Shown: piece after piece, positions 1 through 64,000 of the stretch
Layout: every line of letters begins with the position of its first letter
How positions within the stretch are numbered: the first letter of the stretch is position 1
Assembly (NCBI RefSeq): GCF_002843315.1
Contig: NZ_MVDD01000011.1
Span: forward strand, 1-64,000
Origin: Labilibaculum filiforme
GTDB taxonomy: Bacteria; Bacteroidota; Bacteroidia; Bacteroidales; Marinifilaceae
DNA: 64,000 nt
Reading direction: 5' to 3'
Notes under the pieces: generated by a model
Database searches by the model: none
The model's input: the letters and a program-made list of their open reading frames with translations, nothing else
What the model was told of the DNA's origin: nothing
Position numbers and translations under genes: made by a program

Positions 1-1
1 C

Positions 2-91
2 AATGCAAAACTGAAAGCATTCAGAGCATCACTTAGAGGGGTGAGGGATATTAACTTCTTCCTTTTTAGAGTCGCTAAAATATATGCTTAA
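2..91 (+). mobile_element. C-terminal end of an IS transposase (ISAon1/ISL3-like), cut by the window edge
   Basis: The first 29 codons are open and end in TAA. The peptide contains 'KAFRASLRGVRD' and 'FFLFRVAKIYA', which I recognise as the usual C-terminus of ISAon1-type (ISL3-like) DDE transposases common in Bacteroidota. The rest of the gene lies left of the window. The element's right end should lie within the next few tens of bases, just before the duplicated tRNA region. The family call rests on this short motif only. Confidence 0.7.
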
Positions 92-175
92 AAAATCTTA
101 CTCCACCTGATATTCGAATTGATCCAAAATACTGTAAAAACAAAAAAACGCTTCAATTTCTTGATGAGTTTTCAG

Positions 176-249
176 TGAACGCGGAGGGATTATTCCTCGT
201 TCCTCTACGGCCGTAACCCAAGAGTAATTAGGCACTATCCAGTTATGCT
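176..249 (-). pseudogene. Decayed copy of the adjacent tRNA-Arg gene
   Basis: This stretch repeats much of the intact tRNA at 329-402. It keeps the acceptor/T-arm end ('tgaacgcggagggatt'), an anticodon-arm block ('cctctacggccgtaac') and a D-arm block ('cactatccagttatgct'). The T loop is scrambled, about 15 unrelated bases interrupt the anticodon stem, and the 5' acceptor strand is gone. The flanking terminator region (121-175) is duplicated too, so the repeat runs roughly 121-249 against 270-395. It cannot fold as a functional tRNA. Confidence 0.8.
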
Positions 250-292
250 TTTTATTTAATTTTCTGCTCGATCCGATTCAAAATACTGAAAA

Positions 293-326
293 ACAAAAAA
301 ACTCATCAATTTCTTGATGAGTTTTC
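293..326 (-). terminator. Rho-independent terminator of tRNA-Arg
   Basis: The stem 'aactcatcaa'/'ttgatgagtt' has a four-base loop and, read on the minus strand, is followed by a run of T. It sits directly downstream of the tRNA. The matching hairpin in the decayed copy (about 150-170) has lost its left arm. Confidence 0.75.
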
Positions 327-328
327 AG

Positions 329-402
329 TGAACGCGGAGGGATTCGAACCCCCAACCTCTACGGCCGTAACGTAGTGCACTATCCAGTTATGCTACGCAT
401 CC
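329..402 (-). tRNA. tRNA-Arg (anticodon ACG)
   Basis: Read on the minus strand the sequence folds into a full cloverleaf. The acceptor GGATGCG pairs with CGCGTTC, with A as discriminator. The D stem is GCAT/GTGC with a GG-containing loop. The anticodon stem is CTACG/CGTAG with loop TTACGGC, giving anticodon ACG. The T stem is GGGGG/CCCTC with loop TTCGAAT. A34 would be converted to inosine by TadA, so the tRNA should read CGU, CGC and CGA. CCA is not encoded. Confidence 0.95.
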
Positions 403-621
403 TTGTATTACCTCGGTAATGCGGTGCAAATATAGATAAATTTTACATTTTAGCTTAGTAAATACGATCTTTTTTTCAATAAAAATGCAAGATTCCCATG
501 GAGTCTGTATTAAAAAACTCTAAATCTTTCACTTAGGATTTTAGTTAAGAATAAAAAAAACTAAATTTACTTTAATGAGGATTATTTTTTCATCAAACCA
601 AGTATAATACCTCTTGTTTTG

Positions 622-629
622 TACTTTTG
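622..629 (+). promoter_or_regulatory. Putative -7 element for the AsmA-like gene
   Basis: TACTTTTG matches the Bacteroidota -7 consensus TAnnTTTG about 30 bases before the start codon. I see no well-spaced TTG at -33, so this is tentative. Confidence 0.4.
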
Positions 630-659
630 TTATGTAAATCCATATAAATAAATAATATA

Positions 660-3137
660 ATGAAGAAGTTTCTAAAGTTTTTTGGAGGATTTGTAGTCTT
701 GCTTTTGGCGCTACTAATCATTCTACCTTTTTTCTTTAAGGATAAGATATTAGATAGAGTGAAAACCGAAATTAATAATACAATAGATGCTGAGGTAGAA
801 ATTGGAAATTTGTCGCTATCGATGCTCAAAAATTTCCCAAACCTTTATGTAGAGCTCGAGAATGTAACCGTAATCGGTAAAAATGAATTTTCGAACGACA
901 CATTAGCTTCGGTAGGAAGTTTATATACCGCAGTTGATTTGGGTTCCGCATTGTCGGGTACTAAATTGGAAGTTGGAGCAATTGTTTTAACGAATACAAA
1001 AGTAAACGCCATTGTTTTGGAATCGGGCAAAGCAAATTGGGATATTGTAAAAGAATCAGACGATACTGTGGTTGAAGAGGAATCAGGCGAGGTTTCCGAT
1101 TTTAAAGTAATTTTTGAAGAAGTTCGGGTAGAGGATTTTTCTTTGCTTTATGCCGATGCATCTTTAAAGACTACCCTTGTTGTAGATGATTTGGATTTGA
1201 CATTGAATGGCGATTTTACTGTAAAATCAACCAATTTAAATGTAGAATCGCAAATAACAGGTGTCGATTTAGACTACGATGGAGTAAAATATTTGAAGAA
1301 GGCTGGGCTGACTTTAAATGCTGTTATTGGAGCTGACCTTCAGGATATGATCTTCACCTTTAAAGAGAATAAACTTACCTTAAATGAGTTGGTTTTCGGT
1401 ATTGATGGAAGTATTGGAATGTTAGAGGATGGATATAGTATGGATTTGAAAATGAATGCTCAAGAGGCCGATTTCAAAAACTTACTCTCTATGGTTCCCG
1501 ATGTTTTCAAAGCTAATTTTGAAGGCATAGAAACAACCGGAAAATTGGCATTAACAGCTTTTGCCAAAGGAGAATATAAAGAAGATTTTTTACCGGCTTT
1601 TGGTGCGCAATTAAACGTTAATAAGGCTTCTCTTAAATACCCCGACTTAAAAGAGTCTGTCAATAATATCACTATAAATGCAATGGTAAATCATCCGGGA
1701 GGGGATTTAGATTTACTTACTGCAGATATTAATTCCTTCCACTTTGAGGTGGCTAACAATCCATTCGATGTGGTGTTGCACGTTAAGAATCCAATGTCAG
1801 ACCTTTATATGAGTGGTTTGTTTAAAGGAGTAATCGATTTCGCGAAAATTCGACATGCTATTCCTATGGATAGTGTGAAAATTACCGGTATTGTTACCTC
1901 CGATGTTAGTTTTAGTGGTAAAATGTCGGACATCGAGAAAGAGGATTACGAGAAATTTATGACCAAAGGAGATGTGAAATTGAAAAATTTCGAGTTTGCT
2001 ACTCCTGATTTTCCGCAAGGAATTAAAATTATTAGCTCTGTTTTAAATTTCACACCTAAATACATCAGCTTGACTTCCTTTAACTCTAAAATTGGAGCTT
2101 CGGATATTCAGTTGGTTGGTAAAATAGAAGATTATATTCCATACGCCTTAAAGGATAAAGTTTTAAAAGGAAACTTTAATTTAAGTTCAAATTTGTTCGA
2201 TATAAATGAGTTTATGACCGAGGAAGAGGAGGTGAAAGCTACTTCGGATACCATACCATTAAGTGTAATCGAAATTCCAGCAAATTTAGACTTGAGATTA
2301 GTTTCTTCGATGAAACTGATTCAGTACGATAAAATGAACATCGAGAATGTGAAGGGATTAATTGTTGTTAAAAATGCCAAAGCGCAGTTAACCGATTTAT
2401 CCATGGATATGCTAAAAGGGTCGATGACAATGAATGGTTCGTACAGTACTAAGAATATTGAAAAACCAGCCATCGATTTTGGATTGGATGTAAGAGATTT
2501 CGATATCAATTCGGCTTACGAATCATTAAGTATGGTGAAGGAGATGCTTCCAATTGCAATGAATTGTTCGGGTAAAATCTCGTCCGATTTAAATATTACT
2601 TCTTTGCTCGATAAAGAAATGAGTCCCGTAATGAATACTTTAAACGGAAAAGGGGCAATTCATTCTAAAATGATTGTGATAAAAGACAATAAAGCTTTCG
2701 ATGCATTGGCCGCAGCACTAAAAAATGACAAATACAAACGCATATCGATTACGCAAATGGATATGGATTTTGTAATTACCAATGGAAATATTGAGGTGAA
2801 GCCTTTTGAAGCCAAAGTTGCTGGACATCCTGCAAAAATATATGGAACACAATCGGTGGATGGGAAATTGAACTTTACCATGGATATGTTATTGCCTAAA
2901 GAGGAGCTAGGCAAAGAAGTGAATCAATATTTCGATAAATTGCCTGGTTTCGATGAAGTGAAAGAGCTTGATGTAGCTGTAAAGATTACTGGTACGGTTG
3001 ATAATCCAAACGTAAAACTTGATTTAAGCAAAGCAATTAAGCAAGCACAACAAGCGGTAGCTAAAGAGTTGGAACGACGAGCCAAAAAAGAATTAGAAAA
3101 GAAAGGAAAGGATTTACTGAATAAACTATTCAAGTAG
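660..3137 (+). CDS. AsmA family protein
   Basis: This is an 825-residue protein with one N-terminal membrane helix (about residues 6-26), followed by a long periplasmic region rich in alternating beta-strand patterns. That layout is typical of AsmA/TamB-like proteins, which bridge the envelope and are linked to lipid movement and outer-membrane homeostasis. The N-terminal part ('LSLSMLKNFPNLYVELENV') is the classic AsmA opening, and an AsmA_2-like segment lies at about 640-770. The C-terminus (about 785-825) is a strongly charged K/E/A-rich helix. The gene stands alone with its own promoter element and terminator. The family assignment is firm; the lipid-transport role is from the family only. 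Confidence 0.85.
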   Translation: MKKFLKFFGGFVVLLLALLIILPFFFKDKILDRVKTEINNTIDAEVEIGNLSLSMLKNFPNLYVELENVTVIGKNEFSNDTLASVGSLYTAVDLGSALSGTKLEVGAIVLTNTKVNAIVLESGKANWDIVKESDDTVVEEESGEVSDFKVIFEEVRVEDFSLLYADASLKTTLVVDDLDLTLNGDFTVKSTNLNVESQITGVDLDYDGVKYLKKAGLTLNAVIGADLQDMIFTFKENKLTLNELVFGIDGSIGMLEDGYSMDLKMNAQEADFKNLLSMVPDVFKANFEGIETTGKLALTAFAKGEYKEDFLPAFGAQLNVNKASLKYPDLKESVNNITINAMVNHPGGDLDLLTADINSFHFEVANNPFDVVLHVKNPMSDLYMSGLFKGVIDFAKIRHAIPMDSVKITGIVTSDVSFSGKMSDIEKEDYEKFMTKGDVKLKNFEFATPDFPQGIKIISSVLNFTPKYISLTSFNSKIGASDIQLVGKIEDYIPYALKDKVLKGNFNLSSNLFDINEFMTEEEEVKATSDTIPLSVIEIPANLDLRLVSSMKLIQYDKMNIENVKGLIVVKNAKAQLTDLSMDMLKGSMTMNGSYSTKNIEKPAIDFGLDVRDFDINSAYESLSMVKEMLPIAMNCSGKISSDLNITSLLDKEMSPVMNTLNGKGAIHSKMIVIKDNKAFDALAAALKNDKYKRISITQMDMDFVITNGNIEVKPFEAKVAGHPAKIYGTQSVDGKLNFTMDMLLPKEELGKEVNQYFDKLPGFDEVKELDVAVKITGTVDNPNVKLDLSKAIKQAQQAVAKELERRAKKELEKKGKDLLNKLFK

Positions 3138-3163
3138 AAAAAACTTACCCTATTTAAGTATAG

Positions 3164-3195
3164 AACGGAGAATCTTAATGGTTCTCCGTTTTTTT
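3164..3195 (+). terminator. Rho-independent terminator after the AsmA-like gene
   Basis: The stem 'aacggagaa'/'ttctccgtt' encloses a nine-base loop and runs into seven T residues. Confidence 0.85.
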
Positions 3196-3271
3196 ATGCC
3201 TAATTGTGTAATGAATGGCGTGATTGTTGTAATTGTCATAAAATATTTATTGCCAATTAAAATTGAAAAAG

Positions 3272-3811
3272 ATGAAAAGACTATTATTTCTGATGTTAAT
3301 TCCGTTCTCATTTATCCTGGTAGTACAAGGCCAAACTTCATTACATCGGAGTTGTTCTGTTTCTAGAAAACCGGCACAACAACATTTGGTTCTTTTGGAT
3401 GGAGAAAAGTATTCAGATCCTGAGTTTATGCATTCTATCGATGCAGGTACAATATATAAACTCGAAGTTCTTAAAGGTTATGATGTACAATTTTATGTCG
3501 ATAAATATGGAGAGTTAGCTCGTATTGGTATCATTACTATTCAAACGAAGAGTTTTGTGGCAAAAGGATGGTACGATCGATTTGCAAAACATCAGGAAGA
3601 AATCAACGATATCGTGCAAAAAGAAAAATTCGATTACAAAGAGTACAGGGCCTTTGTAAATGATGAGTTATTGGATAATGAATATTTAGAGACTTGGGAA
3701 CCTTTATTGGAGAATAAACAAATTACGAATGTTAGCTTTGAATCAATAGAATCTGATGAGGTAAAAGGGGAGATACGAGTTACGTGCAAAGCTCAAGAGG
3801 AAGAAAAATAG
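3272..3811 (+). CDS. Secreted protein of unknown function
   Basis: I do not recognise this 179-residue protein. It starts with a clear signal peptide (MKRLLFLMLIPFSFILVV, cleavage near 'VQGQ'). I chose the ATG at 3272; a TTG three codons earlier is also in frame but less likely. The middle has a segment resembling a carboxypeptidase-regulatory or TonB-plug 'isoaspartate' pattern: 'VLLDGEKYSD', a strand, then 'YGELARIGIITIQTK'. That resembles the plug-like fold seen in Bacteroidota periplasmic proteins, but this is only a resemblance. The C-terminal third is charged, with a final beta strand. It is probably monocistronic, since terminators lie on both sides. Confidence 0.6.
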   Translation: MKRLLFLMLIPFSFILVVQGQTSLHRSCSVSRKPAQQHLVLLDGEKYSDPEFMHSIDAGTIYKLEVLKGYDVQFYVDKYGELARIGIITIQTKSFVAKGWYDRFAKHQEEINDIVQKEKFDYKEYRAFVNDELLDNEYLETWEPLLENKQITNVSFESIESDEVKGEIRVTCKAQEEEK

Positions 3812-3849
3812 AATTTAAATTTAATTGAGGATACGAAATTTTAGGCACG

Positions 3850-4062
3850 AAAAAAGGGATGGCAACCACTCCATCCCTTTCTTAATTCACTTTATAACCT
3901 GAATTCTCAATTGAAAATTCAAGCTAAATATAAGAATAAAATTTTTATTGTCAACTAATTAGCTATTATATTGATAATTTATATTTAAAATCACGAATTA
4001 TTAAACAACAAAAAAGGATGGAAACCACCCCATCCTTTTTTAATCTATTCACTTTAAACCTT
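3850..4062. repeat. Two near-identical hairpin segments in tandem
   Basis: Two segments share the plan 'ggatgg'-'aaccac'-'ccatcc' followed by 'ttaat..attcacttta.aacct'. The first stem is aaagggatgg (3853-3862) with ccatcccttt (3871-3880). The second is aaaaaggatgg (4011-4021) with ccatccttttt (4030-4040). Both have eight-base loops. A-run and T-run flanks make each a possible terminator on either strand. Nothing coding lies between them. Confidence 0.7.
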
Positions 4063-4763
4063 AAAAACGGAAACCGTTTTGCTTGTTGTACGCTCAAATT
4101 TTTTAAAAGGTTATATAAAAGTCGACATTTTTAATTAATCTACATAAGTATTAAGGTAGATACTTTAATAATTTTGCTTTGGTTCGCTTTTATTTAGGCG
4201 CTATTTTAAGTTAGGTGTCGACGCTTTCACAGGAATAAAACAATTTATAAACTGCTCTAAAATAGATGTTTATCGGGAAGAAGGAGCGTTTTGTAATAGA
4301 TTTTAAAAATTCTTTTCAGAGATGTTATTATTACAATTAGGAAAGGAGTATTTTAACTTTAAAAAAGTGTAAAAAAGTTCCGATTACTCAGTTTTCTTCT
4401 CCATTTTCTTAAATGTAAATTCTCATTTTGGAATTGTTCTATTGCTTTTTCCTACTTGAGCTTATTTCTATTGTCCCACGAAGGAATGTTAATGCCAACT
4501 TTATTCCATTTTCATTTTTCATTAGGTTCGCTATTTTGTTACAAATTAAAGAAAATTTTTTATTCTAATTTATTTCAAGAATACTTGGTGCAGGAAATGT
4601 GATTTAATGGAGAACAAATGGTTTGAAGGATGCAAAGGGCGTATATTTTTTTTCTGCTGAAATTGGTGCATTCAATTGGGATGTATACATTTGTCAGCCC
4701 AAAGACAAATGCCCTTCCCCAAATGAAATATCCAGCTTATCTTTGCTTTACATTTAAATTAGA
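4063..4763. other. Long AT-rich gap before the MATE gene
   Basis: No convincing reading frame or known RNA is seen. It opens with a small hairpin (aaaacgg/ccgtttt, about 4065-4081). A -7 element TATCTTTG at 4738-4745 lies just ahead of the MATE start codon and is its likely promoter. The rest is unassigned. Confidence 0.5.
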
Positions 4764-6134
4764 ATGAATAAATTTTTAAAAGTCTTACCAATACAATCGT
4801 ATTTACCACATTACACTCCAATTATAAAGCTTGGGTTTCCGGTAGTTTTAGCTCAGTTAGGCCAAATTACTGTTGGTTTGGTCGATAATATGATGATTGG
4901 TCACTTGGGAACGCACGAACTTGCGGCGGCTTCGTTTGCCAATACAATTTTTTGGTTGGTAATTATTTTTGGAACAGGATTCTCTTACGCTATAACTCCT
5001 TTGGTAGGCGAGGCTCGGGGAAATTTCAAGCAATCGAAAATAGGAGCTTGGTTTAAGAATGGCATGCTGGCAATGGGTTTTATGGGAATATTACTAACTG
5101 TTGCAATTCTTTTACTTAGTCTGTTTATGGGTAAAATGGGGCAGCCAGAGGAAATTATTGCTGATGCGAAAAGTTATTTGTGGATTATTGCAGCCAGTAT
5201 TTTACCCATGATGATTTTTATGGGATACAAACAATTTGGCGAAGGAATAGCCAATACAAAAGTGGCTATGAATATCATGTTACTTGCCAATTTGGTAAAT
5301 GTAATAGCCAACTATATTTTAATTTACGGAAAATTTGGACTGCCAGTTATGGGATTAGCTGGTGCAGGATATGGAACTCTTATTGCTAGAGGATTTATGG
5401 CATTTGCTTTTATGTGGATTTTTGCAAAAGGCGAAACCTTTAGGCCTTACCGCGAAATGATTAAGGCGTCGGTATATAGTTTAAAAGATTTTTGGCGCAT
5501 ATGGCAACTGGGTTTGCCCATGGGATCTCAACTGGTAATGGAGGCTTCGGCTTTTATGCTGAGCACCATTATGATGGGATGGATTAGTGTGGAAGGATTG
5601 GCTGCTCATCAAATTGTACTGACTTTATCTACCGTTAGTTTTATGATTTATCAGGGAATTGCTGCAAGCACAACCATTCGAATTTCTACTTTATTGGGCG
5701 AGGAACGTTTTCTGGAAATGAAGAATTCGGCTTGGGCATCTATTCATTTAGTTTTGGGAGTTGTTATTGCAATGTGCGTGTTGTTTGTGAGTCTGCGACA
5801 TATTTTGCCAACTTGGTTTACGCAGGAGCCTGCAGTAATTCAATTAACAGCTCAGTTTCTCATCGTAATGGTAATTTATCAGTTTTTTGATGCGTTACAA
5901 GTTGTTTTTGGAAGTATTTTAAGGGGAATGTCGGATGTCAATATCCCTACCTTGCTTACCTTTATTGCCTACTTTCTGGTTTCCATACCTACTGGATATT
6001 TGTGTGCTTTTGTTTTTGGTTTAGACGAGGTGGGAATTTGGTGGGGATTGCCAGCCGGATTAGGTGTAGCGTCTTTTTTATTCATGCTTCGTTTTAGAGG
6101 CTTATCCAATAAGCTTTTGCAAAGTAATAGGTAG
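4764..6134 (+). CDS. MATE family multidrug/cation efflux transporter
   Basis: This 456-residue protein is mostly hydrophobic with about 12 membrane helices in two related halves, the usual size and layout of NorM/DinF-type MATE exporters. These use a sodium or proton gradient to expel cationic compounds across the inner membrane. Typical features include 'GFPVVLAQLGQITVGLVDN', the 'MIGHLGTHELAAASFAN' loop after helix 1 and the second-half counterpart 'QLGLPMGSQLVMEASAF'. The gene stands alone, with TATCTTTG upstream and a bidirectional terminator downstream. The substrate cannot be read from sequence. Confidence 0.93.
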   Translation: MNKFLKVLPIQSYLPHYTPIIKLGFPVVLAQLGQITVGLVDNMMIGHLGTHELAAASFANTIFWLVIIFGTGFSYAITPLVGEARGNFKQSKIGAWFKNGMLAMGFMGILLTVAILLLSLFMGKMGQPEEIIADAKSYLWIIAASILPMMIFMGYKQFGEGIANTKVAMNIMLLANLVNVIANYILIYGKFGLPVMGLAGAGYGTLIARGFMAFAFMWIFAKGETFRPYREMIKASVYSLKDFWRIWQLGLPMGSQLVMEASAFMLSTIMMGWISVEGLAAHQIVLTLSTVSFMIYQGIAASTTIRISTLLGEERFLEMKNSAWASIHLVLGVVIAMCVLFVSLRHILPTWFTQEPAVIQLTAQFLIVMVIYQFFDALQVVFGSILRGMSDVNIPTLLTFIAYFLVSIPTGYLCAFVFGLDEVGIWWGLPAGLGVASFLFMLRFRGLSNKLLQSNR

Positions 6135-6149
6135 TTTTTGCAGACTATA

Positions 6150-6187
6150 AAAAAAGCCACAGAGAAAATCTCTATGGCTAATTTTTA
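6150..6187. terminator. Bidirectional terminator between MATE and a small lipoprotein gene
   Basis: The stem 'agccacagaga'/'tctctatggct' has one mismatch. It is flanked by an A-run on the left and a T-run on the right, so it can end the two convergent transcripts. Confidence 0.8.
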
Positions 6188-6233
6188 CTTTGCTTGTATT
6201 CTGCTTGCAATATTTAATATTGCAGGTATAATA

Positions 6234-6449
6234 CTAGTTTTCTTCTTCAGTAACAACTTCTTCTACAACTTCTTCAGTAGCAGTAGTATCTGTAGCACAC
6301 TCAGTTTTAGCTGAACAACATTTTGTAGTGTCGTTTTCTACTTCTGCAGTAGCTTCAGTAGTTTCTTCAGCAGCAGCTGGTTTTGTTTGGTTTCCACAAG
6401 AAGTAAATACAAATCCGCAGATGGCAATAGCAAATAATAACTTTTTCAT
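6234..6449 (-). CDS. Small acidic, cysteine-containing lipoprotein
   Basis: This 71-residue product has a signal peptide with lipobox 'FTSC' (lipidated C18). The mature part is a low-complexity chain of Glu, Ala, Thr and Val interrupted by a cysteine patch, 'KCCSAKTEC'. No domain is recognised. Such small acidic lipoproteins are common in Bacteroidota and often unannotated. The paired cysteines might bind metal or form disulfides, which is a guess. The signal peptide and its own terminator support a real gene, although the composition is simple. Confidence 0.75.
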   Translation of the reverse strand: MKKLLFAIAICGFVFTSCGNQTKPAAAEETTEATAEVENDTTKCCSAKTECATDTTATEEVVEEVVTEEEN

Positions 6450-7311
6450 AATAATTAATTAATAGTGGTATAATTGTGTTAAAAAAAAACGTTTTACAGG
6501 TTGAATTAAGATAGTGAAAGTATCTATTCTTATTTAATTTAACAAGTGTTTGGATTAAAAAATAATATGTTTTATAATAGCTTTTAAGCTTTACTACTAG
6601 TGAATTTTTCGATGTAAGAATGCACTTTCGTAAAATGTGCTTTTTTCAATAATCTTTCTCTACAAATTGCTTTGATAAAAAAAGTGAATGAAAGCATTTT
6701 TAACCTTTTCCCATTTATAATTTCTCGCTGTATAAATTTAATTCGGTTTCCTAGCTAGAAGTTGGTTTTTAATCCGCCTCCTTAATTTGTTTCCTAAATT
6801 ATTTTTTACAGCCGAGTTTATTTTTGTTTAAAAATCGGATGCAAAAATAGAGGAATGAAATTGCATTACAAAGCAAAGATTGATATTTAAATTTATAAAA
6901 ATGAAGACTAAATTAATAATGGAAATTGTTGGTGAAATATTCCTGAATTTACTTTTTTTAGAAAGAGGAATGACTCCTTTTTTAAAAGGTATTTTACTTT
7001 AAATTTTAAATAATTGAATGTTTGCCAGGGTTTTATTATGTGATAACAAATGCAATAAAATATTTGATGAATGATACGGAATAAACTAATTTAGGTATGT
7101 GCTAAAGGGCTTGCCTTTAATTTGTGGTTTACTTCGCACAATGGGTTGTTATTGTTTGTGTGTAAAACTGATAGAGAGCGGTTTAGGCTCTTGTGTTTTT
7201 TGGTGTTTTAATTGATGAAAACAGAAAGGTTGACGATAAAAGATAGAATTCATCCTCTTTTATTGCAATTGTTGTTTAAGCGACTTGATAGGTTCATTTT
7301 CACACTTTATA
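6450..7311. other. AT-rich gap with no convincing gene
   Basis: The left part should hold the promoter of the minus-strand lipoprotein gene. A 33-codon frame at 6901-7002 has an ATG but no recognisable product. The stretch ends where the 21-bp repeat array begins. Confidence 0.5.
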
Positions 7312-7455
7312 TGTTAGTTAAGCGACTGGGAATGTAGGTTTGGGGAGTTGAATGGTAAGCTAAGGGGATCGTAATGTAAGATAAAGGAGTAATGATGTAG
7401 CTTAAGGGATTCCTAATGTAACTCGAGGGAATAAAGAGGTAGTTTATAGTACTGA
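7312..7455. repeat. Degenerate 21-bp tandem repeat array (about 6-7 units)
   Basis: Successive units start at about 7312, 7333, 7353, 7375, 7396 and 7417. They follow a loose pattern 'tgtan.t.aaggga...' and are 20 to 22 bases each, mostly 21. Read in one frame, most units give Met-stop followed by a Lys/Gly-containing heptad, so the array is not coding as it stands. It lies about 175 bases upstream of the gene at 7629. Confidence 0.65.
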
Positions 7456-7628
7456 AAAAAAATATTCAATTATTAATATTGAAAAAGTAAAATTTGTAGG
7501 GTCTGTTATTTGTTTTTACACAAAGGTTTAAAAATAAATAAAAAGTGTGCTTGGAGAGTTTGTTTGTTGAATTTTGGATCGCATTATTTTTAAATCAACA
7601 TAGTATTAATCAAACTAATTATTTACAC

Positions 7629-8432
7629 ATGGGTTTATATTATAAATTCAGACAAGAAGAACTACCAGTAGTGGGAGAGATTCTATTGCAACTGTTTTTG
7701 CGTGATCGTGAAAAGTTCGTAAACTTTTCGCCGGAGTTTAATGATGAGTTTGTTAAGAGTTTACAAACTGATATTACTCGTGTGGCTGATCTAACTCAGT
7801 CGAAAACACAGACTGCCGAAATTAAAAAAATCACTTCCGATTTGTATGCCAGCCTTGATGCCATTCAACACAAGTTGGAATTGATTGCTGCTTATACGCA
7901 ACGTGCAAACAAATTAATGCTTGTGAAAGCCTCCGATTTTGGGGTGAAAGAAGCAAGAAAAATGATCCGATTAAGAAACGTGGAAGGGTATTGTGCTAAA
8001 GTAAAGGTAATTCAGCAAAATATTGCTAAAAATTTGGATGCATTAAAGGGAAAAGGATACAAGGAGAGTTTAGGTACTGAGCTGGAGCAAATGACTCAGA
8101 AAGTGTACGACTTAAACCTGTCGCAGGAGCAAAAAATCAGCGAACGGAAACAGTTGGTGGTTAATAACAATGTAGAACTTCTGCTATTCTGGAAGAAATT
8201 GAGTGATATTGCCAAAACAGGAAAAATGATTCTAAAAGAGGATGAGTCGAAAGCCGAAGAGTACATGTTTAGCCATTTAATTTATAAGGTGCGTAAAGTA
8301 AATGCTAAAATAGAGTCGAAAAAGAAAAGAATCGAGGTAGCTGTTGCGAACGAAATTCCTGCCCCAAAGCAAGCTCCCGTAAAAAAAGAAGAGGCCATGC
8401 TTCAATCCGAGGAATCTGAATCTTTTATTTAG
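7629..8432 (+). CDS. Conserved-looking helical protein of unknown function
   Basis: I do not recognise this 267-residue protein. It has no signal peptide or membrane helix and is almost entirely predicted alpha-helical, with long charged stretches suggesting coiled coils (about residues 45-95 and 125-180). The start chosen is the ATG giving MGLYYKFRQEELPVVGE; a GTG 28 codons earlier would add an unlikely hydrophobic tail. The C-terminus is a basic then acidic tail ('KKKRIEVAV' to 'SEESESFI'). It is a stand-alone gene with a hairpin terminator shared with the convergent neighbour. A cytoplasmic scaffold or binding role is possible but unsupported. Confidence 0.7.
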   Translation: MGLYYKFRQEELPVVGEILLQLFLRDREKFVNFSPEFNDEFVKSLQTDITRVADLTQSKTQTAEIKKITSDLYASLDAIQHKLELIAAYTQRANKLMLVKASDFGVKEARKMIRLRNVEGYCAKVKVIQQNIAKNLDALKGKGYKESLGTELEQMTQKVYDLNLSQEQKISERKQLVVNNNVELLLFWKKLSDIAKTGKMILKEDESKAEEYMFSHLIYKVRKVNAKIESKKKRIEVAVANEIPAPKQAPVKKEEAMLQSEESESFI

Positions 8433-8486
8433 GAGAAAAATTTTAAGAATATTTCCTTGGTGAATTTTAAAAGTAAAGCAAAAAAA

Positions 8487-8524
8487 ATAAGTGTAGGTCC
8501 GATTTCTCTGGGCTTACACTTATT
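8487..8524. terminator. Bidirectional terminator between convergent genes
   Basis: An eleven-base stem (aataagtgta.g with cttacacttatt) encloses a fifteen-base loop, with an A-run on the left. It separates the gene ending at 8432 from the minus-strand gene ending at 8576. Confidence 0.65.
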
Positions 8525-8575
8525 ATATAGGGATGATTCATTAGAATCATTTGGTCGCTTGAACCAGACTGCTCA

Positions 8576-9175
8576 CTACTTTCTGAAGGCATAGTTATAC
8601 TCTTTATTGTCAGACACTAAACGAACTTTATATTCTCCTTTTGGCAATGCTTCTACATTGAATTTCTTAGAAAAATTTGGTTCCGACGCGTAAGAGCCAT
8701 TAAATACTTCGTTTCCTGATTCATCATTAATTGAAATTTGGAAAGTTTTGTTGTTGAAAGAAAGGTAGGTTACAAACAAATCGTTGTTATCGGCTCTAAA
8801 AAGAGTTTTCTCAGCTAATTCTACTTCTTTTTCAGAAACTAATTTGTTGTTAGCAACTTCAAATTTCTTTTCAAGATTAATTGCTGCACCAGTTAAAACA
8901 ATTTTGTAAGTTCCATCTTCCAAGTACGAGAAATCTAATAATTTTTGATCGGTAGTTGCATTACTAACTTTTTTCGAGAAGTAAAGGTTACCTGCTTCAT
9001 CATAAATTTTCAATTTCAAAATTGATTCTGTTGGATTGATGATTGATACAATTGCTAAATCAGTATCCAAATAAGAATTGATTCGAATGTTTCCGGTTGC
9101 AAATACAGTATTTGCTCCTAAGAATAGTACTACTCCCAATACTAATCCTTTTAGTGTAACGTTTTTAATTTTCAT
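8576..9175 (-). CDS. Secreted beta-sandwich protein of unknown function
   Basis: This 199-residue protein has a signal peptide (cleavage near 'VFATGN', about residue 27) and two similar halves. Each half ends in a strand motif of the type 'L.DGTYKIVL' (about residues 87-94) or 'LPKGEYKVRL' (about 178-187). This resembles DUF3244 or the Ig-like C-terminal sorting domains of type IX secretion cargo, but it lacks a separate cargo domain. I infer a small periplasmic or surface protein built of two Ig-like repeats. The gene is monocistronic. The duplication of the motif is seen directly; the fold is inference. Confidence 0.7.
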   Translation of the reverse strand: MKIKNVTLKGLVLGVVLFLGANTVFATGNIRINSYLDTDLAIVSIINPTESILKLKIYDEAGNLYFSKKVSNATTDQKLLDFSYLEDGTYKIVLTGAAINLEKKFEVANNKLVSEKEVELAEKTLFRADNNDLFVTYLSFNNKTFQISINDESGNEVFNGSYASEPNFSKKFNVEALPKGEYKVRLVSDNKEYNYAFRK

Positions 9176-9600
9176 GTTTTTTAATTTAAATGATTAAAAA
9201 TTTTTCAAATCAGTCATTGTTTAGTTGTGATTGACTGACATTGTAAATCTATGTATAAATGATAGAAATGATCTAAATAATAGTTCCTAAAATTGAAGAA
9301 TTAACAAAAAAAACAACTTAAAACGGTTTCGGAAGCCCTCGAAATTGTTTGCGTTACATTGATTTAATAAAGAAATTTGTCATTATTAAGCTCGAAACAG
9401 TAAATTTGTTTTTATGATAACGTTTTCGAATTTTGCCAAAAAAGGCCAAAACGTCATTTTTTTGCTTGATGCTAAAAAAAAGTGATCAAAAACTGCATTC
9501 GTGGGTAGGTGTAAAACGATCATTTAAGACTATTTTTGACAAGTATTTTTGAATCACCCCTAATTTTTAGGGGAAGCTTATTAAAAACAACATATTTCAC
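9176..9600. other. Divergent promoter region
   Basis: No gene is seen. Two TATTTTTG elements (9531-9538 and 9544-9551) match the Bacteroidota -7 consensus and point towards the TIM-barrel gene. The left part should carry the promoter of the minus-strand secreted protein. Confidence 0.5.
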
Positions 9601-10599
9601 ATGAATTATCAAAAATTAATTGACTTCTCTGTTCATCCATCCGATTTAAATCGATTTGAGAATCAATGGAGAGGATTGCAAGAATATATAATAGACAAAA
9701 AACTGGATGGAGTGGAACTATTAATAGGTTATGATTCTCCTTCCGAAGAAATACCAAAAGAGATTATTAAAAGTGTTCATTTGCCATTTTGGGTTACTTG
9801 GTTAGATGTATGGCGAAAAGGAGGAGCTGCTGCAAACTATTATTTTCCAAACGTGCCGGCAGAGCAATTGCAGTTTTGTTGTGGAGGTGAAAATGCTGGC
9901 GAAATGATTGCAACACAAAAGAAATTGTGGGAATATGCATCTAAATTGAATCCGGCACATGCGGTTGTTCATGCAGCACATGTGGAATTAGAGCATGCTT
10001 TTACTCGCGATTTTACCTATAAAAGTACCGAAGTATTGGCAAGTCTTGCCGAAATGTTGAACCAAACAGCTCAGGAGTTTGGTAATGGCGAACCTCCTGT
10101 TCCTTTAGCCATTGAAAATTTATGGTGGCCTGGTCTCGATTTTTTGTTTCCGGCTCAAGCCGACGATTTTGCTTCTCGTTTGGAATTCTCAAATTGGAAT
10201 TTACTTTTAGACACTGGTCACCTTATGAATACAAATATTGCTTTGCGTTGCGAAGATGAAGCGATTGATTTTGTATTGGAGCGGGTATCGCGCTTGTCGA
10301 AAGATATTCAGGAAAAAATAAAGAGTTTGCATTTAAATTTGAGTTTGTCGGGAGAATATCAAACCAATCAAGTGATGAAAGGTTTGCCTGAGGGATGGGC
10401 GGGTTTAAAGGATACGGATAAATATTCTACCACACGTAATCATGTTTTAAAAATAGATCAGCACCTCCCTTTTACAAGTAAGCGGGTAAAAGAAATTATT
10501 TATGAGATACAACCAGAAATTGTAATTCATGAATTTATTACTGAGAATATGAGCGAATATTCCGAAAAGTTGGATATTCAGATGAATGCATTGCGTTAG
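9601..10599 (+). CDS. TIM-barrel protein, sugar isomerase/epimerase (AP_endonuc_2-like) family
   Basis: This 332-residue cytoplasmic protein has the strand-helix rhythm of the xylose-isomerase-like TIM barrel. Likely metal-site positions are the His residues in 'HAVVHAAHVELEH' (about 120-132), Glu in 'PLAIENLWW' (about 176), Asp/His in 'LLLDTGHLMN' (about 203-206), His in 'SLHLNLS' and Glu in 'VIHEFI'. These would form the H-E-D-H-E set typical of the family. The substrate is unknown. It lies on the same strand, about 240 bases ahead of the first cobalamin riboswitch, so it is not under that switch but may belong functionally to the corrinoid locus. Confidence 0.75.
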   Translation: MNYQKLIDFSVHPSDLNRFENQWRGLQEYIIDKKLDGVELLIGYDSPSEEIPKEIIKSVHLPFWVTWLDVWRKGGAAANYYFPNVPAEQLQFCCGGENAGEMIATQKKLWEYASKLNPAHAVVHAAHVELEHAFTRDFTYKSTEVLASLAEMLNQTAQEFGNGEPPVPLAIENLWWPGLDFLFPAQADDFASRLEFSNWNLLLDTGHLMNTNIALRCEDEAIDFVLERVSRLSKDIQEKIKSLHLNLSLSGEYQTNQVMKGLPEGWAGLKDTDKYSTTRNHVLKIDQHLPFTSKRVKEIIYEIQPEIVIHEFITENMSEYSEKLDIQMNALR

Positions 10600-10797
10600 T
10601 AACATATTGTGTGTGTGATGCAAATGATTATTATTTTAGATATGCGTGAATGATGATAGTAAAGTCGTTTTTTCCTTAATTAGATACGATATATAATGAG
10701 CACTGTTTTGCATCGCATTATTCTATCTGTTTTTTTTGAATAAAATTGATATTTGCGTTTGCCATTTTTAAACTTCTTCTTTTTCCAAAATATTCCA

Positions 10798-10805
10798 TAG
10801 ATTTG
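10798..10805 (+). promoter_or_regulatory. Putative -7 element for the first riboswitch transcript
   Basis: TAGATTTG matches TAnnTTTG about 35 bases before the first conserved riboswitch block. No clear -33 TTG is present. Confidence 0.4.
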
Positions 10806-10840
10806 CAACAAATTAGGTTTCTCTCTTTTTTTGAGAATTA

Positions 10841-11035
10841 AAATGGGAATCCGGTGTAATACCGGAGCTGTCCCCGCAGCTGTAAGCCTCTCAATGAGTT
10901 TTTATTGATATGTTCTGACAAATTAGCCACTATGTGAATGTAGTTTTACCTGGGAAGGCGTTAGAATAGGTAAGCCAGAAGACCTGCCTGATGCATTGAA
11001 CTGTTTCGTAACTTCGGGGAACTGAGTAGCGAAGG
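10841..11035 (+). promoter_or_regulatory. Cobalamin riboswitch 1 (controls the BtuFCD-like importer)
   Basis: The conserved blocks run in order: 'gggaatccggtg', 'agctgtccccgcagct', 'gccact', 'tgggaaggcg' and the B12 box 'taagccagaagacctgcc' (10971-10988). The L5 loop 'tccccg' is exactly complementary to 'cgggga' in a downstream hairpin (about 11014-11020). This is the L5-L13 kissing loop known from cobalamin riboswitches. A small hairpin, ccacaa/ttgtgg (11073-11087), lies just before the start codon and could mask ribosome binding. Adenosylcobalamin is expected to repress. Confidence 0.95.
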
Positions 11036-11092
11036 TATAATTGTTGTAATTGTATTTTCAAGGCTTCTATCCCCACAATTATTGTGGAAGAA

Positions 11093-12277
11093 ATGAATTT
11101 ATTTAAACCAAGCTATTGGGTATTAATCCTGATTCTTATAATAGGAACTATTTCCTGTCAATTCGGCGACCATAAAAAGAAAGGAAAAGAATTTGAATCT
11201 GCTTCCGAAGCAGATTTAGCCTTTTATCATCCTACAATTATAAAGCATGCCAAGGGATTTAAAATAAATTTTTTGGAGAATGGCTTAAAAGAACTGATTG
11301 TTTGGGATCCATGGAACGAAGGAAAAATTTTTCAGAAGTACTATTTAAAGAACCGAGGGGAGAAATTACCATCGGATATTCCTACCGATGGAGTATTGGT
11401 AGAGGTTCCTATCAGAAGTATTGCCGCACTTTCTAGTACTCAAATTGGAATTCTAAAATTCTTAGGGGTGCAGGATAAAATCGTTGCAGTCTCTTTGCGC
11501 GATCGAATTTACGATGAGGAATTGAATAAAAAAGCACAGAATGGCACGATTCAAGCGGTTGGTCATGCCGAAAGTTTGAATTTTGAGAAGATTGTAGAGT
11601 TGGATCCTGAACTGGTAATGGTTGCTGGTTTTATGAAGATTAGCGATAAAGAATCAAAATTAATGAATGCTGGTTTGCCCGTTGCTTATAATATTGAGTG
11701 GATGGAAACTTCGCCATTAGCACGTGCCGAATGGGCAAAATTTATTGCTGCCTTTTTTAATAAGGAGGCCGAGGCCGAAAAGCAGTTTAAAGAAGTTGAA
11801 AACAGATACAATGATTTGAAGAAGTTGGTGGAGAAAGTGGAGTACAAACCAACTATTCTTTCGGGCTATAACTTTAAAGGTACTTGGTACATGCCGGGCG
11901 GGCAAAGTTATCTGGCTCAATTTCTTAGAGATGGGAAAGCAGATTATTGCTGGTTTTCGGATAGTACAAGTGGTAGTATGCCTTTAAGTTTGGAGCTTGT
12001 GTTCGATAGACAGGGCGAGGCAGATATTTGGTTTGGTCCCGGACAATGTAGATCCTTAGAGGATATGAAAAATTTGGATGACCGTTATACTCTATTTCAA
12101 CCTTACAAAACAGGTCGTGTTTTTTGCACCACAAAAAGAATGAAAGATAGTGGAGCTAACGATTGGTTCGAGTTGGGTGTAATGCAACCCGATGTGGTTT
12201 TTAAAGATATAATTAAGATTCTTCATCCCGAATTATTGCCAGATTACGAATTGTTTTACTACCAACAATTGAATTAG
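11093..12277 (+). CDS. Periplasmic substrate-binding lipoprotein of a BtuF/FepB-type ABC importer
   Basis: This 394-residue lipoprotein has a signal peptide and lipidation site C22 ('GTISC'). The body matches the helical-backbone TroA/BtuF class: 'ALSSTQIGILKFLGVQDKI' at the first lobe, 'KIVELDPELVMV' and 'ADIWFGPGQ' later. It would hold a corrinoid or iron-type chelate and deliver it to the permease encoded next. I chose the ATG at 11093; an in-frame GTG three codons earlier overlaps the small hairpin. It is the first gene of the riboswitch 1 operon, five bases before the permease. A paralogue of identical length (394 residues) begins the next operon. The substrate is inferred from riboswitch control only. 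Confidence 0.88.
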   Translation: MNLFKPSYWVLILILIIGTISCQFGDHKKKGKEFESASEADLAFYHPTIIKHAKGFKINFLENGLKELIVWDPWNEGKIFQKYYLKNRGEKLPSDIPTDGVLVEVPIRSIAALSSTQIGILKFLGVQDKIVAVSLRDRIYDEELNKKAQNGTIQAVGHAESLNFEKIVELDPELVMVAGFMKISDKESKLMNAGLPVAYNIEWMETSPLARAEWAKFIAAFFNKEAEAEKQFKEVENRYNDLKKLVEKVEYKPTILSGYNFKGTWYMPGGQSYLAQFLRDGKADYCWFSDSTSGSMPLSLELVFDRQGEADIWFGPGQCRSLEDMKNLDDRYTLFQPYKTGRVFCTTKRMKDSGANDWFELGVMQPDVVFKDIIKILHPELLPDYELFYYQQLN

Positions 12278-12282
12278 GAGCT

Positions 12283-13338
12283 ATGCTGTTGAATAAAAAT
12301 GGAAGATTGTTTTCGCTCATATTTGGAATCATATTCATACTTGTTTGTGGGGTTTTTCTCCTGGATTTAATATACGGAAGTGTAAGCATTCCCTTTAATA
12401 AAGTATTTTCCATTCTTTCGGGTGCCGATGTGAAAACCTCCTGGAACTATATCATCTTAAATTTTAGATTACCGAAAGCTTTAACTGCCATTTTTGTTGG
12501 TGCCGGATTATCGGTTACTGGCTTAATGATGCAAACACTTTTCCGAAATCCATTGGCCGGACCTTACGTTTTGGGGATTAGTGCAGGAGCAAGTTTAGGA
12601 GTTGCTTTAATGGTGATGGCATCGGCAATACTACCTGTTGCTTTCGGAGTAATTGCATCGTTTTTGGGTAGCTGGGCCTTGGTGGTTGCAGCTATTGCAG
12701 GGGCATCCTTAGTTTTTATGCTTGTTGCCTTAGCTTCATTGAAAATATCCGATAGTGTTTCCCTGCTAATTATAGGAATCATGTTTGGAAGTATTACCGG
12801 TGCGGTAGTAAATATTCTGCAATACTTTAGCGATCCAGAGCAAATACAAAGCTTTATTGTATGGACTTTTGGTAGTTTGGCAGGGGTTAGCTGGAGTGAA
12901 ATGAAAGTTATGGCACCTATTGTTTTTGTAGGCTTAATTATTGCTTTTTTTCTGATAAAACCTTTAGATGCACTTTTATTGGGTGAGAATTATGCACGCG
13001 GAGTAGGCATATCGGTTAACCGAACTCGTATTGCAGTTATTATTAGTACCGCATTAATTGCCGGAACCTTAACCGCATTTACAGGTCCTATTGCTTTTGT
13101 TGGTGTTGCAGTACCACATATTGCACGATCAATTTTTAGAACAGCAAGTCATAAGGTTCTTATGCCGGCAGTAGTTTTAATAGGTGCCGCTATAATGCTC
13201 GCCTGTGATATTATTTCTCAAATTCCGGGAAATCAAAATACATTACCAATTAATTCGGTAACAGCCTTGTTTGGAGGGCCAGTTGTAATTTGGGTGATCA
13301 TGCGTAGTAGAAATGTAAAGGCTTCTTTTGCCGGTTAG
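12283..13338 (+). CDS. btuC: FecCD/BtuC-type ABC transporter permease
   Basis: This 351-residue inner-membrane protein has about ten hydrophobic helices. Hallmarks of the family are 'RLPKALTAIFVGAGLSVTG' near residue 65, 'NPLAGPYVLGISAGASLG' near residue 90 and the C-terminal 'GPIAFVGVAVPHIAR', which is the coupling-helix region facing the ATPase. The family imports cobalamin, haem or ferric siderophores. It is tightly packed between the binding lipoprotein (five-base gap) and the ATPase (nine-base gap) under cobalamin riboswitch 1, so I favour a corrinoid substrate. A siderophore role cannot be excluded from sequence alone. Confidence 0.9.
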   Translation: MLLNKNGRLFSLIFGIIFILVCGVFLLDLIYGSVSIPFNKVFSILSGADVKTSWNYIILNFRLPKALTAIFVGAGLSVTGLMMQTLFRNPLAGPYVLGISAGASLGVALMVMASAILPVAFGVIASFLGSWALVVAAIAGASLVFMLVALASLKISDSVSLLIIGIMFGSITGAVVNILQYFSDPEQIQSFIVWTFGSLAGVSWSEMKVMAPIVFVGLIIAFFLIKPLDALLLGENYARGVGISVNRTRIAVIISTALIAGTLTAFTGPIAFVGVAVPHIARSIFRTASHKVLMPAVVLIGAAIMLACDIISQIPGNQNTLPINSVTALFGGPVVIWVIMRSRNVKASFAG

Positions 13339-13347
13339 GATGATTTT

Positions 13348-14382
13348 ATGAAGGAATTCAAAGAAATACGAAAAGACATTCTGGTAACTCAGAATCTTTC
13401 CATTGGATACAAGCAAGGGAAAAAGGATCGATTGTGCTTACTTTCTGATATCAACCTAACAATAAAACGAGGAGAAATGGTTTGTCTTCTGGGGCCAAAT
13501 GGTGCAGGAAAGTCAACCCTCATGCGAACTATTGCTGGTATTCAAACTCCCTTGTCGGGATCTACTTTGGTAGAAGGGATTCCCATTTGCGATCGAAATT
13601 TTAAAGAGATTGCCCAACTGTTAAGCATTGTTTTAACGGAACGAATTGATGTTGGAAACCTCACCGTTTACCATATCGTTTCTTTAGGACGACATCCTTA
13701 TACTTCATGGATGGGACGCTTGTCGGAAGATGATAAGGAGAAAATTAAATGGGCACTGGAACAGGTTGGTTTATTGCACTATGCTGATAATTTTATTAAT
13801 CAGTTGAGCGATGGAGAAAGACAACGGGTGATGATAGCCAAAGCTTTGGCACAGGATACGCCTTTAATCATGCTCGATGAACCTACGGCACATTTAGATT
13901 TGCCAAACCGTGTGGATATCATGCGATTACTGCATCGATTGGCTCGTGAAACCAATAAGGCTATTTTGCTCTCTACCCACGAATTAGATTTGGCACTTCA
14001 GGCTGCCGATATAATTTGGTTGATGGCACGTAGCGAACCGATTAAAATTGGAGCTCCTGAAGATTTGGTTTTGAATGGAAGTATAGAAGAAACTTTCCGT
14101 AATAAATCATTTAATTTCGACCGAAAAACTGGTAATTTTATTATGAATTATCAGAAAAAACAAAGCATTCAGGTTTTGGGTAATGATGTGATGGGTTTTT
14201 GGACTCAAAGAGCATTGTCTCGCGAAGGCTATCAAGTTACTTGTGAGAAGGTTGGCGATTGTTCCGTGAAGTTAATTGAAGATTCTATGGAATGGGAAGT
14301 GATACAAAATGGAAGTACTACAAGCTGTGTTAGTATTCAAGAATTATTGGCACACTTACGAAAAAATTCTTCCTTAGATTGA
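13348..14382 (+). CDS. btuD: FecE/BtuD-type ABC transporter ATPase with an extra C-terminal domain
   Basis: Residues 1-250 form a standard ABC ATPase, with Walker A GPNGAGKST (49-57), signature LSDGERQ (153-159), Walker B LIMLDE (173-178) and the H-loop in 'LLSTHELDLA'. It would power the preceding permease. The family is usually about 250-270 residues; this protein continues to 344. The extra part (about 260-344) looks like a small alpha/beta domain starting around 'SIQVLGNDVMGFWTQRAL', and I cannot name it. It could sense ligand or cofactor state, which is inference. This gene ends the riboswitch 1 operon. Confidence 0.9.
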   Translation: MKEFKEIRKDILVTQNLSIGYKQGKKDRLCLLSDINLTIKRGEMVCLLGPNGAGKSTLMRTIAGIQTPLSGSTLVEGIPICDRNFKEIAQLLSIVLTERIDVGNLTVYHIVSLGRHPYTSWMGRLSEDDKEKIKWALEQVGLLHYADNFINQLSDGERQRVMIAKALAQDTPLIMLDEPTAHLDLPNRVDIMRLLHRLARETNKAILLSTHELDLALQAADIIWLMARSEPIKIGAPEDLVLNGSIEETFRNKSFNFDRKTGNFIMNYQKKQSIQVLGNDVMGFWTQRALSREGYQVTCEKVGDCSVKLIEDSMEWEVIQNGSTTSCVSIQELLAHLRKNSSLD

Positions 14383-14489
14383 GACATTTATCAGTCGTAA
14401 TACATAAGTAGATGCGGCAAATAATATTTTTTGCAGTTAAAAATAAATAGTTTTACTGCGCTAAAAAAGGATTCAACCTAAATGGTTGA

Positions 14490-14690
14490 TTTAAGGGAAT
14501 CCGGTTTAAATCCGGAACTATCCCCGTAGCTGTGAATCCTAGCCCTTATGGGCGAGCTTGTAAATATATTACCACTGTCATTCAATTACTTTATCGAGTA
14601 AGATGGGAAGGTTTTTTCAAGTGGGATAAGTCAGAATACCTGCCTTTTTAGAATTTTAATAATAACTTCGGGAGAAAGTCTATTACTGTG
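14490..14690 (+). promoter_or_regulatory. Cobalamin riboswitch 2 (controls the nitrogenase-like operon)
   Basis: Blocks seen are 'gggaatccggt', 'ctatccccgtagctgt', 'accactgtc', 'gatgggaagg' and the B12 box 'taagtcagaatacctgcc' (14627-14644). The L5 loop contains CCCG and the downstream hairpin loop contains CGGG (about 14669-14672) within the stem taata/tatta, consistent with an L5-L13 kissing loop. It is the only regulatory element seen ahead of the second lipoprotein and the two nitrogenase-like genes. Confidence 0.93.
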
Positions 14691-14733
14691 CTAGCATAGT
14701 TTCATACGCTTTCTTTTCGGCTAATTGTAATTG

Positions 14734-15918
14734 ATGAAACAAATTTTATTGATTTTGTTTGTGATTGTATTGAGCGGAGGATGCAATAATTACAAACGGA
14801 AAGAGGTTCATCGTCAGGATGTATCGGCTCAGATTCGAATGAAAAAAGAGAAGTTTGATTTCTCTTTTACGCCTCAGGTGAAACATGCAAAAGGATTTTC
14901 GATTGAGGTAAAAAATGGTTTTAAGGAAATTACGGTTTACAATCCTTGGAAGAAGGATATTGTTCTAAAAAAATACATTCTAATCTCACAAGAATGTGAA
15001 GTGCCGGATGACATTCCCGAAAATGTATTCTACGTTAAAACACCGGTAAAATCTGTTGCTCTTTTCTCAAACTCACACATTGGAAGTTTTGCTGAGTTAG
15101 GATTGTTGGATAAAATTGTTGGACTTACCAGAGCTAATCGTATATACAACAATAATTTACAATCGAGATTTAACAAAGGGAGTCTACCTAATTTGGGGGG
15201 CGCGCACAATACAAACTTGGATATTGAGAAAATTGTAGAACTTGCCCCAGAATTGATTATTTTATCTGCTTTAAATGAGGTAAAAGCCGGAGAAACTCAT
15301 TTAAATAAAATAGGATTCAATATGGCATATGCTTTAAATTGGATGGAATCAACTCCATTGGGTCGTGCTGAATGGATTAAATTTATTGCGGCTTTTTTCA
15401 ATAAAGATTTGGAGGCAAATAACTTCTTTGAAAATGTGGAAAGTCGGTATGTAAAACTTCAGAAGATGGCAGGTAAGTTGGAGAAAAAATCTTCTGTTGT
15501 GATGGGCTGGAGCTATAGCGGAGTGTGGTATGTGCCCGGAGGAAGAAACTACATGGTTAATTATTTAAGAGATGCAGGTGCTAACTATTTTCTCCTTGCT
15601 GATACTACAAGAGGAAGTATTCCTATGAGTGTAGAAAGTGTAATGGATCATTGTAGTGAAGCGGATATTTGGTTAAGTCCGGGGCAAAGCAAAAGTTTAA
15701 AGGAAATCGAGAATGCAGATCACATTTATACTCAATTTAAAGCGTACAGGAATGGAGATGTTTACAACATCTATAAATTATTGTCTTTGTCGGGAGGTAG
15801 CGATTGGTGGGAGACCGCTCCAATTCGTCCTGATCTTGTTTTAAAGGATTTAATAAAGGTATTTCATCCGGAAATATTACCGCAGGATACGACATATTTT
15901 ATTTCGAAACTACAGTAA
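14734..15918 (+). CDS. Second BtuF/FepB-type substrate-binding lipoprotein, paired with a nitrogenase-like reductase
   Basis: This 394-residue lipoprotein has lipidation site C17 ('LSGGC') and the same fold as the first binding protein. Shared blocks include 'WME..PL.RAEW.KFIAAFFNK', 'VWYVPGG', 'SEADIWLSPGQ' and 'DLVLKDLIKVFHPEILP'. It has no permease or ATPase of its own, so it probably shares the importer encoded just upstream. Being first in the operon of the nitrogenase-like genes, it may deliver that enzyme's substrate or a different corrinoid. I chose the ATG at 14734 over a TTG one codon earlier. The paralogy is seen directly; ligand specificity is inference. Confidence 0.88.
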   Translation: MKQILLILFVIVLSGGCNNYKRKEVHRQDVSAQIRMKKEKFDFSFTPQVKHAKGFSIEVKNGFKEITVYNPWKKDIVLKKYILISQECEVPDDIPENVFYVKTPVKSVALFSNSHIGSFAELGLLDKIVGLTRANRIYNNNLQSRFNKGSLPNLGGAHNTNLDIEKIVELAPELIILSALNEVKAGETHLNKIGFNMAYALNWMESTPLGRAEWIKFIAAFFNKDLEANNFFENVESRYVKLQKMAGKLEKKSSVVMGWSYSGVWYVPGGRNYMVNYLRDAGANYFLLADTTRGSIPMSVESVMDHCSEADIWLSPGQSKSLKEIENADHIYTQFKAYRNGDVYNIYKLLSLSGGSDWWETAPIRPDLVLKDLIKVFHPEILPQDTTYFISKLQ

Positions 15919-15967
15919 TCGTGTTGTGAGTTGTTCCTCGAATTTTATAGAGAAATTAGAAAGATAT

Positions 15968-18238
15968 ATGGCAAAAAGTAAATTGACTCAGGTAGCTATT
16001 TATGGAAAAGGAGGAATTGGTAAATCGACTATTTCAGCCAATGTTTCAGCTGCTCTTGCTGCATGCAACAAGAAAATTTTGCAAGTGGGTTGCGACCCTA
16101 AGCACGATTCTACACGTTTATTAATGAACGGGCGAAATATTACAACTGCCTTAGATTATTTGAAAGCTACCGAACCCAATGATTACAATTTAAACGATAT
16201 CGTATTCCATGGATATCGTGATGTTGCTTGCGTTGAAGCAGGTGGACCAGAGCCTGGGGTGGGTTGTGCGGGTAGAGGTATTATCAGCACCTTTAAATTG
16301 TTAGAAGATCTGGGAATAAAAGAAATAAACTTCGATTATACGATTTATGATGTTTTGGGCGATGTGGTGTGTGGTGGTTTTGCAGTACCTATTCGTCGGG
16401 AGTATGCTGATCGAATTTATGTGGTCACTTCGGGTGAATACATGTCGATTTATGCAGCGAATAATATTTTAAAAGGAATTAAAAATTACGATCACGGCAA
16501 AAAGAGGATTGGAGGAATTATCTTTAATCAGAGAGGTGTTGCAGATGAGGAGGGAAGAGTTCAACGTTTTGCCAAAGCAGTAAATTTGCCAATATGCGTA
16601 AATATACCTCGCAGCGACGAATTTGCGATTGCTGAACAGGAAGGAATGACTTTAACTGAGCGTTTCCCTCATTCTTCTATGAGAGAGAAATTTGAGCAGT
16701 TAGCAGGTCTAATAATTGAAAATGGAGAGCTTTATGGAGCTAATCCGTTAGAAGATATCGATTTGGAAGAAACGGTTTTAGGCTTTAAAGTTAAAGATTC
16801 TAACTGTCGAAACGAGAAAGAAAAAGCAGGTGTAAATGATAAGAATAAGACGGTAGAATCTGACAGTGTAAAATTAGATCATAGTACTGCTAATGAGAGG
16901 TTTAATCGTAAAATAGTTGAAAAAAAAGATCCTAAAAGTTTTATTTCTAAGAGCCTTTTGTATCGAGAGCCTTTGCATGGATGTGCCTATAATGGAAGTA
17001 TCGGAGTTAGTATACAGGTAACCGATGCCATAAGTTTATCTCATGGCCCGGCAAGTTGTGCTCATATGGCAAATAATGCAGTTACCAGTATTGGACGTAG
17101 AGCTATGTTTGAGAGAGGAGCAGTGTTGACATCAAATATTATTCCTCCCTTACAAAGTACCGATATGGATGAGAGTGTGATGGTTTTTGGAGGGATGGAT
17201 CTATTGCGCAAAAAAGTAGAAAAATGTTTGAAAGAAAAACCTGCAGCATTAATTATTACTACATCTTGTACTCCCGGAATTAGTGGTGATGATTTAGATC
17301 ATATTCTTCAAATGGGGACAGAGGAATGTCCTATTATTCCAATTAAAGCCGATGGGGATATGGCTGGAGATTATTTGCAAGGTGTAATCATGTCTCATCT
17401 GGAAATTGCGCGTTATCTGATTGATAAAAAAGTAAAGCCAGTTGGAAATAAGGTTAATATTATTGGAGAACGTTCTGTTGGGCGAAATGCAGAAAACAAT
17501 CACAAAATAGTGGAAGAGTTAATTTCTTCTTTAGGCTTAGAGATTAACTGTCGATTTATAAAGAATACAACAGTTGAAAATATAAAAAACTTACTGCTTG
17601 CTGATTACAACATTCTTGCAATGGATGATTATATGGGTAGAATGTTGAAAGATTTTCTGGAGAATGAATATGGTGCTAAATTTTTCCCTCATCGTTTACC
17701 GGTTGGTTTTTATGAAACAAAACAATGGTTACAGGGATTGGCTTCCTTGTATCAAAAAGAGGATGTTTTGACAGATATGTTACTTGCTAAGGAGGATGAA
17801 TTTACAAGAAGGTTGAATGAACTTAAGCCTTATTTGAAAGGAAAGAAAATATTGATAGTCATGTATATGAGAAATATTGATTGGTTGTTGGAAACTATTT
17901 TTGCCCTGGAAATGGAAGTGATTCAAGTTAATATTATCAATTCATGTATGGATGATCGTTTTCTGTCGAGATATTTAGATAGAGTGAAATTGGTCGAGAA
18001 TTATGAGTTTGTGAATGAGGGTGAGGAGCTTGCAGAATTGCAACCAGACATTTTACTAACCAATTACAATACAACAGTAATTAAAGGAGATTTCTTTTGC
18101 GATACTATACCTTATAATCCGGGTTGTGGATTTTTTAGTGGGCTAGATTTGGCAAGTCGATGGAAAGAGATATTTAATAAAAACATTAAAGAAAGCTGGA
18201 AAAATGATAGAGAGCACTTTACCAAATATTTTGCCTGA
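15968..18238 (+). CDS. Fused NifH-like Fe protein and NifD-like catalytic subunit (nitrogenase superfamily)
   Basis: This 756-residue fusion has an Fe-protein domain (about 1-275) with P-loop GKGGIGKST (13-21), cluster cysteines C100 ('GVGCAGRG') and C135 ('DVVCGGF'), and Arg103. A charged linker spans about 275-330. The NifD-like domain carries C339 ('LHGCAY'), C364 ('GPASCAH') and C434 ('TTSCTPGISGDD'), the positions of the three NifD P-cluster cysteines. By hand alignment the FeMo-cofactor ligand positions are Met552 (Cys in NifD) and probably an Asp (His in NifD), so nitrogen fixation is unlikely. The cysteine pattern is closest to the dark-operative chlorophyll reductases. A GTG at 15926 is an alternative start, seven bases after the lipoprotein gene. 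The reaction is unknown. Confidence 0.92.
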   Translation: MAKSKLTQVAIYGKGGIGKSTISANVSAALAACNKKILQVGCDPKHDSTRLLMNGRNITTALDYLKATEPNDYNLNDIVFHGYRDVACVEAGGPEPGVGCAGRGIISTFKLLEDLGIKEINFDYTIYDVLGDVVCGGFAVPIRREYADRIYVVTSGEYMSIYAANNILKGIKNYDHGKKRIGGIIFNQRGVADEEGRVQRFAKAVNLPICVNIPRSDEFAIAEQEGMTLTERFPHSSMREKFEQLAGLIIENGELYGANPLEDIDLEETVLGFKVKDSNCRNEKEKAGVNDKNKTVESDSVKLDHSTANERFNRKIVEKKDPKSFISKSLLYREPLHGCAYNGSIGVSIQVTDAISLSHGPASCAHMANNAVTSIGRRAMFERGAVLTSNIIPPLQSTDMDESVMVFGGMDLLRKKVEKCLKEKPAALIITTSCTPGISGDDLDHILQMGTEECPIIPIKADGDMAGDYLQGVIMSHLEIARYLIDKKVKPVGNKVNIIGERSVGRNAENNHKIVEELISSLGLEINCRFIKNTTVENIKNLLLADYNILAMDDYMGRMLKDFLENEYGAKFFPHRLPVGFYETKQWLQGLASLYQKEDVLTDMLLAKEDEFTRRLNELKPYLKGKKILIVMYMRNIDWLLETIFALEMEVIQVNIINSCMDDRFLSRYLDRVKLVENYEFVNEGEELAELQPDILLTNYNTTVIKGDFFCDTIPYNPGCGFFSGLDLASRWKEIFNKNIKESWKNDREHFTKYFA

Positions 18239-19508
18239 TGCCTTTTCAGGTGCATTGTTCGCTCTGGAGGGAATAAAAGACAGTCTTGTAGTATTAAATG
18301 GACCTACTGGTTGTAAATTTTATCATGCAGCAGTTTCTGGCGATCAATTAATTCGAGGATTCTCCTATGATCCGGTGACGAATCCAGAACGATATTATTT
18401 CAGACAAAATAGAATTCCCTGTACTTTTTTAGATGATCATGACTTTGTATATGGAGCGACTAAAAAGCTGGAAGCTATTCTGGAGTTTATTCGTAATGAT
18501 CAATTCGAATATTTGGCAATTGTCAACTCTCCGGGAGCAGCCTTAATTGGAGATGATTTGGAAAGTTTTTTTAGAAATGCTTATCCCGATATGCCGGGAA
18601 TCACAATAGAAAATACTGGATTCTCAGAGGCTTTTTCTAAAGGGTATTCCGATACGTTCTTAAAGATTCTTCAAAGCATAAAGCCTGTTGGAGAGTTGGT
18701 TAAAGAGAAAAAAACAGTCAATTTGTTAGGAGTCTCAATTTATCACAAATATTTTGAAGGTGATATTTTAGAAATGAAGCGCCTGTTAAATTTATGTGGC
18801 ATAAAAGTTAAAACAAGCATGTTGGCTGGTGATTCAACCGAACAATTAAGCCGGTTTACTGAAGCTGAACTCAATATCGTTTTACAGCCGGAATATGGAA
18901 AGCGAGCTGCACAATGGATGGAAAAAGAGTTTGGAATTCCTTATATAGAAATGGAAACGGGAATGTGTATTGGTTTCGATGCTTGTGAAAACTTTCTGCA
19001 AGAAGTTTGTAATTGCTTATTATGTGATGTTTCGCCTGCAATTAAAGATGTTATGCATGCAAGAGCCAGAGCTTTTGCCAATTTGTACAGTTTTAATTCG
19101 TTAACAGGCTTGCCGAAAGGTGCTTATTTTTCTATCAAAGCAGAAGCATCAATGGCCTATGCATTTACCCATTTTATGCATTCTTATTTGGGTATGATCC
19201 CGGAAAAAATAGAGTTTATTCCGGCTGATAGGAATGGAGATTATGAGGAAAAATTGAATCGATTTTTAGAAGCTAACGGATTGAGGAATAGTATAGGAAA
19301 ACTCGAGAATATCGAATTATCTTCTCTCGTATTAGCTGATGCAAACACTATTGCTCAAGTTCAGTTAACCCGTAATTCTTTATTTGGAATAGAAATTTCA
19401 CTGCCAAGTTTTGGGTATGTACACGTACTTCCAAAAACATTTATTGGAAGTAATGGTTCTTTGTATTTGCTTGAACAGTTGTTGAATGGACTTAAGTTTG
19501 TAAGTTAA
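18204..19508 (+). CDS. NifK/BchB-like partner subunit of the nitrogenase-like reductase
   Basis: This 434-residue protein of the nitrogenase component 1 fold starts 35 bases inside the preceding gene, implying translational coupling and a joint complex. C37 in 'GPTGCKF' corresponds to NifK Cys95. C73 ('IPCTFLDDHDFVYGA') matches the 'PVSC..DSMTEDAAVFGG' region of NifK. The third P-cluster position is Ser-Pro ('VNSPGAALIGDD') and the first is absent. One ligand here plus three in the NifD-like partner could hold a single bridging [4Fe-4S] cluster, as in BchN-BchB. No terminator follows directly; the next promoter element is at 19585. The family is firm, the substrate unknown. Confidence 0.88.
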   Translation: MIESTLPNILPDAFSGALFALEGIKDSLVVLNGPTGCKFYHAAVSGDQLIRGFSYDPVTNPERYYFRQNRIPCTFLDDHDFVYGATKKLEAILEFIRNDQFEYLAIVNSPGAALIGDDLESFFRNAYPDMPGITIENTGFSEAFSKGYSDTFLKILQSIKPVGELVKEKKTVNLLGVSIYHKYFEGDILEMKRLLNLCGIKVKTSMLAGDSTEQLSRFTEAELNIVLQPEYGKRAAQWMEKEFGIPYIEMETGMCIGFDACENFLQEVCNCLLCDVSPAIKDVMHARARAFANLYSFNSLTGLPKGAYFSIKAEASMAYAFTHFMHSYLGMIPEKIEFIPADRNGDYEEKLNRFLEANGLRNSIGKLENIELSSLVLADANTIAQVQLTRNSLFGIEISLPSFGYVHVLPKTFIGSNGSLYLLEQLLNGLKFVS

Positions 19509-19584
19509 ATTCTGTTCGAAAAAAAAATCTTATCGTTAGGAGGAATAAAATGATATAAAAAGGAATGCGCTGTAAAAATTTATT

Positions 19585-19592
19585 TATTTTTG
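19585..19592 (+). promoter_or_regulatory. Putative -7 element for riboswitch 3 transcript
   Basis: TATTTTTG is a perfect TAnnTTTG match about 45 bases before the riboswitch core. A -33 TTG is not evident. Confidence 0.5.
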
Positions 19593-19631
19593 CACCGCAT
19601 TTGGTATTTCATTTCTCATAATCGAGAATGA

Positions 19632-19820
19632 AATGAAAAGGGAATTCGGTGAAAATCCGAGACTATACCCGTAGCTGTAAGTTCTAAAAAAAGCTTTTTG
19701 AAAGACCTATGCCACTGTTCCAATTTTGGAATGGGAAGGCCTCAAAAAGTAGAACAAGTCAGAAGACCTGCCTTTGCAATCAATTTTAAGTCATTGCTTT
19801 CGGGAAAAAGAGCAAGTGAA
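19632..19820 (+). promoter_or_regulatory. Cobalamin riboswitch 3 (controls the first TonB receptor)
   Basis: Blocks seen are 'gggaattcggtgaaaatccg', 'ctatacccgtagctgtaag', 'gccactgttcc', 'aatgggaagg' and the B12 box 'caagtcagaagacctgcc' (19755-19772). The CCCG in L5 can pair with CGGG in the downstream hairpin loop (about 19801-19804; stem ttgct/agcaa). Confidence 0.95.
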
Positions 19821-19953
19821 CGAAAACTTTATCAACATTGATACAAGGATTGATCTGCCATAACTGGTTCGGTATGTTTTGTTGCAAAATTTTTCTGTGA
19901 GCTCCCTGTTTGCATTGCATTCGTTAAACTTATTTCATTTTATTCTTAAAAAC

Positions 19954-22077
19954 ATGAAAAGAACATTTTTAACGGCTTTTGCATTGCTATCATTATTTAA
20001 TTCTGCAGTAAAAGCTGATGAGATTCCAAAATCAACCGAAGATAAAACGGTTGTGAAACACCTCGATTTATCCGAAGTTCAAATTAATGCATCGCGTGTA
20101 AATGCCAAAATGAAAGATCTTCCTCAGAAGGTGGAGGTTATTACAAGAAGAATGATTGAGGCAACTCCCGCTGTTGATATGGGAGAATTGCTAAAAAAGA
20201 CTTCGGGTGTTGATATCATTCAATATCCAGGTATTTCTTCGGCAGTTAGTATGAGAGGTTTCGCTCCATCTACATCCAACAAATACAATGTAATTTTAAT
20301 TGATGGTAGGCCTGCTGGAACCACAAATATTGCAACAATCGATTTATCGAATGTAGAGCGGGTTGAAATTCTAAAGGGCCCTTTTTCTGCTCAATATGGC
20401 TCTTCGGCTATGGCTGGAGTAATCAATATTGTTACGAAAGAAAGCACGCAAAACATTTCTGGAAATGCAAGTGTTTCTTACGGAAGCTTCGAAAAGTATA
20501 CTGCAAATTTGAGTGTTGGTGGGGCATTATCAGAGTCGATGGATTTTGATGTGAGCTACAACTACCAAAAGCAAGGAGCCGATTATAAAATCGGGGAAAA
20601 GAATCTTCTGGGAAAAAGTGACGCCGAAGCCATATTAGATCCATCTACTTACGGAGAGAAAATGGAGCATTCTCAATTCGAAAGACAGAATGCAAGTGCT
20701 CGTTTAGGTTTTATTTTAGACGAAAACTGGAAAATCAATATCCATCAGTCTGTTTTTATAGCCAATGATGTCGAAACTCCAGGTTCCTTTTGGCATGTGT
20801 ATGGGATGAATTCAAAAGATATGAATACATATACAACAAGTGCCGATGTACTGGGAAAAATAGGAAATCATAACTTAAGTTTGTCTCCTTTTCATAGTAA
20901 AGAGGAGTCAACTTCATTCAACTCTAAATATGGAGATACAGAAAGTATTCATAAGAACTACGGCTTTATTCTTCAGGATGCGTTTAAAGTTGGAGATCAT
21001 TCTTTTGCTTTTGGTATCGATAATAAAAACGATGTATTTGAAAGCAATAAATGGACTACCACGGGTGATGTTATCGCGCCTTCTACTCCGAAATATAAAA
21101 ATGTAGCAACGGGTATTTATGGTCAAATTAATACAAATACTTTAGAGGGTAAATTGAATATCGCCATAGGAGCAAGGTACGATTTGGTAAAATTAAATCT
21201 GGAAGCAGATCATCTGTTAGGAAATGAAGCGAGTTCAGAGGAATACAACGTGTTTACACAAAATATTGGGGTGAAATATGAACTTCTAGAGGGTTTAGCT
21301 CTGCATTCAAGTTGGGGAAATGCATTTTATGCTCCTGATGCATTTCAAAAGGCAGGTTTGTATACAAGTGCTTATGGAACGACTAAAGGAAATCCAAACT
21401 TAAAAAATGAAGAGAGTAATACTTTTGATCTTGGCTTTGAATATCAAAATTTTGCCAAGGGTTTTAATTTTGATTTCACTTATTTTAAAACACATCATAA
21501 GAACATGATTGTCAGATTTTCTGAAGATCCAGATGGTACCGCATACAATGGAGATGAGTACATTACATTTAAGAATGCAAATTTTGCCGATATGGATGGT
21601 ATCGAAATTCAAGCATCTTACGATTTTGGCGCTTTGGTTGATTATAATTATTCACTGAAGCTATATGCAAATTATACCCATATTATAGATGCTATGGTAA
21701 CCGAGCGAGAGAAACAAACCGATGGAACTTATAAAAATAAAGAAAGTTCGATGAGATATGTTCGCGATAACAATGCCAATTTTGGAATTGACTTTGACAA
21801 TTTAAATGGATTTTCGACCCGTTTAAATGCTCGTTATATTGGGCATCGTTACGAAGACAATTGGTATACCCATTATCCAGTTCGAACTAATGTTACCGAA
21901 AAAGTTCTTCGTCATCCTGTTTCAATGGTTTTTGACTATTCAGCAAATTATACAATCAAAGAGAAGTATAGTCTTGGTTTATCTGTAGATAATTTGCTCG
22001 ATGAAAATTACACCGAGAAAGATGGCTACAATATGCCTGGCAGAACAATAACAGCAAAGTTTAATTATAAGTTTTAA
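19954..22077 (+). CDS. btuB: TonB-dependent outer-membrane receptor, probable corrinoid or tetrapyrrole transporter
   Basis: This 707-residue receptor has a signal peptide (MKRTFLTAFALLSLFNSAVKA), a TonB-box-like segment ('LSEVQINA'), a plug domain (about 45-165, with 'VEILKGPFSAQYGSSAMAG') and a 22-strand barrel ending in 'FNYKF' with a terminal aromatic. I chose the ATG at 19954; an earlier TTG adds a non-signal stretch. It would bring a scarce ligand across the outer membrane with TonB-ExbBD energy. It sits alone behind cobalamin riboswitch 3. Compared with the second receptor in the locus it is longer and has no BtuG-like partner, so the two may take different corrinoids. Ligand identity is inferred from the riboswitch. 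Confidence 0.88.
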   Translation: MKRTFLTAFALLSLFNSAVKADEIPKSTEDKTVVKHLDLSEVQINASRVNAKMKDLPQKVEVITRRMIEATPAVDMGELLKKTSGVDIIQYPGISSAVSMRGFAPSTSNKYNVILIDGRPAGTTNIATIDLSNVERVEILKGPFSAQYGSSAMAGVINIVTKESTQNISGNASVSYGSFEKYTANLSVGGALSESMDFDVSYNYQKQGADYKIGEKNLLGKSDAEAILDPSTYGEKMEHSQFERQNASARLGFILDENWKINIHQSVFIANDVETPGSFWHVYGMNSKDMNTYTTSADVLGKIGNHNLSLSPFHSKEESTSFNSKYGDTESIHKNYGFILQDAFKVGDHSFAFGIDNKNDVFESNKWTTTGDVIAPSTPKYKNVATGIYGQINTNTLEGKLNIAIGARYDLVKLNLEADHLLGNEASSEEYNVFTQNIGVKYELLEGLALHSSWGNAFYAPDAFQKAGLYTSAYGTTKGNPNLKNEESNTFDLGFEYQNFAKGFNFDFTYFKTHHKNMIVRFSEDPDGTAYNGDEYITFKNANFADMDGIEIQASYDFGALVDYNYSLKLYANYTHIIDAMVTEREKQTDGTYKNKESSMRYVRDNNANFGIDFDNLNGFSTRLNARYIGHRYEDNWYTHYPVRTNVTEKVLRHPVSMVFDYSANYTIKEKYSLGLSVDNLLDENYTEKDGYNMPGRTITAKFNYKF

Positions 22078-22095
22078 AAGATTTTTTATGCAGTT

Positions 22096-22131
22096 GAAAA
22101 GGGATGCTCCAGTTTTGGGATGTCCCTTTTC
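22096..22131 (+). terminator. Probable terminator after the first TonB receptor
   Basis: The stem 'gaaaaggga'/'tcccttttc' is extended by ctcc/ggga across small internal loops. The T-tract is short. Confidence 0.6.
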
Positions 22132-22224
22132 TTATGATTATTAATTTGTTGTGTATTGATTTACAAGGTGTTTTAAAATAGGTTCTAAATAAGAGATTAA
22201 GTAATCTGATTTGACTTTTTTTTA

Positions 22225-22232
22225 TATTTTTG
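22225..22232 (+). promoter_or_regulatory. Putative -7 element for riboswitch 4 transcript
   Basis: TATTTTTG matches TAnnTTTG about 45 bases before the riboswitch core, the same arrangement as at riboswitch 3. A TTG lies only 11 bases upstream, which is closer than usual. Confidence 0.5.
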
Positions 22233-22276
22233 CAGAGTAATTGGTTCTCGTGTATCTGATATTTTATCAGGTGGAG

Positions 22277-22456
22277 ATGAAAAGGGAATCCGGTGAGAGT
22301 CCGGAGCTGTTCCCGTAGCTGTAAGCTCAATAAAAAAGCTTTTTCACTGCAATGCCACTGTTCTTGTAAAAGGGAATGGGAAGGCCGAAAAAGTTGAGTA
22401 AGTCAGAAGACCTGCCAATGCAAACTTAATTTTCAAAACATTCGGAGAAGATGTTT
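22277..22456 (+). promoter_or_regulatory. Cobalamin riboswitch 4 (controls the BtuB/BtuG-like pair)
   Basis: Blocks seen are 'gggaatccggtgagagtccg', 'gctgttcccgtagctgtaag', 'gccactgttc', 'aatgggaagg' and the B12 box 'taagtcagaagacctgcc' (22399-22416). A hairpin aacat/atgtt with loop 'tcggagaag' (about 22436-22454) holds the L13 position. Its match to L5 is weaker than in riboswitch 1. Confidence 0.95.
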
Positions 22457-22523
22457 GGAAGACGATCGAATTATCTATTTCTTTTGCTCTGTCCTTGTGT
22501 TTTCTTCTTTATCAAATAGTAAG

Positions 22524-24434
22524 ATGAAGTTGAAATTTGTATTTGTGCTGTTAGGAAGCTTTTTAAGCTTGTATGGTAGTGGTCAAACACTTGGGATTGA
22601 TACGATTCATATCGAATCGGTTGATATTGTAGCGCCACGATTACAGCATTTTTCTGCCACCGAAAAAACAGTTCAAATTGATTCTATTCTTATTCAGAGA
22701 TACGACGGAAAAGATTTATCTAATTTACTCCAGAAAACATCTTTGGTAAATGTATCGTCCAATGGTGCTTTTGGAGGGCTTGCCACGGTCGGAATGCGTG
22801 GTGCTTCGGGTACTCATACATCTGTAAATTGGAATGGAATTCCGGTTAATTCTTTAACAACAGGATCTGCCGATTTATCATTAATAAATGCTGGTTCTTT
22901 CGATGAAGTTCAGGTAATTTATGGTGCTGTAGGATCTTTGTATGGTTCCGGAACTTTGGGGGGAGCTATTGAGTTGTCGAATTCTCCAGATTGGAAGAAA
23001 AAATCTACTTTGGGAATAATGTCTGAAGTGGGAAGTTTCTCAAACACGAAAACAAAACTTTATGGGAAGTATTCCAATAATTGGATTTCCTATTCAGGTC
23101 AGGCATTTTTTCAATATGGAAAGAATGATTTTTCGTACACCGATTTTCATGATTTTGGTTCTCCTACCGAGCGATTAAATAACAATGAGAACAGAGCCTT
23201 CGGAACTATTCAGGACATGCATTTAAAAATAAACGAACATTATATCGATTTAGGGGTTTGGTATCAGGTGAAAGAAAAAAATATTGCCGGTTTAATGGGA
23301 ATTGGCGATCCGGTTAGTTTTCAAAAGCAAAGAGATTCTTCCTTTAAAGCTTACGTAGGGTGGAAGAAGCTGATTGGTAAATTCCGACTGGAAGTCAAAT
23401 CAGCCTATTTGTCGGATTATTTGAAATATACCGATAGAGGTAGCGCTACAAATACCGGATACAAAATATTTTCGGAAATAGAATCAAAACGATGGTTGAA
23501 CGATGCCAATTTAAGGTACTATTTAACGGATAAATTGAGCGTTGATGTTAACGGAAAGTACAATTGGTTAAAGGGAATTACGAACAATTACCAAGGCGAT
23601 ATCATTGAAAATGAATCGAGATTAACTTTAGCGACTAAGTATTCTCCATCAATCGGAACCTTTATTTTTACCTATGGTAAAGAATGGAATTCGGAGGTGA
23701 ACCCACCAGAAATGTATTCTTTTAGCTCTTTGTTTCATCTCGCACCTCATGTTTTAAACTTCCGAGCGAAAGGATCCACTCATTACAGAAGACCAACATT
23801 TAATGAGCGATACTGGAATAATGCGGGTAATCTCGATTTAAAATCGGAGAATGGCTGGAATTATGAATTAGGTTTGGTAATGTTGCCACAAAAGACATTA
23901 GGTGGCAGTCTTTCTGTTGATTTGAATGCATATAAAGCTTTAAATGATGATTTAATTGCTTGGCAACCAGAATCAGGAACAATTTGGAAACCGATGAATA
24001 TTGGAAAAACTGTTATTCAGGGATTCGATATAGAGGCGAATCATGTTAAAAATATTAGAAAAAATAGTCTTCATACTTCCTTAAAGTATGCTTATAACGA
24101 CTCCTATAATAACGATAAAGAAAGTGAGGAGTACAAAGAAACATTAGCTTACCGTCCTCATCATCTAGTGAAATTTTCTTCCGATTATTTATGTGGAAGG
24201 TGGGATATTGGAGCCTTGGGAACGCTGCGTTCCAATACCAATACTTGGGAAGGCGATCAGGTAGATGGAAATTTGCTTATTGATTTAAATGGAGCTTATC
24301 GTTTCGATACCAAATTTGCAAAAATTAAACTAACGGGAAGAGTAGAAAATCTGTTGGATGAATCATATGAAATTGTTAGGTTTTACCCCATGCCTGGCAG
24401 AGCATATTATTTTGGGGTGAATGTAATTTTTTAA
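22524..24434 (+). CDS. btuB: TonB-dependent outer-membrane cobalamin receptor, BtuB-like
   Basis: This 636-residue receptor has a signal peptide (MKLKFVFVLLGSFLSLYGSGQ), a plug domain with 'LLQKTSLVNVSSNG' and 'GAVGSLYGSGTLGGAIELS', and a barrel ending in 'YYFGVNVIF'. The length is in the range of BtuB (about 600-650). It is followed eleven bases later by a BtuG-like propeller lipoprotein, an arrangement known from Bacteroides BtuB-BtuG pairs, which form a surface complex with very high cobalamin affinity. The ATG at 22524 gives a clean signal peptide; the upstream TTG does not. It is controlled by riboswitch 4. Corrinoid uptake is well supported by context. Confidence 0.9.
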   Translation: MKLKFVFVLLGSFLSLYGSGQTLGIDTIHIESVDIVAPRLQHFSATEKTVQIDSILIQRYDGKDLSNLLQKTSLVNVSSNGAFGGLATVGMRGASGTHTSVNWNGIPVNSLTTGSADLSLINAGSFDEVQVIYGAVGSLYGSGTLGGAIELSNSPDWKKKSTLGIMSEVGSFSNTKTKLYGKYSNNWISYSGQAFFQYGKNDFSYTDFHDFGSPTERLNNNENRAFGTIQDMHLKINEHYIDLGVWYQVKEKNIAGLMGIGDPVSFQKQRDSSFKAYVGWKKLIGKFRLEVKSAYLSDYLKYTDRGSATNTGYKIFSEIESKRWLNDANLRYYLTDKLSVDVNGKYNWLKGITNNYQGDIIENESRLTLATKYSPSIGTFIFTYGKEWNSEVNPPEMYSFSSLFHLAPHVLNFRAKGSTHYRRPTFNERYWNNAGNLDLKSENGWNYELGLVMLPQKTLGGSLSVDLNAYKALNDDLIAWQPESGTIWKPMNIGKTVIQGFDIEANHVKNIRKNSLHTSLKYAYNDSYNNDKESEEYKETLAYRPHHLVKFSSDYLCGRWDIGALGTLRSNTNTWEGDQVDGNLLIDLNGAYRFDTKFAKIKLTGRVENLLDESYEIVRFYPMPGRAYYFGVNVIF

Positions 24435-24444
24435 TACTAAAAAT

Positions 24445-25512
24445 ATGAATAGGTTTTTAAAATTTGGATTAGGCTTGTTGATTGCGAGTTTTGTATTCGT
24501 ATCGTGTTCTGATGATGATAATGACATCTCTAAATTAAAAGGAAATTTTGTACTGAACGAAGGAAGTACTAATGGATCAGTTAGCTTAATTGATGAAGAT
24601 GACCAGGTTACTTTAAATTATTTCGCTGCTGCAAATAGTGGTATATCTTTAGGTCAGTATCCTCAATCTATGGCAATGAATGGCGATTACATATTTATTG
24701 TTGTAACTACAGTAAACGGGGCTGGTTATGTTGAAGTTGTTACGGCTACAGATTTTAAGCATTTTGCTACTATTTCGGGTTTCTCGTACCCTAGGGAAAT
24801 TGCTTTTGCTAATGGAAAAGCCTACGTATCGAATGGTAATGGTGCTGATGCAAGTTATTCAAAGCAAAATAATGAGGTTTACATTATCGATTTAGAAACA
24901 ATGACTAAAAATGGGGAGATTGCAGTTGGTGCAGGACCTGAAAAAATGATTGTTTCCGGGAATAAATTATTCGTTGTAAATAGTGGCGGATGGTCGAATG
25001 ATGACAATACAGTTTCTGTTATTGATGTGGATACAGACAAAGTGGTAGAGACAATCACTGTGAAATCTTGCCCTAAGGATATGGTTGAAGATGCAAATGG
25101 CGATCTTTGGGTGTATTGTAGTGGTGTACCTAACTATGATAACTATCCAAGCGTTAGTTATACTAATGCTGGAATATCAAAAATTAGTGGAGATACATAT
25201 GCAGTATCATCATTTGATTTAACCAATTTAAGTTCTCCAGGAATTAAAAATATTGCAATCAGTAAAGATGAAAAAACTGTTTATTATATGTCTGATGCTG
25301 TTTATGCAATGAGTATTACAGCTACAGCTCTACCAACAGCTAAATTTATTGATGCTACTTTCTACGGAATGGATGTAAATCCTCAAAATGGTAACCTTTG
25401 GTTGTGTGTAGGAGCAAATCCTGGGAAAGTAATTGTATATTCTTCAACAGCTGAAAAGTTAAAAGAATTTACAGTTGGAGCAATGCCTAATTCAACAACA
25501 TTTTCTTACTAA
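24445..25512 (+). CDS. btuG: BtuG-like surface lipoprotein with YncE-type beta-propeller
   Basis: This 355-residue lipoprotein has lipidation site C21 ('FVSC') followed by acidic residues (SDDDND), which resembles the lipoprotein export signal used for surface display in Bacteroidota. The body is made of repeated propeller blades: 'YPQSMAMNGDYIFIV', 'YPREIAFANGKAYVS', 'GPEKMIVSGNKLFVV' and 'CPKDMVEDANGDLWVY'. It matches the YncE/DUF5074 class that includes BtuG, which captures cobalamin outside the cell and caps BtuB. It is co-transcribed with the receptor just upstream and followed by a strong terminator. The family and context agree; binding of cobalamin itself is inferred. Confidence 0.85.
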   Translation: MNRFLKFGLGLLIASFVFVSCSDDDNDISKLKGNFVLNEGSTNGSVSLIDEDDQVTLNYFAAANSGISLGQYPQSMAMNGDYIFIVVTTVNGAGYVEVVTATDFKHFATISGFSYPREIAFANGKAYVSNGNGADASYSKQNNEVYIIDLETMTKNGEIAVGAGPEKMIVSGNKLFVVNSGGWSNDDNTVSVIDVDTDKVVETITVKSCPKDMVEDANGDLWVYCSGVPNYDNYPSVSYTNAGISKISGDTYAVSSFDLTNLSSPGIKNIAISKDEKTVYYMSDAVYAMSITATALPTAKFIDATFYGMDVNPQNGNLWLCVGANPGKVIVYSSTAEKLKEFTVGAMPNSTTFSY

Positions 25513-25535
25513 TAAATCTGTTTTATAAAATATTG

Positions 25536-25570
25536 GTGGCATTCCTAAATTTAGGGATGCCACTTTTTTT
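25536..25570 (+). terminator. Rho-independent terminator of the BtuB/BtuG-like operon
   Basis: The stem gtggcat.cct with agg.atgccac is followed by seven T residues. It closes the 16-kb corrinoid-related region. Confidence 0.9.
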
Positions 25571-25662
25571 ATGCTTATGATTAAATTATGGGAAGAGGAT
25601 GGAATATTTGTTTATTTTTATACTTCCAAAAGCCTAATACAAATTATTAATCCATTCATTCT

Positions 25663-27915
25663 ATGAGAACTTCCATTTTGTTCTTGTTGCTAATAAGTGC
25701 GCAAGTTATGAATTCTACCAATTCCAAAGCTCAAGCAAATAGCTCCATCAGTATTATTCCCAAACCAGCCAGATTAATTCATTCGGAAGGTAGTTTTTTG
25801 TTGGAGAAAACTACAAGTATCGTATTTTCTGAAGGTATTGAGAACAAAGAGATTCTAGCCAGCTATTTGTCCGATCAAATTACGGAACTAACAGGATTAA
25901 GAATTCAAAAAAATAGTTCGGATAAAGTGTTTGCTACCAATCTTATTTCTTTTCAATTGGTACAAGATGTAGAGTGGGGAGAGGAAGAATATTCGATGAT
26001 TATTGACCAGAATGGAGTTTTGATTGAGGCTGTTAGCGCAAGTGGTTTTTTCTACGGAATACAATCCTTATTGCAGTTAATTCCTTTAGAAGGTGCTCCA
26101 GAAGTTCCATTTGTAAAAATATTAGACGAACCAAGATATTCGTATCGAGGAATGCATTTGGATGTTTGTCGTCATTTCTTTTCGGTTGATTTTATTAAAA
26201 AGTACATCGATTTAATGGCCATGTATAAAATGAATACTTTTCATTGGCATTTAACCGAAGATCAAGGCTGGAGAATTGAAATTAAGAAATATCCAAAATT
26301 AACCGAAGTAGGAGCATGGCGTACCGAAAAAGACGGCAGTCGCTATGGTGGATTTTATACTCAGGAACAAATTAAGGAAGTTGTTGCTTATGCTACAGAT
26401 CGTTATATAACTGTAATTCCAGAAATTGAATTGCCTGGTCATTCTGTTGCGGCACTTGCAGCTTATCCCGAATTGGCCTGTAACGAAGGTCCTTTTGAGG
26501 TGGAGAATGAATGGGGCGTTTTTGATGATGTATATTGTGCCGGAAAGGAAAGTACCTTCGAATTTTTACAAAACGTGATGCTGGAGGTTATTGAATTATT
26601 TCCTTCTAAATACATTCATATCGGAGGAGATGAGTGTCCAAAGGCAAGTTGGGAGAAGTGTCCTTTGTGTCAAAAAAGAATGAAAGAGGAAGGCTTAAAG
26701 AACGAACACGAATTGCAGTCCTATTTTATCCAGCGAATGGAAAAATTTCTTCAGACTAAAGATCGGAGAATAATTGGATGGGATGAAATATTAGAAGGAG
26801 GTTTGGCTCCGGAAGCAACCGTTATGTCGTGGCGGGGAATTGCAGGAGGAATAGAGGCGGCAAAGCAACATCACGATGTAATAATGACACCAGGAACGCA
26901 TTGCTATTTCGATCATTATCAGGATGTAAATTACATAGAGCCAACGGCTATTGGTGGTTTTACTTCCTTGCAAAAGGTATATGAATTTGAACCAACACCA
27001 GTAGAGTTAAATGATGAGGAGGCGAAATATATTTTAGGAGCTCAGGCAAATGTATGGACGGAATATATGCATACTTCAGATCGAGTGGAATACATGGTGG
27101 CTCCGCGTATTTGTGCTTTGGCTGAAGTCGTTTGGTCGCGCAAGCAACAGCGCAATTGGAAGGATTTCCAGACCAGATTGAATCATCACTATTCCTTATT
27201 GAAGCAGAAGAACATTCACTTTTTTGTGAAGGCTCCTCATGGAGGAGTGAATAAAAACTTCTTTTTTAATAAAATGGTACTTCCATTAGAAATAGATTCT
27301 GAGAATACAAAAATTCGATATACTTTGGATGGATCCGATCCAGATATTTATTCTTCCGTATATCAGCAGGAAATAGAGTTAGATAAAACAAGTACAGTTA
27401 AAGTTCAGAGCTTTCATAGTTCAGGCGCAAAAAGTAGAGTAAGAAGCATAGAGTGTATTAAGATTGATCCTTTAGTAGCCGATACGGTTTCGAAATTAAA
27501 TGTAGGCTTGAAATACAAAATAGTAAAAGGGAAATTTGCTTCGATTTACGATGTGGTGGAAAAAGAAGTTCTAAATTGTGGAGTTGTTGATGAACTTAAA
27601 TTCCCTGAGAATATCGAGGCAGAATTTTATGCTGTTGAAATTACTGGATATCTTAAGATTGATGAGAACGCGACTTATACATTCTTTAATTACTCTATCG
27701 ATCCGGCTCTTTTTAGTATTGGGGAGCATGTAGTGATAGAATCGGATGGTTTAAATTCTAGATTGGAGAGAAGAGCTCGTATTTATTTAAAACAAGGTGT
27801 GTATCCTATTCGAATGCTGCTAGTGAAAAATACACCTTATGCAAACCAAAAATTAACGTGGTGCTCTCAAGCTTTTGATCAAATAGAAATACCAACAACT
27901 CATTTATGTTATTAG
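25663..27915 (+). CDS. Beta-N-acetylhexosaminidase, GH20
   Basis: This 750-residue secreted enzyme has a signal peptide (about 1-24), a GH20b N-terminal domain (about 30-140) and the catalytic GH20 barrel (about 145-500). The catalytic pair is D323-E324 in 'HIGGDECPK', with 'NTFHWHLTEDQGWRIEIKKYP' upstream. A chitobiase-type C-terminal domain ('IRYTLDGSDP', about 545-590) and a final beta-rich region (about 620-745, possibly PA14-like) follow. It should remove terminal GlcNAc or GalNAc from chitin fragments, glycans or peptidoglycan-derived sugars in the periplasm or outside. It has no obvious operon partner. Confidence 0.93.
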   Translation: MRTSILFLLLISAQVMNSTNSKAQANSSISIIPKPARLIHSEGSFLLEKTTSIVFSEGIENKEILASYLSDQITELTGLRIQKNSSDKVFATNLISFQLVQDVEWGEEEYSMIIDQNGVLIEAVSASGFFYGIQSLLQLIPLEGAPEVPFVKILDEPRYSYRGMHLDVCRHFFSVDFIKKYIDLMAMYKMNTFHWHLTEDQGWRIEIKKYPKLTEVGAWRTEKDGSRYGGFYTQEQIKEVVAYATDRYITVIPEIELPGHSVAALAAYPELACNEGPFEVENEWGVFDDVYCAGKESTFEFLQNVMLEVIELFPSKYIHIGGDECPKASWEKCPLCQKRMKEEGLKNEHELQSYFIQRMEKFLQTKDRRIIGWDEILEGGLAPEATVMSWRGIAGGIEAAKQHHDVIMTPGTHCYFDHYQDVNYIEPTAIGGFTSLQKVYEFEPTPVELNDEEAKYILGAQANVWTEYMHTSDRVEYMVAPRICALAEVVWSRKQQRNWKDFQTRLNHHYSLLKQKNIHFFVKAPHGGVNKNFFFNKMVLPLEIDSENTKIRYTLDGSDPDIYSSVYQQEIELDKTSTVKVQSFHSSGAKSRVRSIECIKIDPLVADTVSKLNVGLKYKIVKGKFASIYDVVEKEVLNCGVVDELKFPENIEAEFYAVEITGYLKIDENATYTFFNYSIDPALFSIGEHVVIESDGLNSRLERRARIYLKQGVYPIRMLLVKNTPYANQKLTWCSQAFDQIEIPTTHLCY

Positions 27916-27923
27916 TAAAAAAA

Positions 27924-27956
27924 ACAATCTCCTATTGCTATTAAATAGGAGATTGT
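27924..27956. terminator. Strong hairpin after the GH20 gene
   Basis: The thirteen-base stem acaatctcctatt/aataggagattgt has a seven-base loop. The T-tract is on the minus-strand side (seven A residues on the left) and none follows on the plus strand, so it may act as a stabilising or weak terminator hairpin for GH20. Confidence 0.55.
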
Positions 27957-28035
27957 TGTGCTACAAAAAAAATCATTAGCAACTCATGCTTGTAATATTT
28001 TGATTTTATGTATCTTGTATATAAAACGGAAAAAG

Positions 28036-28848
28036 ATGCCAACTACAGAAGAAAATACCAGTTTAAGTTTATTTTATAAAGAGAGGTTCGATTCTTTTTT
28101 AATTTATTTGTCGGAGGCAAAACAAATTAAAGAAGAAGACATTCATAAGTTGCGTGTAAGTATTAAATACCTGCGCAGTCTGCTCTTATTAGTCGATGAA
28201 TTAAAATTAAATACCGATGTTGGTTCGAAGCTATTGAAGCAGTTAAAAGGAATCTTCAAAAGTGCAGGAAAACTTCGTGCATTTCAGGTTTCTAAATCAC
28301 TGATGCTTGGTGGGGATGTTGTCTTATCTTCCGAGATATTGAGTCTTTTAGATGCTAAACTGAGTGCTCAAGCCGAAGATTTTAGAAAAAAACTAGCTGC
28401 ATTTGATACGCTGAAGTTTAAAAAGAGAGTTGCACGTTTGTATCCATTATTAAATCAGGTAAATGTTTCGGAATTAACTATTAAGGTGGATAGCATTATT
28501 CACGACGAGCTGGGAATCGTCAATAAATTATTTAACTCTTCGAGAGGAGAGGAATATCATCATGAAATTCGAAAAATATTGAAGCTTGTTAAGGCGCTTC
28601 AGTATGTATTGCTTGCTTTTCAGGATGAAGAGAATAGACGACAAGCGTTGGATATTGTAAATTCTACCGAAACATTACTTGGTAATTGGCATAATTATAA
28701 GTCTTTGGATGATTTACTGATTCTATTCGACCAGGAATTAACGCAACCAACGGTGAAACGAACTATTCGAAATTTAAAAAATCAGAACAATAGATTAAAA
28801 CAAGAATTTAAAAGTGAGTCTGACAAATTATTGAGAAACCACTTTTAG
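28036..28848 (+). CDS. CHAD domain protein
   Basis: This 270-residue all-helical protein has the CHAD signature: conserved basic and His residues in 'IHKLRVSIKYLRSLLLL' (about 35-52) and again in 'YHHEIRKILKLVKAL' (about 175-190). CHAD domains bind inorganic polyphosphate through such basic helices. There is no CYTH domain attached or adjacent. I chose the ATG at 28036; earlier frames add an unlikely hydrophobic leader. The stop codon TAG overlaps the stop of the convergent PBP gene by two bases, with no terminator between, so the 3' ends may interfere with each other. Polyphosphate binding is from the family. Confidence 0.85.
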   Translation: MPTTEENTSLSLFYKERFDSFLIYLSEAKQIKEEDIHKLRVSIKYLRSLLLLVDELKLNTDVGSKLLKQLKGIFKSAGKLRAFQVSKSLMLGGDVVLSSEILSLLDAKLSAQAEDFRKKLAAFDTLKFKKRVARLYPLLNQVNVSELTIKVDSIIHDELGIVNKLFNSSRGEEYHHEIRKILKLVKALQYVLLAFQDEENRRQALDIVNSTETLLGNWHNYKSLDDLLILFDQELTQPTVKRTIRNLKNQNNRLKQEFKSESDKLLRNHF

Positions 28849-31241
28849 TTTTTACGTCCAAATATATTTTTAATTTTCTGGTAAATCGAGTTTTTCTCTT
28901 TGTCCCGTTTCTCTTTTCTTGCTTTTCTTTTCATCAATTTATCCTCATCATTTGCTTGTACACCAAATAAATTGTCGAAAAAGTTTGATTCCGGTGGCAA
29001 ATAGTGAGGCATATCCAAATCGGCTAAAATATCACTGTCAGGTCTAGTAATTGGGGCATCAGTATAGCGATTAAAGTTCCTGTTCGAGCTTAATTTATTC
29101 ATGAATCTTCCGTAAATAGGCAAAGCCATGCTTGCTCCTTGTCCCAGACTTAAGGAGTTAAAATGAACGCGCATATCTTCAGCACCAACCCAAGCTCCGG
29201 CTACTAAATTGGAATTGTAACCAATATACCAACCATCGGCTTGCGATTGTGTTGTACCGGTTTTTCCAGCTAAATCACCTTCTAACCTGTAAATAGAACG
29301 AAGCGATTTTGCCGTACCATCGTTCACCACCGCTTGAAGCATATGATTCATAATGTCTGCATTTTGCGGGGATATTACGAACCGATTATCTTTTCGTTCA
29401 GCACTTAAGTCTACAATTACATTCCCTTTTTGATCCTCGATTTTCGAAATATAGTAAGGATCTGCATGAATTCCTCGGTTGGCCAAGGTGGCATATACTT
29501 GAATCATTTCATACAAAGAGATGTTGGCAGTTCCTAAGGCTAGAGATGGAACCTTTGGTAAGCTGCTATCAATTCCCATTTCTTCGGCCAGAGCAATTGT
29601 ATTGCGAATACCACCTTCCAAAAGAACATCCACGGCGATGGTGTTTACCGATTCGGCCAAAGCTCCTTCCATGCTGTAACTTCCCTCGTAAAGATTATCA
29701 GCATTTCGTGGCGACCAATTATCATATTCTTCATAAATCTTCCGTTCGTTAGGAAGGTAATCGAAAGGCGATATTCCTTCCTCCAAAGCTGCGGCATAAA
29801 CAATAGGTTTAAATATCGATCCTACCTGTCGCTTGGCTTTTACATGATCGTATTTAAAATGATCGAAACTAATACCGCCAACCCACGCCTTAATTTTCCC
29901 GCTTTTAGGTTCCATGGCTAAAAAGCCTGTGTTTAATAGTTGGGCATAATGTTTTAAGGAGTCAAGAGGAGACATTTTTACCGCTTTATCTCCATTCCAA
30001 GTGAATATTTTCATATTCACCTTTTGGTTAAAAATTTTATTAATTTCTTGTGCCGATTTTCCTTTTTGTTTTAGTTGTTTGTAACGATCGGATCTTAGTT
30101 TAGCATCTTCTATTACAGCGGTATTATCTCCCCAAGGGGATTTTTTGCCCCAGTGTTGTACAAATTGTGTTTGTAGGTTTTTCATGTGCTCTGCAACGGC
30201 TTTTTCGGCATGCATTTGCATTCTGGCATCCAATGTGGTTATAATGTTTAGTCCGTCGCGATAAATGTCATAGTAGGTGCCATCCTCTTTGGGATGGTCT
30301 TTTAAAATCGTATTTGCTTCAATTCTTATTCTTTCGCGCAGGTAGGATGCTAAACCAGCTTGTGTAGATTGCTTTTGATAATTTAATAGTAATGGTCGTG
30401 CCTGAATTTCTTTTAGTTGATGATCGGATATAAATTCATATTTGGCCATTTGACTCAAAACAACATTTCTTCTTTGTTTTGATTTTTCAGGATGCAATCG
30501 TGGATTATAGGATGTTGGAGCTTTAAGCATTCCAATAAGCACGGCGCACTCATGAATCTCCATTTTCGATGCTGGCTTGCTAAAGAATTGTCGGGAGGCA
30601 CTTTCAATACCAAAAACATTCTCTCCAAACGAAACTGTATTTAAGTACAGTTGTAGAATCTCTTTTTTCGAATAAATTTTCTCAAGACGCGATGCTGTTA
30701 TGGTTTCCTTTATTTTATTTACAGGCATACTTAAAGGACCAAAATTACCCCGGGGGTATAGGTTTTTTGATAATTGCTGACTCAGGGTACTTCCTCCACC
30801 TGAGCTTCTGTCGCCCATTACTAATGATTTTACCAATACACGCATCAAACTTCTTTGATCGATTCCTTGATGCTCATAAAATCTAGCATCTTCAGTAGCT
30901 ATCAAGGCATTTATCGCCGCTGGAGGAATATCTTTAAAGCTTACATTGGTTCGGTTTTCGGCATAAACTCTTCCCAAAATAGTTCCATCTTCGGAGTAAA
31001 TCTCCGAGGCATTTGCATTTTTAATACTTTTAAGAGTATAATAATCTGGCAGTTTGCCCCAAATTCCAATGTAAACACTTCCCAGTAATATTCCTACAAA
31101 TACCAGCAGTGCAAGTAGACCTAAACCTAAGAAGCGGAACAAGTAATTGGAAAAGGAACGCTTTTTGGAGCTTTTCTTTTTATTGCTTTTTTTCTTTGGA
31201 GAGGTGGTTTTTCCTTTGGAAGGTTTTTTTGTTGCTGCCAT
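28845..31241 (-). CDS. mrcA: Bifunctional penicillin-binding protein 1A (GT51 transglycosylase and transpeptidase)
   Basis: This 798-residue cell-wall synthase has a lysine-rich cytoplasmic tail (about 1-33), one membrane helix (about 34-58), the GT51 domain with 'ATEDARFYEHQGID' (catalytic Glu) and 'GGSTLSQQLSKN', and a transpeptidase domain with SIFK (S-x-x-K), SVN (S-x-N) and KTGTT. It polymerises and crosslinks peptidoglycan at the inner membrane. Length and motif order are complete for class A PBPs. The C-terminus is again basic. It is transcribed alone towards the CHAD gene. Confidence 0.95.
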   Translation of the reverse strand: MAATKKPSKGKTTSPKKKSNKKKSSKKRSFSNYLFRFLGLGLLALLVFVGILLGSVYIGIWGKLPDYYTLKSIKNANASEIYSEDGTILGRVYAENRTNVSFKDIPPAAINALIATEDARFYEHQGIDQRSLMRVLVKSLVMGDRSSGGGSTLSQQLSKNLYPRGNFGPLSMPVNKIKETITASRLEKIYSKKEILQLYLNTVSFGENVFGIESASRQFFSKPASKMEIHECAVLIGMLKAPTSYNPRLHPEKSKQRRNVVLSQMAKYEFISDHQLKEIQARPLLLNYQKQSTQAGLASYLRERIRIEANTILKDHPKEDGTYYDIYRDGLNIITTLDARMQMHAEKAVAEHMKNLQTQFVQHWGKKSPWGDNTAVIEDAKLRSDRYKQLKQKGKSAQEINKIFNQKVNMKIFTWNGDKAVKMSPLDSLKHYAQLLNTGFLAMEPKSGKIKAWVGGISFDHFKYDHVKAKRQVGSIFKPIVYAAALEEGISPFDYLPNERKIYEEYDNWSPRNADNLYEGSYSMEGALAESVNTIAVDVLLEGGIRNTIALAEEMGIDSSLPKVPSLALGTANISLYEMIQVYATLANRGIHADPYYISKIEDQKGNVIVDLSAERKDNRFVISPQNADIMNHMLQAVVNDGTAKSLRSIYRLEGDLAGKTGTTQSQADGWYIGYNSNLVAGAWVGAEDMRVHFNSLSLGQGASMALPIYGRFMNKLSSNRNFNRYTDAPITRPDSDILADLDMPHYLPPESNFFDNLFGVQANDEDKLMKRKARKEKRDKEKNSIYQKIKNIFGRKN

Positions 31242-31497
31242 TCTAAAATTTAATAACGTGGTAGTTTATACAATAACGATTTTTTTTCAAAAGGAGTATG
31301 AGCCGAATCTAACCATTTGAAATTTTTCGTGCTCAAATGTAAACAATAATGCTTGTTTTTTTAGTATCTTACTGTAACAGTCTCAAATTTTCACCGTATT
31401 CGTTCAATTGACGAGAGGTCTATTTGTTGTTGTTAATTGTTAGATACGGATGATTTAAGTCGTGTGAGAAATTAGACTTTAGTTTAAAACCAAGGGG

Positions 31498-32634
31498 ATG
31501 AAAGTAGAAAAAGTTATCATAAGTTCCAGTGCGGAATATTCTAAACTAAAAGACATTCGGCTACAGCCGGATTTACTATTTATATTTGGACTAGGTGAAT
31601 TGATAAGTGATAAGGAATTTAGAATTGCAATTCGGAATTCTTTTTCTGATTGTCTTATTTTTGGATGTTCAAGTTCTGGTGAAATTTCAGGCTTAGAGGT
31701 ATTTAAAAATAGTATTTCGATTACTGCAGTTCAATTTTCTTCTACCAAACTTAGAATTGAATCGGTTGATTTGAACGATTATAAAACGAATATTGAATGT
31801 GGTGAAAAACTGTGCGAGAAATTTCCGGCTAAGGATTTAAAGCATTTAATGGTTTTATCGGATGGAATTCATATCAATGGATGCCATCTTATCGAAGGAA
31901 TTCAAAATAAACTATCGAAGAAGGTAGCCGTAACTGGTGGTTTAGCTGGCGATGGAACCAGATTTTCCGAAACTTTTGTATTTACTAAAGAGGGAGAGGC
32001 AAAAAACAATTGTGTTAGTGCCTTGGGATTTTATGGCGATGCCATTTCGGTTGGTTATGGTACAAATGGAGGTTGGGAAAATTTTGGTATTGAGCGCCAT
32101 GTCACAAAATCAAAAGATAATGTTTTGTATGAGTTGGATCAGCAACCAGCGCTTTTGTTGTACAAACAATTTTTGGGCGAACGTGCAAAAGAATTGCCAT
32201 TATCCGGAATGTCATTTCCCTTAAGTTGCCGCATAGGCGATTCTAAAAATGCAGTAGTTCGCACGGTGCATGGAATCAATGAAGCAGATCAAAGTCTTTT
32301 ATTTGGTGGAAATATTCCGGAAGGATCTTATGTGAAATTGATGAAGGCCAATGTGGATAGTCTGATTTTAGGAGCTGAACTATCGGCAAAAGCTTGTACG
32401 GATATGATCCCAACAGGCGAGTCGGAATTGGCAATCTTAATTAGTTGTGTTGGTCGCAAATTGGTATTGAAGCAGTTAGTGGAAGAAGAAGTGGAGGTAG
32501 TAGCTGATGTAATCGGAAATCAAGCAATTATTGGTGGTTTTTATTCCTATGGTGAAATCTCTCCTTTTACGAAAGATAGTAAGTATTATCTGCACAATCA
32601 AACCATGACAATAACCACCTTTTCTGAAAAATAG
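31498..32634 (+). CDS. FIST domain sensor protein
   Basis: This 378-residue cytoplasmic protein has FIST_N (about 25-215, with 'FGCSSSGEISG' and 'VTGGLAGDGTRF') and FIST_C (about 220-365, with 'LFGGNIPEGSYVKLM' and 'GGFYSYGEISP'). FIST domains are small-ligand sensors; some (NosP) bind haem and nitric oxide and control a kinase encoded alongside. Here a hybrid kinase gene follows after five bases, so the two almost certainly form one signalling unit. A purine-rich 'aagggg' precedes the ATG. The ligand cannot be read from sequence. Confidence 0.9.
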   Translation: MKVEKVIISSSAEYSKLKDIRLQPDLLFIFGLGELISDKEFRIAIRNSFSDCLIFGCSSSGEISGLEVFKNSISITAVQFSSTKLRIESVDLNDYKTNIECGEKLCEKFPAKDLKHLMVLSDGIHINGCHLIEGIQNKLSKKVAVTGGLAGDGTRFSETFVFTKEGEAKNNCVSALGFYGDAISVGYGTNGGWENFGIERHVTKSKDNVLYELDQQPALLLYKQFLGERAKELPLSGMSFPLSCRIGDSKNAVVRTVHGINEADQSLLFGGNIPEGSYVKLMKANVDSLILGAELSAKACTDMIPTGESELAILISCVGRKLVLKQLVEEEVEVVADVIGNQAIIGGFYSYGEISPFTKDSKYYLHNQTMTITTFSEK

Positions 32635-32639
32635 AACTT

Positions 32640-34778
32640 ATGCATCGACTTTTGAAAAGGCAGATCCGTAAGTATTTATCTGCGGAGGATGAAAGTAAAT
32701 TTGAATACTTTCTGAAGGCAGTGAATGAAGCTTACACAGACTACGATACCGACCTAAAACAGCACGAGAATATTTTGGAAACTTGTTCGGTGGAACTTTT
32801 TACGCTTAATAAGGAGCTGCAAAAAACGCTTCAAAATAAAACCGAAGAGGTGAAAGAAACTTCTTCCCGAATGGAAACTATTGTAAATAGTATTTCGGAA
32901 ATAATTTTTCAAACTACTTTTTCGGGGGAATGGTTGTATTTAAATGTGGCATGGACAAAAATTACTGGTTTTACTATTGATAAGAGTATTGGAGTTAATG
33001 CTTTTGAATTTATACATCCTGATGATATTAAGTCCTGTTTGTTGAAATTGAGAACTTTGATAGAAGGGGAAAGTAACTTTTGTTTTATTGAAGGTCGAAT
33101 ATTAACCAATAGTGGTAGTTACAAATGGTGCGAAGCTACTATTAGACTTGCCAAAGAAAGGGATGGAATTAAAAGTGGTTTTACCGGAACTGTAAAAGAT
33201 ATTACCGAAAGAAAAAGATTAGAAGCAGAGAAGAACAAAACAGAAGAAAAATTTAAATTGATATTTGAAAAGTCATCTGTAGCTTATTTAATTACTAAAG
33301 GATCGCAGTTTTTTGAATGTAATAAGGCTTGTCTCGATCTATTTGGGGTAAGCCGAAAAGAAGATTTTATTGGTAGATCGGTAGCCGATTTTTCGCCCCA
33401 ATACCAACCAAATGGAGCTTTGTCATTAGAAACAGCAAGAACTTGGATTGAGGAATGTAAGACCAAAGGTTATGCGAAGTTCGATTGGATACATCTGAAG
33501 GAAAATGGGTCGGAATTTCCTGTTGAGATTGCTTTAAATACGGTTCCATTGATGGAAGGGACTGTCTCTTTTGTTGTTCTGAATGACTTATCGGAAAGAA
33601 AACGGGTAGAACAGGAGTTAATTATTGCCAAAGAGAAGGCCGAAAATGCAACATTGGTAAAAGCACAGTTTTTGTCCACCATGTCGCACGAAATACGTAC
33701 TCCCATGAATGCCGTGATTGGAGTTACTCATTTATTATCGGAAGATAATCCTCGCGAAGACCAAATTCAGAATATCAATATATTGAAACTTTCGGCGGAT
33801 AATTTAATGGCTTTAATTAATGATATTCTTGATTTTAGTAAAATTGAGGCTGGTCGCGTTACTGTGGAAGCGGTAGAGTTTAATTTTAGGAATCTGATTC
33901 AAAATATTGCTTCCGTTTTTATCCCTCGATCGAGAGAGAAAGGATTGGATTTTATAGTGGATATCGATCCTAAAATTCCTGTTAATTTAATTGGAGACCC
34001 AACACGTATTTCTCAAATTCTTAATAACCTGTGCGGTAATGCAATTAAGTTTACCGATAAGGGAAATGTACAGATTGTAGTTTCCTATCAGGAACGGTAT
34101 GCGGATAAGCTAAAAGTGAAATTTGAGATAAAAGATACGGGAATAGGAATTCCAGAGCATAAGCAGGACGAAATATTTCAATCTTTTTCGCAGGCCGACT
34201 CAAATACCACTCGATTGTATGGTGGAACTGGTTTAGGACTTACCATTTCGAAAAAGTTAATTGAGATAATGGGTGGTTCTATTGATGTAAAGAGTGATCT
34301 TGAATTTGGAACTACTTTTACTTTTGATTTGCATTTAATTGTGAGTCATCACCCTCAAATAAAGCTTGATTTTACAGTTCGGAATTATCGGAATCTTAAT
34401 AAAGTGAAAGGTTTGCATATTTTGCTGGTGGAAGATAATCCGATGAATGTTTTGATGATAAAACAGTTTCTGAAAAAATGGGAAATTACCTACGAAATTG
34501 CAACGAACGGACGAGTAGCCTTGGAGAAAGTTCAGTCGGATAATTTTGATATGGTGCTAATGGATTTACAAATGCCGGTAATGGATGGTTACGAGGCAAC
34601 CGAGAGTATTCGAAGTTTGCCCGGTGAGAAATACCAGAAAATACCAATTTTAGCGATTACAGCTTCGTTATTTAACGAAATTCATACAAAGGTATTGAAC
34701 GCAGGAATGAACGATTTTGTATCCAAACCAATTAATCCCGAAGATTTATATCTTAAAATTGAGAAATACGTGCACTAA
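32640..34778 (+). CDS. PAS-PAS hybrid histidine kinase with receiver domain
   Basis: This 712-residue soluble kinase has an N-terminal coiled coil (about 15-75), two PAS domains (about 75-195 ending 'DITERKRLE' and 200-325 ending 'DLSERKRVE'), a HisKA domain with H350 ('MSHEIRTPMNAV'), an HATPase domain (about 455-575 with 'DTGIGIP' and 'GGTGLGLTI') and a C-terminal receiver with D642 ('VLMDLQMPVMDGYEA'). There are no membrane helices, so it is cytoplasmic and probably receives its input from the FIST protein of the same operon. The output partner (HPt or regulator) is not in the window. Confidence 0.93.
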   Translation: MHRLLKRQIRKYLSAEDESKFEYFLKAVNEAYTDYDTDLKQHENILETCSVELFTLNKELQKTLQNKTEEVKETSSRMETIVNSISEIIFQTTFSGEWLYLNVAWTKITGFTIDKSIGVNAFEFIHPDDIKSCLLKLRTLIEGESNFCFIEGRILTNSGSYKWCEATIRLAKERDGIKSGFTGTVKDITERKRLEAEKNKTEEKFKLIFEKSSVAYLITKGSQFFECNKACLDLFGVSRKEDFIGRSVADFSPQYQPNGALSLETARTWIEECKTKGYAKFDWIHLKENGSEFPVEIALNTVPLMEGTVSFVVLNDLSERKRVEQELIIAKEKAENATLVKAQFLSTMSHEIRTPMNAVIGVTHLLSEDNPREDQIQNINILKLSADNLMALINDILDFSKIEAGRVTVEAVEFNFRNLIQNIASVFIPRSREKGLDFIVDIDPKIPVNLIGDPTRISQILNNLCGNAIKFTDKGNVQIVVSYQERYADKLKVKFEIKDTGIGIPEHKQDEIFQSFSQADSNTTRLYGGTGLGLTISKKLIEIMGGSIDVKSDLEFGTTFTFDLHLIVSHHPQIKLDFTVRNYRNLNKVKGLHILLVEDNPMNVLMIKQFLKKWEITYEIATNGRVALEKVQSDNFDMVLMDLQMPVMDGYEATESIRSLPGEKYQKIPILAITASLFNEIHTKVLNAGMNDFVSKPINPEDLYLKIEKYVH

Positions 34779-34784
34779 CACTAC

Positions 34785-35588
34785 TTACTCTTTAACTTCT
34801 ATCCACTGATTCATTTTTAGCAACGGACAAAATTCGTCTGATGGATCCAATTCTATAAATGGGTACTTAACTTTCGATAGGTACAAACCTTGCGCAGGAG
34901 CTAGTTGTAAAAATTTAGAAGGAATCTCGTTTTTTATCATGGTTTCGAAGGCTTCAATACTTTTTATTCCCATTCCAACTTCAATTAATTCGTGAACAAG
35001 AATTCGAATCATTCCTCTTAAGAATCGATTGGCTGTAATTTGTATGCGGAAGCTTGTCTCGGAACTATCGGTAAATATTTGTAGCGAAAATATGCGACAG
35101 CGTGTATGGTTGTGCTTGTCTGGCGATTTGCAAAAAGCCCTGAATTCGCGATATTTTGAGAAAATAGAAGCGGCCTTAGCCATTTTATTTAAGTCGGGCT
35201 TGATATTATAATAGGAACTAAGCTCACTTAAAAAAGGATTTTCTTTGGTGTGAATAAAGTAGTTGTAAGTTCTTTCTTTGGCACTGGTTTGGGCATGATC
35301 ATCGGCGCCTGCCTCAAAAACATCGTGCACCACAACATCCGAAGGAAGCATTTTATTTACAACGAAAAGATGTTGTTCGTTCCAGATTTTGTCGGTATTA
35401 ATATGAAAATAATATTGCGAGGAATGTACTCCTGCATCAGTCCTGCCACATCCAATGCAAATGGTTTTTTCCTTTAGTAGTTTCGACAGATTATCTTCAA
35501 TAATTGCCTGAACACTTACAACATTTAACTGTCGTTGCCATCCTCTATATTTGGTTCCCTTGTAACTAATGCGAAAAAAATACCTCAC
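34785..35588 (-). CDS. truA: tRNA pseudouridine(38-40) synthase TruA
   Basis: This 267-residue enzyme converts uridines 38-40 of the tRNA anticodon arm to pseudouridine. The catalytic Asp is D51 in 'GCGRTDAGVHS'. Other family blocks are 'YKGTKYRGWQRQ' at the N-terminus and 'RFLRGMIRILVHELIEVG' near residue 190. The length is normal. It is transcribed towards the hybrid kinase gene and divergently from the C69 peptidase. Confidence 0.95.
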   Translation of the reverse strand: MRYFFRISYKGTKYRGWQRQLNVVSVQAIIEDNLSKLLKEKTICIGCGRTDAGVHSSQYYFHINTDKIWNEQHLFVVNKMLPSDVVVHDVFEAGADDHAQTSAKERTYNYFIHTKENPFLSELSSYYNIKPDLNKMAKAASIFSKYREFRAFCKSPDKHNHTRCRIFSLQIFTDSSETSFRIQITANRFLRGMIRILVHELIEVGMGIKSIEAFETMIKNEIPSKFLQLAPAQGLYLSKVKYPFIELDPSDEFCPLLKMNQWIEVKE

Positions 35589-35796
35589 TTTACCTAATTT
35601 TAACTTTTAAAATTTTCTGCAGGCAAAGGTATAAATTCATCGGGTCAATTTTCAAAATGCATAGCAATTCTCTAAACTCCTTTTAAATAGACTGTTTTTT
35701 GCCAATAAATCTTCCGAATAAGTTATCTTAGAGCTCATTTTTAGAGAAATTATAACACAATTGGGTGTTTAGAGCAGAAACTTAAACAACAAAACA

Positions 35797-37410
35797 ATGA
35801 AAAAATTATTGGTTGCCATTTTGGTGATTTTCACAATTACTACTCACCAGTCTAATGCCCAATCGGTATTCGATCAGGTGAACGATCCTTATTTCGGAGA
35901 AAGTTGTACCAGTATATTGGTCGGCAAAAAAGCCACTACCGACGGATCGGTAATTACCAGTCATACCTGTGATGGAAAATACAGAACTTGGCTGCAAGTA
36001 GAAAAAGGACAAAAATTTGAGAAGGATACAAGCCTTGAAATCTACAAAGGAAGTTTAAAAACCGAGACTGCCTGGGACAGACGGAACATGACTGTGGTGG
36101 GCACAATTCCTCAGGCAAAAGAAACTTATACCTACCTAAATACCGCTTATCCATGTTTAAATGAGAAACAATTAGCTATTGGCGAAACAACCATTGTGGG
36201 ACCGAAAGAGTTGGTGAACGATAACGGAATGTTTCTGATTGAGGAGTTGGAGCGGATTGCATTGCAAAGATGTGCAACGGCTCGCGAGGCGATTGATTTA
36301 ATTGGAAAGCTAATTAAAGAGTATGGCTACGGCGATTGGGGTGAATGTATTACCATTGCCGATAAAAACGAGGTTTGGCAATTGGAGATTTTTGGCGAAG
36401 GACCCGATAAAATTGGTGGGGTTTGGGCCGCACAGCGCATTCCAGATAATCATGTTGGTGTATCGGCAAATATTTCACGTATAGGTGTGATCGATCAGAA
36501 AAACAAAGACTATTTTAAGTATTCGGAGAATGTATTTTCGGTAGCAAAAGAATTAGGCCGTTGGGATGGACAAGAGGAATTTAAATTTTGGAAAGCCTAC
36601 GGAAAAGTCGAAAAACCATTTAAAATTCGTGAGTTTTTTATTCTGAATGCCTTGGCACCATCCTTACACCTGGATTTTGAGGCGGCTGAGTTACCATTTT
36701 CGGTAAAACCGGATCGGAAGGTTTCTGTGCACGATGTAATTGCTTTGTATCGCGAAACCTACGAAGGAACCGTGTATGATATGACCCAAAATTTGAATGT
36801 GCTTCGAAAAAAATACAATGAGGAGAAGGAGGAGATTGGTGTAGATACGATTACTGCTCTTAATGCGCATCCTTGGCCAAATGGCGATAATCGTAAGCTT
36901 TATAACTACCTGGAAGAGGGTTCTGTTGAGTACCAGCGAACTGTTGCCGTTTCGTGGTGTTCGTATTCTCATATCATTCAGTTAAGAGATTGGTTGCCCG
37001 ATGAAATTGGTGGAAGAGCGTGGTTTTCTTTCGATAATCCTGGTCAAAGTCCTCGTATTCCGATTTATTCCGGAACAACGGAATTGCCAGAGAGTTTCCA
37101 ATTTTGTGGTCAGCAACGCTATCGTAACGATGCTGCAATTTGGCAATATCGGAAGGCCAACAAATTGGCTACTTTGCAGTGGCAAACTACTCGAAAGGAA
37201 ATGATGGAAGAGGTTGCTTACTTCGAGGAGAAAGGATTTAATGAGGCTGCAATATTAGAAACACAAATTCAGAAATTACTGAAAGAAGGAAAAACCGAAG
37301 AAGCAAAAGTAATTTTGAACAAATATACCCGCGATTTTACTGGCGCTACCATGCTGCGTTGGAAAGAACTGGAGAATGAGTATTGGGGAAGATTTGGCAT
37401 GGGATTTTAA
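35797..37410 (+). CDS. Secreted C69 family dipeptidase (Ntn hydrolase)
   Basis: This 537-residue enzyme has a signal peptide (about 1-21), a short propeptide and the conserved 'GESCTSILVG' where C37 should become the N-terminal nucleophile after self-processing. Further C69 blocks are 'TDGSVITSHTCDG', 'YGYGDWGECITIADKNEVW' and 'RIGVIDQ'. Family members cleave dipeptides with broad specificity, so the enzyme probably processes peptides in the periplasm or at the surface. The gene is monocistronic with a strong terminator. Confidence 0.9.
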   Translation: MKKLLVAILVIFTITTHQSNAQSVFDQVNDPYFGESCTSILVGKKATTDGSVITSHTCDGKYRTWLQVEKGQKFEKDTSLEIYKGSLKTETAWDRRNMTVVGTIPQAKETYTYLNTAYPCLNEKQLAIGETTIVGPKELVNDNGMFLIEELERIALQRCATAREAIDLIGKLIKEYGYGDWGECITIADKNEVWQLEIFGEGPDKIGGVWAAQRIPDNHVGVSANISRIGVIDQKNKDYFKYSENVFSVAKELGRWDGQEEFKFWKAYGKVEKPFKIREFFILNALAPSLHLDFEAAELPFSVKPDRKVSVHDVIALYRETYEGTVYDMTQNLNVLRKKYNEEKEEIGVDTITALNAHPWPNGDNRKLYNYLEEGSVEYQRTVAVSWCSYSHIIQLRDWLPDEIGGRAWFSFDNPGQSPRIPIYSGTTELPESFQFCGQQRYRNDAAIWQYRKANKLATLQWQTTRKEMMEEVAYFEEKGFNEAAILETQIQKLLKEGKTEEAKVILNKYTRDFTGATMLRWKELENEYWGRFGMGF

Positions 37411-37482
37411 TCCGGAAAGTCCTGTAAATAAATAACAAATGAGTTCTAATATATAAATTAGCGACCTTGTTGGAATAAGGAG

Positions 37483-37519
37483 GAGCTGTTCAATTACCAA
37501 TTGAATGGCTCTTTTTTTT
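37483..37519 (+). terminator. Rho-independent terminator after the C69 peptidase
   Basis: The stem gagctgttcaatt/aattgaatggctc has near-perfect pairing and is followed by eight T residues. Confidence 0.9.
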
Positions 37520-37698
37520 GTCAAAATCCCATCTTTTTTAACGAAAATCTAGCTGGAAAGAAACATTTTATAAGACTTATTTTGATGTTAATTTGTGATG
37601 ATGTGCAGTAGACATTCGCCCAAGAAAGAAAAATTGTTACATGTTGAAGTGTTTCGAAAGCGGCGAGGGGGGTGTTTGATTCTAAAAGAAGGTTTTAT

Positions 37699-37728
37699 TT
37701 GGTAAAATAGGTTTTTAACTTATTTTTG
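37699..37728 (+). promoter_or_regulatory. Bacteroidota-type promoter of the first GH3 gene
   Basis: TTG (37699-37701) and TATTTTTG (37721-37728) are separated by 19 bases, the best -33/-7 pair seen in the window. The start codon lies 70 bases downstream. Confidence 0.65.
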
Positions 37729-37797
37729 TTTTAGAATGTTTGCTTAATAAGCATATACTTGCATTTATATAACAAGTTTAAATTATATTTTAGAACT

Positions 37798-40017
37798 ATG
37801 AATTGCACATTATTATTCTTACTTGTATTTATATTATTGCCATTTAGTAGTGTTATAGCTCAAAATAACTCAGCAAAAGCACAACAGATTGAATCCATTT
37901 TAAGTAAGCTTAGCATCGAAGAAAAGGCTGGGCAGTTGAACTTGATTCCAATTGAGGGAGAACCTAGCGAGAAGCATTTGCAAATGATTCGGGATGGGAA
38001 AATTGGAAGTGTGATAAAATCGAATGGAGCAGCTCAGAATTTGAGATTACAGAAAATTGCTGTGGAAGAGTCGAAAAGTGGCATTCCTATTCTATTTCAG
38101 GAGGATGTGATTCATGGTTACAAAACCATTGCTCCAATTCCATTAGCCGAAGCTGCCAGTTGGGATTTAGAGGCCATTCGCAAATCGGCGGCTGTTGCTG
38201 CCAGAGAAGCTAGAGCTGCAGGCATCCAACTGACTTATGCACCTATGGTTGATGTTTGTCGCGATCCTCGATGGGGACGAATTATTGAAGCTGCTGGTGA
38301 AGATCCTTATTTGGGGAGCTTGGTGGCAGCCGCTCGTGTGCATGGCTTTCAGAATTCTGGAGAGAACGAAAATCAAAATATATTGGCTTGTGTAAAGCAT
38401 TTCGCAGGCTATGGCGCGTCTTTAGCGGGTCGCGATTACAACATTCAGGATGTATCGGAACGGGAATTGCGCGAAGTTTATTTGCCTCCTTTTCAGGCGG
38501 CAATTGATGCAGACGTGGCCAGTTTAATGTGTGCTTACACGGCTTACGATGGTTTGCCTCTTACAGCCAGCAAATTTTTAATGCAGGATGTGTTGCGTGG
38601 CGAAATGGGTTTTAAAGGCTTAACAATGACCGATTGGCAAACCATTCCAAACATGGTGAAAATTGGCGTTGCCGAGAATGACACGATAGCAACTGTGATG
38701 TCTATGGATGCGGGTATTGATATGGACATGTCTTCAGAAAAATACGTTCAGTTGATTCCATACTTGGTAAAAACGGGAAAGATTACAGAGAAACAAGTAG
38801 ACGATGCAGTTCGTCAAGTTTTGATATTAAAACAAAAAGCTGGTTTGCTGGATGATGCCTTGGCTTTATTCGATGAGAAAAGACAAGATAAAGAGTTGTT
38901 ATCGGAAAAGAATTTTGCCGAGACAAAAGACATTGCATTGAAGAGTATGGTTTTGCTTAAAAATAAAGAGCAAATTCTACCCATCAAAAAAATAGTGAAG
39001 AACATTGCCATAGTGGGTCCTTTTGCAAAAGTGAAAAGAGATCTATTAGGCTGGTGGGCTTGCAAGGGAAATCCTGAGGATGTGATTTCTATTTATGAAG
39101 GATTAGAAAAGGAGTTTGGCGGAGATGTTAATTTGACTTATGCCAAAGGATGTGAGATCGATAGCTTTAAAATGGCTGGAGCCCATTTAATTCCAGAAGC
39201 TGTGAAAGTGGCTCAAGAAGCCGATTTAGTAATTGTAGTTTTGGGTGAGGAGTATTGGATGAGTGGGGAAGGTGGAGGAACAGCTTCCTTGCATTTGCCT
39301 GGATTGCAGGAGCAATTGTTGGCTGAACTAGCCAAAACAAGCAAGCCAATTGTTTCGCTTATTGCAACAGGAAGACCTTACGTTTTAACACAGGTAGCCG
39401 AAAATTCGGATGCTGTTCTACAGGCTTGGATGCCGGGAACAGTAGGAGGAGAAGCGGTTGCAGAAGTGCTATCTGGAAAATTTAATCCTTGTGGGAAATT
39501 GCCAGTTACTTTTCCTTATCACGAAGGTCAGGTGCCAATTTTTCATAGCTATAAGAAAACAAGTCATTCCTTTAATGCCGGACCTAACGACGACAGGTAT
39601 TCTACCACTTATCGTGATGTGCAAAATGCACCCTTGTATCCATTTGGTTACGGCTTGTCTTACACCAGTTTCGATTATTCAGCTATTGAGTTGAGTAGTT
39701 CGGAAATGACCCAAGAAGGAAGTCTTAATGCGAGTATAAAAATTACCAATACAGGAAAAGTAGCTGGTCGTGAAATTGTTCAGTTGTACTTGCGCGATCA
39801 ATTTGCATCGGTAATTCGCCCCATGAAAGAATTGAAAGATTTTGCTTTGCTTGATTTAGAAGCAGGAGAGAGCAAAACCGTTATTTTCGAAATTACATCC
39901 GATAAGCTAAGTTTTATTGGTCGCGATTACAAAACGACTGTTGAGGCAGGAGAATTTACCCTCTTTATTGGTCCCAATTCAAGCGATTTAAAAGAAACTA
40001 GTTTTCACCTAAAATAA
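37798..40017 (+). CDS. Secreted GH3 beta-glycosidase (beta-glucosidase type)
   Basis: This 739-residue enzyme has a signal peptide (MNCTLLFLLVFILLPFSSVIA), an N-terminal GH3 barrel with catalytic nucleophile D279 in 'TMTDW' and the substrate-site motif 'KHFAGYGA..AGRDYN', a GH3_C domain (about 400-610) and a C-terminal fibronectin-III-like domain (about 650-730). I chose the ATG at 37798; a TTG 13 codons upstream gives no better signal peptide. Family members release terminal beta-linked sugars from oligosaccharides. It belongs with the second GH3 and the GH117 gene on the same strand, suggesting a role in polysaccharide breakdown. The exact sugar is uncertain. Confidence 0.92.
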   Translation: MNCTLLFLLVFILLPFSSVIAQNNSAKAQQIESILSKLSIEEKAGQLNLIPIEGEPSEKHLQMIRDGKIGSVIKSNGAAQNLRLQKIAVEESKSGIPILFQEDVIHGYKTIAPIPLAEAASWDLEAIRKSAAVAAREARAAGIQLTYAPMVDVCRDPRWGRIIEAAGEDPYLGSLVAAARVHGFQNSGENENQNILACVKHFAGYGASLAGRDYNIQDVSERELREVYLPPFQAAIDADVASLMCAYTAYDGLPLTASKFLMQDVLRGEMGFKGLTMTDWQTIPNMVKIGVAENDTIATVMSMDAGIDMDMSSEKYVQLIPYLVKTGKITEKQVDDAVRQVLILKQKAGLLDDALALFDEKRQDKELLSEKNFAETKDIALKSMVLLKNKEQILPIKKIVKNIAIVGPFAKVKRDLLGWWACKGNPEDVISIYEGLEKEFGGDVNLTYAKGCEIDSFKMAGAHLIPEAVKVAQEADLVIVVLGEEYWMSGEGGGTASLHLPGLQEQLLAELAKTSKPIVSLIATGRPYVLTQVAENSDAVLQAWMPGTVGGEAVAEVLSGKFNPCGKLPVTFPYHEGQVPIFHSYKKTSHSFNAGPNDDRYSTTYRDVQNAPLYPFGYGLSYTSFDYSAIELSSSEMTQEGSLNASIKITNTGKVAGREIVQLYLRDQFASVIRPMKELKDFALLDLEAGESKTVIFEITSDKLSFIGRDYKTTVEAGEFTLFIGPNSSDLKETSFHLK

Positions 40018-40025
40018 GTTTTTAA

Positions 40026-40895
40026 TTAAGAGTTATGAATTATGGAATTCATATTGGAGCTCAGTGCTTAAACTTATCAATATTCTATTTGCTAATTCTC
40101 GAGCCTGAAGGGCTCCAACTCCAATAACCCGGGGAAAATGAGCAACGCGAATGCTACCCTGGGATAAGAAGTAACAGTAAGTGCCGACGCAGAAAAAAAT
40201 GTCATTTGGAAAGCGAGACTTCTTTGCGTCGGAATAGCAATACAGATGATTAAGAGTTATGAATTTGATAATTAAGAATTATAAATTGGGGAATTCATAT
40301 TGAAGCTTTGTGCTTAAACTTATCCATATTCTATTTGCAACTCTTCGCAAATGGGAATTTGATTTCACTCGAGCCTGAAGGGCTCCAACTCCAATAACCC
40401 GGGGTAAATGAGCATCGCGAATGCTACCCTGGGATAAGAAGTAACAGTAAGTACCGACGCAGTGAAAATATCATTTGGAAAGCGAGACTGCTTTGCGTCG
40501 GAAAGGCAATATTGATGATTAAGAGTTATGAATTTGATAATTAAGAATTAAAAATTAAGAATTAAAAATTAGGGAATTCATATTGAAGCTTTGTGCTTAA
40601 ACTTATCCATATTCTATTTGCAACTCTTCGCAAATGGGAATTTGATTTCACTCGAGCCTGAAGGGCTCCAACTCCAATAACCCGGGGTAAATGAGCGGCG
40701 CGAATGCCACCCTGGGATAAGAAGTGACAGTAAGTACCGACGCAGAAAAAAATGTCATTTGGAAAGCGAGACATCTTTGCGTCGGAATAGTAATACTGAT
40801 GATTAAGAGTTATGAATTTGATAATTAAGAATTATAAATTAAGAATTAAAAAATGGGGAATTAACTTTGAAGTTTTTTGCTTAAAAATTAACAAG
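40026..40895. repeat. Three tandem copies (plus a partial fourth) of a hairpin-rich 224-284 bp repeat
   Basis: Copies start at about 40026, 40250 and 40519, with a fragment from 40803. Each carries an AT-rich leader ('aagagttatgaattt', 'aattaagaatt'), then 'gagcctgaagggctc' (a perfect small hairpin), 'cccgggg' paired with a distant 'ccctggg', and 'ccgacgca' paired with 'tgcgtcgg'. Stems are mostly conserved while spacers vary. Copies 2 and 3 share an insert 'caactcttcgcaaatggg' missing in copy 1. No protein is encoded. It lies between the two GH3 genes. Confidence 0.9.
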
Positions 40896-41049
40896 ATTTT
40901 ACCATATCTGCGGTTCACTTTTGTGTGTTGATAGTTGCTATTGAAATAACATTTTTTTTGAGTGCCTTAGGAGTTGGCATTTTATTAATTATTTAGAATA
41001 AGATTGATTTTAAACCAAACATCTTTAATTTAACGAATCACTATAGTCT

Positions 41050-43200
41050 ATGAAATCCATCAAATTTTTAATTGTTTTTATTGTAATCATTGGCTTGGCA
41101 TCTTGTTCGCAAACGAAAAAAGAGTCACAACAAATTTCAGAATCAGAAAAGCAGATCGCTAAAAAGATAGATGGTCTATTGTCTCAAATGAGTTATGCGG
41201 AAAAAATGGGGCAGCTATCTCAGGTGGTTCTCAAAAAGAGTGATGACAATTTAGAGCAACAAATTAGAGCCGGAAAAGTAGGTTCTTTGCTACTTTCTGC
41301 CGGTTCGATTCCCAGTGTGGCCAAGCGAAACGAAATGCAGAGAATTGCTGTGGAAGAATCAAGATTGGGCATTCCCATAATTTTTGGCCATGATGTGATT
41401 CATGGCTATAAAACCATTTTTCCCTTGTCTTTGGCGCAGTCGTGTACTTGGGATACCCTTTTGGTAAAAGAAGCGGCTTCGCTAGCAGCCAAGGAAGCTT
41501 CGGCATTTGGTATCGATTGGACATTTGCACCTATGGTGGATGTATCGCGCGATCCGAGATGGGGACGCATTGCAGAGTGCTTTGGTGAAGATGCTTATTT
41601 GAATGGATGTTTCGGTGCGGCATCCATAAAAGGCTATCAGGGAGAGGATGTTGCCAATCCTGAAAAGGTGGTGGCTTGCTTAAAGCATTTTGTAGGATAT
41701 GGTGCTGCCATGGGCGGACGTGATTATCAGTACACCGAAATTTCGGAACGTAGCTTGCACGAGGTGTATTTGCCACCTTTTAAAGCAGGTGTTGATGCAG
41801 GAGCCTTAACGGTGATGAGTGCTTTTAACGATATAAATGGAATTCCATCTACTGCGAACGAGAAAAACCTGACTCAAATCTTAAAAAACAAATGGCAGTT
41901 TCCGGGTTTTGTGGTGAGCGATTGGGATGCCGTTGAGCACCTCACTCATCATGGTATGGCTGCCGATTCGATTGATGCTGGTGTAAAAGCATTGCATGCG
42001 GGCATCGATATGGAGATGAAGAGTTTGATTTACCCTAAAATCCCGAAAGGGAAAATTGATGGTGAGAAATTGGATGAGGCCGTTCGAAGAGTTTTGTATG
42101 TGAAATTTAGAAAGGCTTTGTTCGCAAATCCGTATACCGATGAGAAAAGACAAGATTCGGAATTGTTGAGCAAAGAGAAAAGAGCATTGGCTCGTAAAGT
42201 GGCTGCTCAAAGTATGGTTTTGCTCGAGAACAATCAGGTTTTGCCAATCCGCAAAGGAAAATTGGTGGTTTCGGTAGTGGGTCCTTTTGCCAAAGAAAAG
42301 CAACTGATGGGCTGGTGGCGATCGGAGGGAAATGAAAAAGATCTGGTTTCAGCCAGTAAAGGATTAAAAGACAATGCACCTGCAGGTGTTCAAGTCATTG
42401 ATGAGGTAAATGCATCAACAGATGTCATTATTGCCTGTGTGGGTGAAAAACGCAATCTGTTTGGCGAAAACAATTCTCGTTCCGATATTCGCTTACCGAA
42501 TAATCAAAGTGAATTTATTGAAGGGCTAAAAAAGCACAAAAAACCCATTGTTACTGTTGTATTTAATGGTCGCCCTTTGAATTTAGCCGCCGAAAAACAA
42601 AATTCTGATGCCTTGTTGATTGCCTGGCATCCGGGTACCGAAGCGGGAAATGCTTTGGCCGATCTTATTTATGGAAATGAAAATCCATCAGGAAAATTAA
42701 CCACCACTTTTCCTGCCGCTACGGGACACATTCCAATGTATTATAACCACCGAAACAGTGGCAGACCAGAGTTGAATACCTACTTGCATCAACTGGTGAA
42801 GCCTTTGTATCCTTTTGGCTATGGTTTGACTTATTCGGTTTTTAAGTACGAGGATATCCAATTGTCATCTTCAAAAATGAACACGAAGGGATCGTTTGAG
42901 CTATCAGCAAAAATCACCAATACCAGTAAAACAGAGGGCACTGAAATTGTTCAATTGTACATTCACGATTTGGTAGGTTCTACCACTCGTCCGATAAAAG
43001 AATTGAAAGGCTTTAAAAAAATCAGCTTAAAAGCAGGAGAGGCTAAAGAGGTGAAATTTATTGTGAAGGCCAAAGATTTAGCAGTGCTGAATGCCGATTT
43101 GGAACCTGTAGTGGAAGCAGGAGAGTTTGAAGTGTGGATTGCTCCAAATTCGGACAAAGGATTGAAAGCAAGTTTTACGATTGAAGCGTCAAAAAATTAG
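41050..43200 (+). CDS. GH3 beta-glycosidase lipoprotein
   Basis: This 716-residue lipoprotein has lipidation site C19 ('LASC'), a GH3 barrel with nucleophile D291 in 'VVSDWDAV' and 'KHFVGYGAAMGGRDYQ', a GH3_C domain and a fibronectin-III-like C-terminus. It is similar along its whole length to the GH3 enzyme upstream ('GHDVIHGYKTIFPLSLAQSC' against 'EDVIHGYKTIAPIPLAEAA'), so the two are paralogues. This one is membrane-anchored while the first is soluble. The GH117 gene follows 100 bases later, suggesting joint use on marine galactan or glucan oligosaccharides. The substrate is not determinable here. Confidence 0.92.
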   Translation: MKSIKFLIVFIVIIGLASCSQTKKESQQISESEKQIAKKIDGLLSQMSYAEKMGQLSQVVLKKSDDNLEQQIRAGKVGSLLLSAGSIPSVAKRNEMQRIAVEESRLGIPIIFGHDVIHGYKTIFPLSLAQSCTWDTLLVKEAASLAAKEASAFGIDWTFAPMVDVSRDPRWGRIAECFGEDAYLNGCFGAASIKGYQGEDVANPEKVVACLKHFVGYGAAMGGRDYQYTEISERSLHEVYLPPFKAGVDAGALTVMSAFNDINGIPSTANEKNLTQILKNKWQFPGFVVSDWDAVEHLTHHGMAADSIDAGVKALHAGIDMEMKSLIYPKIPKGKIDGEKLDEAVRRVLYVKFRKALFANPYTDEKRQDSELLSKEKRALARKVAAQSMVLLENNQVLPIRKGKLVVSVVGPFAKEKQLMGWWRSEGNEKDLVSASKGLKDNAPAGVQVIDEVNASTDVIIACVGEKRNLFGENNSRSDIRLPNNQSEFIEGLKKHKKPIVTVVFNGRPLNLAAEKQNSDALLIAWHPGTEAGNALADLIYGNENPSGKLTTTFPAATGHIPMYYNHRNSGRPELNTYLHQLVKPLYPFGYGLTYSVFKYEDIQLSSSKMNTKGSFELSAKITNTSKTEGTEIVQLYIHDLVGSTTRPIKELKGFKKISLKAGEAKEVKFIVKAKDLAVLNADLEPVVEAGEFEVWIAPNSDKGLKASFTIEASKN

Positions 43201-43300
43201 AAGAAGATTTCAAACAATAAATCATCGGCCATGAGCCGTACTACCGATAGTAATATGGTCTTTTTATAGCTATAAAATAGAGAGATCTGTAAAGAATAAA

Positions 43301-44608
43301 ATGATGATGCAGAAATTAACAATTGGATTGAGTTTACTGGTTCTAGGCCTGTTTTTGTCTTGCACAAACAGCACCGAACCAAAAATGAGTGAAAAAGCAG
43401 GGGCATTTCCACTTTACCTTAAAAATTTAGAGTCCGATAGAGAAGTAAGTTCGGCCATAAAACGCAGTTTTGAACACTACGAAGCACCTCGATTGTTAGA
43501 TAATGAGTTGTACACCAATTTTAAGTATACCGAACTAAAAGGCTTGGATTACCATGGGGGAGATGGAACCATTACCCGTCGCGATCCGTCGAAAGTGATT
43601 TTTGAAGATGGAAAATATTACGTGTGGTACACGCATCGTAACACGGCTACAAAACCGATGGGCTACGAGAAGTGTAACGATACCATTCCATCGGTAGATT
43701 GGGATTTGGCCGAAATTTGGTACGCCACAAGTACCGATGGTTTTACCTGGGAAGAACAAGGTGTAGCCGTAACTCGTCCGCCAAAACCACAACCAGGCTG
43801 GCGTTCGGTAGCTACCTCTGATGTTTTAAAATGGAAAGGGAAATTCTATTTGTATTATCAGGCATTTAGTGCGCCAAGTGGAAAGAAAACTGCTGGCGGA
43901 GCTACTGATGCTTGTCCTGTGGCCATGTCGTATGCCGATTCGCCAAATGGACCGTGGACTGCTTTAAATAAAGTTGTGATTCCTTTCGGAGCCGAAAATG
44001 AATGGGATCATCGGGTTATTCACGATCCATATCCTTTGGTACACAATGGCAAAATTTACATTTACTACAAATCGGGCTTGGGCGAGCGAGATGCCAACCG
44101 TAAACATTGGGATTGCTGGGGCGTGACCATTGCCGATTCGCCAGAGGGACCTTTTGTGAAGCATCCGCTAAATCCGGTGATGAACTCGGGACATGAAACC
44201 ATTCTGTTCCCATTTAAAGAGGGAGTAGCAGCTATTGTTGGAACCGATGGAATTGAGCATTACACCATACAGTATGCCAAAGACTGGGTGAACTTTGAGA
44301 TTGCCGCAGTCACCCAATTGGTGCCGACCGCTGCAGGGCCTTTTTCACCCGATGCCTTTGCGGATAATAAAAATGCCGATGGTATAACTTGGGGATTGTC
44401 GCACTTTATTAATGCCGGTAACAATTGGAATAAAATGTATTCTAAACTGGGTCGCTTCGATTGCGACTTAAGTCAAAGTACCAACGATCCTAGCATGAAA
44501 CAATCTAATGTACTCTTGCCAAACGAGCTGTATTTTAAGCAAGGATTAAGTCAACAACAACGCGAGCGAATTGCAAAAGAAAATGCAGAAGTGCTTAGTA
44601 CCCAATAA
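43301..44608 (+). CDS. GH117-like exo-glycosidase lipoprotein (neoagarooligosaccharide hydrolase family)
   Basis: This 435-residue lipoprotein has lipidation site C21 ('LFLSC'). The body is a five-bladed propeller of the GH117 type. Family blocks are 'TRRDPSKVIFEDGKYYVWYT', 'WDLAEIWYATSTDGFTWEEQ', 'VIHDP' (the His-Asp region near the active site) and 'LNPVMNSGHETIL'. Known GH117 enzymes remove 3,6-anhydro-L-galactose from agar or porphyran oligosaccharides. It probably works with the two GH3 enzymes before it. Some GH117-like clades have other specificities, so agar as substrate is inference. Three in-frame ATGs open the gene; the first is used here. Confidence 0.83.
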   Translation: MMMQKLTIGLSLLVLGLFLSCTNSTEPKMSEKAGAFPLYLKNLESDREVSSAIKRSFEHYEAPRLLDNELYTNFKYTELKGLDYHGGDGTITRRDPSKVIFEDGKYYVWYTHRNTATKPMGYEKCNDTIPSVDWDLAEIWYATSTDGFTWEEQGVAVTRPPKPQPGWRSVATSDVLKWKGKFYLYYQAFSAPSGKKTAGGATDACPVAMSYADSPNGPWTALNKVVIPFGAENEWDHRVIHDPYPLVHNGKIYIYYKSGLGERDANRKHWDCWGVTIADSPEGPFVKHPLNPVMNSGHETILFPFKEGVAAIVGTDGIEHYTIQYAKDWVNFEIAAVTQLVPTAAGPFSPDAFADNKNADGITWGLSHFINAGNNWNKMYSKLGRFDCDLSQSTNDPSMKQSNVLLPNELYFKQGLSQQQRERIAKENAEVLSTQ

Positions 44609-44686
44609 AAATACCTGCTTAGCTTGTTCTTGCTGCAAATAAATTGCTTGAGAATAGCCGCAAAAGCAAAATAAATTCCAAAAAAT

Positions 44687-44724
44687 AAACCCTTCGCGCC
44701 ATTTGGTTCGAAGGGTTTGGTATT
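44687..44724 (+). terminator. Rho-independent terminator after the GH117-like gene
   Basis: The stem aaacccttcg/cgaagggttt has a twelve-base loop. The tail is only moderately T-rich. Confidence 0.75.
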
Positions 44725-44984
44725 TGTTGTATGTAGTTAAAAGAAATATAATTTTTAAATAAACAAAAGAATATAGCTACCTGCAATTTTCCTCCCCCAT
44801 ATAATAGTAATTACTTGCGATAAGGGAACCAGACTATTTTGGTGGGGAGTGCGAAGCTTTTCGATTGCTTAAAATTGAAAATTTTATTTCTCACCTGTAT
44901 TGACTTGTATTTTTGTAAAAGGTTTAATGGAAGACAGCTTTTTTTATAGAGTGTAATATTTGTTATCCGTTAAAGACATTATTT
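44725..44984. other. AT-rich gap without a gene
   Basis: No convincing frame, RNA or regulatory element is seen. It runs into the 21-bp repeat array at 44985. Confidence 0.4.
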
Positions 44985-45131
44985 TACCATCGTGGATGGG
45001 TGATCTAGTCTATTGATTTAGTTTTTAGGTCAGTTGAAGCTATTTTTAAGCTAATGGGAGGAGTTTACAAGTCTGTTGATATCGTTTTTTGGTCTATTGA
45101 GATATAAAATGCCCCAATGGATAGGTGATAC
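44985..45131. repeat. Degenerate 21-bp tandem repeat array (seven units)
   Basis: Units of exactly 21 bases begin at 44985, 45006, 45027, 45048, 45069, 45090 and 45111. The best-matching units share 'gtctattgat' or 'gtctgttgat' near the start and a T-run near the end. Read in one frame the units give heptads such as SLLI-stop-FL, GQLKLFL, SLLISFF and GLLRYKM, interrupted by stops. The period equals that of the array at 7312 although the unit sequence differs. Confidence 0.7.
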
Positions 45132-45278
45132 AAACCTTGGGATTAATGATTTCAAGGGTTTCGATAAAAACCTTTTTTTTGTAGCTGATTAAAAAAGAGA
45201 TAGGAGACAGATCAGATCTTTTGCAAATTTTATTGGAACTTTGGTTTTTCCTTCTAAAACCTCCTGCCATTGTCTTAC

Positions 45279-46079
45279 TTACCGATAATATTTTGCATAC
45301 AAATCGTTGCGGTTATGTTGGGTGAAGCAGGCCATTTTCGATTTTCGAATGGTATCGAGTTGGTTGGGATCGATAGTAGTTGCACTAAAACCCTTTTCTA
45401 ACGATTTGGATATGGTTTTTCCTTTAGGGTCGATAATAATACTTAAGCCAGGAATCGCTGTTCCTTTATCGGATACACCATTTAAATTGCAGGCCATCAC
45501 ATAAGAGGAATTATCGTAGGCACGTGTGCTTAAAAATCGCTCGAACCGATCCAGTTTTGTGTTGGCATCTTCTTTTGGCGAGGCAAAGGCGTAGGCGAGA
45601 ATGCTGGCTTTTTGTTGCGCTTGTATGGTACTTACTATCGGAAAGTGCGACTCGTAGCACAGCTGCATTCCAATAACTTGCTGTGCCAAATTGCACACTG
45701 CAATTTCGTTACCAGCCGTAAAGGTATCTTTTTCGGTGGGGCCTAAATGTGTTTTTCGGTGAATGCCGGCAATTTCTCCATTTTCAAATAAAACTTGCGA
45801 GATGTAAATTTCCATTCCTATTTGTTCGGGAAAACCTACTGCAAAGGCAATATTTAAACGGGTAGAGGCATTCTTTAAAGCATTAAAAATAAGTTCCTTT
45901 TTTTGGTTGGCAGTCTTAATTACCTCTGTGTTTTTTGTGTAGCCAGTCAAATTTAATTCTGGAAAAAGCACAAAGTCAACCGCTTCTGCGCTTAGCTTAG
46001 TAAGCCATTTAATCGTTTCTTTTACATTAAAGTCAAAATCCCCAATAATCGATTGGATAGGCACTGCAGCAAGTTTCAT
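45279..46079 (-). CDS. Carbon-nitrogen hydrolase (nitrilase superfamily)
   Basis: This 266-residue cytoplasmic enzyme has the Glu-Lys-Cys triad of the superfamily: E41 ('LFPELNLTGY'), K109 ('HRKTHLGPTEK') and C141 ('QLCYESHFP'). Members hydrolyse amides, nitriles or carbamoyl groups; the 'CYE' context fits amidase-like branches. The substrate cannot be assigned. It is separated from the CorC-like gene upstream by about 110 bases and may share its transcript. Confidence 0.88.
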   Translation of the reverse strand: MKLAAVPIQSIIGDFDFNVKETIKWLTKLSAEAVDFVLFPELNLTGYTKNTEVIKTANQKKELIFNALKNASTRLNIAFAVGFPEQIGMEIYISQVLFENGEIAGIHRKTHLGPTEKDTFTAGNEIAVCNLAQQVIGMQLCYESHFPIVSTIQAQQKASILAYAFASPKEDANTKLDRFERFLSTRAYDNSSYVMACNLNGVSDKGTAIPGLSIIIDPKGKTISKSLEKGFSATTIDPNQLDTIRKSKMACFTQHNRNDLYAKYYR

Positions 46080-46189
46080 TTTTTTGAATTTCGGTTCTTA
46101 TTTTTTTATTCCATGCCATTAAAGGCTTTTCGGGAATAGTAAAGCTTGGGGGGATGATCCTCTAAATTAGATTCTTTTACTGCTTGCTG

Positions 46190-47278
46190 TCAGGTGTTTT
46201 TAGACGGCGGTTTTTCCTCGTTTTGTTTATTTAATTTGTCGATGGTATTATATTTTGCCTGTCTTTCCTGCCATCTATCCTTTGCATATTTTTGCATGTC
46301 GATAATGGTATCGGTTTCATCAATTATTTCCAAACCAAGCATGGTTTCAATAATATCTTCCATGCTTACAATTCCGTCTAAACCACCATATTCATCAACA
46401 ATTAATGCAATGTGTTCTTTTTTCTCCAGTAGTTTTTCCCACAATGCAAATAGTACCATCGTATTGGGAACGGTAACTATTTTTCGTTTTACATCTTTCA
46501 GCTGTAAATTATGTTGGTCTTCTGCCAGTTTCTCAAAAACTTCCTGTCTAAAAACGTAGCCGGTTATGTTTTCATCATTTCCGGAATAAATTGGGATTCG
46601 GGAGAACCTTAAATAGTCTTTATTCTTTAAAAATTCGCTTAGAAAGAGGTTTTCATCGGCAACAGCAACAACAACTCTTGGAGTCATTATTTTGGTTGCT
46701 TTCACATTTTTAAGACGAAGTAAATTTTGAATTATTTTGTGTTCTTTATTGGTAAAAATACCTTCGTCGGCTCCAATATTTGTTAATGCTGCAATTTCCT
46801 CTCTACTAGTAGTTTGCTCCTGCTTATTTTTCGAAATAAGTTTCGTAAGCACTGCCGACAGAATTACCAAGGGATAGGTAATAATAATCATGCCTTGAAT
46901 AATTTGAGAAGAAATCATGGCCAGATTTCTCCAATAGGTAGCGCCAATTGTTTTTGGAATTATTTCGGTGATCACCAAAATTAGAATGGTTAAAATTGCA
47001 GATACAATGCCAAATGAAGCTTCCCCAAAAAGTTGAACAGCTTGTGCTCCAACACCAGCGGCACCAACTGTATGCGCTACCGTATTTAAAGATAAAATTG
47101 CAGATAAAGGCTTATCAATATTGGTTTTTAAATCAATAAATGATTTTGCTTTATTGTCGCCATTTTCATGCTTAACCATTAAAAAGGATAGTGGTGTTGA
47201 AAGCAATACGGCTTCCATAATAGAACAGAGAAATGAAACAAATAGGGCCAGAAATAAATAGATGATCAGTAAGGTCAT
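46190..47278 (-). CDS. CNNM/CorC-family membrane protein with CBS pair
   Basis: This 362-residue protein has a DUF21 (CNNM) membrane domain with about four helices (1-150; 'ITEIIPKTIGATYWR' is characteristic) and a CBS pair (about 195-320, with 'MTPRVVV' and 'LIVDEYGGLDGIVSMEDI'). The C-terminal CorC_HlyC domain usual in longer relatives is missing; the protein ends in a short charged tail. Family members are linked to magnesium or cobalt efflux and often misnamed hemolysins. The start codon is followed by a clear first membrane helix. Transport function is from the family only. Confidence 0.9.
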   Translation of the reverse strand: MTLLIIYLFLALFVSFLCSIMEAVLLSTPLSFLMVKHENGDNKAKSFIDLKTNIDKPLSAILSLNTVAHTVGAAGVGAQAVQLFGEASFGIVSAILTILILVITEIIPKTIGATYWRNLAMISSQIIQGMIIITYPLVILSAVLTKLISKNKQEQTTSREEIAALTNIGADEGIFTNKEHKIIQNLLRLKNVKATKIMTPRVVVAVADENLFLSEFLKNKDYLRFSRIPIYSGNDENITGYVFRQEVFEKLAEDQHNLQLKDVKRKIVTVPNTMVLFALWEKLLEKKEHIALIVDEYGGLDGIVSMEDIIETMLGLEIIDETDTIIDMQKYAKDRWQERQAKYNTIDKLNKQNEEKPPSKNT

Positions 47279-47537
47279 GTTTTTTTTTTCAAAATTTATA
47301 ATGATACAAAAAAATAGGAAGCTGTTTTCTTTACCATGCGTCCTACAATTTTCACTAATTTTTTCGCGCTTTCGAAAACTTTTTGTTCAAAAAAAATTAC
47401 TTACAAGAGCATGCAAAAACAAGTTGCATAAATTTAAATATTTATTTCGTAACGGGCAGTTTTCGTACTTAAATTAAGAAAGTTTTTAAATAGGGCAGGA
47501 GTGGATTTGTATCGCCTTGGCTTGCTGCTTTCCCGGC

Positions 47538-48263
47538 TTATACCATAGCCCCGTTCACTCCTATTACCTGTCCCGAAATCCATTTGGATTGATCGCTGGC
47601 TAAGAAAAGTACCACTTTAGCAATGTCACTTGGTTCGGCAAGTCGGTCGAAAGCGTTCTGACGGATCAATGTTTTTATAAACTCTTCCGATTTTCCGTTT
47701 AAAAAAAGTTCTGTGTTGGTTGGTCCTGGTGCTATCGCATTCACCGAAATTCCCCTGCCAATTTCTTTCGAGAAAACTCTTGTCATTTGTTCCACCGCAG
47801 CCTTCGATGCCGAATAAAGAGCATAGGATGGTAGCATTAATTTTACGGTGCTCGAGGAAAGATTAATTATTATTCCATTGTCCGATAGTTTAAAGAAAGC
47901 CTCCTGCAAGGTATTAAAGGTTCCTTTTACATTGATATCGAATTGTTTTATAAAATCAGCTTCGGTATTTTCCGCTAGTGGTTTATTAATCATTATACCT
48001 GCATTGTTGATTAAAACATCTACCTGACCATAGTGCTCCATCGCTTTGTCGAATAGCGATGTAACTTGCTTTTTATTGCTTACATCTGCTTGAATGGCAA
48101 TTGCAGCACCACCTTCTTTTTTTATTTGTTCTACTGTATTTTTTGCCTCCTTTTCACTATTGGCATAGTTAACAACAATTTTGTCTCCGTTTTTAGCCAA
48201 TAAAACCGCTATTTCTTTACCAATTCCTCGCGATGCTCCTGTTACTATTACTACTTTATTCAT
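47538..48263 (-). CDS. Short-chain dehydrogenase/reductase (FabG-like)
   Basis: This 241-residue SDR enzyme has the NAD(P) motif TGASRGIG (8-15), NNAG (86-89), the catalytic Ser at about 137 and Y150-x-x-x-K154 ('YSASK'). It ends 'ISGQVIGVNGAMV', a variant of the usual 'GQ...VDGG' close. Length and motifs are those of classical SDRs; the nearest family role is 3-oxoacyl reduction, but many SDRs with this pattern have other substrates. It is transcribed alone. Cofactor preference is not settled by sequence, although Arg12 in the glycine motif suits NADPH. Confidence 0.9.
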   Translation of the reverse strand: MNKVVIVTGASRGIGKEIAVLLAKNGDKIVVNYANSEKEAKNTVEQIKKEGGAAIAIQADVSNKKQVTSLFDKAMEHYGQVDVLINNAGIMINKPLAENTEADFIKQFDINVKGTFNTLQEAFFKLSDNGIIINLSSSTVKLMLPSYALYSASKAAVEQMTRVFSKEIGRGISVNAIAPGPTNTELFLNGKSEEFIKTLIRQNAFDRLAEPSDIAKVVLFLASDQSKWISGQVIGVNGAMV

Positions 48264-48619
48264 TTTCTATTTTATTAGGTGTTCAGCTTATTTTTAAGTT
48301 TTTGCCAATGCTAGTCGGTCAAAAAAAAAGATTCAGTTATACCAATTTAATTTCAAATGAATCATTTTATTAGATGTGTTTCGATGTTAATTTGGTATTA
48401 TATGGTTTTAAACTTAAATATACTTGTTTTACGGAGACACAAAAAATAACTGTGCTTGTAATTTGCAACACTAAACTAAGTTTTTAGCGGTGTACATTTC
48501 AACATTATTTGGTCGAATAGGAGCGGGCTTGAATTGTTTTTATTGGTTTCAATTTGCAAGGCTGGTTCAATTACCATCTTTTTTCACCTCTTTTTCAGGA
48601 AAGCATTTTTATTGTCGGT
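48264..48619. other. Gap between the SDR gene and the ars operon
   Basis: No gene is recognised. The left end should hold the SDR promoter, read on the minus strand. The remainder is AT-rich without a clear element. Confidence 0.4.
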
Positions 48620-48657
48620 AAAACAAAAAAATAAGCTGCAGATTGTTCTACAGCTTA
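48620..48657 (-). terminator. Rho-independent terminator of the ars operon
   Basis: On the minus strand, the stem taagctg/cagctta with an extended loop is followed by seven T residues, then GTTTT. It lies about 50 bases after the acr3 stop codon. Confidence 0.8.
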
Positions 48658-48709
48658 CTTCTATTTTTAAACTTACTACAAGTTTTTATGCTTGCGAGTG
48701 TGTCTGCTT

Positions 48710-49756
48710 TTATGCAACGGCCTTTCCGTAATATTTTTTCTTCAGCCAAAACGAAACCCGAACCAATAAAATTAAAGCAGGAACCTCCACCAAAGGGCCA
48801 ATAACTCCTGCAAATGCTTGTCCCGAATTTAATCCGAAAACTGCAATGGCAACGGCAATTGCTAATTCGAAATTATTACCCGCAGCTGTAAAGGCTACCG
48901 AAGTTGTTTTGTCGTATGTTGCACCTGTTGCTTTGGTAACGAAAAATCCGATGATAAACATTAAGGTGAAATAGATCAGCAAAGGAACTGCAATAATCAG
49001 CACGTCCATTGGAATTTGAACAATCAATTCTCCTTTTAGCGAGAACATAACCACAATGGTAAACAAAAGAGCAATTAAGGTAATTGGTGAAATCTTTGGA
49101 ATAAACTTTTTGGAGTACCATTCTTCTCCTTTTAGTTTTACTAAAATCAATCTACTTAGTATTCCCATAACAAACGGAATTCCTAAATAAATTGCTACAC
49201 TTTCGGCGATCGTTCCGATGGAAATATCGACAATAGCACCTTCGAATCCAAAGTAGGGTGGAAGAACGGTAATAAAAATCCAGGCATAAAAACTGTATGC
49301 AAATACCTGAAAAATACTATTTAAGGCAACTAAGCCAGCTCCATATTCACTACTTCCTTCGGCAAGGTCGTTCCATACCAAAACCATTGCAATACAACGG
49401 GCCAAACCAATTAAAATAAGTCCAACCATGTATTCGGGATAATCGCGCAGAAAGGTAATTGCTAAAATAAACATCAAAACAGGACCAATGATCCAATTCA
49501 GAACTAGCGAAATAGAGAGAATTTTTGTGTTTCGGAAAACTTTTGGCAACAAGGCATAGTTCACTTTTGCCAAAGGCGGATACATCATTAATATCAAGCC
49601 AATTGCAATAGGAATATTGGTTGTTCCGCTACTAAATGAGTTAATGATATTTGGGAAAGTGGGTACGAAATAACCTATTCCAACTCCAATAGCCATTGCT
49701 ACAAATATCCATATTGTTAGGTTTCTGTCCAGAAAACTTAATTTTTTACCTGCCAT
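48710..49756 (-). CDS. acr3: Arsenite efflux transporter, ACR3 family
   Basis: This 348-residue inner-membrane protein has about ten helices. The family-specific conserved Cys sits in '[13 protein letters not shown]' (about residue 120), and '[13 protein letters not shown]' and '[13 protein letters not shown]' are further ACR3 blocks. It exports arsenite as the last step of arsenic detoxification. It is the final gene of the operon, three bases after the arsenate-reductase-like gene. Length and motifs are normal. Confidence 0.95.
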
Positions 49757-49759
49757 CTT

Positions 49760-50374
49760 TTAATATTTTATTTGAGAAAAAACGAATAATAGTTCGCTTG
49801 CAATCTGCAGACTTCTTTCTTTATATTTTTCAGCTTGTTGGGGCGTATTGTCGAATGCTTTCGGATCTTCAAAGGTAATTGGAATCCGTTTTTCGGCACC
49901 GGCAATAAAAGGACAAGCTCCATCGGCTTGCGAGCAAGTCATAATTGCTGCAAATCCCGATTTTGGGTTGAAATTATCATTTAGGCTTTTCGAAAATCCG
50001 ATAATTGGATGCTCGTTATCGGCATATTTAATACTATAAATTGGGTTGTTGCTTTCGGCAATGGTCTCAATTTGAAAGCCTGACTCTTGCAATGTTTTGG
50101 CAACCATAGGAAAAAGAGCAGTGCCTTCGGTTCCGCCCGAATAACAAAATACATTTTTAATACCAAAATGGTGAGCCATGGCTTGTGCCCAAATTTGTGT
50201 TAAATGACTTCTCCGCGAGTTGTGGGTGCAAATAAAGTTGAGTCTTATTTCCTCCCCATTGGTAACTTTTGATTGAATAAAGTCACTTAGAGCTTGCAAA
50301 ACTGCTTTACGCTCTGCCGAAATACTTTCCGGATTCAATCCCTTTATGGTTTGGTCTATTTCTGTAAATAGCAT
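49760..50374 (-). CDS. arsC: Arsenate reductase of the low-molecular-weight phosphatase type
   Basis: This 204-residue protein has the P-loop C49-THNSR-R55 ('CTHNSRRSH'), fitting the CX5R loop of low-molecular-weight phosphatases and thioredoxin-type ArsC. A later 'SQADGACPF' may supply a resolving Cys, and 'TFEDPKAFD' holds the likely general-acid Asp. It is longer than typical ArsC (about 130-140 residues) because of an N-terminal helical extension of about 45 residues. Position in the operon next to acr3 supports arsenate reduction rather than protein dephosphorylation. Confidence 0.85.
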   Translation of the reverse strand: MLFTEIDQTIKGLNPESISAERKAVLQALSDFIQSKVTNGEEIRLNFICTHNSRRSHLTQIWAQAMAHHFGIKNVFCYSGGTEGTALFPMVAKTLQESGFQIETIAESNNPIYSIKYADNEHPIIGFSKSLNDNFNPKSGFAAIMTCSQADGACPFIAGAEKRIPITFEDPKAFDNTPQQAEKYKERSLQIASELLFVFSQIKY

Positions 50375-50419
50375 AACTTCTTATTTTTATTATTTTATTT
50401 TAAAATTATATCGTTTTTT

Positions 50420-50887
50420 TTAGCAACAGTTTCCATTGGGCGAACAACAAGTCACCACCTTTAAATCGGCAGGATTCAATTTGATTTTATCCTCGGGAAT
50501 ACCACATTTATCTTTGGCCAAACAGTCGGTTTGTTTGCTGCTTAGTAAGAAATTTTTTCCGTCAAAATCAAGTCCGAATTTTCCAATCGTTTCTGCTTGG
50601 TATTCTACTTCGATTTCTAAATCTTCTATTTTTAAAATTTTTTCGGAAAGCTCGATGATGTTCAACAATTTTTCGGGATGCAAGCGGTGGTCGTAGTCAT
50701 TTGCATTCCAAAGTTGAAAGTTTACCACTTCTTCGTTTCTTACGGTTCCGCCACAATCAATAAAGTGTTTTGTGACTTTACCTACCTCGGTTACGTGAAA
50801 GTGCTGTGGTACTAATTCTCCGTTTGGCAATTGAAAGCTGATGGATTTCAATTCTTTTAATATCGATTTTACTGCTGATAATTTCAT
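50420..50887 (-). CDS. DUF6428 family protein of the ars operon
   Basis: This 155-residue protein matches the small family often found between arsR and arsC in Bacteroidota (I recall it as DUF6428). The opening region 'SFQLPNGELVPQHFHVTEVG' and the block 'DCGGTVRNEEVVNFQLW' are typical. It ends in a cysteine cluster, 'CCSPNGNCC', with more Cys in 'QTDCLAKDKCG'. That number of thiols in an arsenic operon suggests arsenic binding or delivery, which is inference; the family has no known activity that I can name. It is soluble, with no signal peptide. Confidence 0.8.
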   Translation of the reverse strand: MKLSAVKSILKELKSISFQLPNGELVPQHFHVTEVGKVTKHFIDCGGTVRNEEVVNFQLWNANDYDHRLHPEKLLNIIELSEKILKIEDLEIEVEYQAETIGKFGLDFDGKNFLLSSKQTDCLAKDKCGIPEDKIKLNPADLKVVTCCSPNGNCC

Positions 50888-50938
50888 TTCTGTATCTATT
50901 TGTTGATTGCGATAATACGATTAATTCATTTAAATTTT

Positions 50939-51271
50939 TTAGCAACAATCGTCTAATTGACTTAGATCTTGATTTAGAAAATCGGAAAGAAGGCTTTTCA
51001 TTGCAGTCCAATTTTCTTTGTGAATGCAATAGCAAACACTGGTACCTTCTACATTTCCTTTTATTAAGCCTAACTGTTTTAGTTCTTTTAAATGTTGCGA
51101 AATGGTTGGTTGGGCCAATCCAATTTCACTTACTAAATCTCCACAAATACACGAGTCTGTTTTAAAAAGGTATTGTAAGATAGAAACCCTTGCCGGATGT
51201 CCGAATGCTTTTGCAAAAAGAGCAATTTCATTTTGTTGATCGGTAAATATTTCTGTTTTTGCTAAACCCAT
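50939..51271 (-). CDS. arsR: ArsR-type transcriptional repressor
   Basis: This 110-residue winged-helix repressor has the DNA-recognition helix region 'AQPTISQHLKELKQLGL'. 'DSCICGDLV' (about residues 37-45) carries two closely spaced cysteines for As(III) or Sb(III), and a further pair ends the protein ('LDDCC'). It should release the operon when arsenite binds. First gene of the arsR-DUF6428-arsC-acr3 unit; its operator should lie in the bases just upstream (51272-51330), where I see AT-rich sequence but no clear palindrome. Confidence 0.92.
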   Translation of the reverse strand: MGLAKTEIFTDQQNEIALFAKAFGHPARVSILQYLFKTDSCICGDLVSEIGLAQPTISQHLKELKQLGLIKGNVEGTSVCYCIHKENWTAMKSLLSDFLNQDLSQLDDCC

Positions 51272-51563
51272 TTCATTTATTTATTTGTTCATTGCAATAT
51301 TACGATTAAGATTTAAAAAATCAAAATGATGCAGAGGATATTAATACAAAATTTATGTTTTTCAATGCAAATGGGAGTAATTTGTCGTGAAAAAGGACGG
51401 CCAGCTTTTAAAATTCGAGGAATGATTGAGGATTGGGTAAAATTGGCTTTTTCTACAGTTTTTCTCCGAGTTCAACTGTTTTTCTTCGTGCGAATGGGCA
51501 TGGAGTTTATTGCATTTCCGCTTATTACCAGCAATAGCTTTCTTACAAATGAGCAATTTTACT

Positions 51564-51571
51564 TACATTTG
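51564..51571 (+). promoter_or_regulatory. Putative -7 element for the queuosine-precursor transporter
   Basis: TACATTTG matches TAnnTTTG. It would start a transcript near 51578, giving a leader of about 105 bases. Confidence 0.45.
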
Positions 51572-51577
51572 CATCCC

Positions 51578-51665
51578 GAATTTAGTATCAACAAAGCAGG
51601 TGGCATCTCCCTGCGGTGAAGTAAAGAACTGTTTAATCGCGATTTGCGGTCTGTTTTTTCTTACT
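51578..51665 (+). promoter_or_regulatory. Structured leader, candidate preQ1-type riboswitch
   Basis: A compact hairpin gcagg/cctgc with a nine-base loop (51596-51614) is followed by a purine-rich tail 'ggtgaagtaaagaac', then a second element in which gaagtaa pairs with ttacttc around a T-run. Size and position ahead of a queuosine-precursor transporter suit a preQ1 switch, but the tail does not clearly match the preQ1-I consensus. Confidence 0.3.
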
Positions 51666-51684
51666 TCAATTAAAAAATAAAAAA

Positions 51685-52389
51685 ATGCAAAATGAAATTT
51701 TATGGCTGGCCATGTTGCTGGCAAACTTCTTGTTCATTATTTTGGCGTATCGAATATTTGGTAAGTGGGGATTAATTATTTGGATTCCAATTTCGGTTAT
51801 TGTTGCCAACATTCAAGTTATTCAAACTGTTGAGTTTTTTGGTTTAATTGCCACCTTAGGTAATATTGTTTATGCTTCGTCGTTTTTGGTGACCGATATA
51901 TTATCGGAAAATTACGGGAAAGAAGACGCAAAAAAGGCGGTTTGGATTGGGTTTTTTAGTCTCATTTCCATGACCCTGTTAATGAATATGTCTTTGCTTT
52001 TTATTCCCTTAGCGGGAGATGAGTTTGCAGGCCGTGCACACGAAGCTACTAGTACTATTTTTAGTTTAATGCCTCGCATAGCGGTTGCTAGTTTGGTGGC
52101 ATATTTACTTTCTCAAAGGCACGATGTGTGGGCTTATCATTTTTGGCGAAAACGCTTTCCAAACGAGAATCAAATTTGGATACGTAACAATTTGAGTACC
52201 ATTATTTCTCAGTTTATAGATAGTACTGTTTTTGTACTTATTGCGTTTTGGGGAGTTTTCGAAACGTCTGTAATGTGGGAGATATTTATCACCACTTATT
52301 TCTTGAAATTTATTGTTGCTGTGGCCGATACGCCATTCGTATATTGGGGCAAAAGAATATTCAAAAAGGGAAAGTTCTATTTGGATTAA
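51685..52389 (+). CDS. Queuosine precursor transporter (YhhQ/VUT family)
   Basis: This 234-residue inner-membrane protein has about six helices. The family signatures are 'SFLVTDILSENYGKEDAKKAVWIG' split over a loop (about residues 67-90) and 'STIISQFIDSTVFVLIAFWG' near residue 175. Such transporters import preQ0 or preQ1 for queuosine modification of tRNA. No other queuosine genes are in the window, so it may support salvage. The leader with its hairpin suggests feedback control. Confidence 0.92.
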   Translation: MQNEILWLAMLLANFLFIILAYRIFGKWGLIIWIPISVIVANIQVIQTVEFFGLIATLGNIVYASSFLVTDILSENYGKEDAKKAVWIGFFSLISMTLLMNMSLLFIPLAGDEFAGRAHEATSTIFSLMPRIAVASLVAYLLSQRHDVWAYHFWRKRFPNENQIWIRNNLSTIISQFIDSTVFVLIAFWGVFETSVMWEIFITTYFLKFIVAVADTPFVYWGKRIFKKGKFYLD

Positions 52390-52428
52390 TGTCTGTTTAA
52401 ACGATGCCTTCATCTGGTTTGCAGTGGT

Positions 52429-53154
52429 TTAGAGAAATTTTCGTTTTACAAAATCATCAAAAACATCTTTGTACTGCTTGCTAATTGGAATACGTTCTTT
52501 TCCAAATAGAATACGATCTCGTTCTATGGTTTTAATTTTATCGAGACTCACGATATAGGAGCGATGGATTCGCATAAATTTATCAGTCGGTAATTTTTCT
52601 TCTAAGGATTTCATGGTAGCATGAAAAACGATTGGTTTTATCGAGTCTTCAACATATAATTTCACATAGTCTTTAAGACCTTCAATGTAAAGTATTTCGT
52701 TATAATCAACACGCTTTACTTGATAGTCGGCCTTTACAAACAGATAGTTTTCGTCGGTTTCCATTGCGGAATTGGGAGCAACAGATTGTAATAAATCAAA
52801 ATGCTGTTTTGCATGCTTCACAGAGGTTAGGAATACCTCATAACTAATTGGCTTTAATAAATAATCGAGTGCATGTAATTGAAAGCCTTCAACGGCATAT
52901 TTATTGTAGGCTGTAGTAAAAATGACTTTACAATCTTCATCAAGTGTTCGTGCGAATTCTATGCCTGTAAAATCGGGCATTTGAATGTCTAAAAAGATAA
53001 GTTGTACCGATTTTTTTTGTAAAAACTCCATGGCATCAATAGGATTATCGAATTCACCTTTTAATTCAAGGAAGGGAGTTTTTTTTATATGTGATACCAT
53101 TAAGCCTAAGGCTAAGGGTTCATCGTCGATGGCTATGCATGTAATTTTGTTCAT
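52429..53154 (-). CDS. LytTR-type response regulator
   Basis: This 241-residue regulator has a receiver domain with D56 ('LIFLDIQMPDFTGIEFA') and acidic 'AIDDEPLA' at the N-terminus, then a LytTR DNA-binding domain (about 140-238, with 'EGLKDYVKLYVEDSIKPI' and 'FMRIHRSYIVSLDKI'). The partner kinase gene ends two bases upstream. The pair is the last part of the TolC-MacA-MacB cluster on the same strand, so it probably regulates this exporter in response to envelope stress or a toxic compound. Confidence 0.93.
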   Translation of the reverse strand: MNKITCIAIDDEPLALGLMVSHIKKTPFLELKGEFDNPIDAMEFLQKKSVQLIFLDIQMPDFTGIEFARTLDEDCKVIFTTAYNKYAVEGFQLHALDYLLKPISYEVFLTSVKHAKQHFDLLQSVAPNSAMETDENYLFVKADYQVKRVDYNEILYIEGLKDYVKLYVEDSIKPIVFHATMKSLEEKLPTDKFMRIHRSYIVSLDKIKTIERDRILFGKERIPISKQYKDVFDDFVKRKFL

Positions 53155-53156
53155 CC

Positions 53157-54221
53157 TTATAAATCTAATGGAATGGTTAAGTGAACCAGATACCGGCTTT
53201 TGTCTTTGTCTATTGTTAGCTCGGCCAGATTCCCATAAATAAGCTCTAAACGTTTTTTAATATTTACGATGCCAATTCCTCCTGTCCCCTGGGCAGTTTC
53301 CTGTTTGTTTTCGGGAATACTATTGGTGCATTCAAAAATGATAGTATTCATTTCTGCTTTCAGCGATATGGATATAAAGGAATTCTCCCGGTAGCTAATG
53401 CCATGCTTAAAAGCGTTTTCGATAAATGGGATGAATAACAATGGCGGTATTTTGGCATTGGGTAGTTGAGAATCGATGTCGACATTTAATTTTATTTTTG
53501 AACTTAGCCTTTGTTGCATCAAATCAATGTAGTTTTGCATAAATTCAAATTCCTTTTTTAGCTCTACCGTTTTAATATCCGATTCATAGATTAAATAACG
53601 CATTAATCCAGATAATTTTTCTACGGCTTTTTGAGCTCTATCTCCATCAATTGCAATTAATGCGTATATATTATTCAGTGAATTAAAAAAGAAATGAGGG
53701 CTAATTTGATTTTTTAGGAATGCCAACTCCGTATTTAGGCGCACTTTTTCAATTTCTTTTTGTTCATTTTCTTTGTGTTTTAAGCGTTGTATATTCGCCA
53801 TTCCCGTGCTAAAACCAAGTACAACCGACAGTAAGAAGAAGTTGTCGATAATTTTAGGATGCAAGCCAAAAGTTCTTTTTGCATGGGCAACTTTTCCACC
53901 AATTATACTTTTAGGTCTTAAATTGTCTATCTGCAACAGCTCATATAAATATTGCGATGCAATAAGTAACAGAATGGTAAACAGTAATAGAACACCAATA
54001 AAATATAGTTTTTTCTTTTCGAAGAAAAAACGGGGAGCAATTACTAAATAATTAACATAGAAAGCTACAAGCATAAAAATTAGTTGATAATAGTAGCTAT
54101 ACATCCAAAAAATATCTCGGTCATCATTGCTATCAAATACAAAGAGTGGGAGAATGGAAAAAAGTAGTATGCCAGCAACATGAGGTAAGCATTTTTCTAT
54201 TCTGTTTTTATAAATTTCCAT
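53157..54221 (-). CDS. LytS-like sensor histidine kinase
   Basis: This 354-residue kinase has about four membrane helices (15-30, 42-62, 73-93 and 128-141), a linker helix, the His_kinase domain with H176 in 'NQISPHFFFNSLNN' and an HATPase domain ('PPLLFIPFIENAFKHG' and 'GTGGIGIVNIKKRL'). It lacks an extracellular sensing domain, so the membrane helices are the likely sensor. It pairs with the LytTR regulator next to it, and sits 55 bases after the MacB-like permease gene, suggesting one long operon. Confidence 0.93.
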   Translation of the reverse strand: MEIYKNRIEKCLPHVAGILLFSILPLFVFDSNDDRDIFWMYSYYYQLIFMLVAFYVNYLVIAPRFFFEKKKLYFIGVLLLFTILLLIASQYLYELLQIDNLRPKSIIGGKVAHAKRTFGLHPKIIDNFFLLSVVLGFSTGMANIQRLKHKENEQKEIEKVRLNTELAFLKNQISPHFFFNSLNNIYALIAIDGDRAQKAVEKLSGLMRYLIYESDIKTVELKKEFEFMQNYIDLMQQRLSSKIKLNVDIDSQLPNAKIPPLLFIPFIENAFKHGISYRENSFISISLKAEMNTIIFECTNSIPENKQETAQGTGGIGIVNIKKRLELIYGNLAELTIDKDKSRYLVHLTIPLDL

Positions 54222-54276
54222 ACTGTAAATTTACTATTTTTAATATTGACAACTACAAAGCATGGCATTCATTTCA

Positions 54277-55497
54277 CTATTCGTGACGTAATGCTTCAAT
54301 TGGTTCCATTTTTGCCGCTTTTCGTGCAGGATACCATCCAAAAAATACACCAATAAATGTGCAAAATAAAAAGGATAATAGGATCGAATTTGTTGTAATT
54401 AAAACGGGCCATCCCAATGCATCTTCTACAATATTTGATGCTGTAATTCCTAGTACGATACCAATAATGCCGCCAAAAACACTTAAAAGGGTAGCTTCTA
54501 AAAGAAACTGACGCAAAATATCTTTCCCTTTTCCACCAATAGCCATACGTAAGCCTATTTCGCGTGTTCGTTCGGTAACCGACACGTACATAATATTCAT
54601 AATTCCAATGCCACCTACAATTAAGGATATACCCGCTATGGAGCCTAACAAAACCAACATCATTTCCGATATCGAACCAAAATTGCTAATGAGCTCTTCT
54701 TGAGTTCTTATTTCAAAATCATCATCTGCACTCTCTTTTAATTTATGAGCTGTACGCAACAGCTTGGTTATTTCAGCACTTGTTGCCACAATCTGATCTT
54801 CCGATTTGGCCGATATAACAATGGCGCGTAAATACGTTTGTCTGTTAATACGTTTCATTACCGTTGTGTAGGGTGCAAGTATCATATCATCCTGATCTTG
54901 CCCAAAGGTGTTGTTACCTTTCTCCTTTAAAGTACCAATGACTTTAAACGGAATGTTATTAAATCGTATGCTCTTACCAATAGGATCTTCACCTTCGGCA
55001 AATACATTCTCAATTACGGTTTGTCCGACCAAGCATACCTTAGCAGCCTTTTTTATTTCTGCCGAAGTGTAAATTCGTCCAGTTTCAACTTCATATTTTT
55101 TAATGAAAGAATACTCCTCGTTGCCACTATAAATTTGAGTGGGCCAGTTGTTGGCGCCATATATTACCTGCCCGCTGCCATCTACCTCGGGGGATATGGC
55201 ATTAATAAGAAGGCTCTTACTTTTTAAATAGTCAACATCGCTTACTTTTAGTTTTTGTGAAGTAGATTGCCCTTGGTGCACACCACCACGATTCTGACTT
55301 TCGGGTTTTACGCTAATCAGATTGGTTCCCATAGAGGAAATTGTACTGCGAATACTTGCATTCGATCCTTGGCCAATGGCCAACATGGCAATTACGGCAG
55401 CTACACCTATTACAATGCCAAGCATGGTTAAAAACGAACGCATTTTATTTCGGATAATAGCTGCGGTGGCGATCTTAAATAAATTAATCAGTTTCAT
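54277..55497 (-). CDS. MacB-type ABC transporter permease
   Basis: This 406-residue inner-membrane protein has one N-terminal helix ('RNKMRSFLTMLGIVIGVAAVI'), a large periplasmic MacB_PCD domain (about 45-245) and three C-terminal helices in an FtsX domain ('GGIGIMNIMYVSVTERTREIGLRMA' split over the loop). Unlike E. coli MacB, the ATPase is a separate protein. With MacA and TolC-like partners it would form a tripartite pump driving substrates from the periplasm out of the cell. Typical substrates are macrolides, peptides or virulence factors; here it is unknown. Confidence 0.92.
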   Translation of the reverse strand: MKLINLFKIATAAIIRNKMRSFLTMLGIVIGVAAVIAMLAIGQGSNASIRSTISSMGTNLISVKPESQNRGGVHQGQSTSQKLKVSDVDYLKSKSLLINAISPEVDGSGQVIYGANNWPTQIYSGNEEYSFIKKYEVETGRIYTSAEIKKAAKVCLVGQTVIENVFAEGEDPIGKSIRFNNIPFKVIGTLKEKGNNTFGQDQDDMILAPYTTVMKRINRQTYLRAIVISAKSEDQIVATSAEITKLLRTAHKLKESADDDFEIRTQEELISNFGSISEMMLVLLGSIAGISLIVGGIGIMNIMYVSVTERTREIGLRMAIGGKGKDILRQFLLEATLLSVFGGIIGIVLGITASNIVEDALGWPVLITTNSILLSFLFCTFIGVFFGWYPARKAAKMEPIEALRHE

Positions 55498-55522
55498 TGT
55501 TTTATACTTTTTTTATGAAAAT

Positions 55523-56281
55523 CTAATTGCCAAAGGCATACGTTTCGTCTTTTAATTGAGCAAGAGCAGTAATTGCATTTTGTCTGTTGCTTATTCTTTC
55601 GTCTTTAATGATAAGTCCATCACGAAAAACAACATTTCGTTTTGTAAATTCGGCAATGTCTGGTTCGTGTGTAACAAAACAAACGGTCATTCCATTATTG
55701 TTTAGCTGCTGAAAAAGAGCCATTATTTCAAAAGAAGTTCGTGTGTCAAGATTCCCAGTTGCTTCGTCGGCAAAAATTACTACCGGATCATTTACCATGG
55801 AGCGTGCAATAGCTACCCGTTGCTGCTGTCCGCCCGACATTTGATTGGATAAATGCTTCATTCTATCTTTTAAGCCAACAGCAATTAATGCTTGTTCTGC
55901 TTTTTCTCTTCGTTCCGTATTGCTAACCAAAGGGTTGTACAGTAAAGGTAATTCTACATTTTCAAGTGCTGATGTTCGGGGCAATAGGTTGTAGGATTGA
56001 AATACGAAACCTAGCTTTTGATTTCGAATAGTCGCTAATTGGTTCCTGTTTAATGATTTCACATTTCCACCATCTAAAAAATAATCGCCTGAACTAGGCA
56101 AATCGAGGCATCCTAGTATGTTAAGTAACGTGGATTTTCCAGAGCCACTTGTGCCCATTATGGCTACAAATTCTCCTTTCGAAATAGTTAAGTCTACACC
56201 TCGTAAGGCCTTTACAGTTTCCTCGCCAACCTGATAATTTTTATGAAGGTTTTTTATTTCGATAATTGTCTTGTTGTTCAT
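55523..56281 (-). CDS. MacB/LolD-type ABC transporter ATPase
   Basis: This 252-residue ATPase has Walker [10 protein letters not shown] (about 43-51), signature MSGGQQQR (about 147-154), Walker B '[10 protein letters not shown]' and H-loop 'VCFVTHEPD'. It belongs to the LolD/MacB class that powers FtsX-type mechanotransmission permeases, such as the one encoded next. It lies 25 bases upstream of the permease gene and 45 bases downstream of the MacA-like gene, all on one strand. Confidence 0.94.
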
Positions 56282-56326
56282 TTTAGTCCTTTTTACATGA
56301 TGATCAATAGTTTCAAAAGCCTTGTG

Positions 56327-57643
56327 TTAGCGAGGAGGTCCGCCAGCGCCATTTTTTCCTTTTGGTCCTTCCTGAATAAAGGGACTTTTTTGATCCTCAT
56401 TCTTTTGAGGTAGAGTACTTTCTTCAGAGTCATTGGTTAATGTTAAAGAAGTAACAAGAATATCGCCTTCCTTTAATCCTGAGATTACTTCCATGTTGGA
56501 ACCATCATTAATGCCTATTTCAACGACAAGTGGATGTATTTCCTCTCCATTTTTTACCCAAACCATTTTGTGTGCATCGTCTAATTCCGGCATGTTTCCT
56601 CTTGGAGGCTTAGGTCTGTTATCATTATTTATTGTATTGGAATCATCCGATGGGGCGTTTTGTACTTCCTTCAACAGACTTCTTTTATATTCTTCTAACA
56701 ATTGTTGGTTTGGAGTAAAACGAGTTGCTTTTCCTGCTATTAGCAGCACATCATTAGCCTCTTCAACAAAAGTGGTAATACTTGCTGTCATTCCTGGTTT
56801 CAATTTTAAATCAGGATTACTTACGCTAATAATTACGATGTAAGTAATTACATTGGATGCTTCGTTTGGTTGTAATCGAATTTCCGATACTTTCCCTGTA
56901 AAATTAAGATCGGGAAACGCATCTACAGTAAATTCAACTCGTTGATTTTCTTTTATCATTCCTATGTCTGCTTCGTCGATATTTGCTTCTACCTGCATTT
57001 CCTTTAAATCGTTAGTAATGGTAAAAAGTTCAGGAGTATTCATGCTCGCAGCAACTGTTTGTCCGGCTTCTACTGCACGATTAAGCACAATTCCATCAAT
57101 TGGAGAGTAGATAGTAGCATAGCTTAAATTACGAGCCGATCGATCCAAATTTGCTTTGGCAGATTTTACAGATGCTTTGCTCTTTTTTAAGTTGTAAACT
57201 ACTAAATCGTAATCGCTTTTGGCTAAAAGTTCCTTGTCATAAAGAACTTTCATTCGCAAGTGATTGGAATTTTGATATTCGTATTCTGCTTGAGCATTAT
57301 CTAAATCTGCTTGAGCATTTTCCAGACTCGATTGCAAGGTGTATTTATCGAGTTCGGCAATTAATTGGCCTTTTTTAACTACCGAATTAAAATCGACATA
57401 TAGTTTTTCAATAACACCGGATACTTGAGTGCCAACCACCACTGTATTAGTAGCTTCTAGTGTTCCGGTTGCTGTAATGGTATTACTTAACGATCCTTTT
57501 TTTACTAGCTCTGTTTCAATAACAAATTTATGCTCATTTTCAATCCATGATATATAGGTGATAGAAATCACAGTAATTAAGAGGATGCCGATTGCGCTTA
57601 GTACTAATTTCTTGCGTGGAAAATTTATCTTTTTCATCATCAT
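56327..57643 (-). CDS. MacA-type periplasmic adaptor (membrane fusion protein)
   Basis: This 438-residue adaptor has one N-terminal membrane helix (about 12-32), a split lipoyl domain (about 60-90 and 185-215), a coiled-coil hairpin (about 95-180) and beta-barrel and membrane-proximal domains. A charged Asn/Asp/Pro insert (about 330-355, 'NTINNDNRPKPPRGN') interrupts the membrane-proximal domain. The glycine-rich C-terminus ends 'KGKNGAGGPPR'. It would link the MacB-like permease to the TolC-like channel. The gene starts five bases after the TolC-like stop codon. Confidence 0.92.
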   Translation of the reverse strand: MMMKKINFPRKKLVLSAIGILLITVISITYISWIENEHKFVIETELVKKGSLSNTITATGTLEATNTVVVGTQVSGVIEKLYVDFNSVVKKGQLIAELDKYTLQSSLENAQADLDNAQAEYEYQNSNHLRMKVLYDKELLAKSDYDLVVYNLKKSKASVKSAKANLDRSARNLSYATIYSPIDGIVLNRAVEAGQTVAASMNTPELFTITNDLKEMQVEANIDEADIGMIKENQRVEFTVDAFPDLNFTGKVSEIRLQPNEASNVITYIVIISVSNPDLKLKPGMTASITTFVEEANDVLLIAGKATRFTPNQQLLEEYKRSLLKEVQNAPSDDSNTINNDNRPKPPRGNMPELDDAHKMVWVKNGEEIHPLVVEIGINDGSNMEVISGLKEGDILVTSLTLTNDSEESTLPQKNEDQKSPFIQEGPKGKNGAGGPPR

Positions 57644-57648
57644 TGTAT

Positions 57649-58983
57649 TTAAAATAATATCGTATTGCCTAAATAGTAATCAATAATTTTATTTTGCAGT
57701 AACACATTGTATTTTGCTTGTGTTAGTTTGTTTTCTGCACTTACTAAATTGTTTTTTGAAGTCAGAAAGTCCACCGAATTAATCATGCCTTGTGTAAACA
57801 TTTCATTGGAGAGCTGATAGGATTCGTTTTCTGCATCATACTGCTCTTGTAATGCTAAATAGTTACTACTTGCTATTTGAGCATCAGTACAAGCTTGCTC
57901 GATATATTTTCGCAGGTCGGTTTTTAAATCGATTAAAGTGAGCGCTTCATTATGAGTTTGTATGTTGGCAATTTTTACATTGGTTTTTACTTTTTTTCGT
58001 TGAAAAATTGGAACGGATAACGAAAGTCCGATGGATGGATTAATTTGATTGGAAAACTGATCGCTAAAATTAACAGGATCCAAATCAGAAGAGTATCCGG
58101 TTCCAATACTGCCGCCTAATGATAGTTGAGGCATTGCATCGGCTTGTGCAAGCTTTATATTCATTTGCGCACTTTTCAGGTTTAATTCGGCAACCTTAAT
58201 GCTTGGTTGTATTCCTAAAGCAACATTGTAAATAAAATTGGCATCGGTTACTGATACCGTTTTTAGTAAAGCATCAATATTCGGCTCTTGTATGGTAAAT
58301 GAATCGTTAATGGGCATGTTCATTAACTGCATTAAAGCAACCATATTTACTCGAAGTGTATTTTTAGCATCAACAAATACGGCTTTATCCGAAGCATATT
58401 GCGATTTTATATTTAAGAAATCGGTAGTGGAAATAATTCCAGCAGCTTTTCTTGCTTCGGCCAATTCAAATTGTTTTGCTGTTGATGCAAGTTGAACATC
58501 GGAGTTGTTAACATTCTTTATTGCCAGCAAAGTAGTTATGTAGGACGAAAGTATGTTTAAGCTAATTAATTCTTTTTCAGTTTGAATATCGGTATCAGAT
58601 GCTGCTAGTTTCGTTTTGTTTTGAGCAATGGTATTTTTGAGTTTTGCTCCATTGTATAAAGTAATTTCAGAGTTTAAAGAGACAGAAAGCTTAGAGCTTG
58701 AGTTTTGTTTCCAACTTTCATCCGTATCGCTATACTCGTAATTTTTTGTGGAGCTTATTGTTTGGCTGCCATTTAGAAATAAATTGGGTCCTCGTTCTGC
58801 TTTCGATTGAGACAAATAGGCTTTTTGAATCGCAGTGCTGTTATTTGCTCTGCTTATTTCGGTGCTATTTTCCCATGCGTAATTGATACAATCATTTAAC
58901 GAGAAGGCCTGCTCTTGTGCTTGTATCAATTTAGGAATAATACCTAGTACAATAATCTGTATTAAAATGAAGTGCTTTATCAT
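57649..58983 (-). CDS. TolC-like outer-membrane efflux channel
   Basis: This 444-residue protein has a signal peptide (cleavage near 'LIQAQE', about residue 22) and two OEP repeats, each a long helical hairpin with strand pairs ('SLNDCINYAWENSTEI' opens the first). It forms the outer-membrane exit duct for the MacAB-like pump whose genes follow directly. First gene of the operon; its promoter should lie in the gap 58984-59463. Length is normal for the family. Confidence 0.92.
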   Translation of the reverse strand: MIKHFILIQIIVLGIIPKLIQAQEQAFSLNDCINYAWENSTEISRANNSTAIQKAYLSQSKAERGPNLFLNGSQTISSTKNYEYSDTDESWKQNSSSKLSVSLNSEITLYNGAKLKNTIAQNKTKLAASDTDIQTEKELISLNILSSYITTLLAIKNVNNSDVQLASTAKQFELAEARKAAGIISTTDFLNIKSQYASDKAVFVDAKNTLRVNMVALMQLMNMPINDSFTIQEPNIDALLKTVSVTDANFIYNVALGIQPSIKVAELNLKSAQMNIKLAQADAMPQLSLGGSIGTGYSSDLDPVNFSDQFSNQINPSIGLSLSVPIFQRKKVKTNVKIANIQTHNEALTLIDLKTDLRKYIEQACTDAQIASSNYLALQEQYDAENESYQLSNEMFTQGMINSVDFLTSKNNLVSAENKLTQAKYNVLLQNKIIDYYLGNTILF

Positions 58984-59463
58984 ATAACCTTTGTTTAAAT
59001 TTCAAAACAAAGATTCTTCTAATTAGAATGCCTATCAATTCGTTTAGACTATTACAGGCTTATTTTAGAAGTTTGATGGGTTTTTATCGATAAGTGTTTT
59101 TGGGAAAATCACAAAAAGCGTTAAAATAGGGAAGGAGTGTAGCTTGTTTGGTTGCAGTAATTGAGCTAAAATCTCCCTTGGTTCTATGGTTAATCAAAGA
59201 ATTGATTTCAATTTTTTATTAGCAGGTTTGGTAGAAGAAATAGGATATATTTCGGTTGAAGGCTGGTAGTTTTTTAATTGTTTCGCAGAATATAGGTAGT
59301 AGTAGCTTATGTTTTAGATGCTTGTAATTTGCTTCAAGAATTTGTTAAATAATTTTATCATGTTAACTATGGATTTGTAAATTAATAATTGTAATTTCAG
59401 TGCTCATTGTAAAAAAAAGAGAATGACATCTTTTATTATTTAAAAACCTAATGCAATTTTAGT
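58984..59463. other. Divergent promoter gap
   Basis: No gene is seen. It should carry the promoter of the minus-strand efflux operon and that of the plus-strand lipoprotein gene. No clear TAnnTTTG element could be assigned to either. Confidence 0.45.
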
Positions 59464-60195
59464 ATGAATATTTTTAAACAAATTTTACTTGCTTTTTTAA
59501 CTGTAGTTTGTCTGGTATCGTGTGATAAGGAAGATACTGATGAAAAAAGTGAGATTTTAGATCGCGTAAGTATTAATGCGAAATGGGTGGTTGAAGGTAC
59601 CAGCGAATTTAAATCATTCGAATTCAATGAAAGTGGCAATTATATTGTGATAAAAGAAAGCACAACGAAGTCGTCTGAAAACAATTCAATATTATTTGGA
59701 ACTTATGAATACGACGATGATAAAACACTTATTCTTTCTGATTTGGGGACAATAATTATCTCTGATTTTGGAACAGATAATATCACTTTTGTTGTTAATG
59801 GTACAAGTGGTGATATTACTTTGAATGCAAATAAACAGAAGGAAATGGATCGTTCTGAACAGACTGATTTATTTTGTAGAACTTGGAAAATGTCTAGTTT
59901 AAATGGTGTTGATGTTGCAGGTACAGATCTTGAGATGACTGTTGTATTCTCTAGATCGGGCACATATTTCGTTAAGTATGTAAAGCCTGTTAATGGTATT
60001 ATTGGAGGCTTGGCGAAATGGTCATGGCTAAATACTAAGAAAACAGAATTCGTGTATTCTTGGGAACTTTCTATTGGAAATGAGGACGAAGGAACTGTTG
60101 AGATTATTGAAGTAACTAGTGATATGTTGAAAGTACTGGAGGTGTTTGAAGACGGGGAGGAGGAACTTTCGATTCTTGTTCCTGTTGCTAATTAA
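59464..60195 (+). CDS. Lipocalin-like lipoprotein
   Basis: This 243-residue lipoprotein has lipidation site C20 ('CLVSC') followed by acidic residues, suggesting surface exposure. It appears to hold two lipocalin-like units. The first (about 35-120) has 'AKWVVEGTSEFKSFEFNESGNYIV', split around a turn. The second begins with 'LFCRTWKMSSLNGV' (about 138), the W-containing opening seen in Lipocalin_4/5-like families of Bacteroidota. Such proteins may bind small hydrophobic ligands. No partner gene is apparent and the function is unknown. The two-unit reading is inference. Confidence 0.75.
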   Translation: MNIFKQILLAFLTVVCLVSCDKEDTDEKSEILDRVSINAKWVVEGTSEFKSFEFNESGNYIVIKESTTKSSENNSILFGTYEYDDDKTLILSDLGTIIISDFGTDNITFVVNGTSGDITLNANKQKEMDRSEQTDLFCRTWKMSSLNGVDVAGTDLEMTVVFSRSGTYFVKYVKPVNGIIGGLAKWSWLNTKKTEFVYSWELSIGNEDEGTVEIIEVTSDMLKVLEVFEDGEEELSILVPVAN

Positions 60196-60226
60196 TAGAA
60201 TAGATATTTAAGAAATCTATTTAGAG

Positions 60227-60275
60227 AGCTGGTTTTATTCAATAATTATCATTTTGAATAAAATCAGCTTTCTTT
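60227..60275 (+). terminator. Rho-independent terminator after the lipocalin-like gene
   Basis: A sixteen-base stem (agctg.ttttattcaa with ttgaataaaa.cagct) encloses a short AT-rich loop, with a moderately T-rich tail. Confidence 0.85.
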
Positions 60276-60522
60276 ATTTACGCTTTCATGCTCGATAAAA
60301 AAGCATATGTGCAGATTTATGAATAGGAGCGATGTCTTAAAAATACAAATTATTAAGAGGAGGTGTTGATTCTAAATGATCTCTTGTTTTACTATTCTAG
60401 CTTCTCAGGTGAGTGGTGATGGCTTGATATGTGAAAAAGTGTATCGTTTTTGTGTAAATTAGGTTTAACTTTTCATTCTATCTTTAAACAATTGGAATAC
60501 GAATATTTAATCCATTGAAAAG
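60276..60522. other. Upstream region of the fucosidase-sulfatase pair
   Basis: No gene is seen. 'TATCTTTA' (about 60480) is one base off the -7 consensus and lies about 40 bases before the fucosidase start codon. Confidence 0.35.
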
Positions 60523-62055
60523 ATGAAAACTTATTGGCTTTTGTTATTGTTGTGTATTGGGTTACCAGCTCATTCTCAGCAAAAAGAAGCAGGAAAACAA
60601 ACTTATTCTGCTAATTGGGAATCTTTAAAACAACACCAAACTCCGGAATGGTTCCGCGATGCTAAATTTGGGATCTATTTTCACTGGGGTGTTTATTCGT
60701 ATATGGGCGAGGGAGAATGGTATTCGCACCACATGTATGAAGACAAAGACGAGGGTTGGAATCATGATTTAAGAGAGCATCATGTGGAGACATATGGGGA
60801 TTCAACGCAGTATTATGATTTTATTTCAAAATTTACCGCCAAATATTTCGACGCCAACGATTGGGCAAAGTTGTTTAAAGATGCTGGCGTTCGTTTTGTT
60901 GGACCTGTAGCCGAACATTGCGATAATTTCTCGAACTGGGACAGCAAAGTAAATAAATACAACAGTGTTAATTATGGACCTAAACGCGACATTGTTGGCG
61001 AATTGGAAAAAGCTATTAAAGGACAAGATTTGAAATTTGTGACCACTTTCCATCACAGTTGGGAGTGGGGTTGGTATAATCTTTGGAATGGTTTGGCCGA
61101 CACTACCAATACTGAATTTAGAGAAATGCTTGGTGAAGTAACGTCTCCGGAGACCTTCTATCGTTTGGGTAAGGATGCAAGTGGACAATCAAACTATAAA
61201 GTTCTTGCTGAAGATCAACCGAGTAAGGAATTTGTAGACCTGTGGAAAGCCAAGGTTTACGAGGTGGTTGACAAATACAAACCCGATTTATTGTGGTTCG
61301 ATAGTCGTGTGTTCTTGCTTCCCGAAAAGGTGAGAAAAGAAATGGTAGCTTATTACTACAACAAAGGTTTGGAATGGAACAAAGAAGTAACACTAACCTA
61401 TAAAAATGAAGATTTAGCGAAAGGTGCAGGCGTAATTGATATGGAAAGAGGGCGCTTTGATGAAACGACTGATTTCCCTTGGTTGACCGACGATTCGTAT
61501 GCATGGAACACCTGGAGTTGGAGTGACAAGCTTCAACTAAAAACACCAGATATTATTGTTGATGAATTAGCCGATATCTCAAGTAAGAATGGTTGTTTGA
61601 TCTTAAACATCACACCTTCAGCCGATGGGTTCATTCCTCAGGAACAGCGCGATGGATTGTTGGAAATTGGACAATGGTTAAAAGTAAATGGGGAGGCAAT
61701 TTACGATACTCGTCCGTTTGTTACTTATGGCGAAGGAGTTACCAAGCTGAATAAAAACCATTTCGGAGGGGTTCAAGGACGAGGAGTTCAGTACACTGCA
61801 GAAGATTTTAGATTCACTCAAAACGGGAAAAACCTATATATTATTCAACTGGGAACACCAGAACCAGCGAAAGAATTTCTATTAAAATCTTTTGCGGAGG
61901 ATGGAAAAGCTGCAGGAATGAAAATATCTAAGATCCAAGTATTGGGTAGTAAGGAAAAAATTGTTTGGTCGTTAGCGAAAGGTGGTTTAACACTTACTTC
62001 TCCGGCAACAATACCAAACGATAAAGCTGTTGTTTATAAAGTTATTTTGAAATAA
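60523..62055 (+). CDS. GH29 alpha-L-fucosidase
   Basis: This 510-residue secreted enzyme has a signal peptide (about 1-18), a GH29 barrel ('WFRDAKFGIYFHWGVYSYMG' near residue 43, 'HHSWEWGW' near 177) and the nucleophile D260 in 'DLLWFDSR'. A C-terminal beta-sandwich (about 395-510) completes it. It removes terminal alpha-L-fucose from glycans or fucose-containing algal polysaccharides. A sulfatase gene follows after 70 bases, so the pair probably handles sulfated fucosides. The usual WFDG is WFDS here, seen in several GH29 members. Confidence 0.93.
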   Translation: MKTYWLLLLLCIGLPAHSQQKEAGKQTYSANWESLKQHQTPEWFRDAKFGIYFHWGVYSYMGEGEWYSHHMYEDKDEGWNHDLREHHVETYGDSTQYYDFISKFTAKYFDANDWAKLFKDAGVRFVGPVAEHCDNFSNWDSKVNKYNSVNYGPKRDIVGELEKAIKGQDLKFVTTFHHSWEWGWYNLWNGLADTTNTEFREMLGEVTSPETFYRLGKDASGQSNYKVLAEDQPSKEFVDLWKAKVYEVVDKYKPDLLWFDSRVFLLPEKVRKEMVAYYYNKGLEWNKEVTLTYKNEDLAKGAGVIDMERGRFDETTDFPWLTDDSYAWNTWSWSDKLQLKTPDIIVDELADISSKNGCLILNITPSADGFIPQEQRDGLLEIGQWLKVNGEAIYDTRPFVTYGEGVTKLNKNHFGGVQGRGVQYTAEDFRFTQNGKNLYIIQLGTPEPAKEFLLKSFAEDGKAAGMKISKIQVLGSKEKIVWSLAKGGLTLTSPATIPNDKAVVYKVILK

Positions 62056-62124
62056 ATAATACGATCGCATTCGACAAATAAAGAAGACAAGTTTTATTCG
62101 TAAAGTTTAATATATTTCATAACA

Positions 62125-63702
62125 ATGAAAAAAATCATTCAAATAATTGTATTGGCAGTAGTTGCAATGAGTTGCTCCAATACTCAACAGCCCAATATCA
62201 TTTATATCATGAGCGACGATCATGCAGCTCATGCAATTGGTGCTTATGGTGGTCGTTTGGCTACATTAGATCCGACTCCAAATTTGGATAAATTGGCTAG
62301 TGAAGGAATGCTGTTCGAGAATTGTTTTGCCACTAATTCAATTTGTACGCCAAGTAGGGCAACAATACTTACTGGCCAATACAGTCAAACAAACGGTGTT
62401 CTCGATCTTGACGGCGTGTTGGATACGAGCAAACAGTATTTACCCGTAGAAATGAAAAAGTTGGGTTATGAAACAGCAATTATCGGGAAATGGCACTTGA
62501 AAATTGAACCTTCGGCATTCGATTATTACAGTGTTTTGGAAGGACAGGGAAAGTATTTTAATCCTGAATTTTACGAAAAAGGGAAAGGGAAATATCCCAA
62601 TAATATCGTGAAAACAGAAGGTCATTCGTCGGATGTAATTACCAATAAGGTGATTAGCTGGATTACGGGTAGAAAAGACAAGAAAAAACCGTTCTTTTTA
62701 ATGTATCACTTTAAAGCTCCTCACGATTGGTTTGAAAATGCTCCTCGTTACGATAGCTATCTTGCTGATGTTAAAGTGCCTGAGCCTGAAAATCTATATT
62801 CGCAACCCAACTGGGGATCGGAAGGTACACGTGGACGAAATGACAGTTTGATTCATGAAATTGGCACTTCGGTTTCTCGCAGACACCAATTTAATGGCTA
62901 TGTTGATCATTTTAAAATTGATAAGAACATACCTGACCACGAGGCCACTTCAATGGCTTACCAAATGTATTTGAAAAAATATCTGCGTTGTGTAAAAGGA
63001 GTTGATGATAATCTTGGGAATTTTTTTCAATTTTTAAAAGACAATGATTTATACAAAAATACAGTGATTGTTTATTCGGCCGATCAGGGGATGATGCTGG
63101 GAGAGCACGATATGGTAGACAAACGCTGGATGTACGAAGAGGCTACGCGCATGCCTTTTATCATTCATTATCCGGAATTGGTAAAAGCTGGGCAACGTAG
63201 CCAAAGTATCATCAATAATACCGATTTTGCGCCAACATTAATCGATTTGGCAGGAGGAAAAGTTCCGGATAAGATGCAGGGGAAAAGCATTATTCCTTTG
63301 TTGAATGGAGAGGAACCGGCCGATTGGAGAACAGGGACTTATTATCGTTACTGGATGCATTTAACGCATCACGATATACCTGCACATTTTGGGATCCGAA
63401 CCAAAGACTATAAGCTTATTTTCTTTTATGGTCGTCACTGGGATTTGAAACAGGAAGGTGATTTGTCAAGAAATTGGTTGACTCCGGATCGTTCGTTTAA
63501 AGTGCGACCAACTCCTGTTTCGTGGGAATTGTACGATTTGAATAAAGACCCGCATGAAGTAAATAATGTGTATAATAATCCGGCTTATTCGGAAGTGATA
63601 AAAGAGTTAAAAGTTGAACTGAAACGCCAACGCGAAGCGTACAATGAAACTGACAAAGCTTATCCTCATATTCAAAAAAATGTGGATGAAAATTGGAACT
63701 AA
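62125..63702 (+). CDS. Formylglycine-dependent sulfatase (S1 family) lipoprotein
   Basis: This 525-residue lipoprotein has lipidation site C17 ('AMSC'), metal-binding D31-D32 in 'YIMSDDHAAHA' and the maturation motif C74-TPSR, where Cys is oxidised to formylglycine. Further blocks are 'IGKWHLK' and 'YSADQGMMLGEHDMVDKRWMYE' (split over a turn), both typical of S1 sulfatases. The Cys-type motif requires a maturase (anSME or FGE) not in the window. It probably desulfates an algal or host glycan together with the GH29 enzyme upstream. Substrate subfamily is not assigned. Confidence 0.94.
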   Translation: MKKIIQIIVLAVVAMSCSNTQQPNIIYIMSDDHAAHAIGAYGGRLATLDPTPNLDKLASEGMLFENCFATNSICTPSRATILTGQYSQTNGVLDLDGVLDTSKQYLPVEMKKLGYETAIIGKWHLKIEPSAFDYYSVLEGQGKYFNPEFYEKGKGKYPNNIVKTEGHSSDVITNKVISWITGRKDKKKPFFLMYHFKAPHDWFENAPRYDSYLADVKVPEPENLYSQPNWGSEGTRGRNDSLIHEIGTSVSRRHQFNGYVDHFKIDKNIPDHEATSMAYQMYLKKYLRCVKGVDDNLGNFFQFLKDNDLYKNTVIVYSADQGMMLGEHDMVDKRWMYEEATRMPFIIHYPELVKAGQRSQSIINNTDFAPTLIDLAGGKVPDKMQGKSIIPLLNGEEPADWRTGTYYRYWMHLTHHDIPAHFGIRTKDYKLIFFYGRHWDLKQEGDLSRNWLTPDRSFKVRPTPVSWELYDLNKDPHEVNNVYNNPAYSEVIKELKVELKRQREAYNETDKAYPHIQKNVDENWN

Positions 63703-63739
63703 TCTAGTTGTTAATACAATTTTATAACAAGCATAAAAG

Positions 63740-63773
63740 AACCGGTTGAGCATCTGCTTCAACCGGTTTTTGC
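63740..63773 (+). terminator. Rho-independent terminator after the sulfatase
   Basis: The stem aaccggttga/tcaaccggtt is followed by five T residues. The remaining 227 bases of the window hold nothing I recognise. Confidence 0.9.
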
Positions 63774-64000
63774 ATTTATGTTTTATCGTCGTGTAATAGT
63801 CTTATTTTTAAATTCTTAAGCCAAAACCAAAATCCCAACACCAAATACCCAATTCAATGCTAATAATATAGAAACTACACACTTTTCGTGATGAAGGGAG
63901 AGAAATGCATGTGAGATTGATTTTCATGGATGAACTATTTATATAAGTGAATTTTGAAAAGGGAATGCAAGCAGTTCGTTGCATTCGCTCCTTTGCTATT

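Follow-up and report, generated by a model that had tools for sequence, protein, structure and literature searches.

Organization of the HD-K locus

All features described here are on the plus strand of the window, the whole stretch of 64,000 nucleotides of Labilibaculum filiforme DNA that was analyzed. We found that a 756-residue protein, designated HD (15968..18238), contained a NifH-type Fe-protein domain (15989..16780, residues 8-271) fused to a NifD-type domain (16982..18169, residues 339-734, including C339, C364, C434 and C528), and was followed by K (18204..19508), a 434-residue NifK-type partner with invariant C37, D12 and P110. The initial annotation, made from the sequence, had described this fused chain and its partner, and its coordinates and length were confirmed, as were its domains in a search with the two Pfam profiles that it suggested. 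Fer4_NifH (PF00142) matched the H domain with 314-317 bits, and Oxidored_nitro (PF00148) matched the D domain with 204 bits and residues 13-430 of K with 165 bits; both families were above the curated cut-offs (25 and 28.6 bits, respectively), which places HD and K in the nitrogenase superfamily. The two domains of HD are joined by a linker (residues 276-337, 16793..16978) that was predicted to be disordered (pLDDT < 50), and the corresponding linkers of nine complete HD proteins varied in length from 33 to 90 aa. The 35-nt overlap of the HD and K reading frames (18204..18238) was also confirmed; across the clade described below, it was 35 nt in 2 of 9 cases and 32 nt in 7 of 9. An in-frame GTG at 15926 would extend HD to 770 aa, and the ATG at 15968 was preferred. 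The fusion is not an assembly artefact because eight other genomes had a complete one, 43-77% identical.

Four cobalamin riboswitches (RF00174, 80-101 bits, Rfam gathering score 31.5) occurred within a 12-kb part of the window. The first (10798..11005, 101.2 bits) was upstream of ABC importer genes coding for a periplasmic binding protein (11084..12277, Peripla_BP_2, 98.7 bits), a FecCD/BtuC-type permease (12283..13338, FecCD, 265 bits; best NCBIfam match BtuC, 199 bits, cut-off 334) and an ATPase (13348..14382, ABC_tran, 110 bits; best NCBIfam match corrinoid ABC transporter ATPase, 190 bits, cut-off 537). Before it lay a gene for a TIM-barrel protein (9601..10599) with a faint likeness to CbiR, which was not a member of that family (NF041277, 22 bits, cut-off 105). 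The second riboswitch (14451..14661, 80.1 bits) headed a unit composed of a second periplasmic binding protein (14734..15918, Peripla_BP_2, 78.7 bits), HD and K, consistent with the initial placement of HD under a cobalamin riboswitch. The binding protein gene ends 49 nt before HD, and no terminator-like sites were found on the plus strand from 14661 to 19508. Both solved relatives found for this protein were other ABC binding proteins, not BtuF. The third riboswitch (19584..19789, 101.3 bits), 76 nt past K, was followed by a TonB-dependent receptor (19954..22077) nearest to the hemin family (TIGR01785, 249 bits, cut-off 317), whose solved relatives included the colicin I receptor and BtuB. 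The fourth (22225..22434, 97.8 bits) preceded a BtuB-like TonB receptor (22524..24434; best solved relatives 8p98_A, the vitamin B12 transporter BtuB, E 1.5e-33, as well as 8p97 and 8bmx) and a BtuG-like beta-propeller lipoprotein (24445..25512; solved relatives 8bmx_D, E 3e-22, and 8p97_B). Entries 8bmx and 8p97 thus contain relatives of both proteins.

Cluster ligands and relationship to known nitrogenase families

The P-loop (GKGGIGKS), C100 and C135 of the H domain were invariant in all nine complete fused HD proteins, and the two cysteines are expected to hold a bridging [4Fe-4S] cluster. C339, C364 and C434 of the D domain, listed in the initial annotation, were likewise invariant (9/9) and correspond to the three NifD cluster cysteines present in all 11 reference rows; C528 was invariant and clade-specific. 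The D alignment covered nine of the ten clade members, the D domain of G1148 being omitted since it is truncated by the contig start. In K, one of the three NifK P-cluster cysteines was kept (C37), the remaining two positions being occupied by Asp12 and Pro110 (10/10), and the same single-Cys pattern was seen in both BchZ rows. With three ligands in D and one of three in K, two of the six cysteines of a P-cluster were absent. The columns of the cofactor Cys and His were assigned from NifD motifs. Met552 occupied the cofactor-Cys column, as previously proposed, and the residue at this position differed among clade members (M, K, Y or F in 9/9, no Cys). The Asp that had been thought probable at the cofactor-His position was not confirmed: this column was a gap in all nine fused D domains, with an invariant Asp712 close by. 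An enzyme with a FeMo-cofactor or a P-cluster was rejected because of the missing ligands, namely the cofactor Cys and two P-cluster Cys out of six. The ligand set of three Cys in D and one in K resembles that of chlorophyllide a reductase (COR, BchXYZ) and argues against a six-Cys P-cluster, and this pattern fits a cluster of the tetrapyrrole-reductase type.

COR shares with HD-K an Fe protein and a D/K core, and its cluster Cys fall in the same columns, three of them in the D-type subunit and one in the K-type (one BchY and two BchZ rows). However, it consists of three separate proteins instead of a fused HD, it formed separate clades, and HD and K scored far under the BchX (207 bits, cut-off 331) and BchZ (38, cut-off 529) models; the BchY model was not among the NCBIfam matches listed (best 25 of 29 for HD, 13 of 13 for K). 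Dark-operative protochlorophyllide reductase (DPOR, BchLNB), which works with [4Fe-4S] clusters only, provided the closest fold neighbors of K: the nine best fold matches of the K model (mean pLDDT 80.6) were DPOR chains (E 4e-20 to 3e-18), with nitrogenase chains close behind (rank 10, E 5e-18). For the HD model, all 50 of the fold matches listed were Fe proteins. Unlike K, which has Cys in this position in 10/10 members, the single BchB row had Asp in the C37 column, and scores were under the DPOR cut-offs (BchL 201/345, BchN 40/420, BchB 62 for HD and 69 for K/490 bits). CfbCD, the Ni-sirohydrochlorin a,c-diamide reductase, is also a tetrapyrrole reductase (PMC7242693). The H domain scored equally with the CfbC (cut-off 402) and NifH models (328 bits each), but the CfbD model gave 24 bits for HD and 33 bits for K (cut-off 268), and CfbD is described as a homodimer (PMC12176620), whereas D and K differ. 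In the sequence-profile search, the best solved matches of both K and D were Mar chains and not DPOR. Methylthio-alkane reductase (MarHDK) and NflDK belong to the same superfamily, but MarDK carries an active-site cluster in addition to six P-cluster Cys (PMC12552129); the D and K of the fused clade are without some of these ligands and fell outside the Nfl tree rows (MarDK not being a row). Mo nitrogenase (NifHDK) and NifEN have the same domain families and the conserved P-loop and Fe-protein cysteines, but HD-K has no cofactor Cys and one of three K-side P-cluster Cys. HD and K were thus rejected as members of a known equivalog, every NCBIfam score being below its cut-off (best 25 of 29 matches for HD, 13 of 13 for K).

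The HD-K pair was found in nine further genomes, eight with a complete fused HD and the ninth (G1148) truncated at a contig end, giving a fused clade of ten loci (G000, the window genome, and G812, G833, G859, G1040, G1148, G1150, G1237, G1254 and G1383). The initial annotation had called for a tree and noted that a position inside a characterized clade would speak against a new system. In our trees, H, D and K each grouped in a single clade with strong support, separate from all NifDKEN, Anf, Bch and other Nfl rows included; CfbD and MarDK were not among the rows, and the D trees omitted G1148. The first tree had 30 Nfl rows and the second 18, the latter retaining 58 of 74 rows after removal of 4 long single rows and 12 of the 30 Nfl rows. 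Distant matches (E ~1e-31) in G1200 and G941 were rejected as clade members: both pairs fell among ordinary Nfl rows in the first tree, and the G1200 pair did so again in the second. Among eight other genomes searched from the genus of G000, seven had nif-type genes and none had the HD-K pair, and a search of G000 with K or the D domain revealed no other NifD/E/K/N-type gene. Viral contigs contained no relative when scanned with K alone or with the alignments of D and of K. Among plasmids, K matched 22 records and HD 266, 40 of the latter being listed, and identity was < 60% in every case; those listed were named as other nitrogenase-family genes or were unannotated.

A fusion of this kind has been mentioned before: a "fused nifH/nifE" is a landmark for the archaeon Candidatus Methanomassiliicoccus intestinalis in a published table, which gives neither a function nor a sequence for it (PMC4153887). 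Judging from its name, this gene combines NifH-type and NifE-type domains as HD does, and it may or may not belong to the same clade.

Cobalamin riboswitches and gene content in the fused clade

A cobalamin riboswitch was present within the stretch examined at 6 of the 10 fused loci (G000, G812, G859, G1237, G1383 and G1150), and in four of them (G000, G812, G859 and G1237) it preceded, on the same strand, an apparent operon that includes HD-K, the G859 riboswitch being weak (34.6 bits, gathering score 31.5). The stretches examined at G833, G1254, G1040 and G1148 had none; the initial annotation had proposed to survey whether homologous fusions always sit beside riboswitches. Those detected with Rfam near clade members all belonged to the cobalamin class. 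A first control showed no riboswitch in 17 shorter loci and was weak, with median flanks of 1.8 kb a side. Because of these short flanks, a second control of seven 20-kb loci was run. Together with L078 and L079, nine other nitrogenase-family loci of 20 kb were scanned (three of the nine from fused-clade genomes other than G1148 and one from G1148), representing part of the non-fused loci retrieved, and none had a cobalamin riboswitch. The difference (6/10 vs 0/9) had a Fisher p of 0.008, or 0.015 without the window and 0.029 when its kin G812 was also excluded. When near flanks (~1.8 kb) were compared, it was 3/10 vs 0/17 (p 0.04; 0.11 without the window). The HD-K clade is co-located or co-regulated with corrinoid genes, an association that weakens if the comparison is restricted to near flanks.

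Transport genes adjoined HD-K at 5 of the 10 loci: G000, G812, G859, G1237 and, with an S component nearby, G1254. By the riboswitch counts, homologues do not occur mostly away from riboswitches; an occurrence mostly away from riboswitches and importers had been named as an argument against a corrinoid role. The riboswitch-led operon of G812 contained CobN (918 bits, cut-off 822), ChlI- and ChlD-type proteins and CbiZ, and those of G859 and G1237 had a double ABC ATPase, an SLH protein and a DUF4430 protein before HD-K and an ECF S component after K. The gene before HD in G1254 was rejected as a DUF4430 protein and codes for an LPG-synthase-type membrane protein. In G1383, an apparent anaerobic ribonucleotide reductase (by reading of the sequence) was located behind its own riboswitch ~3 kb from HD-K. 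The neighbors were ZnuA and a Fur-like protein (the latter by reading) in G833, and DUF3786 and CobW-type proteins in G1040. CobN occurred in two of three fused-clade genomes searched; it was absent from G000, and in G833 it was at a separate locus that also codes for CbiZ and a DUF4430 protein, and a chelatase partner was thus rejected as a general rule. CbiJ was present in 9 of the 10 genomes, G1040 having neither CbiJ nor the corrin methylase set. Several features were counted as points against a corrinoid substrate, namely the receptor directly after K being nearer to hemin receptors than to BtuB, the absence of CobN from G000, the HD-K neighbors in G833 and G1040, the lack of the methylase set and CbiJ in G1040, the Mar profile matches, and the nitrogenase chains just behind DPOR among the fold matches of K.

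Proposed function of HD-K and its alternatives

In addition to the fusion, clade, ligand residues and riboswitch and operon context, which were directly observed, we infer with moderate confidence a cluster type, substrate, reaction and salvage role: HD-K would use ATP and [4Fe-4S] clusters only to reduce corrinoids during import or salvage. The initial annotation had suggested an ATP-driven reductase for a corrinoid or related tetrapyrrole, and this proposal stands in part: riboswitch and transport gene occurrence and cluster ligands agree with it, the four loci with no riboswitch do not, and its substrate and reaction are putative. No report of a nitrogenase relative that reduces B12-type molecules with ATP was found in the literature.

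HD and K would form a single nitrogenase-superfamily reductase that is driven by ATP and devoid of the large nitrogenase clusters. Two H domains would join, holding one [4Fe-4S] cluster (C100, C135) and two MgATP, and dock on the D-K core to which the flexible linker would tether them permanently. ATP hydrolysis would drive low-potential electrons one at a time to a second [4Fe-4S] cluster, whose ligands would be C339, C364 and C434 of D together with C37 of K. From this cluster they would go straight to a corrinoid in the core, similar to the path in protochlorophyllide and chlorophyllide reductases. Cobalamin riboswitches usually raise expression when cobalamin is scarce. HD-K expression would then rise along with corrinoid import, and therefore the reaction should help to convert imported or incomplete corrinoids to usable forms. 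More tentatively, HD-K may be the first nitrogenase relative of B12 metabolism, reducing the corrin ring or metal and thereby allowing the repair or remodelling of corrinoids that are imported, damaged, metal-free or foreign, which in some species would be passed to a CobN-ChlI/ChlD chelatase and CbiZ.

Within the corrinoid reading, electrons may instead go to the cobalt, reducing Co(II) to Co(I) or removing an upper ligand before adenosylation of the imported corrinoid and leaving the ring untouched, a sub-case to which we give the smaller share of its probability. The import gene context is in line with it, but ordinary adenosyltransferase systems need no ATP-driven machine of this sort. Some corrinoids and the nickel of F430 are known to undergo ATP-driven activation at low potential (PMC12176620); the ATP-driven MCR activation complex, which also couples ATP to low-potential reduction of a tetrapyrrole metal, is a precedent, but it uses another ATPase and other cluster proteins. 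The ring is slightly preferred as the target because the characterized tetrapyrrole-reducing relatives that share these ligands act on double bonds of the ring (PMC7242693).

Another tetrapyrrole (haem, a chlorin, or a nickel or metal-free ring) handled in a shared uptake locus is an unlikely substrate. The receptor after K matched a hemin-receptor family best, under the cut-off, and G812 has a CobN/BchH-type chelatase set, but every riboswitch found by Rfam near the clade is of the cobalamin class and the family name of CbiZ is adenosylcobinamide amidohydrolase. The group VI nitrogenase-like genes, reportedly described by Meheust et al., are labelled putative tetrapyrrole cofactor biosynthesis genes (PMC9391474), which is in line with such a substrate.

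It is also improbable that HD-K replaces some B12-dependent enzyme and is induced at low cobalamin. Cobalamin riboswitches do control such B12-independent stand-ins, for example MetE or class III ribonucleotide reductase, and the apparent reductase of G1383 has its own riboswitch near HD-K. HD-K in G1040, which lacks the corrin methylase set and CbiJ, would also agree with such a role, as would a nitrogenase-like subgroup tied to archaeal methionine biosynthesis (PMC9391474). However, HD-K was within an apparent import or remodelling operon, not alone, in G000, G812, G859 and G1237, and the K-side ligands match BchZ and not MarK. A small non-tetrapyrrole substrate, as in methylthio-alkane reductase or nitrogenase, is very unlikely: HD-K is in the same superfamily and its best solved profile matches are methylthio-alkane reductase chains, but K is without two of three P-cluster Cys, the cofactor Cys is absent with a gap in the His column, and G000, searched with K or the D domain, showed no other NifD/E/K/N-type gene. 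Finally, a replacement of precorrin-6A reductase, conceivable for a reductase regulated with B12 genes, can hardly be considered with CbiJ retained in 9/10 genomes and the methylase set also missing in the tenth, G1040.

We thus favor reduction of corrinoids for import or salvage. Nitrogenase relatives of known role act on N2, sulfur compounds, or precursors of chlorophyll or F430, and a clade tied to corrinoids by riboswitch and operon would add a branch of tetrapyrrole chemistry. If this function is correct, these organisms invest ATP and low-potential electrons in the salvage of B12, and do so with a compact enzyme that contains its own Fe protein. It would also represent a new reaction class for the nitrogenase superfamily, with a possible reduced corrinoid not yet described, and provide a testable handle on the rescue of unusable corrinoids by anaerobic bacteria.

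The fused gene pair and its locus

Pfam matches bore out the initial annotation, which had described NifH-like and NifD-like domains joined in one 756-residue chain: the plus-strand gene at 15968–18238 encodes a protein, here called HD, whose NifH-type domain (H; Fer4_NifH, 314 bits) comes before one of NifD type (D; Oxidored_nitro, 204 bits). Its 434-residue NifK-type partner, K (18204–19508, plus strand; Oxidored_nitro, 165 bits), begins inside the end of HD, and the coordinates confirm the proposed overlap of 35 nt (18204–18238). HD is itself the one strong NifH-type match in the genome of L. filiforme (G000), and every NCBIfam score shown for HD and K was below cut-off.

Four cobalamin riboswitches were found at 10798, 14451, 19584 and 22225 (80–101 bits against an Rfam gathering score of 31.5). 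HD and K, with a gene for a periplasmic binding protein in front of them, lie downstream of the one at 14451, and no terminator-like site was found on the plus strand from this riboswitch to the end of K. Around HD–K are another binding protein, a FecCD permease, an ATPase, two TonB receptors and a propeller lipoprotein. The vitamin B12 transporter BtuB was among the best solved relatives of the second receptor, and those of the propeller lipoprotein were propeller chains from the same entries. The receptor directly after K (19954–22077), which has its own riboswitch, was closer to hemin receptors (below cut-off) than to BtuB. At 25535–25564, 3' of the propeller gene, a strong terminator-like hairpin with 13 pairs and a run of T may mark the end of the B12 uptake region. 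Before the locus, a TIM-barrel protein (9601–10599) faintly matched CbiR, an enzyme of cobamide remodelling (22 bits against a cut-off of 105).

Cluster ligands and predicted structures

In an alignment with reference rows, all nine complete D domains of the fused clade kept the three Cys of NifD (C339, C364 and C434), and all ten K proteins kept one of the three Cys of NifK (C37), with Asp12 and Pro110 filling the other two columns. These ligand columns predict for HD–K a [4Fe-4S] cluster of the chlorophyllide reductase kind, with three Cys ligands from D and one from K; a P-cluster or a FeMo-type cofactor is not expected. BchXYZ (COR) has the same three plus one Cys, the single K-type Cys being seen in both BchZ rows; the one BchB row, from BchLNB (DPOR), has Asp at the C37 column. 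Also, C528 of D was invariant in the clade and absent from all 11 reference rows, and it is a candidate residue of the active site. Met552 had been assigned to the cofactor-Cys position and, probably, an Asp to the cofactor-His position; we located both NifD columns by sequence motifs. The first was non-Cys across the clade (M, K, Y or F), with Met not constant, and the second was a gap in our alignment, which did not reproduce the Asp assignment, although the invariant Asp712 is nearby. According to one paper, MarDK, of methylthio-alkane reductase (Mar), carries an [Fe8S9C] cluster and the full set of six P-cluster Cys (PMC12552129), whereas the fused pair keeps three such Cys in D and one in K.

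The nine best solved fold matches of the K model (mean pLDDT 80.6) were DPOR chains (E 4e-20 to 3e-18), by a small margin over the next, a nitrogenase chain (5e-18). In profile searches, Mar chains were the best matches of known structure for K as well as for D. The HD model (mean pLDDT 74.6, pTM 0.58) contains a low-confidence linker at residues 276–337, which spans 33–90 residues among the nine proteins; the 50 fold matches listed were nitrogenase or Mar Fe proteins and were uninformative for the D part. We infer that H domains from two HD chains would pair, as Fe proteins do, and would remain tethered to their own cores.

Phylogeny and distribution

The pair had been considered a candidate for an undescribed system. 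In a 74-row tree (SH-aLRT), the nine fused D domains made up a single clade, as did the ten fused K proteins, both with support of 100 and both apart from NifD/E/K/N, AnfD/K, BchN/Y/B/Z and 30 other nitrogenase-like (Nfl) rows, a set without CfbD and MarDK in which the Bch rows were few and long-branched and roots were not inferred. A more careful 58-row tree gave 100/100 for both; H domains formed a single clade at 100/99 (18 rows, BchL and BchX not included). The three trees grouped the same genomes (L. filiforme with G812; G833 with G1150; G1040 with G1383; G1254 with G859 and G1237), some pairs being supported at only 83–85, a pattern consistent with one fusion event passed on as a unit. 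L. filiforme and G812 were sisters nested in a set otherwise of another phylum (we take the two phyla to be Bacteroidota and Bacillota), suggesting horizontal transfer of the pair.

No near clade member beyond that of the window was found among 395 phylum and 393 order genomes, the best other matches, at 26–27% identity, reaching E values of 4.6e-16 with K as query and 1.4e-21 with D. Within the family, 2 of 56 genomes were carriers, L. filiforme and G812 (77% identity in HD, 70% in K). Scanning of named genomes added Syntrophomonas sp. UBA4922 (L063, genome G833), in whose phylum 5 of 398 genomes had close K relatives (E 4e-90 or better); two further matches at about 1e-31 from this set of 398 were rejected as clade members, since the tree groups them with the other Nfl sequences. 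Besides, 2 of 149 relatives of G1150 and 4 of 149 relatives of G859 were positive at 1e-40, three of these being new. Overall, ten genomes have the pair, with HD complete and fused in nine; the contig of the tenth, G1148, starts within D, leaving its HD incomplete. Pairwise identity across the clade was 43–77% for HD and 37–70% for K. The two genes overlap in all nine complete members (the window and loci L056, L063, L074, L075, L076, L084, L085 and L086), by 32 nt in seven and 35 nt in two, which suggests conserved translational coupling.

Several side observations concern related sequences. The aligned start codon of K in G1040 (L075:8721) is ATC, the first in-frame ATG, GTG or TTG being at 8802. 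The same genome has an unfused H-D-K-like trio with overlapping genes (L143:4042-7320); CfbC was the nearest model for its H, below cut-off, and no NCBIfam model matched its D at 1e-15. Of eight more genomes from the same genus as the window (G782–G789, L122), seven had a nitrogenase Fe-protein match and NifD/E-type matches on the same contig and one had no match; K of the fused pair was found in none. Another genome, G1200 (L135–L139), had an unusually rich nitrogenase-like set, with 24 Oxidored_nitro matches at 1e-10.

Riboswitches, neighboring genes and function

Whether the fusions always sit beside cobalamin riboswitches had been raised as a question. Riboswitches occurred in six of the ten fused stretches (8.5 to 64 kb) and were not found in the other four. 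As a first control, 17 nitrogenase-family loci without the fusion were scanned, 8 of which come from genomes of the fused clade; none had one (p 0.0007), their flanks being short (median 1.8 kb a side); within about 1.8 kb the fused count was 3/10 (p 0.04; 0.11 without the window) and within 2.1 kb 4/10 (p 0.012; 0.032 without the window). In a second control of 20-kb stretches (L078, L079 and seven further loci) the count was 0/9 (p 0.008; 0.015 when the window is left out, and 0.029 when G812 is left out as well), which makes up for the weaker result on near flanks. The riboswitch link is supported, on few loci, and operon make-up in G812, G859 and G1237 is a stronger argument than these counts.

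In G812, a riboswitch is followed by two binding proteins, CobN (918 bits, cut-off 822), ChlI- and ChlD-type subunits, CbiZ, HD and K, and then by a riboswitch, a TonB receptor, a riboswitch, a second TonB-type receptor and, by eye, a propeller-like protein. In G859 and G1237, the riboswitch (34.6 and 98.4 bits, respectively) precedes a small protein, a membrane protein without Pfam match, a double ABC ATPase (ECF-type match below cut-off in G859), an SLH protein (with a toroid match, below cut-off, in G859 but not in G1237), a DUF4430 protein, HD, K and an ECF S component. Toroid and DUF4430 together resemble the make-up of transcobalamin. DUF4430 is mentioned in a paper on B12 binders (PMC4350170).

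Other loci varied. G1254 has a membrane protein, HD, K and an ECF S component, with no cobalamin riboswitch found in 20 kb. Six were found in 20 kb of G1383 (L084:759-18641), one of which shares the strand of HD and lies some 1.2 kb upstream of it, separated by a YitT-type gene in the opposite orientation; two in tandem precede an SLH protein that weakly matches toroid, and another precedes, by reading, a probable anaerobic ribonucleotide reductase. In G1150, a riboswitch lies about 2 kb downstream of K. No cobalamin riboswitch was found in 13.7 kb of G833, where HD–K is followed by a Fur-like protein (by reading) and ZnuA; its CobN locus, a second Syntrophomonas locus (L066:960-14651) away from HD–K and with no cobalamin riboswitch found, has in one row ChlI-type, CobN, radical SAM, nitrilase-type, CbiZ, ChlD-type and SLH/toroid/DUF4430 proteins. 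HD–K of G1040 has DUF3786 upstream and a CobW-type protein downstream, and G1148 showed no cobalamin riboswitch in 11 kb and, by eye, nothing corrinoid-like.

Nine of the ten carriers have the precorrin-6A reductase CbiJ and at least four tetrapyrrole-methylase matches (in G1040, CbiJ was not found and there were two methylase matches); HD–K therefore need not stand in for CbiJ, and corrin synthesis also seems to be within the reach of most of these genomes. Our literature search found no paper that pairs nitrogenase-like enzymes with a cobalamin riboswitch, and none of the titles and abstract openings screened for such enzymes with corrinoids describes this system. One paper uses a "fused nifH/nifE" of an archaeon as a landmark (PMC4153887), and another labels nitrogenase-like "group VI" as putative tetrapyrrole cofactor genes (PMC9391474); the fused clade may overlap with group VI. 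The riboswitch class, the import genes and CbiZ suggest a role in salvaging corrinoids, and the ligand set suggests that a tetrapyrrole is reduced directly. Of the rival explanations, the strongest are that the substrate is a different tetrapyrrole and that the enzyme is a B12-independent stand-in. The best explanation is that HD–K is a putative ATP-driven corrinoid reductase for salvage or remodelling, whose electrons may go to either the ring or the cobalt.
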